64,000 nucleotides of DNA from Rhodothermales bacterium (lineage in GTDB: Bacteria > Bacteroidota > Rhodothermia > Rhodothermales > Bin80): positions 2,726,380 to 2,790,379 of the forward strand of contig OX638318.1 in the NCBI GenBank assembly GCA_951812585.1, read 5' to 3'. The notes below the pieces were generated by a model. The model saw only the letters and a program-made list of their open reading frames with translations. It had not been told where the DNA came from and made no database searches. Each line of letters begins with the position of its first letter. Positions within the stretch are counted from its first letter, which is position 1. A program made the translations under genes and the position numbers. Below, in pieces: positions 1-64,000 of the stretch.

Positions 1-193
1 TAACGACACTTGGCGAGCCCGGAGAGGGCCCGGGAGAATTCCGTGGCCGGACAGAGAAGGCTGCCGTCGCCGATCAGGGGAGTGTGGCAGACTTGGAGAA
101 GATGGAAGCGCTCTTGGCAGCCCTGTCTGCATAAGGCTACCCAGCGCCCCCGGGAAGGCATCGTGAGTGGGAACGTGCCGGAGATGTCTCACT

Positions 194-985
194 CTAGTAA
201 GGTTCCGCCCCCTCACGCCGCTCGAGTGACGGCATGAGGTCGTACTTGACCCAGCCAAATTCAGGATCTATGACCAGCGCCATTTCGAAAGCCTTGCGCG
301 CCTCGCTAAGATTGTCCTCGTCCAAATGGGCAATGCCCAACCATGCATATACGTCGCTGTGTCCCCACGAAGGCTGGAGCGGATTCGAGACTGATTCTTC
401 CTGAAAAAGCGTTGCCGCACGACGAAGACCCTCTATGGCCCTCTTCTTGCTGCCTCCCCACATTCTGGGTGTGTTGAAATCGCCGATCGCCTTGAGAAGC
501 ACGACTCTGGGATTGTCGGGAGCGATTTCGACAGCCGTTCTCTGTGCGCGCCTTGACTTTTGCCCGAGTGTCATACCCAACAGGGGCTTAAGACTAATTT
601 TTCGTCCGTAAACGCTCGCCAAGAGCGCCCATCCTTCCGCAAAGGACGGGTCCCGCTGCGTTGATTCCTCCAAGTGGTGGATGGCATAGTCAATGTGCAC
701 GAGCAACTCGCGCTTAGGAATGTCGGGATTGCTGCCGGTAAGCAGATCAACCAGTTGATGCGCGGCGTACGCGGCGTAGTAGTGCGCAAGCGTAGCAAGG
801 CTTTCATCGGCCGTTGCCCGTTCAAACGTTGCGCGGGCTTGCTGAATCTTGTCGGACTTGCCCTCAGACTCGCCTACCCGAAGCATCTGCTTGGCCTGCA
901 ACAGGAGTGAGTCGGCGGGCTGGGCACGTATGGCTGTGACGGAAGCGAGCAACGCCAATATTGCAAGCAAAGTAGAGTGTCGCAT
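194..985 (-). CDS. Secreted TPR-type repeat protein
   Basis: About 263 residues. The chosen ATG at 985 gives a clean signal peptide (LLAILALLASVTAIRAQ, cleavage near residue 20); the longer reading frame to 1054 only adds a charged, non-signal leader. The body is alpha-helical with TPR-like spacing: paired helices around 'ATFERATADESLATLAHYYAAY', 'HLEESTQRDPSFAEGWALLA' and a last unit near 'AWLGIAHLDEDNLSEARKAF'. Such proteins act as periplasmic scaffolds; no partner can be named. It lies 104 bases downstream of, and on the same strand as, the TonB receptor at 1090-3336, so co-transcription is possible but a hairpin separates them. Function beyond protein-protein interaction is unknown. Confidence 0.75.
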   Translation of the reverse strand: MRHSTLLAILALLASVTAIRAQPADSLLLQAKQMLRVGESEGKSDKIQQARATFERATADESLATLAHYYAAYAAHQLVDLLTGSNPDIPKRELLVHIDYAIHHLEESTQRDPSFAEGWALLASVYGRKISLKPLLGMTLGQKSRRAQRTAVEIAPDNPRVVLLKAIGDFNTPRMWGGSKKRAIEGLRRAATLFQEESVSNPLQPSWGHSDVYAWLGIAHLDEDNLSEARKAFEMALVIDPEFGWVKYDLMPSLERREGAEPY

Positions 986-1049
986 GGGGTGCAGAATGTT
1001 GGTGAAGGGATTGCCGCAGTGATAGCGCCTAATTGTCAAGTGTGAAACA

Positions 1050-1078
1050 TGCATTCTGCGTTGAAGCTACAGAATGCA
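1050..1078 (-). terminator. Hairpin between receptor and TPR genes
   Basis: TGCATTCTG (1050-1058) and CAGAATGCA (1070-1078) form a perfect 9-bp stem with an 11-base loop just after the stop of the receptor gene. No clear U-tract follows on the minus strand, so it may be an attenuator, an RNA-stability stem or an imperfect terminator. Confidence 0.35.
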
Positions 1079-1089
1079 ACTGCATTCGG

Positions 1090-3336
1090 CTATGGTGAGA
1101 GGTTGATAACGGCCCCGAAGTACAGGAACCGGCGATACCGCGTGGACCGTCCGCTACGGCTGGAATAGTCCGAGGCATAATCGTAGTCCAAAACGTTGGC
1201 GCGATTGAGCACGTTGCCTACTGAAAGGTAGATGGAGACATTGTGTGCTCCAAACGGCACAAAGTAGTTGGACGCAATGTCGAGCCGGCGGAAGTCGGGC
1301 AGCCGTTCGGAGCCCGGCGGTCCTTCCACAGGTAGATAATATCTTCCTTCACCTGTGGAAATAGCATCGACTATCGGTGTAACCGGACGCCCGGTGGCAT
1401 GCCTAAACGTAAAGCTTCCATATAGAAACCTGACGATTCTCACCTTGCCTACGACCGTTAGGTTGTGCGTAATGTCGAACGGGGATGGCCCTTGTGCCAA
1501 TATATAGTCGGAACCCAGATGCTGGGCCTGAAGCCGCTTTGAATCGAGCAGAGAGTAGGCGAGCCAGCCATTGAACCGAGTCTGTAAGTACGCGCCAAAC
1601 TTGATGAAGAAGTCCAGGCCCCTGGCTTCGCCCTTACCAGTACTGAGATAGGTAGACGCGTCAGTAGAGAGCGTCAAGTTGCGGTACATCTTGTCATAGG
1701 CCTCCAACCTCAGTGTTAGGGGCCCTTGCTCATAGAGCCAACCCGCGATGAGGTGCCGGGCCAGTTGCGGCTCGAGTTTATGCTGCGAGGTCGCCGCTTC
1801 GTATTGGTAGGGCGATGGGAATTGATGATACAGACCCCACGCCAGCCGTATGCGAGAAGCCTCCGAAACCAGGTATCGGACAGAAAGGCGCGGATCCACT
1901 GTGGCCTGACCCGACAGCTGGTGGTAATCGGTCCGAGCGCCCGCCAAAAGGTGCACGCGCCGGGTTACCCTGAATTCTCCTTCACTATATAGGCCAGCTC
2001 GCGTAGCGACGCTTGCGTAGTTGAGGCGTAGCTTGTCCGCTGCTGGATCCAGCACGCCGTCACGAGCAGGCACAGTACCCTGAAAGTGGCTATTTGTGCG
2101 CTCAATTTCAGCACCAACCCCGAAGCGGGTGCGCTGCCCATAGTCTCGTTCGGCATCGGTTCGCAGCTTGTAGGTGTTATCACTTGGCTCGAGATCCAGG
2201 TTTCCAAGCTGCTGGCGGGCCGCGAAGCGACTAAGTGAGGCACTGGTTTGCACGAACCATGATCCCAGGATGTCCGTCCACTGGACGTTGTGCAGCCAGC
2301 TCGTCGTTTCACCGCGGTAAAGGCCATCAAAGGACGGCTCGGCGACGAACACTCCCAAACTTTCATCTGTGGTGAAGTTGAACATCTTGACGCGGCCGCT
2401 CGGCGAATATTGGAAAATGACACTGAGACTGCCATCGTAACTTCTGGGCGTCGTCAAGAACTGATCTTTCTGGCCGTTCAGCCGAAACATCGTGGCAGTA
2501 GAGCTGCGATTGCCGGTAAGGTGCACGCCCAGTTTTTCGGGCAGTATCGGAATGTGCGAACCGAGAGATGCCGCCGCGAGACCGATGCCCAGTGTGTATT
2601 GATGCGCGGGCGGCATATCCTGACTGTCCATTGCGAGTATGGCCGAGAGCGCGTTGCCGTAGCGTGCAGAGAATCCGCCAGCGGAGAAAACGGTGCCGCG
2701 AACAAGAAATGGGGAGATGGTCCCGAAGACACCTCCGGTAGGAGATTCATACTTGTACGGATGGACCACCGTTGCCTGGTCGAGCAGGATGACGGTTTCG
2801 CTCACGTCACCGCCTCGGACAAATAGCCCTGCACCTTCGTCCACCATCGCCACACCGGGAAAAGTCTTGATAACCTGAAAAATGTCGGCAGCCGCCCCGG
2901 CGGTGGTAATTACTTCCAGCGTTTGGAGCGTGGCCGTTTCAGCATCGCCTGTGGTGTAGGCATCCGCTTCGACGATTGTCTCGCTTAGGTCGACCAGGGC
3001 TTGCCGAAGTACGATACGGACGGTTATGGTGTCTCCCGGAGCTATGTGGAGTCGCTGGCCGTAGGCATCGAAACCAAGCATTGTGGCCCGAATCTGCTGA
3101 TCGCCCAGATGCTGAGTCCTGAATTCAAATTGTCCATCTACCGCTGTCGCCGCCCCGTCCGTAGTGTCGAGAATGAACACATTGACATAAGCCAACGGAA
3201 GGCCATCGGCATCAGTCACGCTGCCCTTAATAGTAGCAAACGCAGTTACCTGAGCTGTTAGCTCCACAGGCAGAACCAAGGCCAGCAGCAGCATCGCCAC
3301 CAGCCATTTGTTCGAGACTGGATACGAATCAGGCAT
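1090..3336 (-). CDS. TonB-dependent outer-membrane receptor
   Basis: 748 residues. There is an N-terminal signal segment (LVAMLLLALVLPVELTAQ), then a carboxypeptidase-regulatory-like/CNA-B beta-sandwich (about 35-115, 'IKGSVTDADGLPLAYVNV'), a plug domain (about 130-240, with 'GLFVRGGDVSETVILLDQ' and 'GGFSARYGNALSAI') and a beta-barrel ending in 'RYRRFLYFGAVINLSP', with aromatic residues near the C-terminus as expected for barrel insertion. The family imports large or scarce ligands using TonB energy; the ligand here cannot be inferred. No SusD-type partner is adjacent, so it is not a classical Sus pair. A TPR gene follows on the same strand. Confidence 0.9.
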   Translation of the reverse strand: MPDSYPVSNKWLVAMLLLALVLPVELTAQVTAFATIKGSVTDADGLPLAYVNVFILDTTDGAATAVDGQFEFRTQHLGDQQIRATMLGFDAYGQRLHIAPGDTITVRIVLRQALVDLSETIVEADAYTTGDAETATLQTLEVITTAGAAADIFQVIKTFPGVAMVDEGAGLFVRGGDVSETVILLDQATVVHPYKYESPTGGVFGTISPFLVRGTVFSAGGFSARYGNALSAILAMDSQDMPPAHQYTLGIGLAAASLGSHIPILPEKLGVHLTGNRSSTATMFRLNGQKDQFLTTPRSYDGSLSVIFQYSPSGRVKMFNFTTDESLGVFVAEPSFDGLYRGETTSWLHNVQWTDILGSWFVQTSASLSRFAARQQLGNLDLEPSDNTYKLRTDAERDYGQRTRFGVGAEIERTNSHFQGTVPARDGVLDPAADKLRLNYASVATRAGLYSEGEFRVTRRVHLLAGARTDYHQLSGQATVDPRLSVRYLVSEASRIRLAWGLYHQFPSPYQYEAATSQHKLEPQLARHLIAGWLYEQGPLTLRLEAYDKMYRNLTLSTDASTYLSTGKGEARGLDFFIKFGAYLQTRFNGWLAYSLLDSKRLQAQHLGSDYILAQGPSPFDITHNLTVVGKVRIVRFLYGSFTFRHATGRPVTPIVDAISTGEGRYYLPVEGPPGSERLPDFRRLDIASNYFVPFGAHNVSIYLSVGNVLNRANVLDYDYASDYSSRSGRSTRYRRFLYFGAVINLSP

Positions 3337-3989
3337 TTCTGTCGCGCTGGATTGACGCCATTTCGCGAGAACGGTTCACCCTGATTGCAGCTGTTCTGGA
3401 GTTGGGTCCCGGCTTGGCGCAGCCAGCGGTACCGAAGGCACTGTTTCGCCCTCGAATAGTACGAGTACGTGTGTCCAAGAAAGTAAGTTGCAAGCAGGCG
3501 CAAACGCACTGTGAGCGTCCGTGTGACGATCCTTACCCTCGTACCCTCCCCCAACTCAGTAGGGAAGTGAGGACCTGCCAGTCTTAGCAAAACCGCAAAT
3601 TGCTGTCCAAATGAATAAGCGGCCGACTTTGGGCAACTCCTACGCGGGAATGCCCCCCCCCCCGGCTTGTCCGGAATCGCCATTTCGAGTGATATGACGC
3701 CTATGCACCTTGCCGGCTCTTGAGATCATTCCCGCACAAGGCACTAGCCTCTCGGGCTTTTTGTTCTCGGCTACCAGTTGACCATTCCCGCAGGTCGTCA
3801 TTAACAAGCCAAATGCGGGACCAATTGAAACGCAATCCACGAGCAAGGTGTTGGGTAGCGCTAGTCTGCGCTAATGGCGTTATGGCCGGAAGCTCGGCTG
3901 TACTGCTAAGCTGGTCGGCACACGGAAGAGTGGAAGTCAGGCGCGGGCCCTCACTCAGATTCCGTAACTTTTTGGCTCCGCTGGCCAGC
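3337..3989. other. Gene-free stretch with an 11-base poly-C tract
   Basis: No reading frame here has recognisable coding character; the open frames are short, overlapping and low in complexity. A run of 11 C residues lies at 3653-3663. The segment precedes a decaying xylanase gene and is probably degraded upstream DNA. Confidence 0.5.
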
Positions 3990-4433
3990 CACGTGATCAA
4001 GTTGCCGCTACGAAACAGCACGAGTTGCGCTTTAGTCTTCTGCCTTCTGGCCATCAGCTGCGGCCAGGCGGCGCCGACGGAGCCCAAGCCTCCAGAAGAG
4101 CTTGAGGCGCTGAGAGATGTGGCACCGCTTCCTGTAGGTGTAGCCTTTCGGTCAGGTCACCTTGGATCTGCGCAACATACACGGGTGGTGTCGCGCACCT
4201 TCAGCAGCATCACCGCTGAGTACGAAATGAAGATGAATCCGCTCTCTGGCGGCAGAGACATCTACAACTGGCAGGCGGTAGACGACCTCGTCTCGTACGC
4301 GAAGACGCAGGACATGCAGGTCCACGGCCATGCGCTTATCTGGCACGAAACCGTTCCGGCATGGCTGGAAAACTTCTCCGGCAGCGATCAGGAATTTGAG
4401 GAAATTGTTAAGGAATGGCGATTATATAGTTAA
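3990..4433 (+). pseudogene. Truncated GH10 endo-1,4-beta-xylanase
   Basis: The frame encodes a lipoprotein-like leader (ALVFCLLAISCGQ, near 4028-4066), then the beginning of a glycoside hydrolase family 10 barrel: 'FSSITAEYEMKMNPL' matches the FNxxTAENEMKW region, 'YNWQAVDDLVSYA' and 'VHGHALIWHETVPAWL' match the second and third strands. GH10 enzymes hydrolyse xylan and need about 300-350 residues; only about 105 are present, and both catalytic glutamates would lie beyond the truncation. The frame stops at 4431-4433, abutting the stop of a convergent IS-related ORF. No good ATG precedes the leader, so the start is approximate (a GTG/TTG near 3990). It is presumably inactive, cut by the IS1595-type insertion that follows. 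Confidence 0.7.
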
Positions 4434-4618
4434 CTGAAGCTTACTTCATCCTGGGCGGCGGGCTTGGCCTTCGGTGCCTCCGGCCTCCCGCCCTTCAAAA
4501 ACTGCCGCGTAGCTTCCAGTATCGTTAGCCCGCCGTAGCGCGGATTCGCCGCTGGCGTGTTGTCCCACGTGTCCTGCAAGCGCTTATGCTTGCGCTCCTG
4601 CCGGTCGCCTTTTGTCAT
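4430..4618 (-). CDS. Small companion ORF of an IS1595-type element
   Basis: 62 residues from the ATG at 4618, rich in Lys/Arg/Pro, with a central 'NPRYGGLTILEATRQFLKGG' segment. Short basic ORFs of this style often follow IS1595/ISXO2 transposases; here it sits directly downstream of the transposase remnant ending at 4669 and on the same strand. Its role is unknown and, as the transposase is broken, it may no longer be functional. The stop codon overlaps the stop of the truncated xylanase on the other strand. Confidence 0.45.
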   Translation of the reverse strand: MTKGDRQERKHKRLQDTWDNTPAANPRYGGLTILEATRQFLKGGRPEAPKAKPAAQDEVSFS

Positions 4619-4668
4619 TTCAGTGTCCTGTGTCCGTATGGATTGATCCACTTGGCTGGTGCACAACG

Positions 4669-5125
4669 CTACGCTGACAGCGTAGCGTACATGAGCCGTT
4701 TGCCCACCATACCAGCCACGACGTGCTGCCTTTGCTCCAGCGTATCCATTGTGCAAACGTTGTGCTTGCCCGCAAACTGGTGCCCGTAGCGGTGCACGTG
4801 CTTCTTGCTCCAGTGGTGGTACCTACCATGATACGCCCGCTTGAACATGCTCCAGAATGACTCCAGCCCGTTCGTGTGCGCCATGCCATTGACCCACTCG
4901 CCGACCGAGTGCTTGACGGTTTCGTGCTGCATCCCAAGCATGCCCTTGTAGACGTGCGCCTCATCGGTGTAGACCGTTGTGCCGAGGTGTTATCGTAAAC
5001 GAACGGCTGTAAGGTCGCTGCATTCGTGCTCTCCACCACTTCGGCCCGAATCTGCCCGCTTGCACGGTCTTTCAGGCCGGCCACCGCTGTCTTGACTACC
5101 GGGCCGCGTCCATCCCGTATCCACC
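4669..5125 (-). pseudogene. IS1595 (ISXO2-like) transposase remnant
   Basis: Two frames together give the C-terminal half of an ISXO2-like DDE transposase: 'VKTAVAGLKDRASGQIRAEV' and 'LQPFVYDNTSAQ' in one frame, then, after a frameshift near 4980-4990, 'TVYTDEAHVYKGM', 'HETVKHSVGEWVNGMAHTNG' and 'ESFWSMFKRAYHGRYHHWS', ending at 4669. The HTNGxESFWSxxKR block is the family signature around the last catalytic residue. The N-terminal zinc-ribbon half (CPxC motifs) is missing; a foreign Asp-box fragment lies there instead. The element is dead by truncation and frameshift. I did not find terminal inverted repeats with confidence. Confidence 0.8.
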
Positions 5126-5410
5126 AGCCCAGATCACATCAGGATCTGCTTTGGACACGCGTACCAGACTTCTCCACGTACCTCCTCAGTTCCGCGTAAT
5201 GCTCGTGCGGGACCACGTAGCGCCAAAGTCGGTAGAGCGATGCACACCATCGTGCTTGATGGTATACACCGTGTGCGGTGCGTCGTTGGAGTGGGCAATG
5301 GAGGCCAGAAACTGCCCAATGCTCGTGTCCCAGGCCAGGGATTCCTGCCAAGTGGTCCACCGTTTTTAGTGCGGAAAGGAAAATGGCGGAGTATTGTACC
5401 GTTCCCAGCA
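5126..5410 (-). pseudogene. Fragment of an Asp-box (BNR/sortilin-like) repeat protein
   Basis: Read on the minus strand, this stretch holds 'KNGGP' and then, after a one-base slip, 'TWQESLAWDTS', 'PHTVYTIKHDGVHRSTDFG' and 'ATWSRTSITRN', a stop, and 'WRSLVRVSKADPDVIWAGGY' in the same frame. The S-x-D-x-G-x-T-W block is the Asp-box motif found in beta-propellers such as sialidases, sortilins and photosystem assembly factors. Stops and at least one frameshift show that the gene is dead. It is joined directly to the IS1595 remnant, which suggests that the insertion landed in, or a deletion ended in, this gene. Confidence 0.5.
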
Positions 5411-5623
5411 TTTTTCTGGCATCGTCAGCATGCCAGAGGGCTCGATTCCGTCCCCGCCGATCTCATGAGACCATGACTGGACCAGTGAAGGCACGCACTG
5501 TTTGCGCCGAAAGCAATAGATTTGGCTAATTCAATTCTCTGCAAGAAATTGGCAATAAATCGCTTGACTATGATTCGGCCTTCGGGGCTTATTGCACCCT
5601 TTCCGAAGACGCCGAGGGCCGGG

Positions 5624-7438
5624 ATGCCTATGATTCGCCGCTGTTGCGCCACGATGGGGCGCGTTCTTCTGATTGGGCTGGTAGTCGGCGGTGCGATGGC
5701 CCTGCTTTGCGACCCTGCGTTTGCTGCGCCGCAGGAAGCCGATCCCGACTACCGGACGCTGCCATTTATCAGCAGCCGCGTCGCGATTTGGATCATCGCA
5801 GAGCTGCACCTGATGTTCGCGGCCTTTGTACTCGCGGTCCCGATGTTTGCGCTCATCATCGAGTACATCGGCTACAAGACTGGAGACAAACGCTTTGACC
5901 AGTTGGCGTACGACTTCACCAAGCTTCTGTCGGTGTCGTTTTCGTTTACGGCCACGCTGGGGGCGCTGCTCACCTTTGGCCTGATTGTGCTGTACCCGGC
6001 GCTGACGAAGTACCTGGTGAAGATCTTCAGCTGGACCTTTCTGCCGTACGTACTGCTGTTCTTCTTCGAAGCTGTCTTCCTGTACGCGTACTACTACGGA
6101 TGGGGCAAGTTTTCGCCACGCGTGCACCTCTTCCTGGGCCTCATGCTCAACATCGTGGGCACTGCCATCATGTTCATTGCGAACGCGTGGCTGACCTTCA
6201 TGAATACGCCCAGCGGCATTGACGAGCTCGGCAACCTGACGAGCATCTGGGATGCGATCAACAACTACATTTGGATGCCGATCAACATCCATCGATTGAT
6301 CGCCAACATGGCGTTTGGTGGCGCTATCGGGGCGGCATACGGGGCATACAAGTTCTTGGGGGCACGCACGCTGGAAGAGAAAGCTCACTATGACTGGATG
6401 GGCTATATCGGAAATTTCATCGCCATCTGTGCGCTGCTCCCGCTTCCTTTTGCGGGATACTGGCTGGGCGTTGAGATCTACGCCTACGACCAGAGCCTGG
6501 GCATCACCCTTATGGGAGGCACCTTCTCCTGGCTGTTCATCATCCAGGCTGTGCTCATCGGCAACTTGTTTCTGGCGGCCAACTATTACCTGTGGCTCAG
6601 CATGGGCCGCATCGCCGGCGCTGAGCGTTACCGCAAGTTCATCAAGTACCTGTTGGCGGTCATCACGCTCTGCTTCATCGTCTGGGCGACGCCACATTCA
6701 CTGGTGGCCACCGTGGAGGAAGCCCGTGCGATGGGCGGATCGCACCACCCGATACTGAATGTGCTGGGCGTAATGAGTGCCAAGAACACGGCGGTCAACC
6801 TCTTGATCCTCACGACCTACGTCAGCTTTCTGCTCTACCGGCGGGCCAACAAGGATGCTACGGTCAGCTGGGCAAAGACCGGCAACCTGGTGCAATTCGG
6901 CATCTTTGCGGTCGTGGTGATCTTCGTGGTCTTCCTGGGCGTCTATGGCTACTTCGTCGACGCGCAGACACGTATCGGACTTTCACAGCCTCAGGTTTTC
7001 TCCGTTCTGTTTGCGATGGTCGCCGTGACGGTCATCGACATCTTTCTCTTCAGGGGTGCCAAAAAGCGCGGCGACATCGCCTGGGGAAAGATTCCCGCCC
7101 GTGCGCAGTACGCCTTGTTCTTCTTGGCCATCACGTTTGCCTGGCTGATGGGCCTGATGGGCTATGTGCGGGCCGGGATGCGTCAGCATTGGCACGTATA
7201 TGGCGTAGTCCGTGACACCTCGGTGGATGCCTTCACGCCCACCCTGGGCTTTGCCGGCCTTGTGGTATCGATTACTGTCATCATCTTTTTCCTGTTTATT
7301 GCCGTGGTCTTCTTCCTCTCGGGCTTGTCGTCGCAGAAGAACTGGGTCGCGTCCCCCAAGCGGACCCGACGTTGGTTCAGGCGCGCAAAGCCCGCCGATG
7401 AGCTGGACGCCGGCACTCTTTCATCCGATGCCTCGTGA
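5624..7438 (+). CDS. Cytochrome bd-like oxidase membrane subunit (CydA superfamily)
   Basis: About 604 residues from the ATG at 5624; an alternative ATG at 5654 gives a shorter leader (MGRVLLIGLVVGGAMALLCD, then FAAP). Many hydrophobic segments are visible. CydA-like landmarks include 'WIIAELHLMFAAFVLAVP' (candidate axial His in helix 1), 'NIHRLIANMAFGG' (candidate second haem His) and 'LMGGTFSWLFI'. Unlike true CydA, I see no GRQPW motif or long Q-loop, and no CydB follows. Instead the stop overlaps the start of a cytochrome c gene by 4 bases (ATGA-type overlap with a GTG start). Similar bd-like proteins without a quinol site occur in Nitrospira and related groups. Inference: a haem-containing membrane redox subunit that takes electrons from or gives them to cytochromes c. 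Oxygen reduction is not proven. Confidence 0.8.
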   Translation: MPMIRRCCATMGRVLLIGLVVGGAMALLCDPAFAAPQEADPDYRTLPFISSRVAIWIIAELHLMFAAFVLAVPMFALIIEYIGYKTGDKRFDQLAYDFTKLLSVSFSFTATLGALLTFGLIVLYPALTKYLVKIFSWTFLPYVLLFFFEAVFLYAYYYGWGKFSPRVHLFLGLMLNIVGTAIMFIANAWLTFMNTPSGIDELGNLTSIWDAINNYIWMPINIHRLIANMAFGGAIGAAYGAYKFLGARTLEEKAHYDWMGYIGNFIAICALLPLPFAGYWLGVEIYAYDQSLGITLMGGTFSWLFIIQAVLIGNLFLAANYYLWLSMGRIAGAERYRKFIKYLLAVITLCFIVWATPHSLVATVEEARAMGGSHHPILNVLGVMSAKNTAVNLLILTTYVSFLLYRRANKDATVSWAKTGNLVQFGIFAVVVIFVVFLGVYGYFVDAQTRIGLSQPQVFSVLFAMVAVTVIDIFLFRGAKKRGDIAWGKIPARAQYALFFLAITFAWLMGLMGYVRAGMRQHWHVYGVVRDTSVDAFTPTLGFAGLVVSITVIIFFLFIAVVFFLSGLSSQKNWVASPKRTRRWFRRAKPADELDAGTLSSDAS

Positions 7439-8232
7439 AACACGCCCTTTCCATCTTTGGCTTTACCATTCTGGTATCGGCCTTCTATTGGTATGTGAGC
7501 TTGTGGGTGCCGCAAAAGCGCACGGAGCCACCTGAGGATATCGCCATCAGCCAAGACCTCACGACCGACGAGATGGTCGCCATCGGCGAAGAAATCGTGG
7601 CAGGCAAAGGCACATGTCTCACTTGCCACACCATGGGAGATCACAGCACAACGCTGCGCTTCCCGGACCTGGACAACATCGGCGCGGTGGCGGCGACCCG
7701 CGTAGAAGGGCAGGACGATGTGGCCTACCTGGCCGAGTCCATGTATGACCCCAATGCTTATGTGGTGCCCGGTTTTGTGGCAGGCATGCCGCTCGTCGCA
7801 AGGCCCCCCATTGCGCTCACCGATGATGAGATCCTCACCGTGATCGCGTATCTGCAGTCGCTCGGCGGCACGCCCACCGTTACGATGGCTACGACCTTGG
7901 AAGGGCAGGGCCAGAGCGTCGCCGCCGAACAGGCTGCGCCAGTCGCGGCGGGCGGCAACAGAGACGCGGAAACACTCTTTACCACCTATCTCTGCAACAC
8001 GTGTCACAGCCTGGATGGCTCACCGCTGGCCGGCCCGTCGCTGCAGGGTGTTGGCGGTCGGCTCAGCCAGGCGGAGATCTACGAGTCCATCCTGGACCCG
8101 GATGCAACCATCGCGGAAGGATTTGCGGCAGCCACAGGGACCATGGGCACGCTGCTCAATGCAGTCGGATTCAGCGAGCAGGTTTCGGCTCAGGAGCTGC
8201 AGTCGCTGGTCGAGTACCTTTCAGGATTATAG
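7435..8232 (+). CDS. Membrane-anchored dihaem cytochrome c
   Basis: 265 residues beginning with GTG at 7435, overlapping the bd-like gene by 4 bases. One N-terminal helix (about 5-25) anchors it. Two class I cytochrome domains follow: the first haem site is CLTCH at residues 61-65 and the second CNTCH at 187-191, joined by an Ala/Gln-rich linker (about 150-175). Candidate sixth ligands are Met119 ('VAGMPL') in the first domain and the Met of 'TGTMGTLL' in the second. Its position as the next gene of the operon suggests it is the immediate electron carrier for the bd-like subunit, on the periplasmic side. Confidence 0.9.
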   Translation: MKHALSIFGFTILVSAFYWYVSLWVPQKRTEPPEDIAISQDLTTDEMVAIGEEIVAGKGTCLTCHTMGDHSTTLRFPDLDNIGAVAATRVEGQDDVAYLAESMYDPNAYVVPGFVAGMPLVARPPIALTDDEILTVIAYLQSLGGTPTVTMATTLEGQGQSVAAEQAAPVAAGGNRDAETLFTTYLCNTCHSLDGSPLAGPSLQGVGGRLSQAEIYESILDPDATIAEGFAAATGTMGTLLNAVGFSEQVSAQELQSLVEYLSGL

Positions 8233-8238
8233 CGGCTT

Positions 8239-9066
8239 ATGAATCTGCTTGTACTTCTTGTGATTGTTGCAGCCCTGGCAGCGCTGCAGCTGGTGGCGAC
8301 GCGATGGGTCACCGTAAACAGGTTGGCCTGGATGGCTGTCTGGTGGGTCGCAATCTATCTGGGGCTGGCCTACGGCATTAACCCGCCGCTGCCGAGTTCC
8401 ATCATCGTGTTGTTCATGGCCATCGTGACACTCGCCCTGGCGGTCTATCTTTCCGCTGATTCGGACGAGCTCGCTTCGGCCGTGCAGACCGTGACGGCGT
8501 TCATCGTTGAAAAGCGCTTCAGGGTAGCCCTCTTGACTGTGCTGGCGGTGCTGCCGCTTTTGGTGGCGCTGAAGGTATACACGAACCTGTCCAATCCACC
8601 TCAGCCGCCTTCCAGCAGCAGGACCATTCATCCGCCGCCTCCAGCATCCATCATCTTCGACGGGACGGCGATTGATCTGGCGACCGCCAATAATCCGTAC
8701 AGAGAGCTCGAACACACGGATCCAGCAGCGTTTGCGCAGCATGTGGAGAATGGGCGTCGCGTATACTTTGAGAACTGCTTCTACTGCCACGGCGACAACA
8801 TGCAGGGCGCCGGCATGTTCGCACACGGGTACGATCCAATCCCCGCCAATTTCAACGATCCTACGACCATTGCCATGCTCCAGGAGTCGTATCTCTTCTG
8901 GCGTATAGCCAAGGGGGCGCCGGGCCTGCCTTCAGAATCCACTCCTTGGTCGAGCGCCATGCCGGCGTGGGAGAACTTTCTCACCGAAGAGGAGATCTGG
9001 GATGTGATCATCTTCTTGTACGAGTTCACCGGTTACGAGCCGCGCGCACAGGGCATGCCGCACTAA
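8239..9066 (+). CDS. Multi-helix monohaem cytochrome c
   Basis: 275 residues. Three or four hydrophobic helices in the first 115 residues ('LLVLLVIVAALAALQLVA', 'WMAVWWVAIYLGLAYGI', 'VLFMAIVTLALAVYL', 'LLTVLAVLPLLVALKVY') are followed by a proline-rich linker and a cytochrome c domain with haem motif CFYCHG at residues 180-185. A Met in 'AMPAWENFLTEEEIW' is a likely axial ligand, a typical class I C-terminal arrangement. It starts 7 bases after the dihaem cytochrome stop. The fusion of a small membrane module to a cytochrome resembles membrane-bound partner subunits of respiratory complexes; its exact counterpart is not known to me. Confidence 0.85.
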   Translation: MNLLVLLVIVAALAALQLVATRWVTVNRLAWMAVWWVAIYLGLAYGINPPLPSSIIVLFMAIVTLALAVYLSADSDELASAVQTVTAFIVEKRFRVALLTVLAVLPLLVALKVYTNLSNPPQPPSSSRTIHPPPPASIIFDGTAIDLATANNPYRELEHTDPAAFAQHVENGRRVYFENCFYCHGDNMQGAGMFAHGYDPIPANFNDPTTIAMLQESYLFWRIAKGAPGLPSESTPWSSAMPAWENFLTEEEIWDVIIFLYEFTGYEPRAQGMPH

Positions 9067-9069
9067 GCC

Positions 9070-10590
9070 ATGAAACAATACGTATTGTTCATTGCCGCAC
9101 TGGTCCTGCCGCTCGGGGCATTGGGCCAGGACCTGGGGACCCCTGAGCAGCTGCAGAGCGGAGCAGCGCTGTACGAGGCCAAATGCGCCCACTGTCACGG
9201 TGCAGCGGGAGACGCCAACAGTGTTGCCACGGCTTACTTGCGCCCTGCGCCCCGCGACTTCACCTCGGGCCAGTACAAGTTTCGCACCACCGGCAGCGGC
9301 GAGCTGCCGACGACTGAGGACATCAAGCGCAGCATTCGGGATGGCATGCCATACACCAGCATGCCGCTTTGGAAGGGGATTCTTTCGGAGTCGGAGATGG
9401 AAGATCTGGCCTATTACCTGAAGACCTTCAGCGGGGATTTTGACGGCCCATACGGCAATCCAGAGGTGATCACCATTCCCCGCGCGCCTACCTACGACGA
9501 AGGTAACCTGGCACGGGGGCGGGAGGTATTCGAGGCGAATCAGTGCGCCGACTGCCACGGCGAAAACGGTCGCGGCAATGGCCCTTCGGCGTTGGACCTG
9601 GAAGACGAGTGGGGCTATCCAATCCGGCCAGCCGATATGACCAAGCGCTGGACCTTTCGCGCGAGCGCGACCCGCGAGGACATCTACCGGACCTTCACCA
9701 CGGGCCTCAACGGTACGCCCATGCCGTCGTATCAGCAAACCATTGACGAGCAGGACCGGTGGGCGCTTGTGGATTACGTGTGGTCCCTCTCAGAGGATGA
9801 ACCCAACTACGGCACGGTGGTCACCGCCGTAGGAACGGCCGGGGCGCTGGATATTTCGCAGGGGGCGGCGCTGTTTGCCGACGCGCCCCGGGCGTATTTC
9901 CCGATCGTGGGACAGCTCATAGAGCCGGGGCGGTCCTTCTATCCGGGCGTCAATGGCATCGCTGTGCAGGCGATCTACAACCAGAACGAGATCGCTTTGC
10001 TCTTGTCGTGGCACGACATGACGGCGGAGGTGGATGGCGCCAACCACCCGGGGTTGGTGGTGCCGCCTTTTGACCCCGCCACGGCGGACACCGCCGCAGG
10101 CCCATTCTCCGATGCCTTAGCGCTCCTCTGGCCGGCGGAAACGCCGGATGGCCTCGAAAGACCCTACTTCATGTTTGGCGACGCCAAAAATGCCATGAGC
10201 ATCTGGTTTACCGATCTTGCCACTGATTCCGCGGCCGTGCTGATGGGTCGAGGCAGTGCCAGCATTGCGGCCACAGGAGCCACGTTAGCGCATTACGCTT
10301 CGTACGAGGATGGCGCGTGGACGGTGATCATGAAGGGCCCGCGCCAGTTTGATAGCGGCCTGTACATGGCCGAGGCGGCCTTTACGCCCGTGTCGTTTTC
10401 TGTGTGGGACGGGCTGAACCAGGAGCGCGGCAACAAGCGGGGCCTCGCTGCCTGGTACCACCTGTACCTGTTACCCATGGAGACGCAGTCCGCGGCGCTC
10501 CCGATGGCGAAGTGGGCGCTAATCGCGTTGCTCATTGAGCTGCTTTTGGTCGGTGTCGTGCACTGGCGGCACCGGCGCAGCGCTACATAG
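9070..10590 (+). CDS. Dihaem cytochrome c fused to an ethylbenzene-dehydrogenase-type haem domain
   Basis: 506 residues. Signal peptide (about 1-20); two cytochrome c domains with CAHCHG (39-44) and CADCHG (159-164). From about 255 to 470 comes a beta-rich domain like the haem-b binding gamma subunit family (EB_dh: ethylbenzene dehydrogenase, dimethylsulfide dehydrogenase, and the gamma subunit of nitrite oxidoreductase), with 'NEIALLLSWHDMTAE' and 'ASYEDGAWTVIMKGP' typical of its strands. A C-terminal helix (about 482-500, 'LIALLIELLLVGVVHW') anchors it. It would carry three haems (two c, one possibly b). No molybdenum catalytic subunit is encoded nearby, so the EB_dh part probably serves electron transfer in the bd-like complex. 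Confidence 0.85.
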   Translation: MKQYVLFIAALVLPLGALGQDLGTPEQLQSGAALYEAKCAHCHGAAGDANSVATAYLRPAPRDFTSGQYKFRTTGSGELPTTEDIKRSIRDGMPYTSMPLWKGILSESEMEDLAYYLKTFSGDFDGPYGNPEVITIPRAPTYDEGNLARGREVFEANQCADCHGENGRGNGPSALDLEDEWGYPIRPADMTKRWTFRASATREDIYRTFTTGLNGTPMPSYQQTIDEQDRWALVDYVWSLSEDEPNYGTVVTAVGTAGALDISQGAALFADAPRAYFPIVGQLIEPGRSFYPGVNGIAVQAIYNQNEIALLLSWHDMTAEVDGANHPGLVVPPFDPATADTAAGPFSDALALLWPAETPDGLERPYFMFGDAKNAMSIWFTDLATDSAAVLMGRGSASIAATGATLAHYASYEDGAWTVIMKGPRQFDSGLYMAEAAFTPVSFSVWDGLNQERGNKRGLAAWYHLYLLPMETQSAALPMAKWALIALLIELLLVGVVHWRHRRSAT

Positions 10591-10595
10591 GCCGC

Positions 10596-11858
10596 ATGGA
10601 ATTCGCACCGTCGCTTGTTTCCTGGAACCTCACGAAGAAGTGCAACCTGCGCTGTCCGCACTGCTACATGGAGGCAGGACGTGCAGCGGCACGTGAGCTG
10701 ACCACGGCAGAGTGCCTGGCGCTTGTCGAGGAAATGCACGCGCTGGGAACGGAGATGCTCATCCTGACGGGCGGCGAACCGCTCTTGCGCAAGGACATCT
10801 ACCAGATTGCCCAGGCGGCTTCCAGGCTCGGTATCTGGGTGGTAATGGGCACCAACGGGGTGTTGGTGACGGACCGCGTTGCAGACAAGATGGTGGAGTG
10901 CGGGGTCAAGGGTGTGGGCATCAGCATTGACTCCGTCGATCCCGCGCGGCACAATGCGTTTCGTGGCGGCCGCAATGCCTGGCAGTTCTCCGTGCGCGCC
11001 CTGGAAATCTGCCGCGCGCGCGGACTGGAAGTGCTGGTACAGACCACAGTCATGCAGGAAAACTACGACGAGATTCCCGCGCTTCTGGACTTTGCCAAAG
11101 ACAAGGGAGCCTGGTCCTTCAACCTGTACTTCCTGGTGCAGACCGGCCGCGGCAAGGGCATGACCGACCTTTCTGCGGCAGCGACCGACGCCATGCTGCG
11201 CCGTTTGGTGGACCTTCAGGACGCGTATCGTCCGATGCTGGTGCGGAGCAAGTGTGCGCCGCAGTTCAAGCAGATCGCGTACGCCCGGGGGCGCGGCGGC
11301 ATGGAGAGCGGTGGCTGCATGGCGGCCACCGAGTACTGCCGCATCACGCCGGAAGGCGATGTGACGCCCTGTCCGTACATGACGATGGTGGCCGGCAATG
11401 TGCTGGAAGACTCCTTCAGCGACATCTGGCGGCACGCAGACGTGTTTGCCGAGCTGCGAGATCCTGCCAGGCTCAAGGGACGCTGCGGCGCGTGCGAGTT
11501 CAAGACGCTGTGCGGCGGATGCCGCTGCCGGGCGTACGCAGCTACGGGAGACTACCTGGACGAGGATCCTGCCTGCACCTACCAGCCAACGGGCGTGCCG
11601 CTCGCGAGGTGCGGTGTCACCTGGGACCGTGCAGCCCATGCGCGCCTGGAGCGCATCCCGATCCGGTTCATCCGGGAAAAGACTCGCAAGGGTGTAGAAG
11701 CCTATGCGCAGCGCATGGGCGCCGCCCTGATCACAACAGAGGTTGTCTCGGGTGCGCTTAGCGGCATGAAACGGACGCGTACGTTTACGCCGCCCACGGC
11801 GACATCTGCGACCGCGCCGACTCCAGCCGCGCCGAATGCTCCTGTGCATCTTGTGTAA
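10596..11858 (+). CDS. Radical SAM/SPASM enzyme with C-terminal PCP_red-like domain
   Basis: 420 residues. The radical SAM cluster motif is C16-xxx-C20-xx-C23 ('CNLRCPHC'), followed by the 'LTGGEPLL' SAM-binding strand. A SPASM-type cysteine cluster lies at C241, C248, C259, C297, C300, C306, C309, C311 and C327, so one or two additional [4Fe-4S] clusters are likely. The general layout resembles haem-modifying enzymes of the NirJ/AhbD group, but also peptide-modifying SPASM enzymes. Residues 342-389 ('WDRAAHARLERIPIRFI', 'AALITTEVV') match the PCP_red pattern, which is unusual for a radical SAM protein. A ferredoxin gene follows after 5 bases and is a likely reductant. Inference: it tailors a haem or a protein of this complex. 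Confidence 0.88.
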   Translation: MEFAPSLVSWNLTKKCNLRCPHCYMEAGRAAARELTTAECLALVEEMHALGTEMLILTGGEPLLRKDIYQIAQAASRLGIWVVMGTNGVLVTDRVADKMVECGVKGVGISIDSVDPARHNAFRGGRNAWQFSVRALEICRARGLEVLVQTTVMQENYDEIPALLDFAKDKGAWSFNLYFLVQTGRGKGMTDLSAAATDAMLRRLVDLQDAYRPMLVRSKCAPQFKQIAYARGRGGMESGGCMAATEYCRITPEGDVTPCPYMTMVAGNVLEDSFSDIWRHADVFAELRDPARLKGRCGACEFKTLCGGCRCRAYAATGDYLDEDPACTYQPTGVPLARCGVTWDRAAHARLERIPIRFIREKTRKGVEAYAQRMGAALITTEVVSGALSGMKRTRTFTPPTATSATAPTPAAPNAPVHLV

Positions 11859-11863
11859 ATGCG

Positions 11864-12043
11864 ATGCCATATACGATCACAGAGGCATGCACCGCCTGCG
11901 ATCAGTGCATTGATGCCTGCCCGATCGAAGCCATCTCGGTGGGAGATCCAATCTATGTCATCGACGATACCTGCTGCGACTTTGAGGAGTGTGTCGTGAT
12001 GTGCGACGACGAGGCCATCGTACCAGTGGAGGAGGCATGGTAG
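11864..12043 (+). CDS. Small ferredoxin, 2[4Fe-4S]-type
   Basis: 59 residues from the ATG at 11864. The first cluster motif is C-TA-C-DQ-C-IDA-CP ('CTACDQCIDACP'). The second half carries 'YVIDDTCCDFEECVVMCDD', an atypical spacing in which the usual proline after the last Cys is Asp. The overall pattern with 'EAIS' and 'EAIV' repeats is that of bacterial-type dicluster ferredoxins. It starts 5 bases after the radical SAM stop and overlaps the next gene by 7 bases, so translation is coupled. The obvious role is electron delivery to the radical SAM enzyme. Confidence 0.88.
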   Translation: MPYTITEACTACDQCIDACPIEAISVGDPIYVIDDTCCDFEECVVMCDDEAIVPVEEAW

Positions 12044-12366
12044 AGAACGAGATCCAGTACCTGCCCTGGACCCAGTTTCAGAACATGGTGCCATCCATAC
12101 TGGGACTTGAGGTCACGCGGCTGACGCAGCATCTGGCAGGGGAAGCCTTGTCTACGCAAGAGCGTAACATCGTGGTCAAGGTGCGCTACGATGTACGACG
12201 GTTCATCGCGTGCGTGTCCCGTGCGGCGCAGCATCAAGCTGGGGCGTGCGCGCAGCACCTTAATTCGGCGCTGCTGAACGCGGCGCTATTTTCAGAACAT
12301 CCCAGCCTGGTGTACGTCGTGGATCGACTGCAGTACGTGCGCGACCGGATGCCCTACCTATACTAG
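12037..12366 (+). CDS. Small conserved-looking protein of unknown function
   Basis: 109 residues; the ATG at 12037 lies inside the end of the ferredoxin gene (7-base overlap). Predicted soluble and mostly helical, with a single Cys pair (C59 in 'RFIACVSR', C70 in 'QAGACAQ') and an aromatic start ('IQYLPWTQFQNM'). No family was recognised. Its embedding between the ferredoxin and the stress-protein gene, with coupled translation, indicates a dedicated role in the same system. Confidence 0.75.
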   Translation: MVENEIQYLPWTQFQNMVPSILGLEVTRLTQHLAGEALSTQERNIVVKVRYDVRRFIACVSRAAQHQAGACAQHLNSALLNAALFSEHPSLVYVVDRLQYVRDRMPYLY

Positions 12367-12368
12367 CC

Positions 12369-14303
12369 ATGTACAAGAATATCTTTGTTCCGGTAGACAA
12401 CTCCGAGCACTCCATCTGTGCGGTAGACATGGCCGTTGCGCTGGCGCAGGCTTTTGGGGCGGAGATCACGGGCAGCCACGCCTATGCAGCCCGCATGCAC
12501 GACTACCGCTTCAAGCAGATGGAATTCACGCTGCCCGAAGAGTACCTCCTGGAGGACGCGATGGAAAAGCAGCGTAAGATCCATGACACGCTTATCACGA
12601 TGGGACTCGAGCTCATATCCGACTCGTACCTGGTAGTAGCAGATAAGCGGTGCAGGGAAGTCGGCGTACCGTTTTATCCCAAGATGTACGACGGCAAGAA
12701 CTGGAAGGTGATCGTCAAGGACATCGAGGAGAGCGACTACGACCTGGTGGTGATGGGTGCGCTGGGACTAGGGGCCGTCAAGGACAGTCAGCTGGGCAGC
12801 GTCTGCGAGCGCGTCACGCGGCGCGTGCGCACAGATACGCTTGTCATCAAGGATGTGTCGTCCGATGTGTCGTCCAATGGTCAGGCCGCGGGCGATGCCA
12901 AGCGGCGCAGCATCGTTGTGGGCATCGATGGCAGCCCGGAGTCATTTGCGGGGCTCAAGACCGCACTGACGCTAGGTAAGGCGACGGGTCGGCCGGTCGA
13001 GGCGGTGTCGGTATACGATCCGTACCTGCACTATGCGATGTTCAACAGTATCGTGAACGTGCTCACTGAGAAGGCCTCCAAGGTGTTTCGGTTCAAGGAG
13101 CAGGAGCAGCTCCACGAAGAGGTCATCGACACGGGTCTGGCGAAAATTTACCAGTCTCACCTGGAGGTTGCGCGGCGCATTGCGCTGGAGGAAGGCGTAG
13201 CGCTGAAGATCACATTGCTGGATGGCAAGGCCTTCGAGAAGATGATCCAGTATGTGCGGCGCGAGGAGCCCTGGCTACTGGTGCTAGGCCGCATTGGCGT
13301 CCATAGTGACGAAGACATGGACATTGGCAGCAATACCGAAAACCTGTTGCGCCAGGCCCCCTGCAACATCCTGTTGTCGAGCCAGCGCTATGTGCCGCCT
13401 GTGGATGTCAGCGCCGAAGAGACGATGTTCTGGACGGAGCCAGCAACGCGGCTCTTGAACACTGCGCCAGATTTTGCACGCGGCATCGCACGGACGACAA
13501 TTCACCGCTATGCGATGGAGCGCGGGCATTCGGTGATTACACGCAAGATCGTTGAGCAGGCCATGGGCAACATCCTGCCGCGCTCGTCCATGGTCAAGAT
13601 GGGCATCATTGCAGGAGAAACGGCTGCCAAGGAAATAGCGGCATCGGACACAACCGTGTATGTTTGCGCTGAGTGCGGGTATACGGCGCGCGGCTTTGAG
13701 CCGGTCCAGTGCGGCGTGTGTGGATCGCTCGGCTCGACGTTTCAGCAGCTGGACAAGGCGGCCATCACCCGCTTGGCACGACTGGAAGGGGATGCCCAGG
13801 CGGTAACCACCTTCGACGATGTCAAGCTGATGTGGACGAAGGAAGCCCGCGCCGCGCTCCGGCAGATTCCTGACGGCTATCAGATGCGCCGCGCCAAGGC
13901 CCAGATCGAGAAGCGCGCGCGTGTACGCCGTGTGCCTACCATCACGGTAGACATGGTTGCGAGCGTTGTTGAGGGCCATGCTGTGGACACGCAGCATCTG
14001 ACGCCCCGCGGCTCCCTCAAGGCAGCGGGCCCTGGCGCGCAAGGGGATCGGAGCGCCAGCGTCAAGCCCGCCATGGAGTCTTTGCTGCAGGATGGCGCAT
14101 TCATGTGGACGCAAGAAGCGCACAGGCGCCTGGGCCGCGTGCCGGAGGGCTTTATGCGCGTACGAACGAAGGACCGCATTGAAGCAGTCGCGAAGGATCA
14201 GAGCACGAATCTCATCACGCTCCAGGTGGTGGAAGCGGGCATTCAGGAGAGTCTGAAGCTCATGGAGGAAATGATTCGGGAGCAAGCGGCGGCTGACCAT
14301 TGA
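12369..14303 (+). CDS. Tandem universal stress protein with rubredoxin-like ribbon and three PCP_red-like domains
   Basis: 644 residues. UspA-like domain 1 spans about 1-162 ('YKNIFVPVDNSEHS', 'DLVVMGALGLGAVKDSQLGS'), domain 2 about 179-338 ('SIVVGIDGSPESFA', 'LVLGRIGVHSDEDMDIGSNT'); both keep parts of the nucleotide-binding G-x2-G-x9-G[ST] pattern. Then come a first PCP_red-like unit (354-400, 'WTEPATRLLNTAPDFARGI'), a zinc/iron ribbon with C433, C436, C448 and C451 ('CAECGY', 'CGVCGS', rubrerythrin-type), and two more PCP_red-like units (488-535 and 579-625, 'WTKEARAALRQIPDGYQ', 'WTQEAHRRLGRVPEGFM'). It is cytosolic. The linker has a perfect short DNA repeat giving DVSSDVSSN. The combination suggests a sensor/scaffold that binds a nucleotide and several partners. 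Confidence 0.88.
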   Translation: MYKNIFVPVDNSEHSICAVDMAVALAQAFGAEITGSHAYAARMHDYRFKQMEFTLPEEYLLEDAMEKQRKIHDTLITMGLELISDSYLVVADKRCREVGVPFYPKMYDGKNWKVIVKDIEESDYDLVVMGALGLGAVKDSQLGSVCERVTRRVRTDTLVIKDVSSDVSSNGQAAGDAKRRSIVVGIDGSPESFAGLKTALTLGKATGRPVEAVSVYDPYLHYAMFNSIVNVLTEKASKVFRFKEQEQLHEEVIDTGLAKIYQSHLEVARRIALEEGVALKITLLDGKAFEKMIQYVRREEPWLLVLGRIGVHSDEDMDIGSNTENLLRQAPCNILLSSQRYVPPVDVSAEETMFWTEPATRLLNTAPDFARGIARTTIHRYAMERGHSVITRKIVEQAMGNILPRSSMVKMGIIAGETAAKEIAASDTTVYVCAECGYTARGFEPVQCGVCGSLGSTFQQLDKAAITRLARLEGDAQAVTTFDDVKLMWTKEARAALRQIPDGYQMRRAKAQIEKRARVRRVPTITVDMVASVVEGHAVDTQHLTPRGSLKAAGPGAQGDRSASVKPAMESLLQDGAFMWTQEAHRRLGRVPEGFMRVRTKDRIEAVAKDQSTNLITLQVVEAGIQESLKLMEEMIREQAAADH

Positions 14304-15190
14304 AGACGTACCACGACATTGCTACCGATGGCGGCTCAGATGTAGCGGGGCAGGTTGCCGACCAGATGGCACGCCTGTCGAGCCGCCTGGCGCGGGTAGG
14401 GCATGTCGTTGCCATCATGAGCGGCAAGGGCGGGGTGGGCAAGAGCACCTTGACGGCGGCCCTCGCCGAAGCTTTTGCGCTGATGTCCCACAGCGTCGGC
14501 ATCGTTGATGCGGATATCAACGGCCCTTCGGTTGCGCTTATGACCGGCGTGCGGCATCATGTTCCGCATCCGGTCCCGGGCGGCATGAGCCCCGCCACAA
14601 GCGCATCGGGTGTCAAGGTCATGTCAATGGATCTGTTCCTGCAGCACGATTCCTCGGCCGTCTTGTGGGAGGCCCCTTCGCAGCGTCATGCCTACACCTG
14701 GCGTCCCATGGTGGAGATGGGTGTCCTCCGAGAGCTCATAGCCGACACGGCCTGGGGTGCGCTAGATGTGCTGTTCATTGACCTGCCGCCGGGGTCGGAC
14801 AGGCTACCCAATCTGGCCGACCTGGTGGAGGACCGTGCGGCTGCGGTCGTGGTGACGGGCCCTACGGCCGTATCTCATGGTGTTGTTGCACGTTCCATTA
14901 CGGCGGCGGCCGATGTGGCCGGTCTGCCTGTGGTCGGGCTGGTGGAGAACATGTCCTCGTACGTGTGCACTGCGTGCGGACACGAGGAGTATTACGACCG
15001 GTCTGGCAGCGGAGCCGCGGAACTGGCAGCGGCGCACGACATTCCCTTTCTGGGGCGCATTCCCTTCGATTCGCGCTTGGCGCTAGCGGCTGACCGCGGC
15101 GAGCCCTTCCTGGCCCATGCGGGCGATGCCCCTGTGGGCCGAGCCATCATGGCGCTAGCGGCGCGCATGAAGGACTATCTGCAACTGTGA
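14300..15190 (+). CDS. Mrp/NBP35-type P-loop ATPase
   Basis: 296 residues from a TTG at 14300 that overlaps the previous stop (TTGA). It has the deviant Walker A 'MSGKGGVGKST' (about 40-50), 'VGIVDADINGPSVALMTGV' and 'DVLFIDLPPGSDRLPNLADL', characteristic of Mrp/ApbC proteins that carry or load iron-sulfur clusters. A CxxC-containing ribbon ('YVCTACGHEEYYDRSG') replaces the usual C-terminal CxxC region. The family delivers [Fe-S] clusters to apoproteins; here the obvious clients are the radical SAM enzyme and ferredoxin encoded upstream. ATP-dependent maturation of this system is inferred, not shown. Confidence 0.9.
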   Translation: MKTYHDIATDGGSDVAGQVADQMARLSSRLARVGHVVAIMSGKGGVGKSTLTAALAEAFALMSHSVGIVDADINGPSVALMTGVRHHVPHPVPGGMSPATSASGVKVMSMDLFLQHDSSAVLWEAPSQRHAYTWRPMVEMGVLRELIADTAWGALDVLFIDLPPGSDRLPNLADLVEDRAAAVVVTGPTAVSHGVVARSITAAADVAGLPVVGLVENMSSYVCTACGHEEYYDRSGSGAAELAAAHDIPFLGRIPFDSRLALAADRGEPFLAHAGDAPVGRAIMALAARMKDYLQL

Positions 15191-15313
15191 TCCATGCGGC
15201 CCCGCCCCTTAACCCAAGCGCAGTGGCATTCCGGGAGCCATTCGATACCCTTCAAGCCATCCGAAATGTCTAAACCAACCGGCCTCTTCCAAGCCACCCG
15301 AAATCTCTGAGTC

Positions 15314-15793
15314 ATGAAATTTCTTTGCGTACCATGTGATGAGCCGATGGCCTTGCAAGAGGCGTGCGGACCCTTTGAAGGGACAATGTCGATCGTTTAC
15401 CGCTGTCAGGCCTGCGATTACCGCATGGCGATGCTTACGAACCAGATGGAGACGCAGATGGTGCGCTCGCTGGGCGTAAAAATTGGTGGGAGGGCGCGCG
15501 AAGCAGCACCCATGGAGACGCTGCGCACCAACTTGCAAGGCAAGCGGCAGGAAGTAGCCGTGCCAGACAGGGCTAAGTCTGCATCAAAGTGTCCGTTCAC
15601 TGGCGTGGTCACGGAAGCGCTCGAAGCGTCGCAGCTACAATGGACGGCCGGCGCTCAGGCTCGCATGGCGCGCGTTCCTGCGTTTGTGCGGCCTATGGTG
15701 CAGCGCAACGTAGAGGACTATGCAGCCCAAAGCGGCAAGATGGTAGTGGACGAATCCGTCATGGATGCCATGAAGGGCCAACTCGGCATCTAG
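15314..15793 (+). CDS. Zinc-ribbon protein with a PCP_red-like domain
   Basis: 159 residues. An N-terminal four-Cys ribbon (C5, C8, C31, C34) precedes a linker and a C-terminal PCP_red-like unit (about 110-155, 'WTAGAQARMARVPAFVRP', 'SGKMVVDESVMDAM'). The gene follows the Mrp gene after a 123-base gap that contains two near-identical short segments (AAGCCATCCGAAATGTCT and AAGCCACCCGAAATCTCT), so it may have its own translation or transcription signals. The small size and metal-ribbon suggest a metal or protein-binding accessory factor of the operon. Confidence 0.8.
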   Translation: MKFLCVPCDEPMALQEACGPFEGTMSIVYRCQACDYRMAMLTNQMETQMVRSLGVKIGGRAREAAPMETLRTNLQGKRQEVAVPDRAKSASKCPFTGVVTEALEASQLQWTAGAQARMARVPAFVRPMVQRNVEDYAAQSGKMVVDESVMDAMKGQLGI

Positions 15794-15890
15794 CCGCTCC
15801 TTGGCAGGTTGCTCGGCGGGGTCGGGGCTGTGCAGCGAGGCCAGCGTCACGCAGCAAAGTCAGCGCTTCCACGGATTGGCGACCTTTCTG

Positions 15891-16400
15891 CTACGCAAGC
15901 AGGTGGCGGGCTGCATCGTTCTTGAGGCTGTGCAGCAGCTGGCGGGGCGGCTGCCGGGCAAGGGACGCCAGCACGCTGCGAATATGGTCTGGGTCCGGGT
16001 CAAGCTCAGCGAGTACGTAGGATGCATGCTTCAGGATGGATTGCCAGGAGTCGTTCTCTGGAAAGAATCCGCGCCCAAGCCCGGAGTTGGTGACAAAGTC
16101 AAGCCGGAGCGAAAAGAAGCCATGGAAGCGCGCCAGGCTTTCCCGCTCCGCCTGAGTGAAGCACGCGTTGAATGCCGCAACGGATGCCTGGTCCGGCGCA
16201 CCCTTCAGACTGTCCAGATACTCTTCTCCCGGGACATAGATGTCATCAAACCAGACGCGCGTGAGCGCCGCAGCAAGCGCCTCCGGTCGGGTATGGCGTT
16301 TGCACGCGGTCAAGCACGCAGGCGAAGTCAGAAAAGCCAGGAAGACGACCACGCGGTCGCGCCAATCGGGCGAAGGCACCGCACGCACGGACTGACACAT
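15891..16400 (-). CDS. Hypothetical protein, possibly exported
   Basis: About 169 residues with the ATG at 16400; an upstream extension to 16478 would overlap the neighbouring gene by 71 bases and is disfavoured. Residues 15-35 ('RVVVFLAFLTSPACLTACK') form a hydrophobic stretch with a lipobox-like LTAC. The rest is a soluble alpha/beta chain ('VWFDDIYVPGEEYLDSLKG', 'FHGFFSLRLDFVTNSGLG'). No family recognised. It is the second gene of a two-gene minus-strand unit lying between the bd-like and cytochrome oxidase operons and convergent with the former. Confidence 0.6.
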   Translation of the reverse strand: MCQSVRAVPSPDWRDRVVVFLAFLTSPACLTACKRHTRPEALAAALTRVWFDDIYVPGEEYLDSLKGAPDQASVAAFNACFTQAERESLARFHGFFSLRLDFVTNSGLGRGFFPENDSWQSILKHASYVLAELDPDPDHIRSVLASLARQPPRQLLHSLKNDAARHLLA

Positions 16401-16407
16401 GGGGTGG

Positions 16408-16767
16408 CTAGAAGCTGATTTCTGGCAGGTCTTCCCAGCGCGGCGGGCCTTCGGGCTTGAAGTTCTTCGTGGACACAAAGTGCCAGCCTTCGTGAAAGTT
16501 CAGCTTGAACTTGCCGCCGCCGAAGTGGTGCTGGAGGTATTGCATGGGGTCGTTGAGCAGATCTGTCATTTCCAGCACTGTGCCGCGCGCCAGACCCTTA
16601 AAGCGCACGGAGTTGGGTATGGGCACCTGAACAAGGATCGTGACCGTTGAACGGCTCATGGCTTGCAGAAAGGCCGCCTCCAGTTCGGTGTCTGTAGGCG
16701 AAGCATTGCCCCTGTTGGCGAGCTTCTTGCGCAGATACTGCTCGTAAAGTGTCCAGACCCAGGTCAT
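16408..16767 (-). CDS. Hypothetical small protein
   Basis: 119 residues from the ATG at 16767; a TTG at 16779 would add four residues. The sequence is soluble and basic-aromatic, with 'VTILVQVPIPNSVRFKGLA' and a C-terminal 'WHFVSTKNFKPEGPPRWEDL'. No family recognised. It ends 7 bases before the next minus-strand start, so the two form one unit. The gene is divergent from the cupredoxin/oxidase operon, and the intervening 142 bases must hold promoters for both directions. Confidence 0.6.
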   Translation of the reverse strand: MTWVWTLYEQYLRKKLANRGNASPTDTELEAAFLQAMSRSTVTILVQVPIPNSVRFKGLARGTVLEMTDLLNDPMQYLQHHFGGGKFKLNFHEGWHFVSTKNFKPEGPPRWEDLPEISF

Positions 16768-16848
16768 GGCAAGGCCCAAATATAAAGACTATGCGAAAGG
16801 CTCACACTGGTATTGACTATTTGGCGCAAAATCCGAATCATGCAGCTG

Positions 16849-16856
16849 TATCTTTG
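16849..16856 (+). promoter_or_regulatory. Bacteroidota-type -7 element candidate (TAtcTTTG)
   Basis: TATCTTTG matches the TAnnTTTG -7 consensus of Bacteroidota sigma-A promoters, 53 bases before the ATG of the cupredoxin gene. A TTTG lies at 16820-16823, but the 25-base spacing is longer than the usual 17-23. A sigma-70-like TTGACT (16813-16818) with AATCAT 17 bases downstream is an alternative reading. Confidence 0.4.
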
Positions 16857-16909
16857 CGTCGCAGTTCGGTGCATGACACACCTTCACCAATCTACATACT
16901 CTTTCTCTT

Positions 16910-17674
16910 ATGAAGTTCTTTGCGCTAGCACTTACGGTGCTGTTGGTATCCGCCTGCGGCGGCAGCGGCGATGGCGCGGCTGATACCACCGATGATGGTG
17001 CGCCGAATGACCCCGTTGTCGAGAGCACACCGCTGGGCACGGCTTCCATTTCAGGCATGATTGCTTTCGACGGCGAAGCGCCTGCACGTACACCGGTGCG
17101 GATGAAGCCTGAATGCATGGATCAGCATGACAGTGATCCACTATCCGAAGACGCGATCGTCAACGACGGCGCGCTGCAGAACACTTTTGTATACGTGTCC
17201 GCCGGCTTGCCGGACGGGTATGCATTTGAAGCGCCGAGCGCGTCTGTCACGCTGGATCAGGTAGGCTGCATGTATACACCGCGCGTCATGGGGATGCAGG
17301 CTGGACAGACGCTGCGCATAGAGAACAGCGATCCGTTTCAGCACAATGTGCATCCGTTCCCGGAAAACAACCGCTCGTTCAACGAGTCCACGCCGAATGA
17401 GGGCGACTACCTGGAGAAGACCTTCCTGGTGCCGGAGGTGATGATCTCGGTCAAGTGTGATGTGCATGCCTGGATGCAGGCGTACATCGGCGTATTGGAC
17501 CATCCATATTTCGCCACCAGCGGTGCAGATGGCTCCTTCACCATCAGCGGACTTCCGGCGGGCGCGTACACGGTAACGACCTGGCATGAGCAGTTTGGTG
17601 CGCAGGAGATGCAGGTCACCGTGGGGGATGGCGAGACTGCGCAGGTTGACGTCACCTACTCGGCAACGAGTTAA
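16910..17674 (+). CDS. Cupredoxin-like lipoprotein with carboxypeptidase-regulatory-like C-domain
   Basis: 254 residues. Lipoprotein signal peptide with lipobox (VLLVSAC at about 11-17) and an acidic linker. The core carries a type I copper pattern: His in 'FQHNVHPFP', then C-D-V-H-xx-M in 'VKCDVHAWMQAYIG', like plastocyanin/azurin-type ligands (His, Cys, His, Met). Residues about 200-250 ('GSFTISGLPAGAYTVTTWH') form a carboxypeptidase-regulatory-like beta-sandwich. It starts 60 bases before the cytochrome oxidase subunit I gene on the same strand, so a role as membrane-tethered electron donor to that oxidase is likely but inferred. Confidence 0.82.
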   Translation: MKFFALALTVLLVSACGGSGDGAADTTDDGAPNDPVVESTPLGTASISGMIAFDGEAPARTPVRMKPECMDQHDSDPLSEDAIVNDGALQNTFVYVSAGLPDGYAFEAPSASVTLDQVGCMYTPRVMGMQAGQTLRIENSDPFQHNVHPFPENNRSFNESTPNEGDYLEKTFLVPEVMISVKCDVHAWMQAYIGVLDHPYFATSGADGSFTISGLPAGAYTVTTWHEQFGAQEMQVTVGDGETAQVDVTYSATS

Positions 17675-17733
17675 GGCAAAACGCGTCCGGCGCGGCTGCC
17701 AGGCGCTGTACTGTTGATACTAAAGTCATTGCG

Positions 17734-19494
17734 ATGGAAGACCATCACACTGCATCCCACCATGAGGGCCACAAGGTAGGATTCTGGCGCAAGTACTGGT
17801 TTTCGACCGACCACAAGGTCATCGGCATACAGTACGGGATCACAGCACTTTTCTTCCTGCTGTTCGGCTTCATCCTCATGCTGCTGATGCGTTGGCAGCT
17901 CGCTTCGCCGGGCATAGAGATTCCGCTTCTTGGTGCGCTCACCCCGGAGATGTACAACCAGTTCGGTGCCATGCATGGCACGATCATGGTGTTCATGGGC
18001 ATCGTGCCGCTGGCGGTGGGCGCCTTCGGCAACTATGTGGTGCCGCTCCAGATCGGCGCAGTGGATATGGCATTTCCGCGCTTGAACATGGCGAGCTACC
18101 ACTTCTTCTTCTGGGGCGGAGTTGTGATGATGGCCAGCTTCTTTGTGCCGCAGGGCGCGGCCAAAGCCGGCTGGACCTCGTATCCGCCGCTGGCCGACAT
18201 AGAGACGATGGGGCAGACGATGTGGCTATGGGGCATGGTGCTGCTCATCACCTCATCGCTGCTGGGTGCGATCAACTTCCTGACCACCATCATACAGCTC
18301 CGTACCGAGGGCATGACCTTCTTTCGGATGCCATTCTTTGTGTGGGCCCAGTTTATTACCGCCTTCCTGCTTCTTTTGGCGTTCCCGCCGCTGGAGGCCG
18401 CCGGCATTCTGCAGCTTGCGGATCGCCTGCTGGATACCAGCTTCTTCTTGCCTAGCGGGCTGGTGACCGCCGAGGGTCCCCTAGAAGTATCGGGCGGCGG
18501 CAGTCCGCTGCTGTGGCAGCATCTCTTCTGGTTCCTTGCGCACCCGGAGGTGTACGTGCTGGTTCTGCCGGCCATGGGCATTGTAGCCGAGATTGTAGCC
18601 AACAACACCCGCAAGCCACTATGGGGCTACCGTTTGATGGTGTATTCGCTGATCTTCCTGGGCTTCATGTCCTTCATCGTGTGGGCCCACCACATGTTCA
18701 TCACAGGCATGGGCACGGCCATCAGCGCTTTTTTCCAGGTGACGACGATGATCATCTCGATTCCGTCGGTGGTGATTCTCTCTGCGCTTTTCATCACGCT
18801 CTGGGGCGGATCCATCCGCTTTACGACACCGATGCTTTTTGCGCTAGGGTTCTTGCCGATGTTCGGCATAGGCGGGCTTACGGGCTTGCCGCTCGGACTT
18901 GCGCCAACGGATATCCCCCTGCATGACACCTACTACGTGATTGGCCACTTTCACTATGTGGTGGCGCCCGGCACCATCCTCGCGCTCTTTGCCGGCATCT
19001 ACTATTGGTTCCCGAAGATGACCGGGCGCACGATGAACGACACTTTGGGCAAGATTCACTTCTGGGGCACGATCATCTCCATGAATGGAATCTTCTTTCC
19101 GATGCTTATCCAGGGGATGGCGGGCGTGTCACGGCGGCTTTTTGATGGGGGACTGGCGTACAGCTTTTCGGAGCCGGTGCTCGAGTACAACGTCTTCATG
19201 TCCATTTCGGCGGCCGCGCTGTTTCTCTTCCAGATTCCATTTATCATCAACTTCTTCCAGAGCATCAGAGGAGGCCGGAAGGTAGAGAAGGCCAACCACT
19301 GGGATGCCACCACTCTGGATTGGTCAGCAACGCCCACGCCACCGGTGCCGCATGGCAATTTTGAAAGCGTACCGCGGGTGTACCGGGATCCTTACGAATA
19401 CAGCGTACCGGGCAGCGGCGTGCCCTTCTTGTCACAGGACACGGCGCCGCCGGCTGCGCCATCCGATCAGATTCTGGAGGAGGTTGAAGCGTAA
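17734..19494 (+). CDS. Cytochrome c oxidase subunit I, A1-type
   Basis: 586 residues with about 12 transmembrane helices. Haem-copper oxidase signatures are present: '[14 protein letters not shown]' (haem a His), '[15 protein letters not shown]' (CuB His cross-linked to Tyr and the Glu of the D-channel: HPEVY), '[11 protein letters not shown]' (two CuB His) and '[10 protein letters not shown]' (haem a3 and haem a His). Retention of Glu in HPEVY marks subfamily A1, in contrast to the A2 oxidase at 30971-32635. The enzyme reduces oxygen to water and pumps protons. The operon order is I-III-IV-two small genes-II, with subunit II last, which is uncommon. Confidence 0.97.
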
Positions 19495-19499
19495 GCGCC

Positions 19500-20144
19500 A
19501 TGGAATTGCAAATCCCCTACGAGGTTACGCCCCGGCGTGATACCGGCGTCAACAACGCTAAGCTGGGCATCTGGCTCTTTCTGGCATCCGAGGTCATGCT
19601 TTTTGGTGGGCTCTTCGCGGCCTACATCTTTTTACGCATGGGTGCAGACGCCTGGCCCGGGATGGAGACGTTCGATACTCATGAGATGGCCACGCGCGCC
19701 GATCAGATCCTCAGCGTGCCGCTGGCGACGCTCAACACGGTGATCCTGATCGCGTCCAGCGTCACCATGGTGCTCAGTTGGGCGTCGCTCAAGATGAACA
19801 ACTTCAAGGGTTTCAAGCTGCACATGGGCCTCACGATCCTGCTGGCGCTTGGATTCCTGGTGGTCAAGGCGTTTGAGTACGGCTCCAAGTTTGGCCACCA
19901 TGTCTACCCGGAAACCAACATCTTCCTGGCGATCTACTTCGTCCTGACGGGGCTCCATGCCATCCATGTCACAGGTGGCATCATCGTGAATGCGTACTTC
20001 TGGGGGCCGGGCACGAAGATGTGGCTGAATGGCAATGCGCACGACAAGGCGCACTTTACCAACCGGATCGAGGTTGCAGGCCTGTACTGGCACTTTGTGG
20101 ATCTGGTCTGGATATTCCTGTTTCCGATGATTTACCTGGTGTGA
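19500..20144 (+). CDS. Cytochrome c oxidase subunit III
   Basis: 214 residues, about five helices, beginning 5 bases after subunit I. Family landmarks are '[20 protein letters not shown]' near the N-terminus and '[17 protein letters not shown]' and '[19 protein letters not shown]' at the C-terminus. Subunit III stabilises subunit I and maintains the proton-uptake path. The length matches five-helix bacterial forms. The initiation codon ATG at 19500 is consistent with the operon spacing. Confidence 0.95.
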
Positions 20145-20145
20145 T

Positions 20146-20472
20146 ATGGCCGGAGAAATGACCATTGAGGAGGTCAAGAAGCACGTCCGCGTGTACCTCT
20201 ATGTATTTGGAGCTCTGTTGGCTTTGACGCTGGTCACCGTGGCGGTATCGCGTTTCGATGTGTCCATAGGGCCAGCGCTAGTAATCGCACTGGTCATTGC
20301 GCTCGTCAAGGGTGCTCTGGTGGCTATGTACTTCATGCATCTGATCAGCGAGAAGCAGGTCATCATGTGGGTATTGTTGTCGGCTGCGGCCTTTCTCCTC
20401 TGCATGTTTGCTCTGTTCATATCCGCGCTGGTGGATCAGGAGCAGGTCGCGCTGCTGATGCATGTCGCTTAA
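20146..20472 (+). CDS. Cytochrome c oxidase subunit IV (COX4/CyoD-like)
   Basis: 108 residues with three hydrophobic helices, the typical arrangement of the prokaryotic COX4 family: 'VYLYVFGALLALTLVTVAVS', 'ALVIALVIALVKGALVAMYF' and 'VLLSAAAFLLCMFALF'. The 'KGALVAMYFMHL' segment is the family signature. It assists assembly of subunits I and III. Starts one base after the subunit III stop and overlaps the next gene by 11 bases. Confidence 0.92.
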   Translation: MAGEMTIEEVKKHVRVYLYVFGALLALTLVTVAVSRFDVSIGPALVIALVIALVKGALVAMYFMHLISEKQVIMWVLLSAAAFLLCMFALFISALVDQEQVALLMHVA

Positions 20473-20668
20473 GACCTTTCATATCATCTTTATTGCGGTC
20501 TCCACGCTGACGGCGTTCTTCTTCGGCGTGTGGGCTGCGTATCGCGGCATCGTGGACCAGAGCGGAGTGCTGGCGGTTGGAGCGGTCTTGTCGTTCGCGG
20601 TCGGCGTAGGCCTCATCTTCTACGGCGTAAGCTTTGTCCGCAAACTCAAAAACGCGGGGATCTATTAG
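20462..20668 (+). CDS. Small two-helix membrane protein of the oxidase operon
   Basis: 68 residues with two helices ('FHIIFIAVSTLTAFFFGVWA' and 'AVLSFAVGVGLIFYGVSFV'). It overlaps the subunit IV gene by 11 bases, so translational coupling is likely. Small hydrophobic ORFs occur at this place in several Rhodothermota-like oxidase operons; a role as small accessory subunit or assembly factor is inferred. No named family recognised. Confidence 0.75.
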   Translation: MSLKTFHIIFIAVSTLTAFFFGVWAAYRGIVDQSGVLAVGAVLSFAVGVGLIFYGVSFVRKLKNAGIY

Positions 20669-20672
20669 CGGC

Positions 20673-20948
20673 ATGAAAGCACTACGGCGCGTCATTGTCC
20701 TGGTCTTGCTTCTTTTGTTGCCATCCGTTGCGCTTGCCTGCGAGCAGTGCTTGGGCACGGGGGGTGCCAACGGGCCCGTGATCAGGGCGCTGGTCTTCTC
20801 GATGGCGGCGCTGCTCTCCATTGTGGGTTTTGTGGGGGTGGGCATCGCCACATTCTTTATCAACACGGTGCGACGCAGCAGGAGCCTTGCGCCATCAGAC
20901 CTGGAAGTCACAGAGCAGGGCGAGCTGGCCATGCGGACTGCGGTTTAG
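20673..20948 (+). CDS. Small secreted/membrane protein of the oxidase operon
   Basis: 91 residues from the ATG at 20673, 4 bases after the preceding stop. A signal peptide ('VIVLVLLLLLPSVALA') is followed by 'CEQCLGTGGANG', a CxxC without His (so not a haem site), then one helix ('ALVFSMAALLSIVGFVGVGI') and a cytosolic tail. The exported CxxC just before the CuA subunit gene could serve copper handling or thiol chemistry; that is inference. Confidence 0.75.
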   Translation: MKALRRVIVLVLLLLLPSVALACEQCLGTGGANGPVIRALVFSMAALLSIVGFVGVGIATFFINTVRRSRSLAPSDLEVTEQGELAMRTAV

Positions 20949-20960
20949 AACGAGTGCACG

Positions 20961-21896
20961 ATGTTTGACCTAAGCAAATGGATGGGAATGCCGCTGGACG
21001 CATCTGGACACGGTGCGCCCATCGATGCGATGATGGGATGGGTTCACTGGCTCATGCTGGCGCTTTTTATCTTCTGGGCCCCCTTCTTTCTGTACACGTT
21101 GTGGCGTTTTCGCGCCAAGCGGCAGCGTGTGGCCAACTACCACGGCGTCAAGAGCAAGTGGTCTTCCTACGTAGAGGGTGCTGTGGTGGTCGCGGAGGCT
21201 ATTTTGCTGGTCGGGTTTGCCTTTCCGATCTGGGCCGAGATCAAGAACGACTTCCCGGACGAGGAGGAGTCCACGATCATCAATGTGGTAGCAGAGCAGT
21301 TTGCATGGAACGTCGTCTATCCGGGTGCGGATGGCGCGTTTGGGCGCACGACGCTGGCGAAGCCATTGGCGATTGATCCTGACGATCCCCGGGGGGAAGA
21401 CGACATTATTGTTCAGGACGAGCTCCACCTGCTCAAGGGCAAGCCCGTCATCATTGAGCTCACTTCTCGCGATGTCATTCACAGTTTCGGCCTCCCCAAC
21501 ATGCGTGTGAAGCAGGACGTAATCCCGGGGCTTGCCATTCCAGTCTGGTTTGTGCCGGAGATGTCCACGAAGGAATTCCACGCGGCGATGACGAAGATCC
21601 TGCCCGTCTCGGCCGATCAGGGTCGCCGCCGCCAGTACCCGCCGTACCGCTGGATTGCTATGCAGGATTATGCGGCAGCCGACGGAACAGTGCTAGCCGA
21701 AGCGGGGGCCCGTTTGTCCACGCGCATACTGGATCGCCTGTTCGAGGCAGGCATCACGGAGGTTGTTGCAGCGCCCGACATGGAGATCAGCTGCGCGCAG
21801 CTTTGCGGAGGTGGCCACTACAGCATGCGCGGCACGGTGATTGTGCACGAGACGCAGGAGGAGTTTGATGCAGCCTTGGCCCGCTGGGACTTCTAG
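20961..21896 (+). CDS. Cytochrome c oxidase subunit II with an inserted segment
   Basis: 311 residues: two helices (about 28-48 and 72-92), then the CuA cupredoxin domain. CuA ligands are His174 ('DVIHSF') and the loop C278-AQL-C282-GGG-H286-YS-M289; Gln replaces the usual Glu, which binds by its backbone. There is no CxxCH, so no fused cytochrome c. Between the strand 'GLAIPVWFVPEM' (about 190-201) and 'MEISCAQLC' (from 274) lies an extra segment of about 70 residues containing 'DGTVLAEAGARLSTRILDRL' and 'EAGITEVV', a pattern common in HD-GYP leaders and RNA polymerase beta loops. Normally the strands join directly. It is the last gene of its operon. Confidence 0.93.
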   Translation: MFDLSKWMGMPLDASGHGAPIDAMMGWVHWLMLALFIFWAPFFLYTLWRFRAKRQRVANYHGVKSKWSSYVEGAVVVAEAILLVGFAFPIWAEIKNDFPDEEESTIINVVAEQFAWNVVYPGADGAFGRTTLAKPLAIDPDDPRGEDDIIVQDELHLLKGKPVIIELTSRDVIHSFGLPNMRVKQDVIPGLAIPVWFVPEMSTKEFHAAMTKILPVSADQGRRRQYPPYRWIAMQDYAAADGTVLAEAGARLSTRILDRLFEAGITEVVAAPDMEISCAQLCGGGHYSMRGTVIVHETQEEFDAALARWDF

Positions 21897-22227
21897 CACT
21901 GGCTGCCGCGACCTGACGCATTTCATCCGGTGCGCCCTCGCTTGCATTGCTCAGGCGTTCGCTCCAACCTGCGCTTGCGCCCCAGCGCGCGCATAGCCGC
22001 GCGCCTTGGTCGGTGCTTTGATGCGCGCGCAGACTAGTGCACAGATGCTCGTTTTTGCCCGGGCCCAGGGGTTCTTGCAGATGCCTTGATGTGGCCGCTT
22101 ACACATGCGCGTGTGCAGGGGGCACCCCGAAGCCTGCGTTGTGGAGGCCGAGAACCGTGCAAGGCTGTACGGTTCCCGCAGGACTCCTGACAGGAAGGCA
22201 CACCAGCCTTTGCAGCGGCACTGCCCG
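21897..22227. other. Intergenic region between convergent genes
   Basis: 331 bases between the oxidase subunit II stop and the stop of a minus-strand binding protein. It holds GC-rich alternating CG segments (for example near 21990-22035) that could fold into stems, but no convincing gene and no clear terminator with a T-run was seen. Confidence 0.5.
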
Positions 22228-23373
22228 CTACTCGAATAACACGAACGCTCCGTCCTGCATCCTTGCCACTACGGGGTCGTACAGGGCGTCGCCGTGCTCG
22301 TCAAACGAAAAGGAGCCGAAGACGGTGTCCAGATCACGCGTTCGTGCAAGTGCATTGCGGATTTCATCCGCCTCAAACGCTTCAATCTGCGCCAGTGCAT
22401 TTGCCAGCACATTCATGGCGACATAGCCGCGTGCTACGTAGTCGCTTGCCTCTTCACCGTGCTCATCGCGATAATTTCTCAGAAATGTCAAGCTGCGCGG
22501 GTGCGTTGAAGCGGCAAGCCAAACGTGAAAAGTCACGACACCCTCCGCGGCACCGGGTACCATGCGGTTTAGCTGCGCAGCATCGCTGATCGACAAGTAC
22601 GGCGCGATGAGCGGAATATCTGTGATGCCGGCAGCATGGGCTTGCATGAGCACGCCAATCCGGTCAGGCGACAATCCGCATACAAAAATGGCATCCACGC
22701 CAGCAGTATCCATAGCCGAGAGCGCCGCAGAGATGTCCGGTACGTCGCTGGACGACGGATCCCGCTCGTAGGAGATCTCCTCCACCACCGATACGTCTGG
22801 AAAGCGCGCCAGGGTGGCGATGACTTGGTCATAGCTGCTCTGCGAAAACGCGTCTGCCTCGTTGACGATAGTGCCCACGCGCGTATAATTCAGGTGTCGG
22901 TGGGATACTACGATCCCGCTAGGAATCACCCTTTCAACCGTCAGCAGCGACCTGAACAGGTACGGAGTGGCCGCACCCAGGCCGAGCGCGGCAGAGTTGG
23001 GACTAAGCGCCACCACGCCATGGTTGTCAATCGTGGAAGTGATCGCACGCGCAGCAGCAGAAGAAGTCGGTCCAAGGATCACAGGCACGTCATCCTCCTC
23101 AATCAGTCTGGCAAACCGGTGTAGACTTGTGTCCGGTATGCTCTTGTCGTCGTAGACCGTAAGCTCCAACTCCGCTTCGCCAAGCAGGGCGGAGTTGAGG
23201 ATTTCCTCCTGAGCCAGTTGTATCCCGGCTAGGATTTCCACGCCATTGGAAGTCTGGGGGCCTGTAAGTGACAGCACAACACCAACGTGATAGATCGTCG
23301 GGTCTTCCTCTATCGCATCGCATGAAGTAAGGCCAATGGCTAAGAGTACACCCAAAGTGAAACTATACCGCAT
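22228..23373 (-). CDS. LivJ-type substrate-binding lipoprotein (copy 1)
   Basis: 381 residues. Lipoprotein signal 'LAIGLTSCDA' (lipobox LTSC), then the type I periplasmic binding-protein fold: 'VGVVLSLTGPQTSNGVEIL', 'VILGPTSSAAARAITS', 'VVALSPNSAALGLG', 'RVGTIVNEADAFSQSSYDQV', 'AIFVCGLSPDRIGVLMQA' and the C-terminal 'DEIRNALARTRDLDTVFGSF'. Family members bind amino acids, amides or other small polar ligands for ABC importers or as sensors. It is the last of four tandem paralogues and carries the most divergent linker. No permease or ATPase gene is present in the window. Confidence 0.88.
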   Translation of the reverse strand: MRYSFTLGVLLAIGLTSCDAIEEDPTIYHVGVVLSLTGPQTSNGVEILAGIQLAQEEILNSALLGEAELELTVYDDKSIPDTSLHRFARLIEEDDVPVILGPTSSAAARAITSTIDNHGVVALSPNSAALGLGAATPYLFRSLLTVERVIPSGIVVSHRHLNYTRVGTIVNEADAFSQSSYDQVIATLARFPDVSVVEEISYERDPSSSDVPDISAALSAMDTAGVDAIFVCGLSPDRIGVLMQAHAAGITDIPLIAPYLSISDAAQLNRMVPGAAEGVVTFHVWLAASTHPRSLTFLRNYRDEHGEEASDYVARGYVAMNVLANALAQIEAFEADEIRNALARTRDLDTVFGSFSFDEHGDALYDPVVARMQDGAFVLFE

Positions 23374-23484
23374 GGTTCGCGTGGGTTAAGGCATGGATAG
23401 CGGTGCCGTAGTTCTGAAAGCACCGGCGCGCATGGAGTGTTTGGTCGCCACGGCCCATGCCTGGGCCAGTAATGGGTGGCGAGG

Positions 23485-24627
23485 TTACTGCTGCAAGACC
23501 ACGAACGCGTTGTCTCGTACCTGCGCCACAACAGGGTTGTACATCGCGTCGCCATTCCCGTCAAAGGAAAACGGGCCGTAGATCGTATCGAGATTCTTAA
23601 CAGCGGCCAACGCGCTGCGGATTGAAGCGGCTTCGTAGTTCTCTGCGTTTTCTAGCGCTTCTGCCAAGATATGGAAAGCCGCGTAGCCGCGGGCAGCGTA
23701 GTCGCTGGGTGCCTCTCCGTGGCGCGCGGTGTAGCTGTTCACAAACTCACGGCTCAGCGGCTCATCCGAGCTTTCCAGCCAAACCTGAAAGGTCACGGCT
23801 CCTTCCGCGGCTCCGGGCACTTCGGCATTGATGCGCTGCACATCATTGATGGCGAAAAGCGTAGCGATATACGGCGTATTCGTGATGCCCAGGATGTGCC
23901 CTTGTGTAAGGATGCCAAAATGGTCTTCCGGCAAGCCTGAAAGAAAGATTGCGTCAGGATCGGCATTCATCACCGCAGTCAGCTCGGTGGTAAGGTCGCC
24001 GATCTCCGTGCCAGGAGGCCGGGAATACGACTGTGCCGAGACGATGGTAATGTCCGGGTCAGCCTGCAGTACCTCCGTGATCTTGTCGTTGCTGCTCATG
24101 GAGAAAGTATCCCCGCTGTTGACGATGGTTGCGACCCGGCGGTAATTCAGATGCGCCTTGGAGACCTCAATGCCGACGGGGACCAGCTGATCTACCGTGA
24201 GCGAAGAGCGAAACAGCCAATCGCTTTTCGCACTGAGGCCCGTAGCCGATGAGGTCGGACTGAACGCCACAACCCCGGCACCATCCGCTATGGAAATGAT
24301 GGCGTCGGTTGCACTTGAAGTTATAGGGCCCAGAATGACGGGTGTACCGACGTCATTGATCAGCGTGTTATAAGCGGCTGTGCTGCCGTCCGTAGTGCTT
24401 TTATTGTCAAGGGAGGCGGAGGTGATGGTGTTACCCAACAGGCCGGAGTCGAGCACCTCGTCTAGAGCGAGCGCAATGCCCTTGCTTACTTCTTCACCGG
24501 CCTCGCTTATCGTGCCGGTGGCAGGCAGTACTATCCCTATTTTGAGCTCGTTGTCATCCGTACCCGAATCGCACCCTATAAGAATCAGGCATACGCATAG
24601 CCCTATAAAAAGAGATTTGCTACTCAT
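23485..24627 (-). CDS. LivJ-type substrate-binding lipoprotein (copy 2)
   Basis: 380 residues with lipobox 'LILIGC' at about 14-19. The same fold landmarks as its neighbours: 'IGIVLPATGTISEAGEEV', 'VILGPITSSATDAIIS', 'VVAFSPTSSATGLSAKSDW', 'RVATIVNSGDTFSMSS', 'AIFLSGLPEDHFGILTQG' and 'ALAAVKNLDTIYGPFSFDG'. It is closest in phrasing to copies 3 and 4, suggesting recent duplication. About 110 bases separate it from copy 1, and 174 from copy 3, so each copy may have its own promoter. Confidence 0.88.
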   Translation of the reverse strand: MSSKSLFIGLCVCLILIGCDSGTDDNELKIGIVLPATGTISEAGEEVSKGIALALDEVLDSGLLGNTITSASLDNKSTTDGSTAAYNTLINDVGTPVILGPITSSATDAIISIADGAGVVAFSPTSSATGLSAKSDWLFRSSLTVDQLVPVGIEVSKAHLNYRRVATIVNSGDTFSMSSNDKITEVLQADPDITIVSAQSYSRPPGTEIGDLTTELTAVMNADPDAIFLSGLPEDHFGILTQGHILGITNTPYIATLFAINDVQRINAEVPGAAEGAVTFQVWLESSDEPLSREFVNSYTARHGEAPSDYAARGYAAFHILAEALENAENYEAASIRSALAAVKNLDTIYGPFSFDGNGDAMYNPVVAQVRDNAFVVLQQ

Positions 24628-24801
24628 CGCTTCTCGTTGGTTAGAGTGTTAGGGTTGTCATTACCCGCAACCCTCAAAAGCCGTTCGCCCGTGTTAGTAC
24701 AGTTGACCACGGCCTACGTATATACCGGGCGTTGGTTCTCAGCAACGGCGTTCGGCAAGGGATTTCTAAAGGCTCATGTGTGCGGCGCCGACGTAGCTGC
24801 A

Positions 24802-25953
24802 TTAGTCCAACGGTACGATCTTGCCTCCTTCCACATGGGCAATGATCGGCGTGTACATGGCGTCGCCGACGCTGTTAAAGCTGAATCGTCCCACGATGGT
24901 ATCCAAGCTGCCGAAGTTCTCGAAGGCCGCCCGGATGGATGCGGCCTCGTAGTCTTCGGCGTGCTGCAGCGCAGATGCCAGCACTCGGGTTGCCAGGTAA
25001 CCAGCGGCTGCAAACTCTCCGGGGTCCGCTCCGTATTGACTGCGAAAGCGTGCGACGAAGTCCTGGCTTTTCTGGTGCGTTGAGGAGATCACCCACCGGG
25101 CGAATGTAACGACATCTTCAGCAGCTCCCTGCTGCTGGCTTTCGATGTATTGAAGCTCGGAGGCCGAGAATTCCGGTATGATGAACGGCATACCCGCAAT
25201 GTTCGCTTCGTGTGCCTGCAGCACCATTTGCTCGACATCCAGCGGCAAGCCAGACATGAACACCACATCTGGACCAGAGGCCTTAATGGCTGCAAACTGG
25301 ACTGACAAGTCTAAAGGCGGCGAGCCCGGCGGCCTGGAAAATGTCTGCTCATTCACTACCTCCACATCATCATAGGACGCCAGCTCGCGTTTTACAAGGA
25401 AATGGCTGCTGCTCGAAAACGTGTCGGCATCGTTGTAGATCAACGCTGCACGAGAATAGCCCAAGCGCATTTTGGTGTGTTCGACACCAGGCGGCACCAG
25501 TTGGTCCACAGCCAGCGCTGCCCGAAACAGCCAGGGACTCTTGGCGCTCAGACCTTCGGCCGAAGACGTAGGGCTGAGCGCAACGACGCCCGCTTCATGG
25601 GTGGCGAGGGTAATGCCTTCCGTGGCGCTGGACGAAGCTGGTCCCAGAATGATTGGAACACCGGCCTGGTCAATCAGCTTCTGGTAGGCGTCTATGGCTC
25701 CTTCAACGGTACTCTTGCTGTCTTCCAGGATGACGAGGAGCTGCGTATTTCCCAAAAGCCGTTCGCTGTTGATGCCTGCGATGGCCAGTGCGGCCCCTTT
25801 TCTGACTTCTTCCCCGGGCCGTGCCGCCGTTCCGGTAATCGGCAAGACTATGCCAATCGTCAGCTCCTCTTCGTTCGCCGTGAAGTCACACGATGCAAAC
25901 ATCCAGCAGGCCAAAAGGCCCAAGGCCGCGTGCTTGAACAGTATTTTCGGCAT
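24802..25953 (-). CDS. LivJ-type substrate-binding lipoprotein (copy 3)
   Basis: 383 residues from the ATG at 25953; the longer frame to 26082 would overlap the upstream paralogue and lacks signal character. The signal 'LGLLACWMFASC' precedes 'DFTANEEELTIGIVLPITG'. Fold landmarks: 'VPIILGPASSSATEGIT', 'VVALSPTSSAEGLSAKSPW', 'RAALIYNDADTFSSSSHF', 'VVFMSGLPLDVEQMVLQA' and 'AFENFGSLDTIVGRFSFNS'. The ligand-pocket loop (SPTSSAxGLSAKS) is shared with copy 2 almost exactly. Ligand unknown. Confidence 0.88.
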   Translation of the reverse strand: MPKILFKHAALGLLACWMFASCDFTANEEELTIGIVLPITGTAARPGEEVRKGAALAIAGINSERLLGNTQLLVILEDSKSTVEGAIDAYQKLIDQAGVPIILGPASSSATEGITLATHEAGVVALSPTSSAEGLSAKSPWLFRAALAVDQLVPPGVEHTKMRLGYSRAALIYNDADTFSSSSHFLVKRELASYDDVEVVNEQTFSRPPGSPPLDLSVQFAAIKASGPDVVFMSGLPLDVEQMVLQAHEANIAGMPFIIPEFSASELQYIESQQQGAAEDVVTFARWVISSTHQKSQDFVARFRSQYGADPGEFAAAGYLATRVLASALQHAEDYEAASIRAAFENFGSLDTIVGRFSFNSVGDAMYTPIIAHVEGGKIVPLD

Positions 25954-26005
25954 CAGTTCGGCAGCTCTTGGATGGACAATCCGCTGTGTTAACAGGGATG
26001 GGCCC

Positions 26006-27148
26006 TTACTGCACGGCCGCCAGTGCGTCGCCGACATACTGCACGACGATCGGATCGTAGATCGCATCGCCATCTGCGTCATAGGAAAACGGCCCCAGCA
26101 CCGTTTCTAGTGCGCTGGTTGCGGCCAGTGCACTGCGCACGGATGGTACCGCAAAGTCTTCCGCTTTTGCCATTGCTTTCGCCAGGATGTTCAGCGTCGC
26201 GTAGCACTGTGCGGCGATTTCGCCGGGCTCTTCTCCATACCGTTGATGATAGGCGCTGACAAACGCCTGGCTGCGTGCATTATTGCTGGAAGCGAGCCAG
26301 ATGGTGGTAGACAGCACGTTATCGGCGGCACCGGGTACCTCGGCATTGATCTTACGCGCCTCATCAATCTGAAATGCCGTCTGATAGATGGGCGTGTCTG
26401 TGCTGCCCAGTGCATGCAGTCCGATCAGTATGGCATGGTGGTCCTCCGGGAGGCCTGAGCTGATGATTATGTCGGGTGATGCATCCACGATGCGCATAAG
26501 CTGCGCTGTCAGATCGTAGTCAGCGGCTTCATCCGTGGGGTCGCCCTGGTAGGACTCTTCGCTAACGAGTGTTACCTCCTCGTATCGCGACAGCTCGTTC
26601 ACCACTGACGTATGGCTGCTTAGCGAGAATGTATCGTTCTCGTTGTAGATCGCAGCGACCCTGGTGAATCCCAGGCGCGCCTTTGCTACCCGAAGTCCGG
26701 TGGGTATCGCATTTTCTACTGATCCTACCGTGCGGAAGAGGTTCGTGCTCTGCGCTGCGAGCCCTGCGGCCATGGACGTAGGACTCATGGCGATGATGTT
26801 CGCCTCATTGATCATGGGAATGATCGCTTGCGTGCTGGCTGACGTAGCGGGGCCAATGACAAACTGGATGCGGTGCTCGTCCATCAGCCACTGAAGCGCC
26901 GCTTGTGTACCTGCTGCTGTGAGCGTATCATCGGCCACAACCAGGGACAGGTGCATGTCGCCGAGTTGTCCGGAGGCATTGATTTCATCTGCGGCCAGCT
27001 GCAACGCATTTTGGGCGTGCTGCGCTTCGCTGGACATCGGCCCTGTCATCGGCAGGATAGTGCCAATCAGAATCTCGTTGGACTCACCGCCAGGGGCGCA
27101 GGCAGCGACGAGGCACATAAAAGCTATAGGCAGTCGTACGTTCAGCAT
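26006..27148 (-). CDS. LivJ-type substrate-binding lipoprotein (copy 4)
   Basis: 380 residues from the ATG at 27148; the TTG-initiated extension to 27217 adds a Cys-rich non-signal leader. The signal 'LPIAFMCLVAACAPGG' ends in a lipobox. Landmarks: 'ILIGTILPMTGPMSSEAQHA', 'IQFVIGPATSASTQAI', 'IIAMSPTSMAAGLAAQS', 'RVAAIYNENDTFSLSSHT', 'IIISSGLPEDHHAILIG' and 'SALAATSALETVLGPFSYD'. This is the first gene of the tandem array and lies 52 bases upstream of copy 3. A palindrome at 27261-27282 is located 110 bases before its start. Confidence 0.88.
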   Translation of the reverse strand: MLNVRLPIAFMCLVAACAPGGESNEILIGTILPMTGPMSSEAQHAQNALQLAADEINASGQLGDMHLSLVVADDTLTAAGTQAALQWLMDEHRIQFVIGPATSASTQAIIPMINEANIIAMSPTSMAAGLAAQSTNLFRTVGSVENAIPTGLRVAKARLGFTRVAAIYNENDTFSLSSHTSVVNELSRYEEVTLVSEESYQGDPTDEAADYDLTAQLMRIVDASPDIIISSGLPEDHHAILIGLHALGSTDTPIYQTAFQIDEARKINAEVPGAADNVLSTTIWLASSNNARSQAFVSAYHQRYGEEPGEIAAQCYATLNILAKAMAKAEDFAVPSVRSALAATSALETVLGPFSYDADGDAIYDPIVVQYVGDALAAVQ

Positions 27149-27260
27149 AGCGATGCAGCAGCAGTGTTGTAGCAGCCTTGGCGGCAAAAGTAAAGCAGGA
27201 ATCCTCACGCCGAACAAGCGCGATCAGCCCGCGGCCTCCCGCTACCTATTCTGGACATCC

Positions 27261-27282
27261 CTCAAGCGGCGCGCCGCTTGAG
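27261..27282. promoter_or_regulatory. Perfect 22-bp palindrome upstream of the binding-protein array
   Basis: CTCAAGCGGC followed by GCGCCGCTTGAG reads identically on both strands. It lies about 113 bases upstream of the first gene of the four-gene array and 445 bases after the end of the TonB-like gene. The symmetry fits a dimeric repressor operator; without a T-run it is less likely to be a terminator. Confidence 0.4.
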
Positions 27283-27727
27283 CACCACCACCGTTATACG
27301 GCCAGGATACCTGCTGGTTTTGTGGGCAAAGCACGGAATTCGCATCGCTTCTCGTAGAAGGTAGGGGCAGCGGTGGGTTCTCAAAATGGTGAAGTTGGGC
27401 TACGGGGTGGGGCGCGCCACCGAACTAGCCTGGCCAGCCAGCATGGCAACAATTTCGGAGACCCCCAACTACCGGTCGTGCGCGGCCGTCTGCCAACTGC
27501 CACCGAGTGCGCGCTCGGCAATTGTACCGCTGCGCTGCTGGTCATCATCAGGCCAGTGCGCCACTGTAACTAGTGCAACTGGCAGGGCGCGGCGGGACAT
27601 GTCACAAGAACGGAGAACGGGTTCTGGAACCAGTCGGTGAAAGTTTACATGGTGATGCTCAACGTCTTCTGCCCGAAGCGAAGAGACCCGCCCGCTCTTG
27701 ACCATGGCGCGGTCCCTGGTTCAGGCA
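27283..27727. other. Intergenic region without a recognised gene
   Basis: 445 bases upstream of the array's first promoter region and downstream of the TonB-like gene. Short open frames exist on both strands, but none has a plausible start, length or composition. No repeats were noted except the flanking palindrome. Confidence 0.5.
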
Positions 27728-28549
27728 CTATCTGAGCCTAAACAGGATTGGGATAGTCATACTTACTCTTACCGCTACACCATCCTTTTGTCCAGGAATA
27801 AATTTTGCCGAGCGTACTACGCGCAGGGCTTCCTCGTCTAAACCTCCGCCAATGCCCCGCGCAATCTTCGCATTCACGACATTGCCGTGCTCGTCTACTA
27901 CGAATGTGACGTACACCTGTCCCTGAATCCCAGCCCTTCTAGCATCTTTCGGGTAAATGATCTGGCGAAGCAGTGCACGGGGGCCACCAACTAGTACTGG
28001 CATCTCGTCCAATTCGAGAAACGCCGGCGTGTCCGCTTCTCCAGCCACACTATCAGACGGTTCTGTTGGCTCACTGGACTCGCTGAGCTTGAACAAAATC
28101 GGCAGAGTCATCCGGACCTTGACTGCTTTTCCATCCTGACGGCCAGGTGTGAACTTGGCCTGTCGCACTACGCGCAGGACTTCTTCATCAAGACCTGCCT
28201 CGAGCCCGCGAAATACTCTGGCATCGGCCACGCCGCCCTGCTCATCAACGACAATGTCCAAAAACACTGTTCCTTCAACGCCAGCCGCCCATGCCGTGGC
28301 AGGAATCTTGACCTGGCTTGCCAGCGCGCCCAGGCCACCGACAGGCTGAGGCATTTCTTCCACGGCCACATAGACTAGCGAGTCCCCTTCATGCGTGCTG
28401 AGCACCTGGGCTACGGCGATTCCCAAGCTATTACAACCTGTTTCAAGGGCCAGGATACAGGTCAGGGCGGCGGCGACCGACAACACGAAATACGGGCGCA
28501 GTTTTGCATTCGAGGCGCCAGCGAGCTCGGGGTCTGTGCGCAAAGTCAT
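27728..28549 (-). CDS. TonB-like energy transducer with two C-terminal domains
   Basis: About 273 residues using the ATG at 28549. One N-terminal hydrophobic segment ('YFVLSVAAALTCILALETGC') is followed by two TonB_C-type repeats: the first about 90-160 ('VYVAVEEMPQPVGGLGALAS', 'EEVLRVVRQAKFTPGRQDGK') and the second about 185-270 ('DEMPVLVGGPRALLRQIIYP', 'EEALRVVRSAKFIPGQKDGV'). Each keeps the P-x-(Y/A)-P and 'FxPG..G..V.V.M..PI.F' signature. The duplication is unusual; typical Bacteroidota TonB proteins carry one such domain. Partners may be the TonB receptors at 1.1 and 43.9 kb, but no ExbB/ExbD is in the window. Confidence 0.85.
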   Translation of the reverse strand: MTLRTDPELAGASNAKLRPYFVLSVAAALTCILALETGCNSLGIAVAQVLSTHEGDSLVYVAVEEMPQPVGGLGALASQVKIPATAWAAGVEGTVFLDIVVDEQGGVADARVFRGLEAGLDEEVLRVVRQAKFTPGRQDGKAVKVRMTLPILFKLSESSEPTEPSDSVAGEADTPAFLELDEMPVLVGGPRALLRQIIYPKDARRAGIQGQVYVTFVVDEHGNVVNAKIARGIGGGLDEEALRVVRSAKFIPGQKDGVAVRVSMTIPILFRLR

Positions 28550-28579
28550 GAAGCTACTGCTCAGGTTGGTTAGAGGCAT

Positions 28580-29622
28580 GCTGCCTTCGAGTGCTAAGCC
28601 AGTAAAGCCGCGTCAAGAAAGCCGCCCGATGTAACATTAGATAACTAACGACTAGAATAGGTTTCCGCCTAGTGGCCTATAGCCAATTCCGCGCTGCCCT
28701 TTAGTATGCCTTGGAGAGCCTGAACTGAGTCGGAAGGCTTGCTGGCCGGCTTTTCCCCCATTCCAGTCTCCTTTCAGGACAGGGTTGTGCGAGGTCTGCC
28801 ACGCGCTGGAATTCACGCTCACAAGTGCTGCACATGCCGCGAATGACCAGAGCTCAACGACGTGACCCACCCCATAGCCGATAGAGGTGACTATTTCCGA
28901 TTCGTGAATACCGGCCGCCCCGCGGCTGTCTTGGCATCCAAGACTTTCTTTACGTTGGGCATGGTACTGAGTAGCTGCACAGCGCGCCGTTGGACTTGGT
29001 GAGCGCCTATTCACGGGAATGCGCGTCCGCTGTCATACTACCACCTTGCTAACAGCGGGCAGATGCGTCGCGCCGCCACTGGTCAACATCAGGTCCGGCT
29101 AACCTCCCGTGTTGCAACCAAGGCCAGTGCCAACGGCAAATCCAACCAATTCTTATCAAGTGGCAAAGGAAGGGCTCCCGGCGCATGCCGGAGCAGCAGC
29201 TAAAGTGACGCGCCCTCGTGTGCGGAAAGCGAATAGGGCAACGACTTTCTGCCGCAGCGCAGTTTCTCGCATCCAGGCTACTCGTTCTTTGACTGAATCA
29301 GTAGGCTCACATCATATTTGAAACTATGACGTAACTCTTTTGCAAGAATATCAGCTGGGTTTGCAGCGCACCTTGGACACCGGGATTATGGCGTACTGGA
29401 GCCGAAGTCGCCAACGTGTGTGGGTGAAAGGTGCAACAAGTGGTAACTTGCAGGAGGTGCATGAGGTGAATGAGGTGCATGTTGACTGTGACGGAGATGC
29501 GCTGCTTGGGTGAAAAGCGTGCCGCCGAGCGGGGAGTCAACCGACGTCTCTATGGCAAACAAGGGTCAGCATTACAGAGGGGTCGTCCCAATTATGAGAA
29601 CCGCACGGTATGCCGTGCGCAC
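28580..29622. other. Long gene-poor region with a triple 9-bp repeat
   Basis: About 1 kb lacking a convincing gene. The only noteworthy elements are a minus-strand frame at 28652-29014 (rejected, no start and low complexity) and three nearly identical GAGGTG(C/A)AT units in tandem at 29454-29480. The region precedes the 3' end of the caa3 operon and may be old, decayed coding sequence. Confidence 0.45.
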
Positions 29623-30309
29623 CTATTGCGCTTCTAAAAAGGTTACCAGCGATTCGATCTCGGCGTCGGAGGTGGTGCTGTAGAAGTTGAGCGCGTTGAG
29701 GGTGAGAAGCATCAACTGCGGCGGAAAGCCCTCCGTGATCGTTGCATCGGGATCGAGGATAGACTCAGTGAGCGCTTCACGCGTGCGCGACTGCCCGATG
29801 CCCTGGAAGGTCGGGCCCGGAAGCACGCTGCCATCCAGAGAGTGGCACGTCTTGCAGAACTGATCATAGAGTGCCTCGCCCGAGCGGGCTGGCGCCTCTT
29901 GCACCTCCGGCATCTCCTGCTCGGCCAGTGCCACCGCGTCAGGCTCCTCGGCAGAGGCTGACGCTTCATGCACTGCAGCCGGCAGCTCGTACGGGATGTG
30001 CCCAGCAGGCTGAATGCCAAGCGCGCCGCGCAGCGCGGTATCAGACAAAGTGAGCGACAGGAAAACCACGGCGAAAGCGATGCCCAAAAAGGCCACGACC
30101 ATGTTCACAGGGTTGTCATACTTCAAGGCCATGAATATCGCCGCCACCGCGACTGCCTTGGTGCCCGCAATGGCAAGCGCCAACGGCACGTTCAGCGGCC
30201 CCAGATCCAACTGCGCCGTGATCACCGTGATGATCGTCAGCGCAACCAGCACGGCGAAGACCGTGGCCAAGGTTCGGATCGGTACGATATGGTGGGATCC
30301 GTGCGCCAT
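29623..30309 (-). CDS. caa3 oxidase subunit IV fused to a cytochrome c domain
   Basis: 228 residues. The N-terminal 95 residues form a three-helix COX4-like module ('TLATVFAVLVALTIITVITA', 'LAIAGTKAVAVAAIFMALKY', 'VVAFLGIAFAVVFLSLTL'). An Ala/Glu-rich linker (about 110-145) leads to a class I cytochrome c domain with haem motif CKTCH ('DQFCKTCHSLDGS'). Ordinary subunit IV proteins lack this domain; the caa3 cytochrome normally sits on subunit II, and here subunit II (32639-33571) has one as well. The operon would therefore supply two tethered cytochromes c. It ends the long minus-strand respiratory unit. Confidence 0.9.
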   Translation of the reverse strand: MAHGSHHIVPIRTLATVFAVLVALTIITVITAQLDLGPLNVPLALAIAGTKAVAVAAIFMALKYDNPVNMVVAFLGIAFAVVFLSLTLSDTALRGALGIQPAGHIPYELPAAVHEASASAEEPDAVALAEQEMPEVQEAPARSGEALYDQFCKTCHSLDGSVLPGPTFQGIGQSRTREALTESILDPDATITEGFPPQLMLLTLNALNFYSTTSDAEIESLVTFLEAQ

Positions 30310-30315
30310 GCGTGG

Positions 30316-30963
30316 CTAAATCAGATACAACAGCGGGAAAAGGAAAATCCAGATGATGTCCACCAGATGCCAGTACAGGCCGGTAAGCTCGATGGGCGTG
30401 TAGTACGCTGCGGAAAAATGACCACGAATCGCTCGCGTGACTATCCATGCAATCACGCCCATGCCGACCAGCACATGGATCCCGTGAATGCCGGTCATCA
30501 CGAAGTAGATACTGAAAAACTGCGGCGCATACGGGGTATAGTACGCGGCATAGTCGCCGTGCGGAGCAAAGCCCGCGCCCGGGAAGATGCCATGCGACCA
30601 CTTGCCGGTGTACTCGAAATATTTGACCACCATGAAGGCCAAGGCGCAGAGGAGTGTCAAGAGCAGCAAGACGACAACCTTTTCCTTCTCGTTCCTCTGG
30701 ATGAAGTGCACGGACAGGGCGACAGTGAAGCTGGACGCCAGTAGCACCAACGTGTTCAAAGCGCCTAGCCGCCAGTCCAAAAGCTCGCTGCTCAGTTCAA
30801 ACACCTCGGGATACCATACGCGATAGACCGCGTAGGCCACGAACATGCCGCTGAAGAGCAGCACTTCAGTGACCAGGAAAAGCCACATGCCCATCTTCGC
30901 CGCGTCAAACTGCTGCGCAGACGAAACGAAGTAGTGCTTTAAGGTCGTGGACGTTTCCGCCAT
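30316..30963 (-). CDS. ctaE: caa3 oxidase subunit III
   Basis: 215 residues, five helices. Landmarks: 'AAKMGMWLFLVTEVLLFSGM' at the N-terminus, 'GIHGIHVLVGMGVIAWIV' in the middle and 'YWHLVDIIWIFLFPLLYLI' at the C-terminus, all typical of CtaE. It starts 7 bases after subunit I. It supports the core subunit and proton uptake. The gene symbol follows ctaCDEF usage for caa3 clusters. Confidence 0.95.
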   Translation of the reverse strand: MAETSTTLKHYFVSSAQQFDAAKMGMWLFLVTEVLLFSGMFVAYAVYRVWYPEVFELSSELLDWRLGALNTLVLLASSFTVALSVHFIQRNEKEKVVVLLLLTLLCALAFMVVKYFEYTGKWSHGIFPGAGFAPHGDYAAYYTPYAPQFFSIYFVMTGIHGIHVLVGMGVIAWIVTRAIRGHFSAAYYTPIELTGLYWHLVDIIWIFLFPLLYLI

Positions 30964-30970
30964 GAACGGC

Positions 30971-32635
30971 CTACGTGTTGTCTTGAGACTCAGATGATGC
31001 TGAGGCTGCTGCGCCTAGTACATCATCAGCCAGATGGAAGTCGTATGGCCCGCGCGTAACCAGCGGCACCTTCTCAAAGTTGTGCGGATCCGGAATGGGG
31101 CCCGTGTGGGTCCACTCCAGCGTCACGGCACCCCACGGATTTGCGGGGGCCTTCTTGCCCCTGACCAGCGAATGCACCGCATAGGCCAAGATCATAAACA
31201 GCCCCGCAGCCAGGACAAAGGAGCCAACCGACGAGGCCAGGTTGTAGGCGGCGAACTCCGGGTACTGATCCAGAAGCCCGGCATAGTCATGGTACCGGCG
31301 CGGCATGCCCCGACTGCCCATCACAAACTGAGTAAAAAAAGTCAGATTGAAGCCGACAAATACCAGCACCGCCGCGATGCGGCCAGCCGTCTCGCTGTAC
31401 ATGCGCCCAGTGATCTTGGGCCACCAGTAGTGGAGTCCTCCAATAAGCCCGATCAGCGCGCCACCCATCATGACGTAGTGGAAGTGCGCCACAATGAAAT
31501 ACGTGTCATGCAGATGCACATCCACCGCCAGGACGCCGACCATGATACCGGTAAGGCCCCCAATGGTGAACAGAAACAGGAACATGAGGGCGTACAGCAT
31601 CGGGGTCTTCAGTGACACCGAACCCTTGTACATCGTAGCCACCCAGTTGAAGACCTTGATGCCGGTTGGGATGCCGATCAGGAAGGTCAGCATGGAGAAA
31701 ATGATCGAGCTGAGGGCAGACTGACCCGCAACGAACATGTGGTGCCCCCACACCAGAAAGCCCAGAAAAGCAATGGCTACCGACGACAACGCAATAAACG
31801 TGTAGCCGGATACCTGCTGTCGTGAGAAGGTCCCCATCAGGTCGCTGATGATGCCCATGGCGGGCAAGATCATGATGTACACGGCAGGGTGGCTGTAGAA
31901 CCAGAAGAAATGCTGGAAGAGCACGGGATCGCCGCCAAGCGCCGGATCAAAAATGCCGATCTGAAGGAGCCGCTCAAGGAAGAGCAGTACCATCGTGATG
32001 CCGATCACGGGCGTCGCCAACACCTGCACGATCGCAGTGGCATAGATCGCCCACACAAACAGCGGCAGCCGATTCCAGGCCATGCCCGGTGCCCGCATCT
32101 TGTGCACGGTGACAATGAAGTTGAGCCCCGTGAAAATGGACGCAAAACCCGCAATGAAGACCGCCGAAGTAAGCCACAGCACGCTGCTGGTGCCTTCCGC
32201 AGAATACGGCGTATAGAAGGTCCAGCCCGTGTCCACCTGCCCGATCACCAGCCAGCCGCTCAACGCCATCAGTGCCCCAAGCATGAAGATGTACCAGCTA
32301 AACAGGTTGAGCCTGGGAAACGCTACATCCTTTGCACCAATCTGTATGGGTAGCACAAAGTTGCCCAAGATACCCGGGATCGCGGGGATGATCACCAGAA
32401 ACACCATCACTACGCCATGGAGCGTGAAAGCCTGGTTGTAGGCATCCTGCCCCATGATCGTCTCCCCGGGAGCCGCCAATTCCGTGCGCACCAGAAGCGC
32501 GAAGATGCCGCCCAGCAAAAAGAACGTTGCCACGGCAATGGCATACAGGATGCCAATGCGCTTGTGGTCCGTGGTGAGCAGCCACGAGCGCACTCCGGTG
32601 CTGGCACTTAAGTAGTTCTGCCCTGCTGTGCTCAT
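30971..32635 (-). CDS. ctaD: caa3 oxidase subunit I, A2-type (YSHPAVY)
   Basis: 554 residues, about 12 helices. The sequence reads '[17 protein letters not shown]': the D-channel Glu of HPEVY is Ala, and Tyr-Ser precedes the His, as in the A2 subfamily defined for Rhodothermus marinus caa3. Other metal ligands are intact: 'WGHHMFVAG' (CuB) and '[10 protein letters not shown]' (haem a3/a). '[15 protein letters not shown]' holds the first haem a ligand. Proton transfer is believed to use the Tyr-Ser pair instead of Glu. Within its operon it follows subunit II by 3 bases and precedes subunit III. Confidence 0.97.
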
Positions 32636-32638
32636 GAA

Positions 32639-33571
32639 CTAATGCTCCTTGATGAAAGCGACCAGCGCGTCGATCTCGTCCGGCTCCAGCAAGGCGTACG
32701 TTCCGGGCATCAGCGCCATGTAGCCCTCCACAATTTCCGTGGCAGGCTGTGTGATGGCCTCGCGTAGGTAGTTGTCATCGGCAATCCTCCGCGTCCCGTC
32801 GGCAAATACGCGTTCCGAGCCCGCCAGCCCCGCAAAGGAGGGCCCGGTGCCAGGCGCACCATCGAGCGAATGGCAGGCGAGGCAGCCCTGCTGCGTGTAC
32901 AGCATTTCGCCGCGCTCCGCAGGCGATGCGTCTGCGGCAAGGAGCCCCTCCTGCAGCCAGGCCTCAAAGTCATCTTGGGACTGCACGATCACCGATGACA
33001 GCATCATGGAGTGCTGCTGTCCGCAGTACTCGGTGCACATGAGCAGAAAGGTATCCTGCCGCGTGGCTTCAAACCATGCATAGGTGTATCGGCCCGGCAC
33101 CACATCCATCTTGGTGCGAAAAGCAGGCACGTACAGGCTATGCAGCACATCGGCGCTGCTCATGGTGAGCTTGACCGGCCGACCCACCGGCACGTGCAGC
33201 GCCGAAGCGCGCACGCCGTTAGGATATTCAAAGAGCCAGCTCCACTTCTGTGCGCGCACGGTGATTTCCATCGCATTCGGTGGCGCTACATTCATGTGGA
33301 TAAAGACGCGAAAGCCCCAGACAAAAACGATGGCCACCAGAATGGTTGGCACCAGGATCCAGGAAGTCTCCACGATCTTGTTTTCCTTGACGGGCTTCGG
33401 CCGGTCGGCGGCGCTTCGGCGACGATACCGCCATGCAAAAAGCACCATGGTCGCCATCACGCCCGCAAAAAGGATCACGCTGACAATGAGGATGAAGTAG
33501 AACAGTGCATCCACATCCCCGGCATAGGTGGACGCAGCATCCGGGAGCCAAAAGGCCTGCCTCTGTTCCAT
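32639..33571 (-). CDS. ctaC: caa3 oxidase subunit II with cytochrome c domain
   Basis: 310 residues from the ATG at 33571, which overlaps the SCO stop by one base (TGATG). Two helices ('VDALFYFILIVSVILFAGVM' and 'ILVPTILVAIVFVWGFRVFI') are followed by the CuA domain with His in 'ADVLHSLYVP' and the loop C-TEY-C-GQQ-H-SM-M. A C-terminal cytochrome c domain with CLACH ('QQGCLACHSLDGAPGTG') gives the caa3 architecture. It receives electrons from ActE or a soluble carrier. The upstream extension to 33604 lies inside SCO and is not used. Confidence 0.95.
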   Translation of the reverse strand: MEQRQAFWLPDAASTYAGDVDALFYFILIVSVILFAGVMATMVLFAWRYRRRSAADRPKPVKENKIVETSWILVPTILVAIVFVWGFRVFIHMNVAPPNAMEITVRAQKWSWLFEYPNGVRASALHVPVGRPVKLTMSSADVLHSLYVPAFRTKMDVVPGRYTYAWFEATRQDTFLLMCTEYCGQQHSMMLSSVIVQSQDDFEAWLQEGLLAADASPAERGEMLYTQQGCLACHSLDGAPGTGPSFAGLAGSERVFADGTRRIADDNYLREAITQPATEIVEGYMALMPGTYALLEPDEIDALVAFIKEH

Positions 33572-34362
33572 CACGCAGCCGGGCGGATTAGCTCGCGCCG
33601 CCACAAGACAGCCAGCAGACTCATCAGCGCAATCGCCGCCATGATGCCGCCGAGGCGCATGGTCCGACGGGCAGTGAGCACGTAAGAATTAGCGGTGGGA
33701 TCGTACTGAAAGCAGAAGAGGAATGCCCGGTCAAGCAGCGATCCAATGCTGCCCTCAGAGGCCTCCACCAAGGCCGCGCGCACGTCGCGACCCTGCGGTG
33801 CCACGTCAGCCAGGTACCGGGTTACAACGCCATCCTCAGACAAGAAGATGAGCGCAGCCGGGTGCGCGTATTCGCCTTGCTCCTCCACCCATGAGTAGCC
33901 AAAGCCGATGCTTTCCGCCAGCGCCCTGATGGCTGATTCCTCGCCGGTCAAAAAATGCCATTCCGCCTCGGGGCGTCCCAAACGGGCCAGGTGTCGTTCA
34001 CGTTGCTTGGCAGCCAAAGACGGCGTCTCATCGGGGCTGATGGATACAGTCACCAAGTCAAATTCCACGCCGGGCGTCCACGGCACAGCCTCCAGCGCCT
34101 GCGTCAGACCGTCCAGCAGCACGCTACACAGCATGGGGCAGGTGTGATACACAAACGTGAGCAGCGTAGGCCTTTCCAAAAGGGTGCCCATTGGTACCAC
34201 CGTACTGTCGCTGCGAAGGAACACCAGATCCGGCGGGATCTCGGCACCTAGCTTAGGGGTCAGCCCTACGCCACTGTATGCACGTGCCACATGGGCGGCG
34301 CTTTGCGCCTGCGCCGTGCCAGGCAATAGCAATAGCAGCAGTGTGAACCTTGTTGCATGCAT
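33571..34362 (-). CDS. SCO1/SenC-type copper chaperone
   Basis: 263 residues. Signal peptide ('LLLLLLPGTAQAQ'), thioredoxin-like fold with the copper-binding C-PML-C ('VYHTCPMLCSVLLDG') and a His downstream ('GEYAHPAALIFLS'), and a C-terminal helix ('IMAAIALMSLLAVLW') instead of the usual N-terminal anchor. SCO proteins help load CuA in subunit II, encoded immediately downstream. The gene overlaps that start by one base and abuts the small membrane gene upstream. Confidence 0.92.
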   Translation of the reverse strand: MHATRFTLLLLLLPGTAQAQSAAHVARAYSGVGLTPKLGAEIPPDLVFLRSDSTVVPMGTLLERPTLLTFVYHTCPMLCSVLLDGLTQALEAVPWTPGVEFDLVTVSISPDETPSLAAKQRERHLARLGRPEAEWHFLTGEESAIRALAESIGFGYSWVEEQGEYAHPAALIFLSEDGVVTRYLADVAPQGRDVRAALVEASEGSIGSLLDRAFLFCFQYDPTANSYVLTARRTMRLGGIMAAIALMSLLAVLWRRELIRPAA

Positions 34363-34725
34363 CTAGTAGCGCACTTCAGCCGTAAGGACTGCCTCTGGCG
34401 GCGGTTCTTCCTGTGCCAGTACCTCCATAGCGCGCGCAACAGGAATCTGGAATACGCCCTCCGCTTCATTCACAATCCCGTACCGTCTCAACCGGTCCTG
34501 CGCATGCGATTCGGCGCGCCTGAGCTCAGGATAGCGCGCCGCTTCGGCGGCCTGATGCTGAGCAACATCGACTTCCCACCGAAACCAGGCGGATGCCCCC
34601 CAGACGCCTGCGCCAATAAGGAACAGCGTGCCCAGAAGGAACACCACCAACTGCCCGGCGGCGATGCCTTCGCGCTGCGCCGCTGGCTGGCTGGCCCATC
34701 GGGGTGCGGTGCCCTCAGTATCCAT
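34363..34725 (-). CDS. Small single-helix protein of the ACIII-caa3 operon
   Basis: 120 residues with one helix ('LVVFLLGTLFLIGAGVWGAS') and a soluble C-terminal half ('FRWEVDVAQHQAAEAARYP'). It sits between actF and sco with spacings of 2 and 0 bases. Alternative complex III from Flavobacterium has small single-helix subunits (ActG/ActH), and this ORF could correspond to one of them, or to an assembly factor. Sequence alone does not let me decide, so no symbol is assigned. Confidence 0.7.
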   Translation of the reverse strand: MDTEGTAPRWASQPAAQREGIAAGQLVVFLLGTLFLIGAGVWGASAWFRWEVDVAQHQAAEAARYPELRRAESHAQDRLRRYGIVNEAEGVFQIPVARAMEVLAQEEPPPEAVLTAEVRY

Positions 34726-34727
34726 CG

Positions 34728-36008
34728 CTAGACGTTCTCAAATCGCAAGGACTTCGCCAGGAACGGGTCTCCCTGTGGCACCAGCGCATGGCGACTCAGC
34801 CGCCAGAGCGTGACGCCCAGAAAGAGTGCAGTAAGGCCGATCCAGCAGCTCACATCAAGCCAGTGAAACGTCGCCTGATCATAGTGCAAGACGGGCATCG
34901 CAAGCCAGTGGTGATCAAACCACTGCATCACGAGGAGCCACACCGCCATGACGGCGAGCAGCGGTAGATTGCGCTTGACGGCTCGCGGCAGCAGTATCAA
35001 AAAGGGAAGTATGAAGTGGGCCACCAGAAGGATGGCGCTGTGCGTCTCCCAGCCGTGTTCCAGGCGGTGCCTGAACCATATCGTTTCTTCTGGAATGCCG
35101 CCGTACCAATACAGCATGTACTGGCTGAAGGCGATATAGGCCCAGAACACGACAAACGCGAACATGAGCTTGCCCAGGTCATGATAGTGCTCCCGGGTTA
35201 CCACGCCGCGAAGCATTCCCATGCGTTGCAGGAACATGCACAGCAGCGCAATAAGGCAGAAGGCCGCCATAAAGGCGCCGGCAAAGAAGTAGACGCCGAA
35301 GATTGTCGAAAACCAATGCGGATCTACCGACATGAGTAGGTCATAGCTCCCGAAAGCGGTCGTCAGTGCTACCAGCGGCAGCCCCCAAGCGCTGACTTTG
35401 CGCTGTTTGGCAGCAATATGCGCATTGCCGCTCAGGTCCTGGCGCAGGCTCAAACCCCAGAGCTTGGACGACACCAGCGTCCAGATCACGAAGTAGAACG
35501 CAAGCCGCAAAAGAAAGAAAGGCTTGTTGAGGTAGGCGACCTTACCCGCCAGAATTTCGTCGTAATGCTCGGAGCCGGGATCGGCAATGCCGTCTATGCT
35601 CCAGTGGTGATACAGGCCATGGTCGTCAAAAAGCCCGATGATGATCGGTATGGACAGCAGCGCCAAGAATGGGAAAGATGCAGCCAATGCCTCCGGGATG
35701 CGCCTGAGCGCCACAATCCAGGACGCTTTTGTCAGGTGTTTGATCAGCACAACAAAGAGTGCACCGAGCGCCAGAGACAGGCAGAAAGTCCACCCTACGA
35801 GGTACGAGAAGTAGAACTGCTCTCGGAACGTCTCCGAGAAGCCTACGACGAGGCTGACCGCAAGCGTGGCCGCGCCAATCAGCATCGGAACAAGGTAGGC
35901 CCGGGTGCCACCCGTCCACTGGTAAGGCTTCAGCGCATGGCCACGGGTCGGCTCCGCCGTGTCCACGAGCTTTACCAGTATGGGACTGCTGTGCAGCGTG
36001 TCAGCCAC
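34728..36008 (-). CDS. actF: Alternative complex III subunit ActF
   Basis: 426 residues, about 10 helices. NrfD/PsrC-like membrane subunit paralogous to ActC, with 'FYFSYLVGWTFCLSLALGAL', 'LWGLSLRQDLSGN' and 'YDLLMSVDPHWFSTIFGVYF'. The phrases match ActF proteins of Rhodothermus-type ACIII. ActF forms half of the membrane proton/quinol module but lacks the quinol site thought to lie in ActC. It begins 4 bases downstream of actE's stop. Confidence 0.93.
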   Translation of the reverse strand: MADTLHSSPILVKLVDTAEPTRGHALKPYQWTGGTRAYLVPMLIGAATLAVSLVVGFSETFREQFYFSYLVGWTFCLSLALGALFVVLIKHLTKASWIVALRRIPEALAASFPFLALLSIPIIIGLFDDHGLYHHWSIDGIADPGSEHYDEILAGKVAYLNKPFFLLRLAFYFVIWTLVSSKLWGLSLRQDLSGNAHIAAKQRKVSAWGLPLVALTTAFGSYDLLMSVDPHWFSTIFGVYFFAGAFMAAFCLIALLCMFLQRMGMLRGVVTREHYHDLGKLMFAFVVFWAYIAFSQYMLYWYGGIPEETIWFRHRLEHGWETHSAILLVAHFILPFLILLPRAVKRNLPLLAVMAVWLLVMQWFDHHWLAMPVLHYDQATFHWLDVSCWIGLTALFLGVTLWRLSRHALVPQGDPFLAKSLRFENV

Positions 36009-36012
36009 GGAA

Positions 36013-36624
36013 TCAGGGAGTCAGTCTCAGCTCGGACAAGATATCAGCCGGCACATCGGCAGCACTGGCATGCTGGCTTCGCTGCAGGGCCCGCACATAG
36101 GCCACGATAGCCCAGCGGTCGGCCACGGGTATCTGCTGCGCATAGCCCGGCATGGTGCGAACGCCACGGGAGACAACATCGAACAGGTAGCCATCCTCAA
36201 TGGCGCGCAGCCGGTCGTCGTGGTAGCCGATAGGTGCAAAGCCGTAGCCACCAGCCATGACGATGCCTTGTCCATCGCCTGCCTGGCCGTGGCATACGGC
36301 GCAGTATATATCGTATCGCTCCTGCCCGCGCAAAAACAGCGCGCGCGTCTGCGGCACGGGCATCACAGACACGTAGGCACCGGTGGAGTCGACGCCCGAA
36401 AAGAATCGCGTGTCGCTCCGCAGAAAGCCCCGCGCCACGGTTCCCGGCACAGATGCACGCATGGCGCGGCCATCGGCAAAGAAAGTATTCTCCTCCTGTG
36501 CCTCAAACCGCTCCATCGCATCCATGTTGGGATTGGGATGAATCGGCGGCTTGGCGGTGTGGCGGCCGCGGCAACCGACCAGCACCAGCCCGCACAAGAG
36601 CGCTATGGAGCAGGGCCTATGCAT
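36013..36624 (-). CDS. actE: Alternative complex III monohaem cytochrome ActE
   Basis: 203 residues from the ATG at 36624, overlapping actD by 8 bases; an upstream ATG at 36648 is possible but spoils the lipoprotein signal. The signal 'SIALLCGLVLVGCRGR' has a lipobox (LVGC). Haem motif CAVCHG ('IYCAVCHGQAGDGQG'), with a Met ligand near 'TMPGYAQQIPVADRW'. ActE passes electrons from the ActA/B cytochromes toward the oxidase or a soluble acceptor on the periplasmic face. Confidence 0.92.
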   Translation of the reverse strand: MHRPCSIALLCGLVLVGCRGRHTAKPPIHPNPNMDAMERFEAQEENTFFADGRAMRASVPGTVARGFLRSDTRFFSGVDSTGAYVSVMPVPQTRALFLRGQERYDIYCAVCHGQAGDGQGIVMAGGYGFAPIGYHDDRLRAIEDGYLFDVVSRGVRTMPGYAQQIPVADRWAIVAYVRALQRSQHASAADVPADILSELRLTP

Positions 36625-37228
36625 GAAGTTCTGAATACCCATGATCATGGATCACTTCCACATGCTGTGCCTGCGCATCGCGCAAGAGCGCTTCGGTGCC
36701 TTCCAGATCAAACTGCCGATCACTGGCGGCGACATGCAGAAAAAAGGCGTCATCGGTTACGCGCGCAAAGGCGCGCGAATAGAAGAGCGGGTTGTACGGG
36801 CGCGGAAGTCCATTAAGCAGCAGCATGCCGCCGACCGCAAACAGTGCGGAGAACAGCACGGTAAGTTCGAACATGATCGGTATGGACGGCTCGATGGCAA
36901 AGAACGGCTTGCCGCTGATGTTGATGGGATAGTCCACGGCGCTCGTCCACCACTGAAGCCATGTAGCCAGAGCCAATCCCGTGGCACCGCCCAGAAAGGT
37001 GATGTATCCAACCTTGGATTGCCCGAGTCCCATGGCCTTGTCCATACCATGGATAGGAAAGGGACTGTGGGTGTCGAAGTGTTTGTATCCGGCCATGCGC
37101 ACCGTCCGGGCCGCCTTCAGCAACGCGCCCGGATGTTCGAACTCCGCCAAGAGTCCATACACCCGATCTTCGCGGGCCTGGTAGATGCCCATCGTCGCCT
37201 TGAGGTCACGGACCAATCGTTTGAGCAT
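36617..37228 (-). CDS. actD: Alternative complex III subunit ActD
   Basis: 203 residues with two helices ('GYITFLGGATGLALATWLQW' and 'ELTVLFSALFAVGGMLLLNG'). The 'AEFEHPGALLKAARTVRMAG' and 'THSPFPIHGMDKAMGL' blocks are the standard ActD (DUF3341) signatures. It is a structural membrane subunit at the periphery of the ActC/ActF module. Eight bases after actC's stop, with an overlap into actE. Confidence 0.94.
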   Translation of the reverse strand: MLKRLVRDLKATMGIYQAREDRVYGLLAEFEHPGALLKAARTVRMAGYKHFDTHSPFPIHGMDKAMGLGQSKVGYITFLGGATGLALATWLQWWTSAVDYPINISGKPFFAIEPSIPIMFELTVLFSALFAVGGMLLLNGLPRPYNPLFYSRAFARVTDDAFFLHVAASDRQFDLEGTEALLRDAQAQHVEVIHDHGYSELHA

Positions 37229-37235
37229 GCCGCGC

Positions 37236-38618
37236 CTAGTGTTTTTCGTAGTGATGCGGATCTGCTTCTGGCAGCACCATCTTCACTTCTGCCATCGCCA
37301 CCATGGGAAGGAAACGAAGGAAGATGAGGAAGAGCGTCAAAAAGAGCCCGAATGAGCCTATCAGTGTCAGTATATCCACAATCGTGGGGTTGAAGTAGTC
37401 CCAGCTCGAAGGCAGGAAATCGCGGTGCAAACTGATCACGGTGATCACAAACCGCTCAAACCACATGCCGATGTTGACGATGATGGATGTTATGAAGAGG
37501 AACGGGATGCTGCGGCGCAGTCGTTTGATCCAGAAAAACTGTGGAAACAGCAGGTTGCACGACATCATGATCCAGTACGCCCAGGCGTACGGACCGGTGG
37601 CGCGGTTCAGGAAAGCGTACTGCTCATATTCAACCTGCGAGTACCAGGCGATGAAGAACTCCGTGATGTACGCAAAGCCTACCATGGTCCCGGTCACCAG
37701 GATGATGATAGCCATCTTTTCCAGGTGGTCCATCGTGATGATGTTGCGGATTCCGTACACCTTGCGTGCAATGATGAGCAGGGTCATCACCATTGCGAAG
37801 CCCGAAAAGATCGCGCCGGCCACGAAGTAGGGCGGAAAGATGGTAGTATGCCATCCGGGTATGATGGAAACCGCAAAGTCAAACGATACCACGCTGTGAA
37901 CGCTGAGCACCAGCGGCGTAGCGAGGGCGGCCAGGAGCAGGTACGTCTTTTCGTAGTTGCGCCAGTGCCGGTTGGCCCCGGTCCATCCAAGCGCAAAGAA
38001 GGCCATGATGCGCCGGCGAAAGGCGGACCGCGCCCGGTCCCGGAGCGTCCCGAGGTCGGGGATCAGGCCCACATACCAGAAGATCAGCGAGACGGTGAAG
38101 TACACGCTGACGGCGAAGACATCCCAAAGGAGCGGACTCTTGAACTGTGGCCACATCTCCATCTGGTTCGGCAGCGGCAGGGTCCAATAGATCACCCAGA
38201 CCCGCCCGACGTGAATCGTAGGAAAGAGTAGTGCGCAGATGACCGCAAAAAGCGTCATGGCTTCCGCGCTCCGGTTGATCGCGGTGCGCCAGCGCTGCCT
38301 GAAAAGGAACAGGATCGCCGAAATCAGCGTGCCCGCATGGCCGATGCCAACCCAGAACACAAAGTTGACGATGGGCCATCCCCAGCCAACGGGGTTGTTG
38401 TTGCCCCAGACGCCCACGCCGTTCCAGAACAGGTAGGCGATCATCACCAGGAGCACGGCCAAGAGCGTTGAGGACACGGCGAATGCCATGTACCAAGTGC
38501 TCGGAGGACGCTTTTCTGTGTGGTACGATACCAGCTGGGTGATCTCACGGATCCCCAGATTGCCCGTTACCAGCGGGGCCTCCTGGTGGGGCGCATCAGT
38601 GGTGTGGGTATCGGCCAC
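37236..38618 (-). CDS. actC: Alternative complex III subunit ActC (NrfD-like)
   Basis: 460 residues, about 10 helices. NrfD family landmarks: '[20 protein letters not shown]', '[16 protein letters not shown]', '[18 protein letters not shown]', '[20 protein letters not shown]'. In known structures this subunit binds menaquinol and the conserved His/Asp/Glu residues on its helices carry protons. The gene is 11 bases after actB's stop and 7 bases before actD. Confidence 0.96.
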
Positions 38619-38629
38619 GTACGTAAAGT

Positions 38630-41600
38630 TCAGGCGGGCTCCAGTTCACTGTTAGGGTTGCGCACGCGGGCCAGATACGAAACCCGCGGCCGTATGTTGA
38701 GCTCGGCCAGCATTGTATAGCTGCGCGCATTTCTGCGCTCTAGGCTGACTTGGCTCTGCGCGTCATTCAGGTCGCCGAAGACGATGGCGTCTGCTGCGCA
38801 GGCGTCCTGGCAGGCGGTGGAGACCTCGTCGCGCGCCAGCAGACGATCCTCAAGCTTGGCTTGCTTCTGCGCGCCTCGGATGCGCTGAATGCAGAAGGAG
38901 CATTTTTCCATCACGCCGCGAAAGCGCACCGAAACATTCGGGTTCTGCGCCATCTGCACCGTGGGCGGAATATGCTTCGACCAGTTGAAGAAGTTGTAGC
39001 GGCGCACCTTGTATGGGCAGTTGTTGGCGCAGTAGCGTGTGCCGATGCACCGGTTGTAGATCATCTGGTTGGTACCGTCGGGCGAGTGCACCGTTGCCGC
39101 GACCGGGCAGACAGACTCGCACGGCGCGTTTTCGCAGTGCTGACACGGCATTGGCTGCAGCACCATCTGTGGCGCCTCGGTCAGATTCTCGTCGCCGTGA
39201 CTGATGAAGTAGCGATCAAGTCGGAGCCAGTGCAGTTCCCTTCCGTTGCCCACTTCGGTCTTGCCGACGACCTGCACATTGTTTTCTGCCTGACACGCCA
39301 CGATGCATGCGTTGCATCCGTTGCACGCATTCAGGTCTATGGTCATGCCCCACTGATTCCGGTAGTAGCTGCTGTCTCTGATGGCAGCAGATCGCTCCGG
39401 ATGCTGATCTTCCCAGAGCGTGGGATAATCCTCGAACCGAGTCTTCTGGTCCTGGCCCGGCGTAGGCGCTTCATGATCCAAGACAAACGCCGGGTTGTCG
39501 CGGTACTCGTCCAGCGTGGCTATGCGCACCAGAGGCCGTGCGGTGACATCCAGCACGCCGTGGTCCTGCGTGGTGACGATTCGGTATTTCCGCCCCGTGG
39601 GTGTGACGGCGACATTGCTGCGGATGGCCGTGGCGCGCTCATCGCGCAGCACGGACACATTCTGTCCGACACCTGTGCACAGCGCACCCTGACCGTAGAT
39701 GTCGGTCTTATCGCCGGTATCCCAGATCGGTGTCTTCCTGTGGGCGCGGTGCGAGACGAGTGTGCGGCCGTATCCCAAAGACACTGATATCGAGCGGTCC
39801 GCGTGCCCCGGCATGATCCAGATCGGTAGTTCCACGCTTTGTCCGCCCGCGCTCAGCGTGATGAGGTCCACCTCGTAGCGACCCTTCTTGTACTTCGCCG
39901 TCACCTGCAGCGCCGCTGCGGTCTGCGGGCTCATCACGGCCACATTGTCCCAGACGATCTTGGTGACGGGATCGGGCAGTTCCTGGCACCAGGCGTTGTT
40001 GGCAAAGCGGCCATCCAGCAGCGTCGGATCCAGCCTGAAGACGACATCCAGTTCGCCGTAGCCCGCATTGGCTGCCCGCACGGCCTCAACCGGCGGGGTC
40101 ACGGCGCTGTAGCCCGTATCACTCAAAAAGCCGTCGTGGACCACTTTCCGCCAGCGGGTTTCAAACGGCGTGCCCAAGGTCTCTTGCCATGTTGCGCGTA
40201 CCAGGTCATAGCCCGAACGCGCGGTGCTGTCAACGAGGGCCCCAAGAACTTCGATGTGGCTCTTGGCCTCGGCGTACAATGGGGCGATGAGGGGCTGCAG
40301 AACCGACTGTGTGCCATCAAAGGCACGTCCATCGCCCCAGGCTTCCAGATAGTGTGCCACGGGAATGTGCCAGGTAGCTTTCTGGGCCGTTTCGTCCTCA
40401 TGCATTCCGACATGAATTGAATCACCCACGCGGCTCAGCGCCTGTGTAAAGTTCAGCGCCGGCGGCGCGTCGTACACGGGATTCACGCCCAGCATCAAAA
40501 GTACATCCACCTCGCCCGCGTGCATGTCTTCGATCAGGTCGGACAGGCTAGCGGTGTCTGGTGTGTCTCCCAAGGCTAGAAGCGAAACCGTTGTTCCCAC
40601 ACCGTTCAGTGTGCTGTTGATCGCAGCACAGAGCGCATGAACCTCAACTGGCTGGTGTTCGCCTGCGAGAATTACGCCGCGTGTGCCGGCGCGCTGCAGG
40701 TCGTCTGCGATGGCCTGAGCCGCCGCATCCGGGACCGCAAACTCAGGTGCAATGATGCCGAGTTCGGCGGCAATGCTGTTGGCAAACGTGCCGATATCCG
40801 CAGCGGCCATGCGGTGGCGGTGGTCCGCCATGGATCCGGTGGTGGTGTACGCGCTTTCGACTACATAGAGGCGGCTCATCGTGCTGCCTGGCGACGACAG
40901 GCGTCGACCCTTAGCGAACGACTGTGCTGCATGGGTCGCATTGCGCGATGCGGCCCCCAAAAAGTCCGCATCCAGACTTACGATGACCTCGGCCTCATCA
41001 AAGTGGTACTGGGCGCGCAGGCGTTGTCCGAACGCTGTCTGGAGTCCGAGTGCCTCGTTGTTGTCTCCCTCCGGGCGGTAGGTGACCCACGAAGCGTTGG
41101 GAAAGGACGCAACAAGCTGGTCGCGAAGCGCCAGGATAGTTGGTGAAGTGGTTTCGCCAGCGAGTACGGCTACGCGGCGGTTGCCGCGGCCCAAGCGCTG
41201 GGCGAGCGCCAGAAAGTCATCCCAGCTGGCGCGGCTGCCGCCTCGGCGGATGTAGCGTGAACGGTCCGGATCGTACAGACTCAGGATAGAGGCCTGTGCA
41301 AAGACGCTGGTCCCTGGTGCGGCCGTTGGATGCTTCGGATTGGGCTCCACCTTCGTCGGCCGGCCATCGTGGCTCTTGACCAGCACGGGCTGCACGCTGC
41401 CCCGCAGCGGCATGGCGGTTGCGTAGTACAGCGGCACACCGGGGATGCGCTCTTCAGGCTGATCGGCAAACGGCATGATCCGTTCCACCGGTCGTCGGCA
41501 TGCGGATAGGCCAGCCAGCGCCATGGACGCACCCAAAAGCTGCAGGAAGTGTCGGCGCGATTCACTGCCCGGTCCGTCGCCCGCCCCAGGAAGGAATTCC

Positions 41601-41707
41601 TCCTGGTTCACGGCGGCATAGTCCTCCTCCTGGTTCAGGTGCGGCAGGCTGCGCCACGCCCTGGTTTTTGCAGCGGCCGGTATCTTGACGACGGGGAGGG
41701 CGATCAT
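38630..41707 (-). CDS. actB: Alternative complex III iron-sulfur subunit ActB
   Basis: 1025 residues starting at the ATG at 41707, one base after actA's stop; the longer open frame lies inside actA. A Tat motif ('[18 protein letters not shown]') near residue 50-70 leads into a molybdopterin-oxidoreductase-like domain that binds no Mo cofactor in this family. The C-terminal half is a ferredoxin-type domain: '[16 protein letters not shown]', '[14 protein letters not shown]', '[17 protein letters not shown]', '[12 protein letters not shown]' and '[15 protein letters not shown]', giving three [4Fe-4S] and one [3Fe-4S] cluster. It moves electrons from ActC quinol to the haems of ActA. Confidence 0.95.
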
Positions 41708-41708
41708 C

Positions 41709-42356
41709 CTAGTAGTGGCATGCACTGCAGTTGGTGGGGGGATGGATGTCCTCGGTGCGAATGCGCTCCAGGTTGCGTTCCACGTAGTCACTGCTCTGGA
41801 TGAATCCCATGGTGGTGACCGCGTCATTGGGGCGCAGGTAGCGCTCCGGTTCGCGATGGCATTCCAAGCACCAGCCCATCGACAGCGGTTCTGTCTGCCT
41901 TACCACATCCATCTGGTCAATACGGCCGTGGCATGTTTCGCAGCCCACGCCGCTGTTTGTATGTACGGCATGGCTGAACTGCGCGTAGTCCGGCAGCTGA
42001 TGGACCTTGACCCATGGGATGGACGAATCGGAAGCCCAGCTTTCCCGCACGGGTGCCAGCGCGAGCGACTGGGGCTTTACCACCGAATGGCAATTCATGC
42101 AGGTTTCCGTTGCCGGTATGTTGGCTGCATCGGCGACCTTCACAGCACTGTGGCAGTACTGGCAGTCTATGCCGAGCTGATCGACATGCAGGCGATGGCT
42201 ATACGGCAGCGGTTGTTCTGGCGCATAGCCCACATCGGTGTATTCCGGCGAGAAGTAGTACCACACGAAGCCGACCACCAGCAGTCCCCCTACCAGCATG
42301 GCTGCCAGCGAAAGGTGGGGCAGTGCGTTGACCTTCCTTGGAAATATTTGCGGCAT
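41709..42356 (-). CDS. actA: Alternative complex III pentahaem cytochrome ActA
   Basis: 215 residues from the ATG at 42356. One N-terminal helix ('LSLAAMLVGGLLVVGFVWYY') and five CxxCH motifs: CQYCH, CMNCH, CETCH, CLECH and CSACH, the last at the extreme C-terminus. This is the expected count for ActA. It begins the act-sco-cta operon; the frame upstream to 42443 is GC-rich and without signal character. A TAGAAT hexamer about 75 bases upstream on the same strand may be part of the promoter. Confidence 0.94.
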   Translation of the reverse strand: MPQIFPRKVNALPHLSLAAMLVGGLLVVGFVWYYFSPEYTDVGYAPEQPLPYSHRLHVDQLGIDCQYCHSAVKVADAANIPATETCMNCHSVVKPQSLALAPVRESWASDSSIPWVKVHQLPDYAQFSHAVHTNSGVGCETCHGRIDQMDVVRQTEPLSMGWCLECHREPERYLRPNDAVTTMGFIQSSDYVERNLERIRTEDIHPPTNCSACHY

Positions 42357-42524
42357 GGCGCGCAGACTGGGCCGACGGCAAAGTATACGATAAGGGCACC
42401 GAACGGCACGCCCTCGAATCCTTTGGGCACTGTATTCTAACAATATTGAAAATCCGAGCCGCAGCGCCGCGTAACCGGCCTGGCCGCGCGCTGTTCAGCG
42501 CACACGCACGGACCGCGCGCATTC

Positions 42525-43892
42525 TCAGCCCGCGCTTCGCAGGCGCAGGGAATGCCGCCAGAAGCGCAGCCCCAACAGCAGGGCGGCAGCGAAGAGCCCT
42601 ATCACCAGCCCCCACCAGAAGCCTTGGGCTTCGAGTCCCAGCCAGAACCCAAGTGCAGCCGCCACCGGAATGCCGAGTAGCCAGTACGAGAAAAAGCATA
42701 TGACCATCGGACGGCGCGTATCCTTGAGTCCGCGGAGGGCCCCAGCGGCTGACACCTGCAGGCCATCAAAAACCTGGAAGACCGCTGCTATGCCGAGTAG
42801 CGAGACCCCTATGGCGATCGAGGGCGCATTGGCCGGGTCGTCCAGGTGAAGGAAAAGGCCCACAATGGGCCTTGGAAAGAGCCAGTACATGAGGCTGGTG
42901 CACAGCATGAACAGCGCGGCCAGGCCCATGCCGAGGTAGCCTGCCCACGCGGCCCGCACCGGGTCTTTGCGACCCACAGCCTGCCCTACGCGAACCGATG
43001 TTGCGATGCCGATGCCCAGCGGCACCATAAAGGTGAGCGCAGCGCATTGGATGGCAATCTGATGGGCTGCTAGCGGCACTGGGCCGAGCGTGCCGATGAA
43101 GAACGCGACGGTAGAAAACAAGGTTACCTCCAGTCCATACGAGGTGCCGATGGGCAAGCCGATGCGCACGAGTTCGCGAAGGATCGGCCAGTCAGGCAGG
43201 CGCAATAGTCGCAGCGACGCGAGTGTGCGAAACCGCGACCGGCGCTGCACCAGGATGATCGTTGCCAGAAGCATGAAACAATTCACGATGGCCGTGGCCC
43301 ATCCTGTGCCCACCAGCCCCAGTGCCGGCAGGCCAAACCTGCCGAACATCAGCGCATAGTTGGCCAAGGCATTGAGCCCCACGCCGGTCAGGATGATGAG
43401 CGTGACGAGCCAGGGCCTGGACACTGCTTCAATGAAGCTGCGCAAGGCGATAAACCACAGGAAGGGCAAGAGTCCCCAGACGGCCGCTTGCAGGTATGCC
43501 TGTGCGGCCACGATGGTGTCGGCATCCTGATTCATGTGCTCCCACACATAGGAGACGTTCCACAGCACAAAGAAGACTGGTGCGGCCAGCATCACGCTCA
43601 GCCACAGGCCCTGGCGCACACTCCGCCCGATGAGCGCATGATCCTCGGCCCCGTATGCCTGAGAAACCATGGGGCCCACGGCCATGAGCGTGCCAATGCA
43701 AACCAGGGCAAAGAGGTAGTACGTCGCGTTGCCCAACGCGACGCCTGCCAGACTGGCAGAGCCGAGATGTCCCACCATCAGGACATCGACAAATCCATTG
43801 GCAACCTGCCCGACCTGCATGATGGCTATCGGCCCAGCCAAAAAGGCCAGCTCCCGGATTTCTGTATGGATTATATAGTGCAGGCGCTTCAT
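42525..43892 (-). CDS. MATE-family multidrug/Na+ exporter
   Basis: 455 residues, 12 helices in two homologous halves. MATE landmarks: 'AFLAGPIAIMQVGQVANGFV' and 'VDVLMVGHLGSASLAGVALG' in helix 1, 'GLLPFLWFIALRSFIEAVSR', 'NALANYALMFG', 'LVGTGWATAIVNC', and 'VPLAAHQIAIQCAALTFMVP' in the second half, close to the NorM/MatE subfamily. It exports cationic drugs by Na+ or H+ antiport. It lies 11 bases after the next gene upstream (TonB receptor stop at 43904), so may be co-transcribed with it. Confidence 0.92.
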   Translation of the reverse strand: MKRLHYIIHTEIRELAFLAGPIAIMQVGQVANGFVDVLMVGHLGSASLAGVALGNATYYLFALVCIGTLMAVGPMVSQAYGAEDHALIGRSVRQGLWLSVMLAAPVFFVLWNVSYVWEHMNQDADTIVAAQAYLQAAVWGLLPFLWFIALRSFIEAVSRPWLVTLIILTGVGLNALANYALMFGRFGLPALGLVGTGWATAIVNCFMLLATIILVQRRSRFRTLASLRLLRLPDWPILRELVRIGLPIGTSYGLEVTLFSTVAFFIGTLGPVPLAAHQIAIQCAALTFMVPLGIGIATSVRVGQAVGRKDPVRAAWAGYLGMGLAALFMLCTSLMYWLFPRPIVGLFLHLDDPANAPSIAIGVSLLGIAAVFQVFDGLQVSAAGALRGLKDTRRPMVICFFSYWLLGIPVAAALGFWLGLEAQGFWWGLVIGLFAAALLLGLRFWRHSLRLRSAG

Positions 43893-43903
43893 GACCTCTC
43901 ACG

Positions 43904-46174
43904 CTACAAGTGTGCCTGCATCTTAAGTGTAAAATGGCGAGGTGAGGCGAGGATGGCAGGACGCTCAACATAGTAATATTCGCCGGCATTATCGATCAGG
44001 AGCGTAAGACTGAAGCGCTGCCACCGGGCCATCAGGCGAGCATCAACCACCTTTCGTGGACCAACCAGATTGGCGTCACGGACGAAGCGAGAGAAATCAG
44101 AATCGACCCTTTCCGGGGCGCTGGCAAAGCGATAGTCAATGCCGAGCGACAACGGACCAAAGATCGGGATCGTGAAACCGGCTTTGAAGAGGTGACGTGA
44201 GCGGAGAACGAGCGGTGTCCTGTCGATCAAGTCCTCGGCGCCGAGGAAGGTATAGCTGCCGCTCACAAGCCAACCCTTTTCGGTGTTGGCTGCGTCGAAG
44301 TTGGCTTCCAGGCCACGGATGCGTGCCTTGGTGAGGTTGACAAATTGAAAGGATTGCTCGTGGGCGATGAATTTGGGCTCAACAAGGCGCTGGTAGTCAT
44401 TCCAGAAGAGCGCCAGGTCTGTTTGTACCGCGATGCGCTGTGCCACGGACATCTGACCACGGAAACCCAGTTCATAGCTGGTGCTCAATTCAGGCCGCAG
44501 GTCGAAGTTGGAGACGATGGGTAGGTAGGACTGGTTGTTGACGAAGCGTTCGCTAACGCTGGGCACACGAAAGCCTTGCCCATAGGTGGCCCGTACGGTA
44601 AAGCCTTCGGCCATACGGAATGAGACGTTAAGCTTCGGGCTGAGTTTGCGCACAATGTTGATCTCATCTATTCTGTAGGTGTCGTAACGCAAACCCGCCA
44701 TCAGGCGGACTCGACCCAAGAGCGTCTGCTCGATCTGGAGAAATGCTGCTCGTTCTGGCTGACTACGCACGGCGGTTGCTGCCGTGTCCGGTTGGAAAAA
44801 GTTCGATTCGATCAACAGCTGTTCAGTGGTGACGCCGGCGGTAAGGTCCTGGCCCTGCCTCATCATCCAGTTGGCCTGCAGCTCGCCGCCGTAGCGTACT
44901 CCCGCCGTGCCCTCCGCTACGGGCTTCGGAGTGCCGTCATCTTCGAGTGGCTGGATGACAACACCGATCGCACGAGCTTTCACCGAATAGAAAAAGGATT
45001 CGGAGACGACATGCGTGAACGACGGCATCAGACTGAAATGATTGGTCTGGTTGTCGCTGGTGCCTGAGGCTTCAACCCCACCGAAGATCAGTTCGCCGGG
45101 GTTCAGTGTGTCGTGGGCACCGTTCCAGTAAAGGAAGTTATCGCTCTTGCGCCAAGTCCAGCCGCCGAGCAGATCAAAGCGCGCGGTGGACTTTGGACGC
45201 CATTGGACTTTGAAAAACATGTCGAGGTCGCGGGCTTTGCTGGAGTTGGTAAAGCCTTGGTCTTCGTGACAGGCGATGCTGAGCCAGAAACCGTGTTTCG
45301 ATCCCAGCCGTCGGGCGTGGGAGAACGAACCACCACCAAAGCGGCGCGGGTTATCGGCTCCGTCCCATTGCTCACGCCAGAGCTTGTAGCGTACCGGCTC
45401 GTAGACACCACCAAAGAAGCGAAGCGTGGTCTGCGGTGTCTCAGGGTAGTCTTTGGTGATAATGTTAATGACGCCGCCGAGGGCACCGCTACCGTAGAGC
45501 ACCGAGCTCGGTCCTTTCACGACTTCGATCCGAGCTATCTGCGACATCGGCAAAGCGTCGTGAGGGATGCCCTCTCGGTCGGGTGTAAGCAATGGCATCC
45601 CGTCGAGAAGAAGCAGCACTCGGCTGCCGGTGTTGAATGAAAACCCTGAGGAGCCTCGTACACTGACTTGATTGTCGGCCATTTTAATGCCTGAAACATG
45701 ACGTAGCACCTCGTCGAGCGACAGCATGTTGCGTGTTTCTATCTCGCGGGGCATGACCAAGCTGATGCTTGCAGGCACTTCGATGAAGCGCTGTGTCCGG
45801 CGCGTTGCGGTCACGAGCGTTTCATCTCCCCAGAGCGTTTGTACATGGAGTACGAAGTCCATCTTCACCTCTTCTCCTGCGACAACGGTGATGGTCTGCT
45901 GCTGGCTTTGGAAGCCTACCGCCGAAGCGCGTATGATGTATGTGCCTGCCGGCACGTGTGGGATTCGGTAGTGTCCGTTGAGGTCTGTCGCAGTACCCAA
46001 TGGGGTTGATTCCAATACGACGCTTATGTGTGGTAGGGGCTGGCCCATGGCGTCATGAACCGTGCCGACGACGGTGCCCATCTGGGCCCGGGATACCTGA
46101 GTCACAAGTGCCAGACAGAGTCCCGCAAGCGGCATGCCCCATCTACAAATCACGTTGACAGACATGTACATCAT
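43904..46174 (-). CDS. TonB-dependent receptor, CirA/BtuB-like
   Basis: 756 residues. Signal 'GMPLAGLCLALVTQVSRAQ' is followed by a carboxypeptidase-regulatory-like domain (about 30-115, 'GTVHDAMGQPLPHISVV'), a plug (about 120-230, 'VSVRGSSGFSFNTGSRVLLL', 'GPSSVLYGSGALGGVINIIT') and a beta barrel ending in 'RHFTLKMQAHL'. The plug resembles colicin/siderophore/cobalamin receptors. The start overlaps the stop of the upstream lipoprotein gene (ATGA), and MATE follows at 11 bases, suggesting a three-gene operon for uptake or resistance. Ligand unknown. Confidence 0.92.
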   Translation of the reverse strand: MMYMSVNVICRWGMPLAGLCLALVTQVSRAQMGTVVGTVHDAMGQPLPHISVVLESTPLGTATDLNGHYRIPHVPAGTYIIRASAVGFQSQQQTITVVAGEEVKMDFVLHVQTLWGDETLVTATRRTQRFIEVPASISLVMPREIETRNMLSLDEVLRHVSGIKMADNQVSVRGSSGFSFNTGSRVLLLLDGMPLLTPDREGIPHDALPMSQIARIEVVKGPSSVLYGSGALGGVINIITKDYPETPQTTLRFFGGVYEPVRYKLWREQWDGADNPRRFGGGSFSHARRLGSKHGFWLSIACHEDQGFTNSSKARDLDMFFKVQWRPKSTARFDLLGGWTWRKSDNFLYWNGAHDTLNPGELIFGGVEASGTSDNQTNHFSLMPSFTHVVSESFFYSVKARAIGVVIQPLEDDGTPKPVAEGTAGVRYGGELQANWMMRQGQDLTAGVTTEQLLIESNFFQPDTAATAVRSQPERAAFLQIEQTLLGRVRLMAGLRYDTYRIDEINIVRKLSPKLNVSFRMAEGFTVRATYGQGFRVPSVSERFVNNQSYLPIVSNFDLRPELSTSYELGFRGQMSVAQRIAVQTDLALFWNDYQRLVEPKFIAHEQSFQFVNLTKARIRGLEANFDAANTEKGWLVSGSYTFLGAEDLIDRTPLVLRSRHLFKAGFTIPIFGPLSLGIDYRFASAPERVDSDFSRFVRDANLVGPRKVVDARLMARWQRFSLTLLIDNAGEYYYVERPAILASPRHFTLKMQAHL

Positions 46175-46635
46175 TGTTTGCAGTCAGGAGGGAAAAGCGG
46201 AGGATTGTTGAAGTCTGCCGTAATGGCAAGCTCCACCACTTCGCCGATATACACACGGTACATGTCAACGAGGCCCACGGGGCGCCAGTCGAACAGGTTT
46301 CGGCTAAATTGCTGAGCCACACCACTGTAGAGATAGTATTGGGCATCAACGCTATCAACAGCGAAACTGTCGGTGTCAGTCCAATACTGAAGCCGATCAC
46401 TAAAGACGAGTTGATTGAAGTCACGGAACAGATCCAGGGTATCGCACGGCACGAACGGTAACGCGAAGAACCGAAGGTCGAAGAGCGAGTCGCGGGAAGG
46501 CCAGGCGGTTTGACCGCCCACGTAGGATATCGAGCCTCGGATGGCGCCGACCGGTTCCACAGCGGGTGGTGCGAGGCCGTGATCGCATCCTAAGAAGATC
46601 AGTAGTGAGACCACGAACAGCGGTAGAACACGCAT
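46171..46635 (-). CDS. Small lipoprotein paired with a TonB receptor
   Basis: 154 residues from the ATG at 46635. A lipoprotein signal ('LPLFVVSLLIFLGCDHG') is followed by a domain with many aromatic and Asp residues ('LYSGVAQQFSRNLFDWRPVG', 'YRVYIGEVVELAITADFNNP') and a C-terminal 'PPLFPPDCKQ'. The pattern fits a surface lipoprotein that cooperates with the receptor encoded next, with translational coupling through ATGA. No named family recognised; HmuY-type haem-binding or similar capture proteins are one possibility but no motif shows this. Confidence 0.8.
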   Translation of the reverse strand: MRVLPLFVVSLLIFLGCDHGLAPPAVEPVGAIRGSISYVGGQTAWPSRDSLFDLRFFALPFVPCDTLDLFRDFNQLVFSDRLQYWTDTDSFAVDSVDAQYYLYSGVAQQFSRNLFDWRPVGLVDMYRVYIGEVVELAITADFNNPPLFPPDCKQ

Positions 46636-46960
46636 AGCACTGGAGAGGGTTGTCACACTAAGGTGGTGCGGCGTTGCAGCTGTACTGAAGGTCAAAACGT
46701 GGGCGACTGCCCCCCTGCCGTGTCTGGCCTTTCTTGGGCATGCCGGCTATGCAAACGGTAAACATGTTGGTAGACGTAAGCGCATAGCAAACAGAATCTT
46801 AAGTGAGAGCTAACCTGATGGCAATTTGTTGGTAGTCACGAAACGACTAAGTGTCGACCCATGCCGTAAAAACACTGGACGGCCGGCGAAATGTGTCCGC
46901 TGGTGGAACAGTACCTGTACGTAACGAAATCCTTGCAGGCCTTTCTTCGCTGAGCACGCC

Positions 46961-47480
46961 ATGCTCGCAGCCCAGCTTCAACATTGCCGCACGAAGTACT
47001 TGGCGGAAGTCAGCCATGAGGGGGAGGCGTTGGTACAAATCGAGCCTGCGTCCACGCCGTCACCGTCCCTGTTGGAGGTTGCCTGCCTTGGGGGCGTGCG
47101 GCTACGGCTGTACTATCAGGCCTCGTCTGCGTTCCAGCTGTACCCGTCACGACTGGACTGGGACCGCAGCACAGATTTTTCCAGTATCGCCCACCCGCGG
47201 ACATGCGCAAGAGCTTGACGGTCTCTGTGGTCTAGTTCGCAGTGGCTTGAAGCAGAACCCCGCGATGTGCTCGAATCCATCAGCCACAGGTGGGCTCATA
47301 TCAAGCTGCTACCGTGGGGCCGCAACGGTTTTTGAGCCCTACTACAAACGCATGGAGGCGGGTACGCTCGAGGTGCCGAAGGGCGGCACTCCCAGCGGGC
47401 GCGGGGTGGTAATACAGTTGGACGGCATTGCGCTTCCATCGGTGCGCTTTCGGAAGCGGTATACTTTAAAGTAATGTACA
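46961..47480 (+). pseudogene. IS66-family TnpA/TnpB remnants
   Basis: Three frames together recall IS66 accessory proteins. 'LLEVACLGGVRLRLYY' resembles the C-terminus of TnpA. 'PPADMRKS' (near 47190-47215), after one frameshift 'DGLCGLVRSGLK', 'HIKLLPWGRNGF' and 'YYKRMEAGTLEVPK' make up most of TnpB (IS66 Orf2; typical sequence PTDMRKSFDGLxxLV...LEAGTFxxP). Frameshifts near 47215 and 47290, plus a stop after 'GRNGF', show that it is dead. The large IS66 transposase is absent. Confidence 0.7.
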
Positions 47481-47640
47481 TGCTGGTTCTCATTATGTAC
47501 ACTTGCCGATCGTTTCTGATAGCCATATGCTGACGAATTATGCAGTATCACCAGCTGTTCCACAGTGTTATTCCGGAACAACTCCACCAAGCCCTTCCAG
47601 GCGCGGGCCTGGATCCTGTAGGCCGGCACCCATGATCGTG

Positions 47641-50600
47641 CTATCGAGATCGGGTGACCAAGCTGTAGAGCACGGGAATAACGAAGAGCGTAAGCAACGT
47701 GGCACTGGTTAATCCCCCGGTGATGGCAATCGCCAGCGGTGCGCGCAGCTCGGACCCTTGGCCGAATCCCAAGGCCAGCGGCATCAGGCCCAATACCGTA
47801 GTGATGGTGGTCATCAGAATCGGGCGTACGCGGTCGCGGCCAGCCGCAACAATCGCAGCCCTAATAGGCATCCCTGCCGCACGCCGCTGATTGATAAAGT
47901 CGGTCTTGATGATGGCGTCGTTGACCACAATTCCAACCAGTACCACGCAGCCTATCAGGCTCATCAGGTTGATGGACTGGCCCGTGATACCGAGGAAAAA
48001 GGAGACGCCTGCAGCCGCCAGCGGTACGCTCATCATGATGATGAGTGGCTGGACAAGGTTTTCAAACTGGGCAGCCAAAATCAGATACACCAACAGCAGG
48101 CTCAGGGCTAGACTCAACGCTACACCCAAAAGACTCTTCTGAAACACCTCGGCCGCACCGCCGACACGGTGGCGCACAGTAAGTGGTAGCACCGCGTCCA
48201 TGACGCTGCCCACCGACGATATGGACGTTTGAAGGTCATAGCCCGGGGCAACGTCAGCCGTTATCCGAATGACCGGTGCCTGTGCTACGCGGACCAAGGC
48301 AGCAGGCAGGGCTACTTGGGAAACAGTAACAAACGTGCTGATGGGCATCAGGCCCTGTCGGGTAGGGATTCTTTCGGCCAAGAGCCGCTCGATCGAGTCA
48401 ACGTGACGGGATCGCAGCACAATCGGCACTTCTTCATTGATGGTTTTCAGTGCTGTCGCTATGGTGCCACGTGCACCGGCTTCCAGATACCCTGTAATGC
48501 TCTGAGGGCTGACGCCGTATCGGTGCAGAACATCACGCTCAAAGGCCAACTGAAAGGTGGGTACCAGCGACGCATCGGTGCGCTGCACATTCACAAGCTC
48601 GGGTCGTGCCTCCAAGCGCTCGAGGACACGGGACACGACATTCTCGGAATCGCGTCGCTCGTCACTGATGAGGTCAATAAGCAAGTCCGCGTTGCCGGTC
48701 GTGAGCAACGCCTCCAACTGAGTTTCTACCCGGCGTGCCCGGAGTTCTATGTCGTCCGGCAACGGTAACGTTTGAATGCCGGACATCACGTCCTCCGCCC
48801 GCTGGTCGGGTGGCAGCAGCAGGACAATATCACCCTCGTAAGGGGGCCGCGGGTCCAGATCCAGTCGTGCCTGGTCCCGCTCTCCCAGGTCGGCCAAGAT
48901 ACGGTTGGCCCATCCGCGGGCAGTGACTTGGGACTCCAGCGCCGCTGCACGGGTTGCCACCAGTGGCAGGTCCGAATCGGTTGGCAGCGTAATTCGCACA
49001 ACAACGCGTCCTTGTTCGGTCTTGGGTATGACTTCGCGTGGCAGATCCATAATTAGGAAGCCTGCACCAAGAAGCACGACCGCACACAGGGCCATCACCA
49101 CACCCCGATGGTCCAAGCTCCACTCCAGCAGGGTTTCGTAGGCGTCCAGAAACCTTGACCGCATCCCCGTCTCCCCGCGGTCTGTGACGGTCCTGCGCTC
49201 CCGGGAGGCAATGAGCGGCACGACACTCAGCGCTACCGCCAGCGAAGCTAACAGCGAGCAGACCACGGCCAGCGACTGATCCCTGAATAACCGGCCGGCC
49301 AGACCTTCCACCAAGGTGATCGGGAGAAAGACGGCAATAGTGGTGAGTGTGCTGGCGGTAATTGCTCCGGCAACTTCCGAAGCGCCATTAACTGCCGCCT
49401 TAAGCGGCGCCTGTCCCTGTTCCCGCAGTCGGGCGATGTTTTCGATTACCACGATCGCGTTGTCGACCAACATGCCCACACCTAAGGCCAAGCCGCTCAG
49501 CGAAATGAGATTGAAAGTAACATCCAGCGGCTCAAACAGGACCAGAGTCAGACCCAGTGAGAGGGGCACCGCGACGGCGATACTCAGTAGGGCGCGCACC
49601 CGACGCAAGAACACAAAGAGCACCAGGATGGCCAACAGGCTGCCCAGCAGCACGGCCTGTGTCACCCCCCCAATAGCAGCATTTATGAATTCGCTTTCAT
49701 CCACCACGACGTCCAGCTGCAAGCGATCGAACTCATCTTCGAGTTGCTGCAGAACGGTGCGCACCTCCTCGGTGGCACGCACTACATTGGCGTTTGCGCG
49801 TCGCTCAATCAGCAGTAGCAGAGTTTCGACACCATCCAGGCGCACCAGCCCGCGGCGATCTTCAACGGCATCGCGCACTTGGGCAACCTCATACAACCGA
49901 AGCGGGATGCGACTGCCAGTGGAAATCACCGTGTTGGCGATGTCCTCTATGCCCTTGTACTCGCCGCTTACCTCAACCGCGTAGCGAAACGGACCGCGTC
50001 GAATAACACCACCGGTAAGCGCGACATTGGTTGTCTGTAGTGCGCTCGCAATCTGCGACAGACTAACGCCATAAGTCTGCAGCTGCGCCGGATCGACCGT
50101 GATCTCTATGCGACGCTCATAGCCACCGGTTACCTGTACCCGTGCCACATCGTTGATCTGCTCCAGGCGCCGGGCAATGATGTCTCGGCCCGCACGTTTG
50201 AGTTCCACAAGGTCCTGCGGGCGATCGGTTGCAGCGCCGCCGGCATAGCGCAAGGCCACGATCATGATCGGGCGCTCACCCGGATCAAGGTGCAGCACGG
50301 CAGGTCTCGAAGCTTCGTGGGGGAGATAGTCTCCGAGTCGATCAATACTCTCCCGAACCTCAAGCAGTGCGAGATCAAGGTTCGTGTTCCAGCCGAACTC
50401 CATATGGACCAAGCTTCCCCCGAGAAGGGTACGCGAGGTGACCCGCTGGAGTCCTGCCGTTCCTGCCACAGCTTCTTCGACCGGCTCCGTTACGGCCCGC
50501 TCCACACGCTCCGGCGGCACATCGGGATAACCTGTCCAAACTATCAACCCTGGGTAGCTTAGGTCCGGCAGCAGCGCTACGGGCAGGCGCACGTACGCCA

Positions 50601-50682
50601 CTGCAGCAAGCACCATGAGCAGAATGTAGAATGCTGTCGTAGCAACCGGACGGCTCAGGCAAGCAGAGATGATTGCCTTCAT
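47641..50682 (-). CDS. RND efflux permease (HAE1-like)
   Basis: 1013 residues, a full-length AcrB-type permease: helix 1 'AFYILLMVLAAVAYVRLPVA', porter domain, central helices 'LLGSLLAILVLFVFLRRV', 'GLALGVGMLVDNAIVVIENI' (helix 4, Asp-Asn in place of the usual Asp-Asp pair), second half ending 'ATLLTLFVIPVLYSLVTRSR'. It drives proton-coupled export across the envelope with an adaptor and an outer-membrane channel. The adaptor gene lies 22 bases upstream on the same strand; no TolC gene is in the window. Confidence 0.95.
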   Translation of the reverse strand: MKAIISACLSRPVATTAFYILLMVLAAVAYVRLPVALLPDLSYPGLIVWTGYPDVPPERVERAVTEPVEEAVAGTAGLQRVTSRTLLGGSLVHMEFGWNTNLDLALLEVRESIDRLGDYLPHEASRPAVLHLDPGERPIMIVALRYAGGAATDRPQDLVELKRAGRDIIARRLEQINDVARVQVTGGYERRIEITVDPAQLQTYGVSLSQIASALQTTNVALTGGVIRRGPFRYAVEVSGEYKGIEDIANTVISTGSRIPLRLYEVAQVRDAVEDRRGLVRLDGVETLLLLIERRANANVVRATEEVRTVLQQLEDEFDRLQLDVVVDESEFINAAIGGVTQAVLLGSLLAILVLFVFLRRVRALLSIAVAVPLSLGLTLVLFEPLDVTFNLISLSGLALGVGMLVDNAIVVIENIARLREQGQAPLKAAVNGASEVAGAITASTLTTIAVFLPITLVEGLAGRLFRDQSLAVVCSLLASLAVALSVVPLIASRERRTVTDRGETGMRSRFLDAYETLLEWSLDHRGVVMALCAVVLLGAGFLIMDLPREVIPKTEQGRVVVRITLPTDSDLPLVATRAAALESQVTARGWANRILADLGERDQARLDLDPRPPYEGDIVLLLPPDQRAEDVMSGIQTLPLPDDIELRARRVETQLEALLTTGNADLLIDLISDERRDSENVVSRVLERLEARPELVNVQRTDASLVPTFQLAFERDVLHRYGVSPQSITGYLEAGARGTIATALKTINEEVPIVLRSRHVDSIERLLAERIPTRQGLMPISTFVTVSQVALPAALVRVAQAPVIRITADVAPGYDLQTSISSVGSVMDAVLPLTVRHRVGGAAEVFQKSLLGVALSLALSLLLVYLILAAQFENLVQPLIIMMSVPLAAAGVSFFLGITGQSINLMSLIGCVVLVGIVVNDAIIKTDFINQRRAAGMPIRAAIVAAGRDRVRPILMTTITTVLGLMPLALGFGQGSELRAPLAIAITGGLTSATLLTLFVIPVLYSLVTRSR

Positions 50683-50704
50683 ATATAGACGAGGCTCATG
50701 TGTC

Positions 50705-51985
50705 TTACCGGAGGCCCAACTCGTGAATCGCGATGATCTCTACTGGCACATCGTGTGGCAGCGCATCGTGATTCGCAACCAAAATGGTGTCTCCCGGCAC
50801 AACGATGTTGGTGCCCCCAGCCCCGGTGATCTCAGCGAAATTGCCTGAGCGTTCCCCTACGTTCACATAGGTCCAATAGGATCTTCCCCCCACGACCTTG
50901 AACACCAACTCTCGGCCCTGTCGTGCCAGAATCGCGGACACCGGTACCACCAAGCGATCCTGCAGTCGATCGGTTTCAAGGGCAATGTCCGCGTGCATGC
51001 CGGAAATCAGTCTGCGTTCTGGATTGGACAGTGCCACCGTAACACGCCCGAATCCCTTGTTGGGATCAATCAGCGGGTTTACGCTGTGCACCCTTCCCAA
51101 GAAAACCTCGCCGCCGAAGTTGGGCACGACCACATTCGCACTGACGCCAACGACGATGCGTACCAGGTCGGCCTCCAGTACGTTTACGGAGACCTTCATG
51201 CGATCATCTTCCAGCAGCGTCAACGCGATGGAACCTGCACCAACATGCTGCCCGACTTCCACCATTAGGTCCGCCACACGTCCGCTAAAGGGCGCCACCA
51301 GGCGCGTGCGCGACAGGTCAAGTTGCGCACGCTCCACCAGGTGCTCGCTTTGGGCCAGGTTCGTGGTCACGGCCTGAACCGCCTCTCGCTGATTGCCGGA
51401 TAGTAAATTGGTGGTTTCAAATTCGCGGCGAACCGTCTGCAGCCCTTCTCGGGTCAGTGTTCCCTGGTCATAAGCGGTCTCGGCTTTCTGCAGTCGTGTC
51501 CGCGCTGCAGCAAGCCCTGTGGTGTCACCCATTGGCCGGTCCCTGCTGTCGCTGTACTCGGCATACTTCACACGTGCCTGCAGCAGGGCATCTTCCGCTT
51601 CACGGAGCCGGATTCGTTGTTCCCGGTCATCCAGTTGCAGCAAGAGGTCTCCTTGGTTTACTTGGTGACCTTCCTCAATGGCCCGTACCACGATAATGCC
51701 ACTAGCCTCCACGCTAATATTCGCGCGCCGCCAAGGCGTGAGGTGGCCGGGTGCTTCCGCCCTTAACGGAAACTCCACAGGTTGCAGAATGATAGCTTCA
51801 ACGGCGGCCTTGGCTTCTTCAAGATCGTCGCCGATTTCGCGCTCCGCCTCAGCGTCTTCGCCCATGAGCTCGGGCCAGAATCCGTACACGGCGAAGCCGC
51901 CAGCGGTTACCAGAAGTATGATTCCAGCCAGTTGCCACGCTTGGATTCGGCGACGACGGCGTGGTGGGTTTGCCTTATTAGTCAA
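50705..51985 (-). CDS. RND efflux periplasmic adaptor (membrane fusion protein)
   Basis: 426 residues. One N-terminal helix ('WQLAGIILLVTAGGFAVYGF'), a biotinyl-lipoyl-like hairpin region ('GIIVVRAIEEGHQVNQGDLL') split by a long alpha-helical hairpin (about 130-215), a beta-barrel domain ('RLVAPFSGRVADLMVEVGQ', 'VSVNVLEADLVRIVVGVSAN') and a membrane-proximal domain. It links the RND pump with a TolC-type channel. It could serve either of the flanking permeases: the co-oriented one at 47641-50682 or the divergent one at 52166. Confidence 0.93.
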   Translation of the reverse strand: MTNKANPPRRRRRIQAWQLAGIILLVTAGGFAVYGFWPELMGEDAEAEREIGDDLEEAKAAVEAIILQPVEFPLRAEAPGHLTPWRRANISVEASGIIVVRAIEEGHQVNQGDLLLQLDDREQRIRLREAEDALLQARVKYAEYSDSRDRPMGDTTGLAAARTRLQKAETAYDQGTLTREGLQTVRREFETTNLLSGNQREAVQAVTTNLAQSEHLVERAQLDLSRTRLVAPFSGRVADLMVEVGQHVGAGSIALTLLEDDRMKVSVNVLEADLVRIVVGVSANVVVPNFGGEVFLGRVHSVNPLIDPNKGFGRVTVALSNPERRLISGMHADIALETDRLQDRLVVPVSAILARQGRELVFKVVGGRSYWTYVNVGERSGNFAEITGAGGTNIVVPGDTILVANHDALPHDVPVEIIAIHELGLR

Positions 51986-52165
51986 GGAAGCGTGGCTTTA
52001 AGCGTTCTTATGCGGGTAAGGTAGACATGAAATGTCCTCAATAGGTTGCTCCTTGTGTGGCCGAGAACTGCAAACTTAGGGAACTCCTTATCTCTCGCAA
52101 TGGTTTCGCATGCTGGTCGATTTTCACTACCGCGTCAACGTTTACGTTTACCGAGCACCTATAGT

Positions 52166-55100
52166 ATGCTGCACAGGGCAACAGGGCTCTTGCGACGGCC
52201 GATTGCCGTCACCTCGTGGTGCGTTGCCATTATTTTGGCCGGTATCTGGGCAGCACTCGATCTTCCGATCGAGTACACACCCAGCACGGAGCTGCCCCAG
52301 GTACGCATTCAGGCTTCGTGGCATGGTGCGTCGCCGCGCCAGGTTGAGCGGTATGTTACTGCACCCATAGAGCGCGAAGTTCAAACGGTTCCGGGGGTGG
52401 CTGAGATCACCAGTCTTTCTCGGGAGCACAGGTCGCACGTGACTATACAGGTCGACGAAGATGTTGATCTCAGCATGTTTGCGACGCAGGTTGGCGAAAA
52501 GCTAACCCTGCTTAGAGGCCAACTGCCGGACCGTGTCGTGCCGCAACTTACGAAAGAGATCCCGGAAGCCTTTCAGGACATGCAGGGATTCATGACCATT
52601 CAGATTCTCGGCCCTTATTTGCCGGATGAACTGCGCGAGTACGCCGACGAAGTGCTCAAACCGCAGTTTCAGAGTCTGCCTGGCATCGATCTGGTCGAAG
52701 TTATGGGTGGCACAAAGCGGGAGTTGCTGATTTCGCTGGACCCGAACAGGCTGGATGCGTATGATATCGGGCCGGCCACCGTAGCAATGCGTGTGCGCCA
52801 ATCCCTCCAGGATCATGTCTTCGGACGCCTCGATGCGCAGGGGCGGAGTCATCTGCTGATCAGCCGGCCCGAACTGGATATTGAGCGGCTCTCCGCTATC
52901 ATCGTCAACGACACGCATAGGGGTGTACTCCCGGTCCGTCTGGACCAGATTGCAGATCTGAGATTGGGGCCAGCCCCAAGAGTGTCAATCAGTAGGACTG
53001 ATGGGCTGCCGGTAGTCGTACTTGAACTGGAGCGTACACGCGGCGCGCATATGATTGCCGTGGCCGAAAGTGTGTACGACCGCATAGACGAAATCGAAGG
53101 CACGATGCCACCGGGCATGCGCCTGATCGTAATGGAAGATCGTACGGAGGATGTACGTGCACTGCTGTATGACTTAGCATGGCGGGGCGGCATTGCACTG
53201 ATTCTGGTCGTGTTTGTTTTGCTCTTCATGCTTAAGCGGATTCGGGCCACCGCCGTAGTACTTCTGAGTGTTGCCGTGGCCTTTGCGCCCTCGATTGCGC
53301 TGTTTCGCTTGTTCGACTTATCGCTGAACATCATAACCCTGGCTGGCTTGGTGTTGGTGTTTGGCCTACTGGTCGATAACAGTGTGGTTGTGATAGAGCA
53401 GCTCATTTTGCAGCGACGCAAGTGGGGACGGCGCAGCTTGAAGAAGATCGAACTCGAACAAGTCACCACTCGGGCAGCACTGCAGGCTGTGTGGTTTCCG
53501 CTGCTGGGCGGTACGCTTAGCACCATGGCCGTTATGCTGCCGCTGGTGTATCTAAGCGGAGATCTGCGTGGCATGTTCCTACCGTTCGGCATTCTGGTAA
53601 GTCTGATGCTACTTATCTCACTTGCAAGCGCGGTGTTCGTTGTCCCGGTCTTAGGGCGGTTTCTGCCGCCTAAAGGTGAAGCAATAGAACGACGATGGCT
53701 TCGGCGCTTGATAGCTATGCCGTACAAATGGGTTGCGCGTTTTCCCAAGCTTACGTTGGCAGTCTTGTTGCTGCTGCTTGGCACACCCGTGTGGTTGTTG
53801 CCCAACGAAATTTCGGCCCCTCGAAACGATTGGTCCAGCCCGTCCAAGGAGCGGTTTGCCGGCATTTACAACGTAACTGTCGGGTCGGACGCGGTGCAGG
53901 GCCTTCGCCCACTCATCAACACGGCTTTGGGCGGCGTGTTGTACCCCTTCTTTAGAAACGCTTCGTTTTACAAGCCATGGGAATTCGGCGGCCGCAAGAG
54001 CATCCCTGTAAACATGCAGTTTCCGCCCGGCAATGTGATCGAGAAATCGGATTCCCTGATGCAGCGGTTCGAACAGATTGCGCTTGCTTCCGAGTCCGTG
54101 TATCGGGTAACCACTCGGATCACGGAGCAAAGTGCTAACATGCGGGTCGAGTTCAAAGACGGCTCGCTTATGACGGCTGAGCCCTATATGGTTCAAAACG
54201 AGTTGGTCCGTGAGGCGATCCTGGTGGGCGGCATATATATCTACGTCGGCGGCCTCATACCGCAAACCTCCTATTCCAGTGGCGGAGGTGGTAGCTTAAG
54301 GGGAGAGCGCGTAGACATGTACGGCCCCAACTACGAGGATTTGGATGATCTGGCAGAGCGATTCGCTGCATTCGCCAAGCGACGTAGCCGGCGCGTAATG
54401 GGTGTTGAAACCAATAGGTCCCGCGGGGGATGGCTCACTGAGCCCGCACGACAAGTGCTGCAGTTTGAATGGAACAGTGGTGCACAGGCGCGCACGGGTG
54501 TTACGCCTGCTTGGCTTGCCGGACGGCTGAGGCCATACTTCTATACGAAGCACCGCTTTGCCGTGGCCGATATAGGAGGGGACACGCAGGTGCCGATTCG
54601 TCTAATTGTGGACCACGCAGAGGAGATAGGCATCGATCGTGTCACCCAGCGTCCACTTGCACTCAGAGACAGCGCATTGGTCCGATTGGCGGGGCTAGCC
54701 GACTACAACATCGTAGAGACACCGCTTTCCATTGAGCGCGAAAATCAGCGCTATGTGCGTCACCTCACTATCGATTTCCGCGGTCCCTTCAACATGTCCC
54801 GCAAGTTTGTGGAAGATGCCGTCAGTTCCTTTCCGGTCCCTGCAGGGTACGAAATCAAATCAGCACGGTACTTCTTCTTTACGGATGAAACCAAGCGGGC
54901 ATTCAGTTGGGTATTCATTGCAACGCTGGTGTTGGTCTTTCTTGTTACCGCTTCGATCTTCGAATCCTGGCGTCTTCCGTTTGTAGTTATGCTGAGTGTA
55001 CCGCTGGCCGCGGTTGGGCTCTGTCTGGGATTCTTACTGACGGGTGCAAGCTTTGTAGAGGGTGCTTTTATTGGCACCGTGCTACTGGTTGGCATTGCGG

Positions 55101-55405
55101 TCAATGACAGCATTCTACTGACATACCGATTTCGGCAGATGCGAGACATACATCCGCATGGCAATCCATCCGTTCTGGCGCGGCTGGCTGTACGCGAACG
55201 GCTTCGCCCGATGTGGACGACGACGCTGACCTCCGTGGTGGCCATGCTGCCGATGCTGGTATTTACCGATAAGGGCGATTTCTGGACCGGTCTGGCCGTA
55301 ACGGTAACGGGTGGACTCTTGGCTTCCACGCTTCTGGCACCGGTGGCCTCGGTGGCCATGCTATCCCTGTTTAAGCCCCGGCCGCTTGACATCGATCCGG
55401 CATAA
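52166..55405 (+). CDS. RND efflux permease, divergently oriented
   Basis: 1079 residues from the ATG at 52166; an upstream extension to 52046 is leader-like without signal character. RND signatures: 'RRPIAVTSWCVAIILAGIWA', 'VFGLLVDNSVVVIEQLILQ' in helix 4, 'LLGGTLSTMAVMLPLVYLSG', and the second half 'LVFLVTASIFESWRLPFVVM', 'VGIAVNDSILLTYRFRQM'. Length and overall pattern fit HAE-type pumps, but it is clearly distinct in sequence from the permease at 47.6 kb. No adaptor accompanies it downstream, so it probably shares the adaptor across the divergent promoter region (51986-52165). Confidence 0.93.
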   Translation: MLHRATGLLRRPIAVTSWCVAIILAGIWAALDLPIEYTPSTELPQVRIQASWHGASPRQVERYVTAPIEREVQTVPGVAEITSLSREHRSHVTIQVDEDVDLSMFATQVGEKLTLLRGQLPDRVVPQLTKEIPEAFQDMQGFMTIQILGPYLPDELREYADEVLKPQFQSLPGIDLVEVMGGTKRELLISLDPNRLDAYDIGPATVAMRVRQSLQDHVFGRLDAQGRSHLLISRPELDIERLSAIIVNDTHRGVLPVRLDQIADLRLGPAPRVSISRTDGLPVVVLELERTRGAHMIAVAESVYDRIDEIEGTMPPGMRLIVMEDRTEDVRALLYDLAWRGGIALILVVFVLLFMLKRIRATAVVLLSVAVAFAPSIALFRLFDLSLNIITLAGLVLVFGLLVDNSVVVIEQLILQRRKWGRRSLKKIELEQVTTRAALQAVWFPLLGGTLSTMAVMLPLVYLSGDLRGMFLPFGILVSLMLLISLASAVFVVPVLGRFLPPKGEAIERRWLRRLIAMPYKWVARFPKLTLAVLLLLLGTPVWLLPNEISAPRNDWSSPSKERFAGIYNVTVGSDAVQGLRPLINTALGGVLYPFFRNASFYKPWEFGGRKSIPVNMQFPPGNVIEKSDSLMQRFEQIALASESVYRVTTRITEQSANMRVEFKDGSLMTAEPYMVQNELVREAILVGGIYIYVGGLIPQTSYSSGGGGSLRGERVDMYGPNYEDLDDLAERFAAFAKRRSRRVMGVETNRSRGGWLTEPARQVLQFEWNSGAQARTGVTPAWLAGRLRPYFYTKHRFAVADIGGDTQVPIRLIVDHAEEIGIDRVTQRPLALRDSALVRLAGLADYNIVETPLSIERENQRYVRHLTIDFRGPFNMSRKFVEDAVSSFPVPAGYEIKSARYFFFTDETKRAFSWVFIATLVLVFLVTASIFESWRLPFVVMLSVPLAAVGLCLGFLLTGASFVEGAFIGTVLLVGIAVNDSILLTYRFRQMRDIHPHGNPSVLARLAVRERLRPMWTTTLTSVVAMLPMLVFTDKGDFWTGLAVTVTGGLLASTLLAPVASVAMLSLFKPRPLDIDPA

Positions 55406-55809
55406 AGTGCAGATCGCAGTCCGTTCCCGGACGGCTTCCTTCCTTTTTCGGATTACGTTTGGGCGTATATGGTGGTTGACCAAAATCTCTGCTATACGGG
55501 GGACAAGCTCGAACCTACGAACATAAACTATTGAGCCGGTGATTTCGGACTTGTTGGGCAAGCTGGTGTCTCTGGCGTGCGGGTACAGGCAATTCGCAGC
55601 GCGCATTGTGTTGAATGCGTAAAATACGTGCCCCCTCGTGCACCGGGCGGAGTCACTGATCTACCCCTCATGGGCGCGAAGTTCGGTACGGCTTCGCAGG
55701 AAATCGTGCCATTTTACCGTGCGTATTCCGGAATCAGTCCGATAACGCTGACTCGGCCATGGGGTCCGGCAACACTGCAAGATCGCTCCGGCCGTACATA
55801 GTGCCTTCC
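55406..55809. other. Intergenic region before a transposase remnant
   Basis: About 400 bases with no supportable gene. The left part follows the RND gene; the right part near 55800 merges into the IS-derived coding remnant. No terminal inverted repeat could be defined. Confidence 0.45.
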
Positions 55810-56633
55810 AGGCGCGCGACGCACTCCGCCACATTCCGGTGCCTTGGTCTTGTATGTCGATGCCCAGATACGCAAGAAAAAGCGTAACGAGCAGATCCTG
55901 AGCTTTGTCGACTTCTGGCGCGCGCGCACCGGGGCCGTACCACAGGAGCTGGTCTTTGACAGCACCTTCACCACCTATGCCAACCTGGCCTGGCTGCAGG
56001 AGCGGGGGATCGCCTTCCTGACGCTGCGGCGCCGCTCCCGGAAGATGCTGCAGGAGTTGGCCGCCAAACCGAAAGAGCAGTGGCGGCAGATAAGACTCAC
56101 CAACGTCGGACGCACCTTCCGCACGCCCCGCGTCCTGGAGCAGAAGGTCCGCCTGCGCGGCTATAACGGAGAACTCCGGCAGATGGCCATCAAGGACCTC
56201 GGCCACGACAAACCCACCTTGCTGCTCACCAATCAGTTGGGCAACCCCGGCTGCCCAACTGGTCGATCGCTATGCACGGCGCATGGTCATAGAAAACACG
56301 CGGGCCGATGCCATCGACTTCTTCCACATGGATGCACTCAGCTCCGCCGTACCGATGAACATCGACGTGGACCTGCAGCTCGTCCTCATGGCCAGTACGC
56401 TCTATCGCCTCCAGGCTACCAGGATTGGCAACGGCATGGAATCAGCCAAGCCGCGCACCCTCTTCCGCAAGTTTGTGCGGGCCGGGGCTGACATCACCAT
56501 CGAAGCCGATCGCATCATCGTCCAGCTGCCCCGACCAATCAATAACCCGTACCTGCGTGCCGCCGGGTACCACAACGCCGCAGAGCCCATTCCCTGGCTG
56601 GGCAACCTGCCACTGCACATCCGACTTGCATGA
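55810..56633 (+). pseudogene. DDE transposase remnant (IS4-like superfamily)
   Basis: One frame encodes 'ALVLYVDAQIRKKKRNEQIL', 'GAVPQELVFDSTFTTYANLA', 'GIAFLTLRRRSRKMLQELAA' and 'IKDLGHDKPTLLLTNQLGN'; after a frameshift near 56250, another frame continues with 'QLVDRYARRMVIENTRADAI', 'DLQLVLMASTLYRLQATRIG' and 'GADITIEADRIIVQLPRP', ending at 56633. The two halves together resemble the C-terminal part of a DDE_Tnp_1 transposase; the Asp of 'VFDST' and the 'RMVIEN' Glu fit catalytic positions. The N-terminal DNA-binding part is missing. Dead by frameshift and truncation. Exact IS family is uncertain. Confidence 0.65.
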
Positions 56634-56739
56634 CGATCTATGCCACAATTGTCATCTCCAAAGTCCTCAAAATGACGCATGGGAATTGAGGCTGTAGCCC
56701 CATTAACTACTGATGCCCACCCAATCCAAGGCAAGTACC

Positions 56740-56994
56740 ATGACAACCAAGACCCTGAAGATGGTCATAGTGACCCTCCTATTCTGTAATCTGCTGGCTG
56801 GATTGGCCATATGGTCGACCACAAATGCGGTGCCAGTTAGAGACGGACGTGATAACAGCGATTTCAGCATATTTGTAGAGTGCGTTAGAGAAAACGGAAG
56901 CGAGAGGCAATGCGTCGCGCGTGCATATTACTGCGAGTGCGTTTCACAAGAGCTCTTTGCGTGCATCGAGTGCGAGCCAACTCGTGGTGAGTGA
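56740..56994 (+). CDS. Small Cys-rich exported peptide
   Basis: 84 residues from the ATG at 56740 (MTTKTLKMVI); an ATG at 56713 would add nine. A signal or membrane segment ('VIVTLLFCNLLAGLAIW') precedes a short mature region with six cysteines ('VECVRENGSERQCVARAYYC', 'CECVSQELFACIECEPT'). No family recognised. In Bacteroidota, short exported peptides (for example NVEALA-type) often neighbour 6-bladed beta-propeller genes, and a broken gene of that kind lies at 57252-58389 on the opposite strand, convergent with this one. The link is suggestive only. Confidence 0.5.
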   Translation: MTTKTLKMVIVTLLFCNLLAGLAIWSTTNAVPVRDGRDNSDFSIFVECVRENGSERQCVARAYYCECVSQELFACIECEPTRGE

Positions 56995-57251
56995 GTGTTA
57001 ACGCAACACGCCGACGATCACCACTTGTGCCATGCGTCCCGTAGGAGTGTTCGCGGTAGCGGGCTTCCTGCTGGTGTTCACTGGTGTTCACGGATAGCGG
57101 CGCCTTGATCCGAGCTATCGGGTGGGATGGGTGATTATTGCCCATTTGCAATTCATGCAGAGGGTATGCTGTGGCATGCCCACAGTCCTCGGCACGCGGC
57201 CTTGGCTGGGCAATCACACCCACGGTGACCGTGGGCCGGCGTTGGCCTGTA

Positions 57252-58389
57252 TCAGTTGGTCCCTGCTTTGGGCTTGTGTATGACAACTTGCGGGAATGGA
57301 TCGTTGGCAATCGAGAACCCGTAGCCGGAGTCGATTCCCTCAACGCTCGGTGCACTCCCCAGATACGTCCCCAGTCCCGTCCGCGCGTCTATCTTGAACA
57401 AGGGCCCGTAATTTGGGCCCCTATCAGCGCCGCGCTCTTGAATGGTGACGTACTGCACATACAGGTCCCCCGCCGGATCGGTGAAAATGGTCTCAAGCCG
57501 GCGCTGGCCTGGTTTTAAGGGATTGAAGCCCCAGTCGCCATCCTCATATTCTGCGAAGTAAGTCGGATCAAAATCGGCAAACTTCACGTGCCACGCTACC
57601 TCGCCATTCTCCCTGTAGCCGGTCACCACGGGCGCCCAGACCCGATTCAGGACAACGATACCGTTCGTCTCGCTGCAGGCCATAAGCCCCATTCGGGACA
57701 TGTTCAATGACATTGCCTCGTTTGGTGACTGGTAGTACTCTAAAAACGAGGCCACATGCTCGCCGTCATAGGTGAACTTGTGTAGTACGCCCTCGTACTC
57801 GTATTCTGGATCAATCCCATACACCCAATAGTTTCCATTCATGGCGCAACCACCGTAGGCGAGCAAACCTGTACGGAAGTGTTTCTTTGGTGTGAAGGTG
57901 GAGTCATTTTGGCGGTCAAAAGCCACAACAGATCTCCCATATTGCTCTAGCACGAAGACCGATTTTCCCTGATCGGCGACGGAAATCTGGTATGGCCTTT
58001 CACGAAATTATCCCGGGCCCTCTCCGTGTCCGCCAAACGACGCCAGCAGAGCTCCGCCATAGTCGAATACGCGGACCTCGCTGCTTCCGTAATCCAAAAC
58101 AAGTACAGTGCCGTCACCAGTCAGCGCAAGATCCGTGATCTCGCCAAACATTTCGTGGTACTCCCCGTCTGCCACGCCGATGGTAATCTTATCGTAGCCT
58201 GCCTCGTCCATGAAGGTGGACTCGGGGTCCTCATGCAGGATGTAGCGCGGATCGGTCAGCTCCGGTATGTTTTCTGGCGCTGGATGCAACTCCACGATCC
58301 GACGCTGTATTCCGTGCGCGTTAGCTTAGGGCGGGCGAGGACAGAGATAGCCCCACGAAGAGCCATACAGGCCAAAGTGTTGCTTTCAT
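57252..58389 (-). pseudogene. 6-bladed beta-propeller protein, broken twice
   Basis: Starting at the ATG at 58389, a signal-like peptide ('MKATLWPVWLFVGLSL') runs into a TAA at about 58325; a one-base shift restores the mature frame 'NAHGIQRRIVELHPAPENI'. That frame continues through 'DPRYILHEDPESTFMDE', 'GEITDLALTGDGTVLVLDYG' and 'ASFGGHGEGPG', where a TAA at 58008-58010 sits exactly at the Glu codon of the conserved GEGPGEF motif. Translation in the same frame resumes with 'FRERPYQISVADQGKSVFVL' and runs to the stop at 57252. So one frameshift and one G-to-T-type nonsense change inactivate an otherwise intact propeller gene of about 375 residues. The decay is probably recent. Confidence 0.75.
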
Positions 58390-59004
58390 GATCAGTAACC
58401 TGTTGTGGTACGGATAAGACTCATTTTCTGGAGCATCCCGGCTATGTTGTTACACTGTCTTATTCATATGAAATTACCCACGTACTCAGGTTAATGCCGC
58501 CTGTTTGCGTGCAGTGTGTGAGCGCTGGGTCAGTGTCATGTTGTTTACGGTTTGGAAAGGGTTCGGCTTGTTTTGCTGCGTGGGTTCTGTCAGGCCTGCG
58601 AGTTGTTTTCGCATGGTGTGTATTCCTGCGAATTCGAACATCCGTACCGGCAAACTAACAGGCACGAAACGTAATGTTAAGGGCTGGAAGTGCGGACAGG
58701 GTAGGCCTAGCAGCAAGGGCGCACCTCTGCTCCGGTGCAATCGAGCGAGAATGCCGCCGAGAGGCCGCGCAGGACGTCGAGGCAAGCCCGAACGCACCGT
58801 CCCATACCACATCGCCGCTTGCCTGTGGCGTAGCCCGCAATACGGGTGCAATACGAACCTGCCTGCAGGCTGCGCGGCCATCAGGATCGCGCCGCTTCAA
58901 TGTGCGCTATGCCAAGCACGAAGGCGCGGGTGTCAACAGCGGGGCAGGGGGTCTATTCGTATCTTCGGGCGTTGACATACTATCTGTCAACTTGCTATGG
59001 TACC
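58390..59004. other. Intergenic region without a recognised gene
   Basis: About 615 bases between the propeller pseudogene and the Ig/LVIVD gene. Open frames on both strands are Arg/Ala/Gly-rich shadows with no start or family signal. The promoter of the Ig/LVIVD gene should lie near its right end; I could not define it. Confidence 0.45.
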
Positions 59005-60900
59005 ATGATGCTGGCGCTCCTTTTTCTTTTTGTGTCGGGGCAGGCTGTGCCTCCAGACACTGTGGTCATTGATCCTCCAAGTGCGGTGGTACTGGTGGGG
59101 GAGACGCAGCGGTTCACGGCGCGTGCGTACGACGGCAGCGGTACGGAGATGCAGCAATTCACGGTTACCTGGTTTACGCAGGATCAGGCCATTGCTGGTG
59201 TGGATTCTGCGGGCTTGGCGACGGCGTACGCGCCTGGCGTTGCGCAGATTTCGGCAGTGGTGGGAGGCCAGCCCGCCTATGCGAGGCTTGAGGTGCTGCA
59301 GCTCCCTGTCAGTACGCTGGATCTGTCCACGCCTGCGCTAACGGTGTACGAAGGCACTACTGTTCCGCTGGAGGTCGTTGCGCGGACCGCGCTCGGAGAC
59401 GCAGTGGCACAGCCAGTGACGTTTCGCTCCAGTCGCCGAAGGGTGGCTCATGTTGACGCCGCCGGGCTGGTTTCGGGGCGCACCATTGGCGAAGCGACGA
59501 TCACCGTTGAAGCGGATGATGTTGAAGGAGAGGTGGCCGTAACGGTTGTCCAGAATCCCGCCGTGCGTTACCAGATAGCGCAAAACAGGGTGAGCATTCG
59601 GTGCGGCGATGTGGTGCGCTTTCGTCTCATCGCCTTCGACGCGAGCGGGGCACAGGTCGATGGCATCCATCCCCAGTGGCACGTGCCAGAATCCGGCGCG
59701 ACCATCGAATCTGATGGCGTGGATGGCGTCTTCGTGGCCGAAGAAGAGGGGGCCTACACGATCACTGCAGTTATCGGGGAGGACCTGTCGCACAGCATCG
59801 TAGTGGGGGCTGAGCCACGACTTTACAACGCCCATGTAGAATTGGTCGGGCGCGGCCCGATCGATGCACATCATTCGGGTGACACCTGGGTATTTGAAGG
59901 CGTCGATGGCCGGGATTACGCCTATATCGGCACCTTTATGCATGACTGGATGAAGGTGTGGGACGTAACCAATCCGTCCGATCCGGTGCTTATGGACTCC
60001 ATCCAGGTTGATGCACGGCGCATCAATGATGTCAAGATTCATGCCTCCAACCGCCTGGCCATCATCACGCGCGAGGGTGCATCCAGTCGTCGCAATGGCA
60101 TCGTGCTCCTGGACTTGAGTACGCCGGCGCATCCAACCATACTGTCTGAGTACACCGAAACGGTCACCGGCGGGGTCCACAATGTGTGGATTGAGGGGAA
60201 CCTGGTATATGCGTGCCACAACGGCACGAACGATTTGCACATCATTGACATTGCCGATCCACGAGCGCCGAAGGAGGTGGGACGCTGGGGCTTGGAAAAA
60301 CGCGCCAAAACGCTGCACGATGTCATCGTGCAGGACGGCTACGCATACCTCTCGTACTGGGATGACGGCGTGGTGACACTGGACGTAGGGGCTGGCACGC
60401 ATGGGGGCACGCCGACAGTGCCGGCGTTTGTAAGTCAGCTCTCGTACCCGCAGGGCAACACACATGTGGCCTGGCGGCATGGGCGCTACCTCTTTGTGGG
60501 CGATGAGATCTGGCCTGAAGGCTACGATGCGGACCAGCCTATCGATGCCACCGGTTACATTCATGTGCTGGACATGACGGACATGGATCGCCCTGTGGAG
60601 GTGGCATTCTACGAGGTCCCGGGCGCGGGTGCGCACAACGTATGGGCCAGCAAGGATCGGCTCTATGTTGGTTATTACCAGGGCGGCCTGCGGGTGCTGG
60701 ATATTTCTGGCGAGCTGCGCGGCGACCTCTATCGCCAGGGGCGCGAAATGGGCCACTTGCTGACCACCGATGAGCGCACCATGGTGCCAGGCTGGCCGAT
60801 GGCTTGGGGAGCCCAGCTTCACAAGGGCAACATCTACACATCGGATTTGAACTCGGGCCTTTGGATCGTGCGCCTGGTTGAAACTTTGCTGATGCCGTAG
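59005..60900 (+). CDS. Secreted Ig-like and LVIVD-repeat surface protein
   Basis: 631 residues; tandem ATGs at 59005 and 59008 start a signal peptide ('LALLFLFVSGQA'). The longer frame (from 58846) has no signal. Residues about 15-100, 100-185 and 190-275 form three bacterial Ig-like (Big_2) domains ('VVLVGETQRFTARAYDGSG', 'LTVYEGTTVPLEVVARTA', 'RVSIRCGDVVRFRLIAFDAS'). From about 290 on there are LVIVD-type repeats: 'DWMKVWDVTNPSDPVLMDSI', 'HIIDIADPRAPKEVGRWGL', 'IHVLDMTDMDRPVEVAFYE', forming a beta-propeller. Likely cell-surface or secreted; a PhoX-like enzyme is encoded 102 bases downstream. Confidence 0.85.
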   Translation: MMLALLFLFVSGQAVPPDTVVIDPPSAVVLVGETQRFTARAYDGSGTEMQQFTVTWFTQDQAIAGVDSAGLATAYAPGVAQISAVVGGQPAYARLEVLQLPVSTLDLSTPALTVYEGTTVPLEVVARTALGDAVAQPVTFRSSRRRVAHVDAAGLVSGRTIGEATITVEADDVEGEVAVTVVQNPAVRYQIAQNRVSIRCGDVVRFRLIAFDASGAQVDGIHPQWHVPESGATIESDGVDGVFVAEEEGAYTITAVIGEDLSHSIVVGAEPRLYNAHVELVGRGPIDAHHSGDTWVFEGVDGRDYAYIGTFMHDWMKVWDVTNPSDPVLMDSIQVDARRINDVKIHASNRLAIITREGASSRRNGIVLLDLSTPAHPTILSEYTETVTGGVHNVWIEGNLVYACHNGTNDLHIIDIADPRAPKEVGRWGLEKRAKTLHDVIVQDGYAYLSYWDDGVVTLDVGAGTHGGTPTVPAFVSQLSYPQGNTHVAWRHGRYLFVGDEIWPEGYDADQPIDATGYIHVLDMTDMDRPVEVAFYEVPGAGAHNVWASKDRLYVGYYQGGLRVLDISGELRGDLYRQGREMGHLLTTDERTMVPGWPMAWGAQLHKGNIYTSDLNSGLWIVRLVETLLMP

Positions 60901-60996
60901 ATGGGACAAGCGGCGTACGCAAGTCTGTTTCTGTTGGCGGGCGCTAACGCGCTGAAGAAGCGTCTTCGATTGTATTTTCCGCGGACCAGCGATTAG
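60901..60996 (+). CDS. Possible 31-residue membrane peptide
   Basis: ATG at 60901 follows the preceding stop TAG directly; the frame encodes MGQAAYASLFLLAGANALKK plus a short basic tail and stops at 60996, 6 bases before the PhoX gene. The hydrophobic first half and basic end could be a small membrane peptide or merely a leader that couples translation. Very short; coding status uncertain. Confidence 0.25.
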   Translation: MGQAAYASLFLLAGANALKKRLRLYFPRTSD

Positions 60997-61002
60997 AGCG
61001 TT

Positions 61003-62340
61003 ATGTCATATTCAAGGCGTCATTTTCTTCAGATGTCCGCCGCGTTTGGTCTGGGCTTTGCCGGACTGCATACGCTGGTGGGCTGCGGTCGTAGCGCTGA
61101 GTCGCAGTACGGATACGGTGCGCTTGAGCAGGACTCTGCGGGCATATTGGATTTGCCGGCAGGCTTCCGTTACCAGATCATTGCGCGTGCGGGCGGGGCC
61201 ATGTCGGATGGTTTCGTGGTGCCGGGTAAGCCGGATGGCATGGCGACCTTCCCGGGCCCGGACGGACGCACGCTGCTTGTATGCAATCATGAGGTCAACC
61301 ACGACGATGAGGCTGACCTAGGGGCATTCGGCAAAAGCTTCGAACTGCTTAGCAGACTGGATCCTTCGCTGGTGTACGACGCCGGTACAGAAGGCAGGCC
61401 GCGCCTGGGCGGCGTAAGCACCATGGTTTACGACACCCGCAGTCAGACACTCGAGTCGCACCACTTGAGTCTGGCGGGCTCGCTGCGCAACTGTGCCGGG
61501 GGTCCGACGCCTTGGGGCTCTTGGATCACATGCGAGGAGGAGTTTCTGAGCGAAGGGGAGAGCGGATGCGCAGCGGATCACGGGTACTGCTTCGAGGTAC
61601 CGGCTAGCGCCACGCCGGGATTGGCAAGGCCTGAGCCGCTGAAGGCGATGGGACGCTTTTGGCATGAGGCGGTTGCCGTAGATCCTGCGACGGGCATTGT
61701 CTATCTGACAGAGGATGATGCAGAGGGTCTCATCTACCGCTTCATTCCCGCGGTGCCGGGGCAGCTCAGTCAAGGTGGGCGTTTGCAGGCGCTTGTCGCC
61801 CGCGATGCGCAGAGTCTGGACACACGCAACTGGGAAGGCCGAACTGTGGCAGTATCCCAGGCACTGCCTGTGGCGTGGCTGGACCTGGAAGACACGAATC
61901 CAGCGGAAGATGACCTGCGTCTGCGCGGATTTGCCGCGGGCGCGGCACGCTTTGCCCGTGGTGAAGGAATGTGGTATGCGGAGGGAAAGATTTACTTTGC
62001 CTGCACGTCGGGCGGACCTGCTGAGAACGGCCAGATCTGGCGGTACGACTTGGGATCAGAGCAGCTCGCACTATTCGTTGAAGCCGAGGAGGGCGGACTC
62101 ATGCGCCGTGCGGATAATCTGACGGTCGCCCCCTGGGGCGACATCGTGGTGTGCGAAGACTCCGACAGCATCGATCATCTTGTGGGCATCACGCCCGACG
62201 GCAATATGTACCGCTTGGCGCGCAACGTGCTCAGCGATTCCGAGCTGGCCGGGTCCGTGTTCTCTCCTGATGGCACAACGCTTTTTGTGAATCTGCAGCA
62301 AGACGGCCTCACGCTCGCCATCACGGGTCCGTGGACATAG
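61003..62340 (+). CDS. PhoX-family (DUF839) secreted phosphatase
   Basis: 445 residues. N-terminal Tat signal ('YSRRHFLQMSAAFGLGFAGL') followed by a lipobox-like LVGC. Family landmarks: 'CNHEVNHDDEADLG', 'GGPTPWGSWITCEEEF', 'GRFWHEAVAVDPATGIVYLT', 'EDDAEGLIYRF', and 'NLTVAPWGDIVVCEDSDSID', matching the metal-binding Glu/His sites of PhoX (iron/calcium). It hydrolyses phosphomonoesters outside the cytosol. The gene follows the Ig/LVIVD gene on the same strand and the two may form an operon for phosphate scavenging at the surface. Confidence 0.88.
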   Translation: MSYSRRHFLQMSAAFGLGFAGLHTLVGCGRSAESQYGYGALEQDSAGILDLPAGFRYQIIARAGGAMSDGFVVPGKPDGMATFPGPDGRTLLVCNHEVNHDDEADLGAFGKSFELLSRLDPSLVYDAGTEGRPRLGGVSTMVYDTRSQTLESHHLSLAGSLRNCAGGPTPWGSWITCEEEFLSEGESGCAADHGYCFEVPASATPGLARPEPLKAMGRFWHEAVAVDPATGIVYLTEDDAEGLIYRFIPAVPGQLSQGGRLQALVARDAQSLDTRNWEGRTVAVSQALPVAWLDLEDTNPAEDDLRLRGFAAGAARFARGEGMWYAEGKIYFACTSGGPAENGQIWRYDLGSEQLALFVEAEEGGLMRRADNLTVAPWGDIVVCEDSDSIDHLVGITPDGNMYRLARNVLSDSELAGSVFSPDGTTLFVNLQQDGLTLAITGPWT

Positions 62341-63069
62341 GATCGCGTTGATGGTGTGCAGCGGCGTGCGTGAAAGGATCATGCCCCCATTATGGAGTCC
62401 CAGATGGTGCGGCACGCAATAAAGGGAGGCGATCGCCTTCAGCAGGGTGTTCAGCATGGGCGAATCTCCCACGGAGGCTGCCAGATCCGCTTGGAACTCG
62501 TCCACATGCTTTGCGCTGCGGCGCCGCGCCGCCGCCTTCGATAGCTGATCCAGAGACGAGGCAGGCTATTCCACCGCTTTGGCTATGTCCCGAATCGCCA
62601 GACGCAGTCCGTACCGCACGACTGTGGACGCACCCGGAATGCAGGGCTATCACGCGGGGCGTGAAGGCCGTCAGGAGTTGGATTAGTGCATCCATGGCGG
62701 TACCTTCATGGGTGTGGCTGCGTTCAACTTCCAACTGGAGATTGCGTTGTTGTACAAGCGCTTGGCACGCGCCAGTGGCATACCAGTCCGCCAGCCAGGC
62801 AGAGGCGCAGGCACCATGAAGGCGCGCCCCTCCTCATGGAGAATCCCCAGGCGGCGCAGGCTGGCCAACCTGCGCCGCCATCCGGGGCCACCAGGCGGCG
62901 CCATAGCGTAAGACTTCGGGCATGGTGCAGGCGTTTGTGATCGTGGGCTGATTAAGGCACGTCTATTGCACGGGCTGGTCGACTACGTCACAGATGCTGC
63001 GCGTCGCTTCCTGCGGGACAATAGGCTGCTTATCCGCCAGGCGGGGCGCCCGCGCCGAATCCAGCTGCT
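62341..63069. other. Intergenic region without a recognised gene
   Basis: About 730 bases. Frames on both strands are Arg/Pro/Ala-rich and overlap heavily; none has a convincing start, family motif or length. Possibly decayed DNA or a long leader for the asparaginase-like gene. No tRNA-like fold or direct repeat was noticed. Confidence 0.45.
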
Positions 63070-63567
63070 ATGAACAACCAGAAGCCTATCCTCATACTGA
63101 CGACCGGCGGCACTATTGATAAGGTCTATTTTGATGCCCGGAGCACGTACAGCGTGGGAGATCCGCAGATCACGGAGATCTTGCGGATTGTCGGCGTCAC
63201 CTGCCCGTACACCATTGACACGCTGATGGCGAAGGACAGCATGGACCTGTCGTCAGCAGACCGAGACATCATCAAGCGTCGCATCAAGCAGGCAACCGAG
63301 CGCCGCATCCTCATCACACATGGTACGGACACCATGGTGGAGACGGCGCTGCACCTTGGCCACGTTTCTGACAAGACAATCGTCCTGGTCGGTGCGCTTA
63401 TGCCCGCACGGTTCAAATTCACAGATGCGGAATTCAACATTGGATTTGCATTAGCGGCCGTACAGGCGCTGCCGCCGGGAACCTACGTGGCTATGAACGG
63501 GCAGATCTTTCACCCGACGCAGACACGCAAAAACTTTGAGCTGAATCGGTTTGAACCGATTCAGTAG
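63070..63567 (+). CDS. Single-domain asparaginase-like protein
   Basis: 165 residues. Contains the two catalytic threonine blocks of type I/II L-asparaginases: 'ILILTTGGTID' (residues 6-16) and 'ILITHGTDTMVETALHLG' (about 80-97), plus 'TIVLVGALMPARF'. Classical enzymes are about 330 residues with a C-terminal domain; here only the N-terminal catalytic domain is present, with a proper stop and no frameshift. Short single-domain members are known in many bacteria, so this is probably a natural family form, not a truncation. Substrate specificity is uncertain. Confidence 0.82.
   Translation: MNNQKPILILTTGGTIDKVYFDARSTYSVGDPQITEILRIVGVTCPYTIDTLMAKDSMDLSSADRDIIKRRIKQATERRILITHGTDTMVETALHLGHVSDKTIVLVGALMPARFKFTDAEFNIGFALAAVQALPPGTYVAMNGQIFHPTQTRKNFELNRFEPIQ
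63541..63564 (+). repeat. Inverted repeat at the 3' end of the asparaginase-like gene
   Basis: CTGAATCGGTT and AACCGATTCAG are perfect 11-base arms around a 2-base centre, immediately before the stop TAG. The stem would fold tightly on the RNA; no T-run follows, so a terminator is only one option. A GGGCTATAGCCC palindrome follows at about 63575-63586. Confidence 0.4.
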
Positions 63568-63617
63568 CGCAGTCGGGCTATAGCCCAGTGAAGCATTGGA
63601 CTGATTCTTGCTGTGAT

Positions 63618-64000
63618 ATGCGCCAGAAATCCCTCGCTGGCATGCCGCAAAACCGATTTGATGCGCTCCTAGTGCAGCGGGCACAGCAAGGGGATGCGCG
63701 TGCAAGGGATCAGCTGCTGCGCCGCTTGCAAGCCGTGCTCCGATCATTTTTTGTGAAGCGCATAGGCCGCGCACCCGTCATCGATGACCTGGTGCAGAAC
63801 ACACTGCTCCGCGTCCACAACGGATTGGAGGTGCTCAAGGATCCTGAGCGCTTGAAAGCCTTTGCCATGAAGGCGGCCCTCTTCGAGTTGCAGGACTACT
63901 ACCGTGGTCGCTATAGTCCCAAGGAGGTGCTCTACGACCCTCATGCAGTGACCACGGCGTCACCCGCGCAATCCGCCTGGGCCGGAAGCCAAGTGGACCT
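63618..64000 (+). CDS. Sigma-70-family RNA polymerase sigma factor (5' part)
   Basis: The ATG at 63618 (or 63642) opens a frame that runs off the window's right edge after about 127 residues. 'FDALLVQRAQQGDARARDQL', 'VIDDLVQNTLLRVHNGLEVL', 'PERLKAFAMKAALFELQDYY' match region 2 of ECF-type sigma factors (region 2.2 DDLVQ motif and 2.4). Region 4 and the C-terminus are outside the window. ECF factors direct RNA polymerase to stress or envelope regulons; its anti-sigma partner would be expected next. Confidence 0.8.
   Translation, partial: MRQKSLAGMPQNRFDALLVQRAQQGDARARDQLLRRLQAVLRSFFVKRIGRAPVIDDLVQNTLLRVHNGLEVLKDPERLKAFAMKAALFELQDYYRGRYSPKEVLYDPHAVTTASPAQSAWAGSQVD

Follow-up and report, generated by a model that had tools for sequence, protein, structure and literature searches.

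What do LivJ-type binding lipoproteins do when no importer genes accompany them? The question is raised by four tandem genes in a window of 64,000 nucleotides (the whole stretch of DNA analysed) from a Rhodothermales bacterium. A sequence-only reading had reported the array, at positions 22228-27148, and had proposed that its products bind different ligands for a distant ABC importer, or act as ligand sensors or scavengers.

The lipoprotein array and its neighbourhood

All four frames are intact and each carries a lipobox and a PF13458 match (Table 1), which bears out the description of four tandem LivJ-type lipoproteins; none of the frames was found broken when the copies were checked as possible pseudogenes. 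The predicted mature N-termini are CDAIEEDP (P0001), CDSGTDDNE (P0002) and CAPGGESNE (P0004). An in-frame ATG lies upstream of P0003 at 26082, the start at 25953 being the one that agrees with the lipobox, and an in-frame TTG lies upstream of P0004 at 27217. The genes are separated by gaps of 111, 174 and 52 bp, and their products are 34.6-46.4% identical in pairwise comparison. The pocket loop SPTSSAxGLSAKS, said to be common to the copies, was found again, while the statement that copies 2 and 3 are most alike proved half right only, since this pair does score highest (46.4%) but copies 1 and 2 are level with it (46.3%). Genome-wide, PF13458 has five matches: the four array copies and a protein of 468 aa in which the domain is matched in part.

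Table 1. Features of the array and the adjoining region (positions in the window).
Feature	Position	Strand	Evidence
LivJ-like lipoprotein copy 1 (P0001)	22228..23373	-	PF13458, E 2.7e-44
LivJ-like lipoprotein copy 2 (P0002)	23485..24627	-	PF13458, E 2.3e-46
LivJ-like lipoprotein copy 3 (P0003)	24802..25953	-	PF13458, E 2.3e-49
LivJ-like lipoprotein copy 4 (P0004)	26006..27148	-	PF13458, E 1.2e-46
Stretch between TonB_C gene and copy 4, no gene assigned	27149..27727	.	579 bp
Protein with two TonB_C matches, between cox operon and array	27728..28579	-	PF03544, E 2.2e-40, two stretches
caa3-type cytochrome c oxidase genes	29623..33604	-	Pfam
COX4 + cytochrome c	29623..30309	-	Pfam
COX3	30316..30963	-	Pfam
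COX1	30971..32635	-	Pfam
COX2 + cytochrome c	32639..33604	-	Pfam

The stretch without an assigned gene gave no Rfam match at gathering score, nor did the rest of the window. Nine promoter-like sites (shuffle mean 3.4) and nine terminator-like sites (6.7) were counted, and no operon claim is built on them.

In 11 relatives, a gene of the same receptor family lies downstream of the homologous caa3 operon on the same strand. Linkage to cox genes is seen in 12 of the 15 genomes of the same bacterial family (the source genome included) that are positive for the receptors, and it is loosest in the window, where the array is set off from the cox operon by 2.5 kb and the TonB_C gene; this kept linkage may reflect shared descent. 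Family genes of Dadabacteria adjoin acyl-CoA carboxylase genes instead, and in all four genomes opened they are flanked by a biotin-carrier gene on one side and an SBP_bac_5 or OppA-like gene on the other, all on one strand. The 30 most frequent neighbour clusters, in a comparison where Dadabacteria were represented by one locus, included no partner shared across phyla, apart from one ABC-ATPase-like cluster with two Latescibacterota loci and one Rhodothermales locus.

Search for an importer

The source genome is a single contig of 3.2 Mb, 95.7% complete. Searches with PF02653 and PF12399, the latter representing the LivG tail, found no Liv component in it, so the reported absence of LivHMGF genes from the window holds for this contig as a whole. 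The same searches were positive in 12 and 8, respectively, of 14 control genomes. PF12399 had no match in the source genome and PF02653 only two, both of them sugar-type permeases: one has as neighbours an ATPase and a sugar-type binding protein with Peripla_BP_4, and the other stands next to a xylose-isomerase-like protein and an ATPase with two domains. About 118 kb separate the array from the closer of the two, which leaves no permease operon just beyond the window.

The relatives give a similar picture. Six of the 15 receptor-positive genomes, at 95-99% completeness, keep the receptors while PF02653 is absent over cut-off. In five long-contig genomes, 23 family genes are at least 89.8 kb from PF02653 genes, start to start, whereas eight LivJ controls lie within 0.96-1.25 kb of theirs. 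One family copy in each of G007, G009 and G011 does have a PF02653 permease at a distance of about 3.6 kb; in G007 the copy and the permease locus run divergently, and the locus comes with a Peripla_BP_4 protein and an ATPase of its own. A decayed LivH or LivM upstream of family genes in G006, G008, G010 and G013 was considered and rejected as a confusion with COX4: PF02653 scores three COX4 proteins of relatives at E 2e-5 to 1.6e-3, and the weak match overlaps a COX4-like frame in G006, G010 and G013. For G008 the rejection rests on position, because an intact COX4 frame was looked for and not found there. The proposal of a distant ABC importer is the part of the sequence-only reading that finds no support, given that neither a Liv-type permease nor a LivG tail was found in the genome and that six of the 15 genomes have no PF02653 over cut-off. 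The array fits instead the class of orphan solute-binding proteins, that is, solute-binding lipoproteins without a linked import membrane component in the source genome.

The Bug proteins of Bordetella differ from the array in organism and in fold class, which is of the TctC type. They and other orphan solute-binding proteins are likewise described, in the relevant parts of two reports, as having no known membrane component (PMC11452294, PMC11113362).

Ligand pocket and clade

The array shares with the LivJ/LivK system (E. coli livJ/livK; 3td9, 4gnr) the Peripla_BP_6 domain, the predicted two-lobed fold and a serine on the carboxylate side. The AF2 model of P0002 (pLDDT 93.8) matches 3td9 with Z 45.9 (rmsd 1.8, 342 aligned) and 4gnr with Z 43.9. 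Unlike that system, the array has no LivHMGF that could be found in its genome, has mostly lost the acid that faces the amino group and falls in a separate clade. P0002, the only copy scanned against these models, also stays below the NCBIfam cut-offs for LivJ/LivK (NF011933, 66.1 bits against 477) and for UrtA (TIGR03407, 47.6 bits against 492.75).

We take E226 of LivJ to be the acid that holds the ligand's amino group and Ser79 to be on the carboxylate side. The equivalent of Ser79 is kept in all 94 family domains, while an acid in the E226 region occurs in only 16 of them, against 27 of 35 other domains, and is missing in 78. Tryptophan at the LivJ 250 column marks the family in turn (94/94, against 4/35). 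P0001, P0002 and P0004 have no acid at the E226 position; P0003 is the only array copy with one, a Glu at that position or one column off, depending on the alignment. Several pocket-side columns, chosen by us for the roles that we presume them to have in LivJ, vary between the copies around the constant serine. The array receptors thus probably lack the usual amino-acid grip, although the acid at or next to the position in P0003 and 15 other domains suggests that amino-acid binding may persist in some members. Direct copper binding (cytochrome oxidase and the Cu/Zn superoxide dismutase of some fusions are copper enzymes) was also considered and set aside, as no His, Cys or Met is found among the domain columns that are at least 93% conserved.

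A PDB profile search gave 4obb as the closest solved sequence (E 4.7e-54), at just 186.7 bits. This HAAT-family protein of Anabaena variabilis, presumably Ava_0465, is annotated as part of an ABC transporter for amino acid/amide and likewise has no acid in the anchor loop: 4obb has Asn at the site where the 4nqr/4nv3 sequence has Asp, and the PDB titles pair 4obb with a 3-methyl-2-oxo acid and the N280D mutant 4nv3 with valine. In the portion of PMC8786288 that deals with it, Ava_0465 is placed under amino acids/amide and its structures, 4NV3 included and 4OBB not, are given as unpublished, so that the evidence for the Asn/Asp ligand switch consists of PDB titles and sequences.

Judged by sequence, the four copies belong to a distinct cross-phylum clade, well apart from permease-linked LivJ. 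Scored with the A1 model, 82 domains reach at least 227.9 bits and 22 domains at most 122.3 bits, the low group climbing to 146.7 bits with 25 further domains; E. coli LivJ and LivK score 67 and 60 bits. The 82 family rows form one clade with an SH-aLRT of 99, which drops to 87 in a larger tree on account of Rhodothermia orphans that attach as its sister group by a long branch. Among Bacteroidota the clade was found in a single Rhodothermales family and one further genome, and outside them in parts of Poribacteria, Latescibacterota and Dadabacteria; the traceable MAG names of its bearers lead to sponges and, in one case, to coral. In Poribacteria it is present in 67 genomes and absent in 17, a split that resembles the one between Entoporibacteria and Pelagiporibacteria as reported in the sections of PMC8546597 concerned. 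No description of the clade was found among open-licence papers.

Beyond the window the clade includes arrays of up to eight genes, double-domain proteins and Cu/Zn superoxide dismutase fusions. Within it, P0001 and P0002 have probable orthologues in G001 (55% and 68% identity), the branches of P0003 and P0004 exceed 1.0, and for P0004 the rows compared contain no close orthologue; a recent tandem amplification in the window was rejected on these grounds. dN/dS was finite in 10 of 12 orthologue pairs tried, at 0.05-0.42.

Possible functions and meaning for sponge symbiosis

The reading we favour, to which we give about an even chance, is that the array would encode receptors for non-amino carboxylates that are not coupled to Liv ABC import. 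Anchored in the membrane, the extracytoplasmic lipoproteins would close on small carboxylates, mostly without an amino-acid clamp. As the carboxylate end would still be held through the Ser79 equivalent while the alpha-amino clamp seems gone or altered, the ligands are likelier to be 2-oxo or other non-amino carboxylates, with side chains that would differ by copy. The receptors may catch and concentrate these compounds and pass them to a putative non-Liv carrier. A point against this reading is that a permease of unrelated type could be in shared use. Expression would run alongside energy metabolism, with cytochrome oxidase in Rhodothermales and an acyl-CoA carboxylase operon in Dadabacteria. 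Different ligands and a scavenging or sensing role, as first proposed, fit the pocket columns that vary around the kept serine.

A sensing role, in which loaded lipoproteins touch a sensor kinase or regulator and report host or holobiont metabolites, seems to us unlikely. The lipobox on all four copies sets them apart from an AmiC-type ligand regulator, which has no export signal. Of the 27 Rhodothermales members whose lipobox was recognised, 26 have Asp at +2, which specifies inner-membrane retention in E. coli; it suggests the same here and would favour an inner-membrane partner. Signal transduction is also named as a role of such proteins, and is suggested for two orphan receptors of Bordetella, in the part of PMC11452294 that treats them. 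Yet no kinase domain was found in the seven long receptor proteins scanned, none was recognised beside family genes in a search that did not extend to histidine kinases, and chemotaxis through methyl-accepting proteins was rejected, PF00015 being absent from all 22 family genomes tested and present in 7 of 14 controls. The passages concerned in PMC11113362 describe three binding proteins of Pseudomonas, including two orphans, that failed to activate the two kinases tested.

Somewhat less likely again is that the copies are ordinary amino-acid binders whose importer is of a different class or escaped the search. The predicted fold and its best structural matches, which are annotated amino-acid binders, the Glu of P0003, the incompleteness of the genome and the permease 3.6 kb from one copy in three relatives are what this explanation can draw on; they are set against searches that worked in most or many controls and found no Liv component here, the six near-complete genomes lacking PF02653 and the acid lost from most domains.

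Quite improbable, in our judgement, are surface or matrix proteins of a symbiotic lifestyle that bind or sequester host compounds or are structural, with neither transport nor sensing involved: Latescibacterota do have fusions to Cu/Zn superoxide dismutase and to weak Big_1-like stretches (below the Pfam cut-off) in genes that adjoin Omp85/POTRA genes, and Rhodothermales members are acid-rich from +2 to +8 (0.35 acids per residue, against 0.07 in 15 background lipoprotein-like frames), but the rule that an acid-rich N-terminus signals surface export comes from other Bacteroidota, Asp at +2 argues the opposite way, and the cleft-side serine in 94 of 94 domains suggests that binding is still under selection.

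A broader version of the carboxylate-receptor reading, which we regard as unlikely, would make the clade a receptor family dedicated to 2-oxo acids or related carboxylates in the sponge holobiont, exchanged between symbionts of unrelated phyla, tandem-expanded, without an ABC importer, co-expressed with respiration or acyl-CoA metabolism and a molecular hallmark shared in the sponge niche. That symbionts of sponges import amino acids is a view backed by tallies of the genes and proteins of amino-acid uptake: in the portions of these reports that bear on it, liv genes are enriched in several Ircinia metagenomes (PMC9531527), LivK ranks second by protein number in an Aplysina metaproteome (PMC6081418, Table 2), and sponge-associated Thaumarchaeota likewise have a LivK-type protein in multiple copies, although, unlike the array, with Liv ATPases and permeases reported (PMC6697440). 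If part of the annotated LivK/LivJ are clade members, they may need no Liv importer and may not hold amino acids in the usual manner, and such counts would need revising. The clade also offers a case, open to testing, of a family that may be linked to symbiosis and is common to several phyla. Its cross-phylum extent, the linkage to cytochrome oxidase and the lost amino-group anchor all lay beyond the view of the sequence-only reading.

The array and the search for an importer

The reading best supported by our data is that the four window lipoproteins belong to a family of putative orphan receptors for non-amino carboxylates, found in bacteria that come mostly from sponges where their origin can be traced. 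The array of four LivJ-type lipoproteins proposed in the sequence-only reading is real: four intact minus-strand genes in tandem, separated by 111, 174 and 52 bp, encode lipoproteins of 380-383 amino acids (P0001-P0004, copies 1-4) that each have a Peripla_BP_6 domain and share 34.6-46.4% pairwise identity. The absence of LivHMGF genes, noted there for the window, extends to the genome, which is one contig of 3,198,349 bases and 95.7% complete; the window spans C1:2726380-2790379. Its PF02653 matches are two permeases, both of which we read as sugar-type: a Peripla_BP_4 protein and ABC ATPase adjoin one, and the other's neighbours are a xylose-isomerase-like protein and an ABC ATPase with two domains; PF12399 (the LivG tail) has no match in this genome, and the same search was positive in 8 of 14 controls. 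With no Liv importer found in the genome, the distant ABC importer offered as a partner for these lipoproteins is unlikely for the Liv type.

Within the window's bacterial family (f1), fifteen genomes carry the clade: the window's own, G000, together with G001-G003 and G005-G015. PF02653 has no match in G012 and G014, a single match below the cut-off, at the COX4 place, in G006, G008, G010 and G013, and two matches over the cut-off in each of the other nine; permease neighbours were inspected for both permeases of G000 and one of G007. The Dadabacteria genome G101 gave no PF02653 match. Counter to this pattern, about 3.6 kb separate one family copy from a PF02653 permease in each of G007, G009 and G011; the G007 permease is part of a divergent group that has its own Peripla_BP_4 protein, ATPase, thiamine-pyrophosphate enzyme and aldehyde dehydrogenase.

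Coordinates of the array and of other features discussed
Feature	Sequence	Position	Strand
LivJ-like array, P0001-P0004	window	22228-27148	-
Cytochrome c oxidase gene set, one of two separate sets flanking the array in opposite orientation	window	17734-21896	+
Second cytochrome c oxidase gene set	window	29623-33604	-
TonB_C gene, whose sole Pfam domain, TonB_C, matches twice	window	27728-28579	
Divergent permease group of G007, perhaps inositol catabolism	L085	274-6386	
Latescibacterota frame of 1082 aa: receptor domain, weak SpoIVB-type Peptidase_S55 match, Ser/Gly-rich tail	L102	478-3726	
WD40-repeat protein of 945 aa, near the eight-copy Poribacteria array, two genes away	L095	1314-4151	
Broken or fragmentary family copy	G002:C206	32130-32976	
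Broken or fragmentary family copy	L088	5926-6210	
Broken or fragmentary family copy	L090	1713-1997	

A separate clade with a probably altered pocket

A profile model (A1) made from P0001-P0004 split the 104 non-redundant domains of a first set of loci into 82 at or above 227.9 bits and 22 at or below 122.3 bits; when 25 further domains were added the low group reached 146.7 bits and the family still scored above 227. The low group takes in Poribacteria LivJ genes situated 0.96-1.25 kb from PF02653 genes, as well as E. coli LivJ and LivK. In a quick maximum-likelihood tree of the 104 rows, the 82 family rows form one clade (SH-aLRT 99, stem 0.88), and 80 family rows again do so (support 87) in a second, redundancy-reduced tree of 107 rows that dropped L035, L119 and, among the new loci, L139 and L144. 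Four Rhodothermia orphans are sister to the family in this second tree, on a branch 2.2 long, and family plus sister has support of 99. Rhodothermales and Dadabacteria members group together in the two trees (support 99 and 100), and the Latescibacterota superoxide dismutase fusions nest within Poribacteria in both, on starred branches, as does the Bacteroidota genome G551 in the second, a possible sign of transfer between phyla.

Pocket columns, numbered by mature E. coli LivJ, were compared between 94 family and 35 other domains, with columns of our own choosing and residue roles as in LivJ. Ser79 is present in all 94 family domains and in 34 of the others, and Trp at 250 in 94/94 versus 4/35, the four being the sister group. 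Thr102 is kept in 4 family domains versus 25 others, Tyr150 in 20 (Phe in 68) versus 29, and an acid at 225-227 in 16 versus 27 (13/82 versus 20/22 in the first alignment). P0003 belongs to the acid-bearing minority, and the four window proteins vary at columns 18, 77, 102, 227 and 276 and are identical at 79, 101, 103, 150 and 202. In the loop at the acid position, two PDB sequences of an Anabaena protein read GGN and GGD; the PDB title of 4obb names a 2-oxo acid, and that of the N280D mutant (4nv3) names valine. The sister group (L146, L147, L148 and L150), LivJ-like genes of other Rhodothermia families, is also without the acid, and no liv homologues were found near these genes in the stretches taken.

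Gene neighbours and membrane anchor

In 12 of the 15 f1 genomes that have the family, homologues of COX1, COX2 and COX3 lie at most six genes from one of its members; this covers 14 loci, two of which are duplicates. COX4 and the family gene are 22-330 bp apart in 10 of 11 relatives (260 bp at L075, 22 bp at L088), and no COX4 frame was found at L076; in the window the gap to the array is 2.47 kb, with the TonB_C gene in between. The stretches taken from G002, G003 and G007 show no cox link, one G003 copy being at a contig end. Two family copies of different subclades stand at the cox locus in G012 and G014, other genomes retain one or the other, and a 94-aa fragment adjoins a family copy in G015, all of which suggests an old array that has since lost copies.

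In Dadabacteria (L098, L151, L152, L153), genes for a carboxyltransferase, a biotin carboxylase and a biotin carrier come first, followed by one to three family genes and then an SBP_bac_5 or OppA-like gene. Pfam or NCBIfam confirmed each of these apart from the L153 biotin carboxylase, which was read from length and order; at L098 a CoaE gene stands ahead. Those carboxyltransferases that were scanned reach 834-841 bits with mmdA, below its cut-off, and we infer that they are propionyl-CoA carboxylase.

Of 77 family frames, 74 have a recognisable lipobox. Asp follows the cysteine at +2 in 26 of 27 lipobox-bearing Rhodothermales members versus none of 15 other lipoprotein-like frames from Rhodothermales stretches, some of which may be non-lipoproteins. 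In the other phyla the +2 residue is Asp in 21, Glu in 13 and Gly in 11 of 47 members, against a background, itself including other binding proteins, of Asp in 4 and Glu in 5 of 26 frames. In E. coli, Asp at +2 retains lipoproteins in the inner membrane, and by analogy the Rhodothermales members may be retained there; alternatively, their acid-rich N-termini may act as a surface signal of the Bacteroidota kind.

Distribution, hosts and copy turnover

Among 99 relatives, only the 15 f1 genomes show family-level signal (>200 bits), with 108.7 bits the best score outside f1; G004, also of f1, has no such signal. The same 15 were the positives among 244 genomes of the class searched with a 34-row model (A2), the next best scoring 174.5 bits. 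Among 395 Bacteroidota genomes, those exceeding 440 bits are nine of f1 plus G551, which is outside f1, and six more reach 203-224 bits, as does a second G551 gene at 204. A livH homologue lies about 1.5 kb or less downstream at L137 (the second G551 gene), L138, L139, L142 and L143; L141 has livH/livM homologues about 2 kb off, its binding-protein frame not called by the gene caller, and L140 has no liv homologue within the 8 kb taken. Since L137 has livH and the stronger G551 gene has no liv homologues within the 14 kb taken, G551 holds a Liv operon and a separate, liv-free family member. By our count the family is present in 67 of 84 Poribacteria genomes (best E <1e-127) and absent from 17; it occurs in 20/64 Latescibacterota and 11/57 Dadabacteria genomes.

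Scanning named species genomes with two patterns turned up 19 loci. Six carry the prefix jk18x, four of them matching by prefix only; according to PMC9531527, jk18x7 bins are MAGs from the sponge Ircinia cf. reteplana. One carries 277c, a Petrosia ficiformis sample in Table 1 of PMC8941161, and the CAR3/RHO2 names fit, by name, the sponges of PMC8163846. Three p16x33 bins fit sponges in their name style and accession series. The bin80 and PCPOR4 genomes are presumably from sponges too. Plut_88872 is by its name probably from the coral Porites lutea, and four of the 19 loci have no traceable host; restriction of the family to sponges is therefore only suggested.

Copy number and architecture vary. 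Two Poribacteria contigs carry eight (L095) and five (L106) tandem copies, and some members from Poribacteria (L107, L108, L113) and Latescibacterota (L099, L101) have two domains in one frame. The L100, L103 and L105 proteins bear a Cu/Zn superoxide dismutase at the C-terminus (PF00080, E 1e-36 to 1e-38) and also a stretch that weakly resembles Big_1; Omp85/POTRA proteins adjoin the L100 and L105 fusions, and L103 has a homologue. The broken or fragmentary copies in G002, L088 and L090 are signs of gene birth and loss. For dN/dS, 10 of 12 orthologue pairs tried gave finite values, 0.05-0.42, and the two window pairs were saturated at synonymous sites. Seven Poribacteria loci (L048, L050, L053, L054, L055, L131, L135) have two recurrent genes near a family gene: one is Peripla_BP_6-like but more divergent, the other is conserved and encodes a lipoprotein-like product of about 375 aa.
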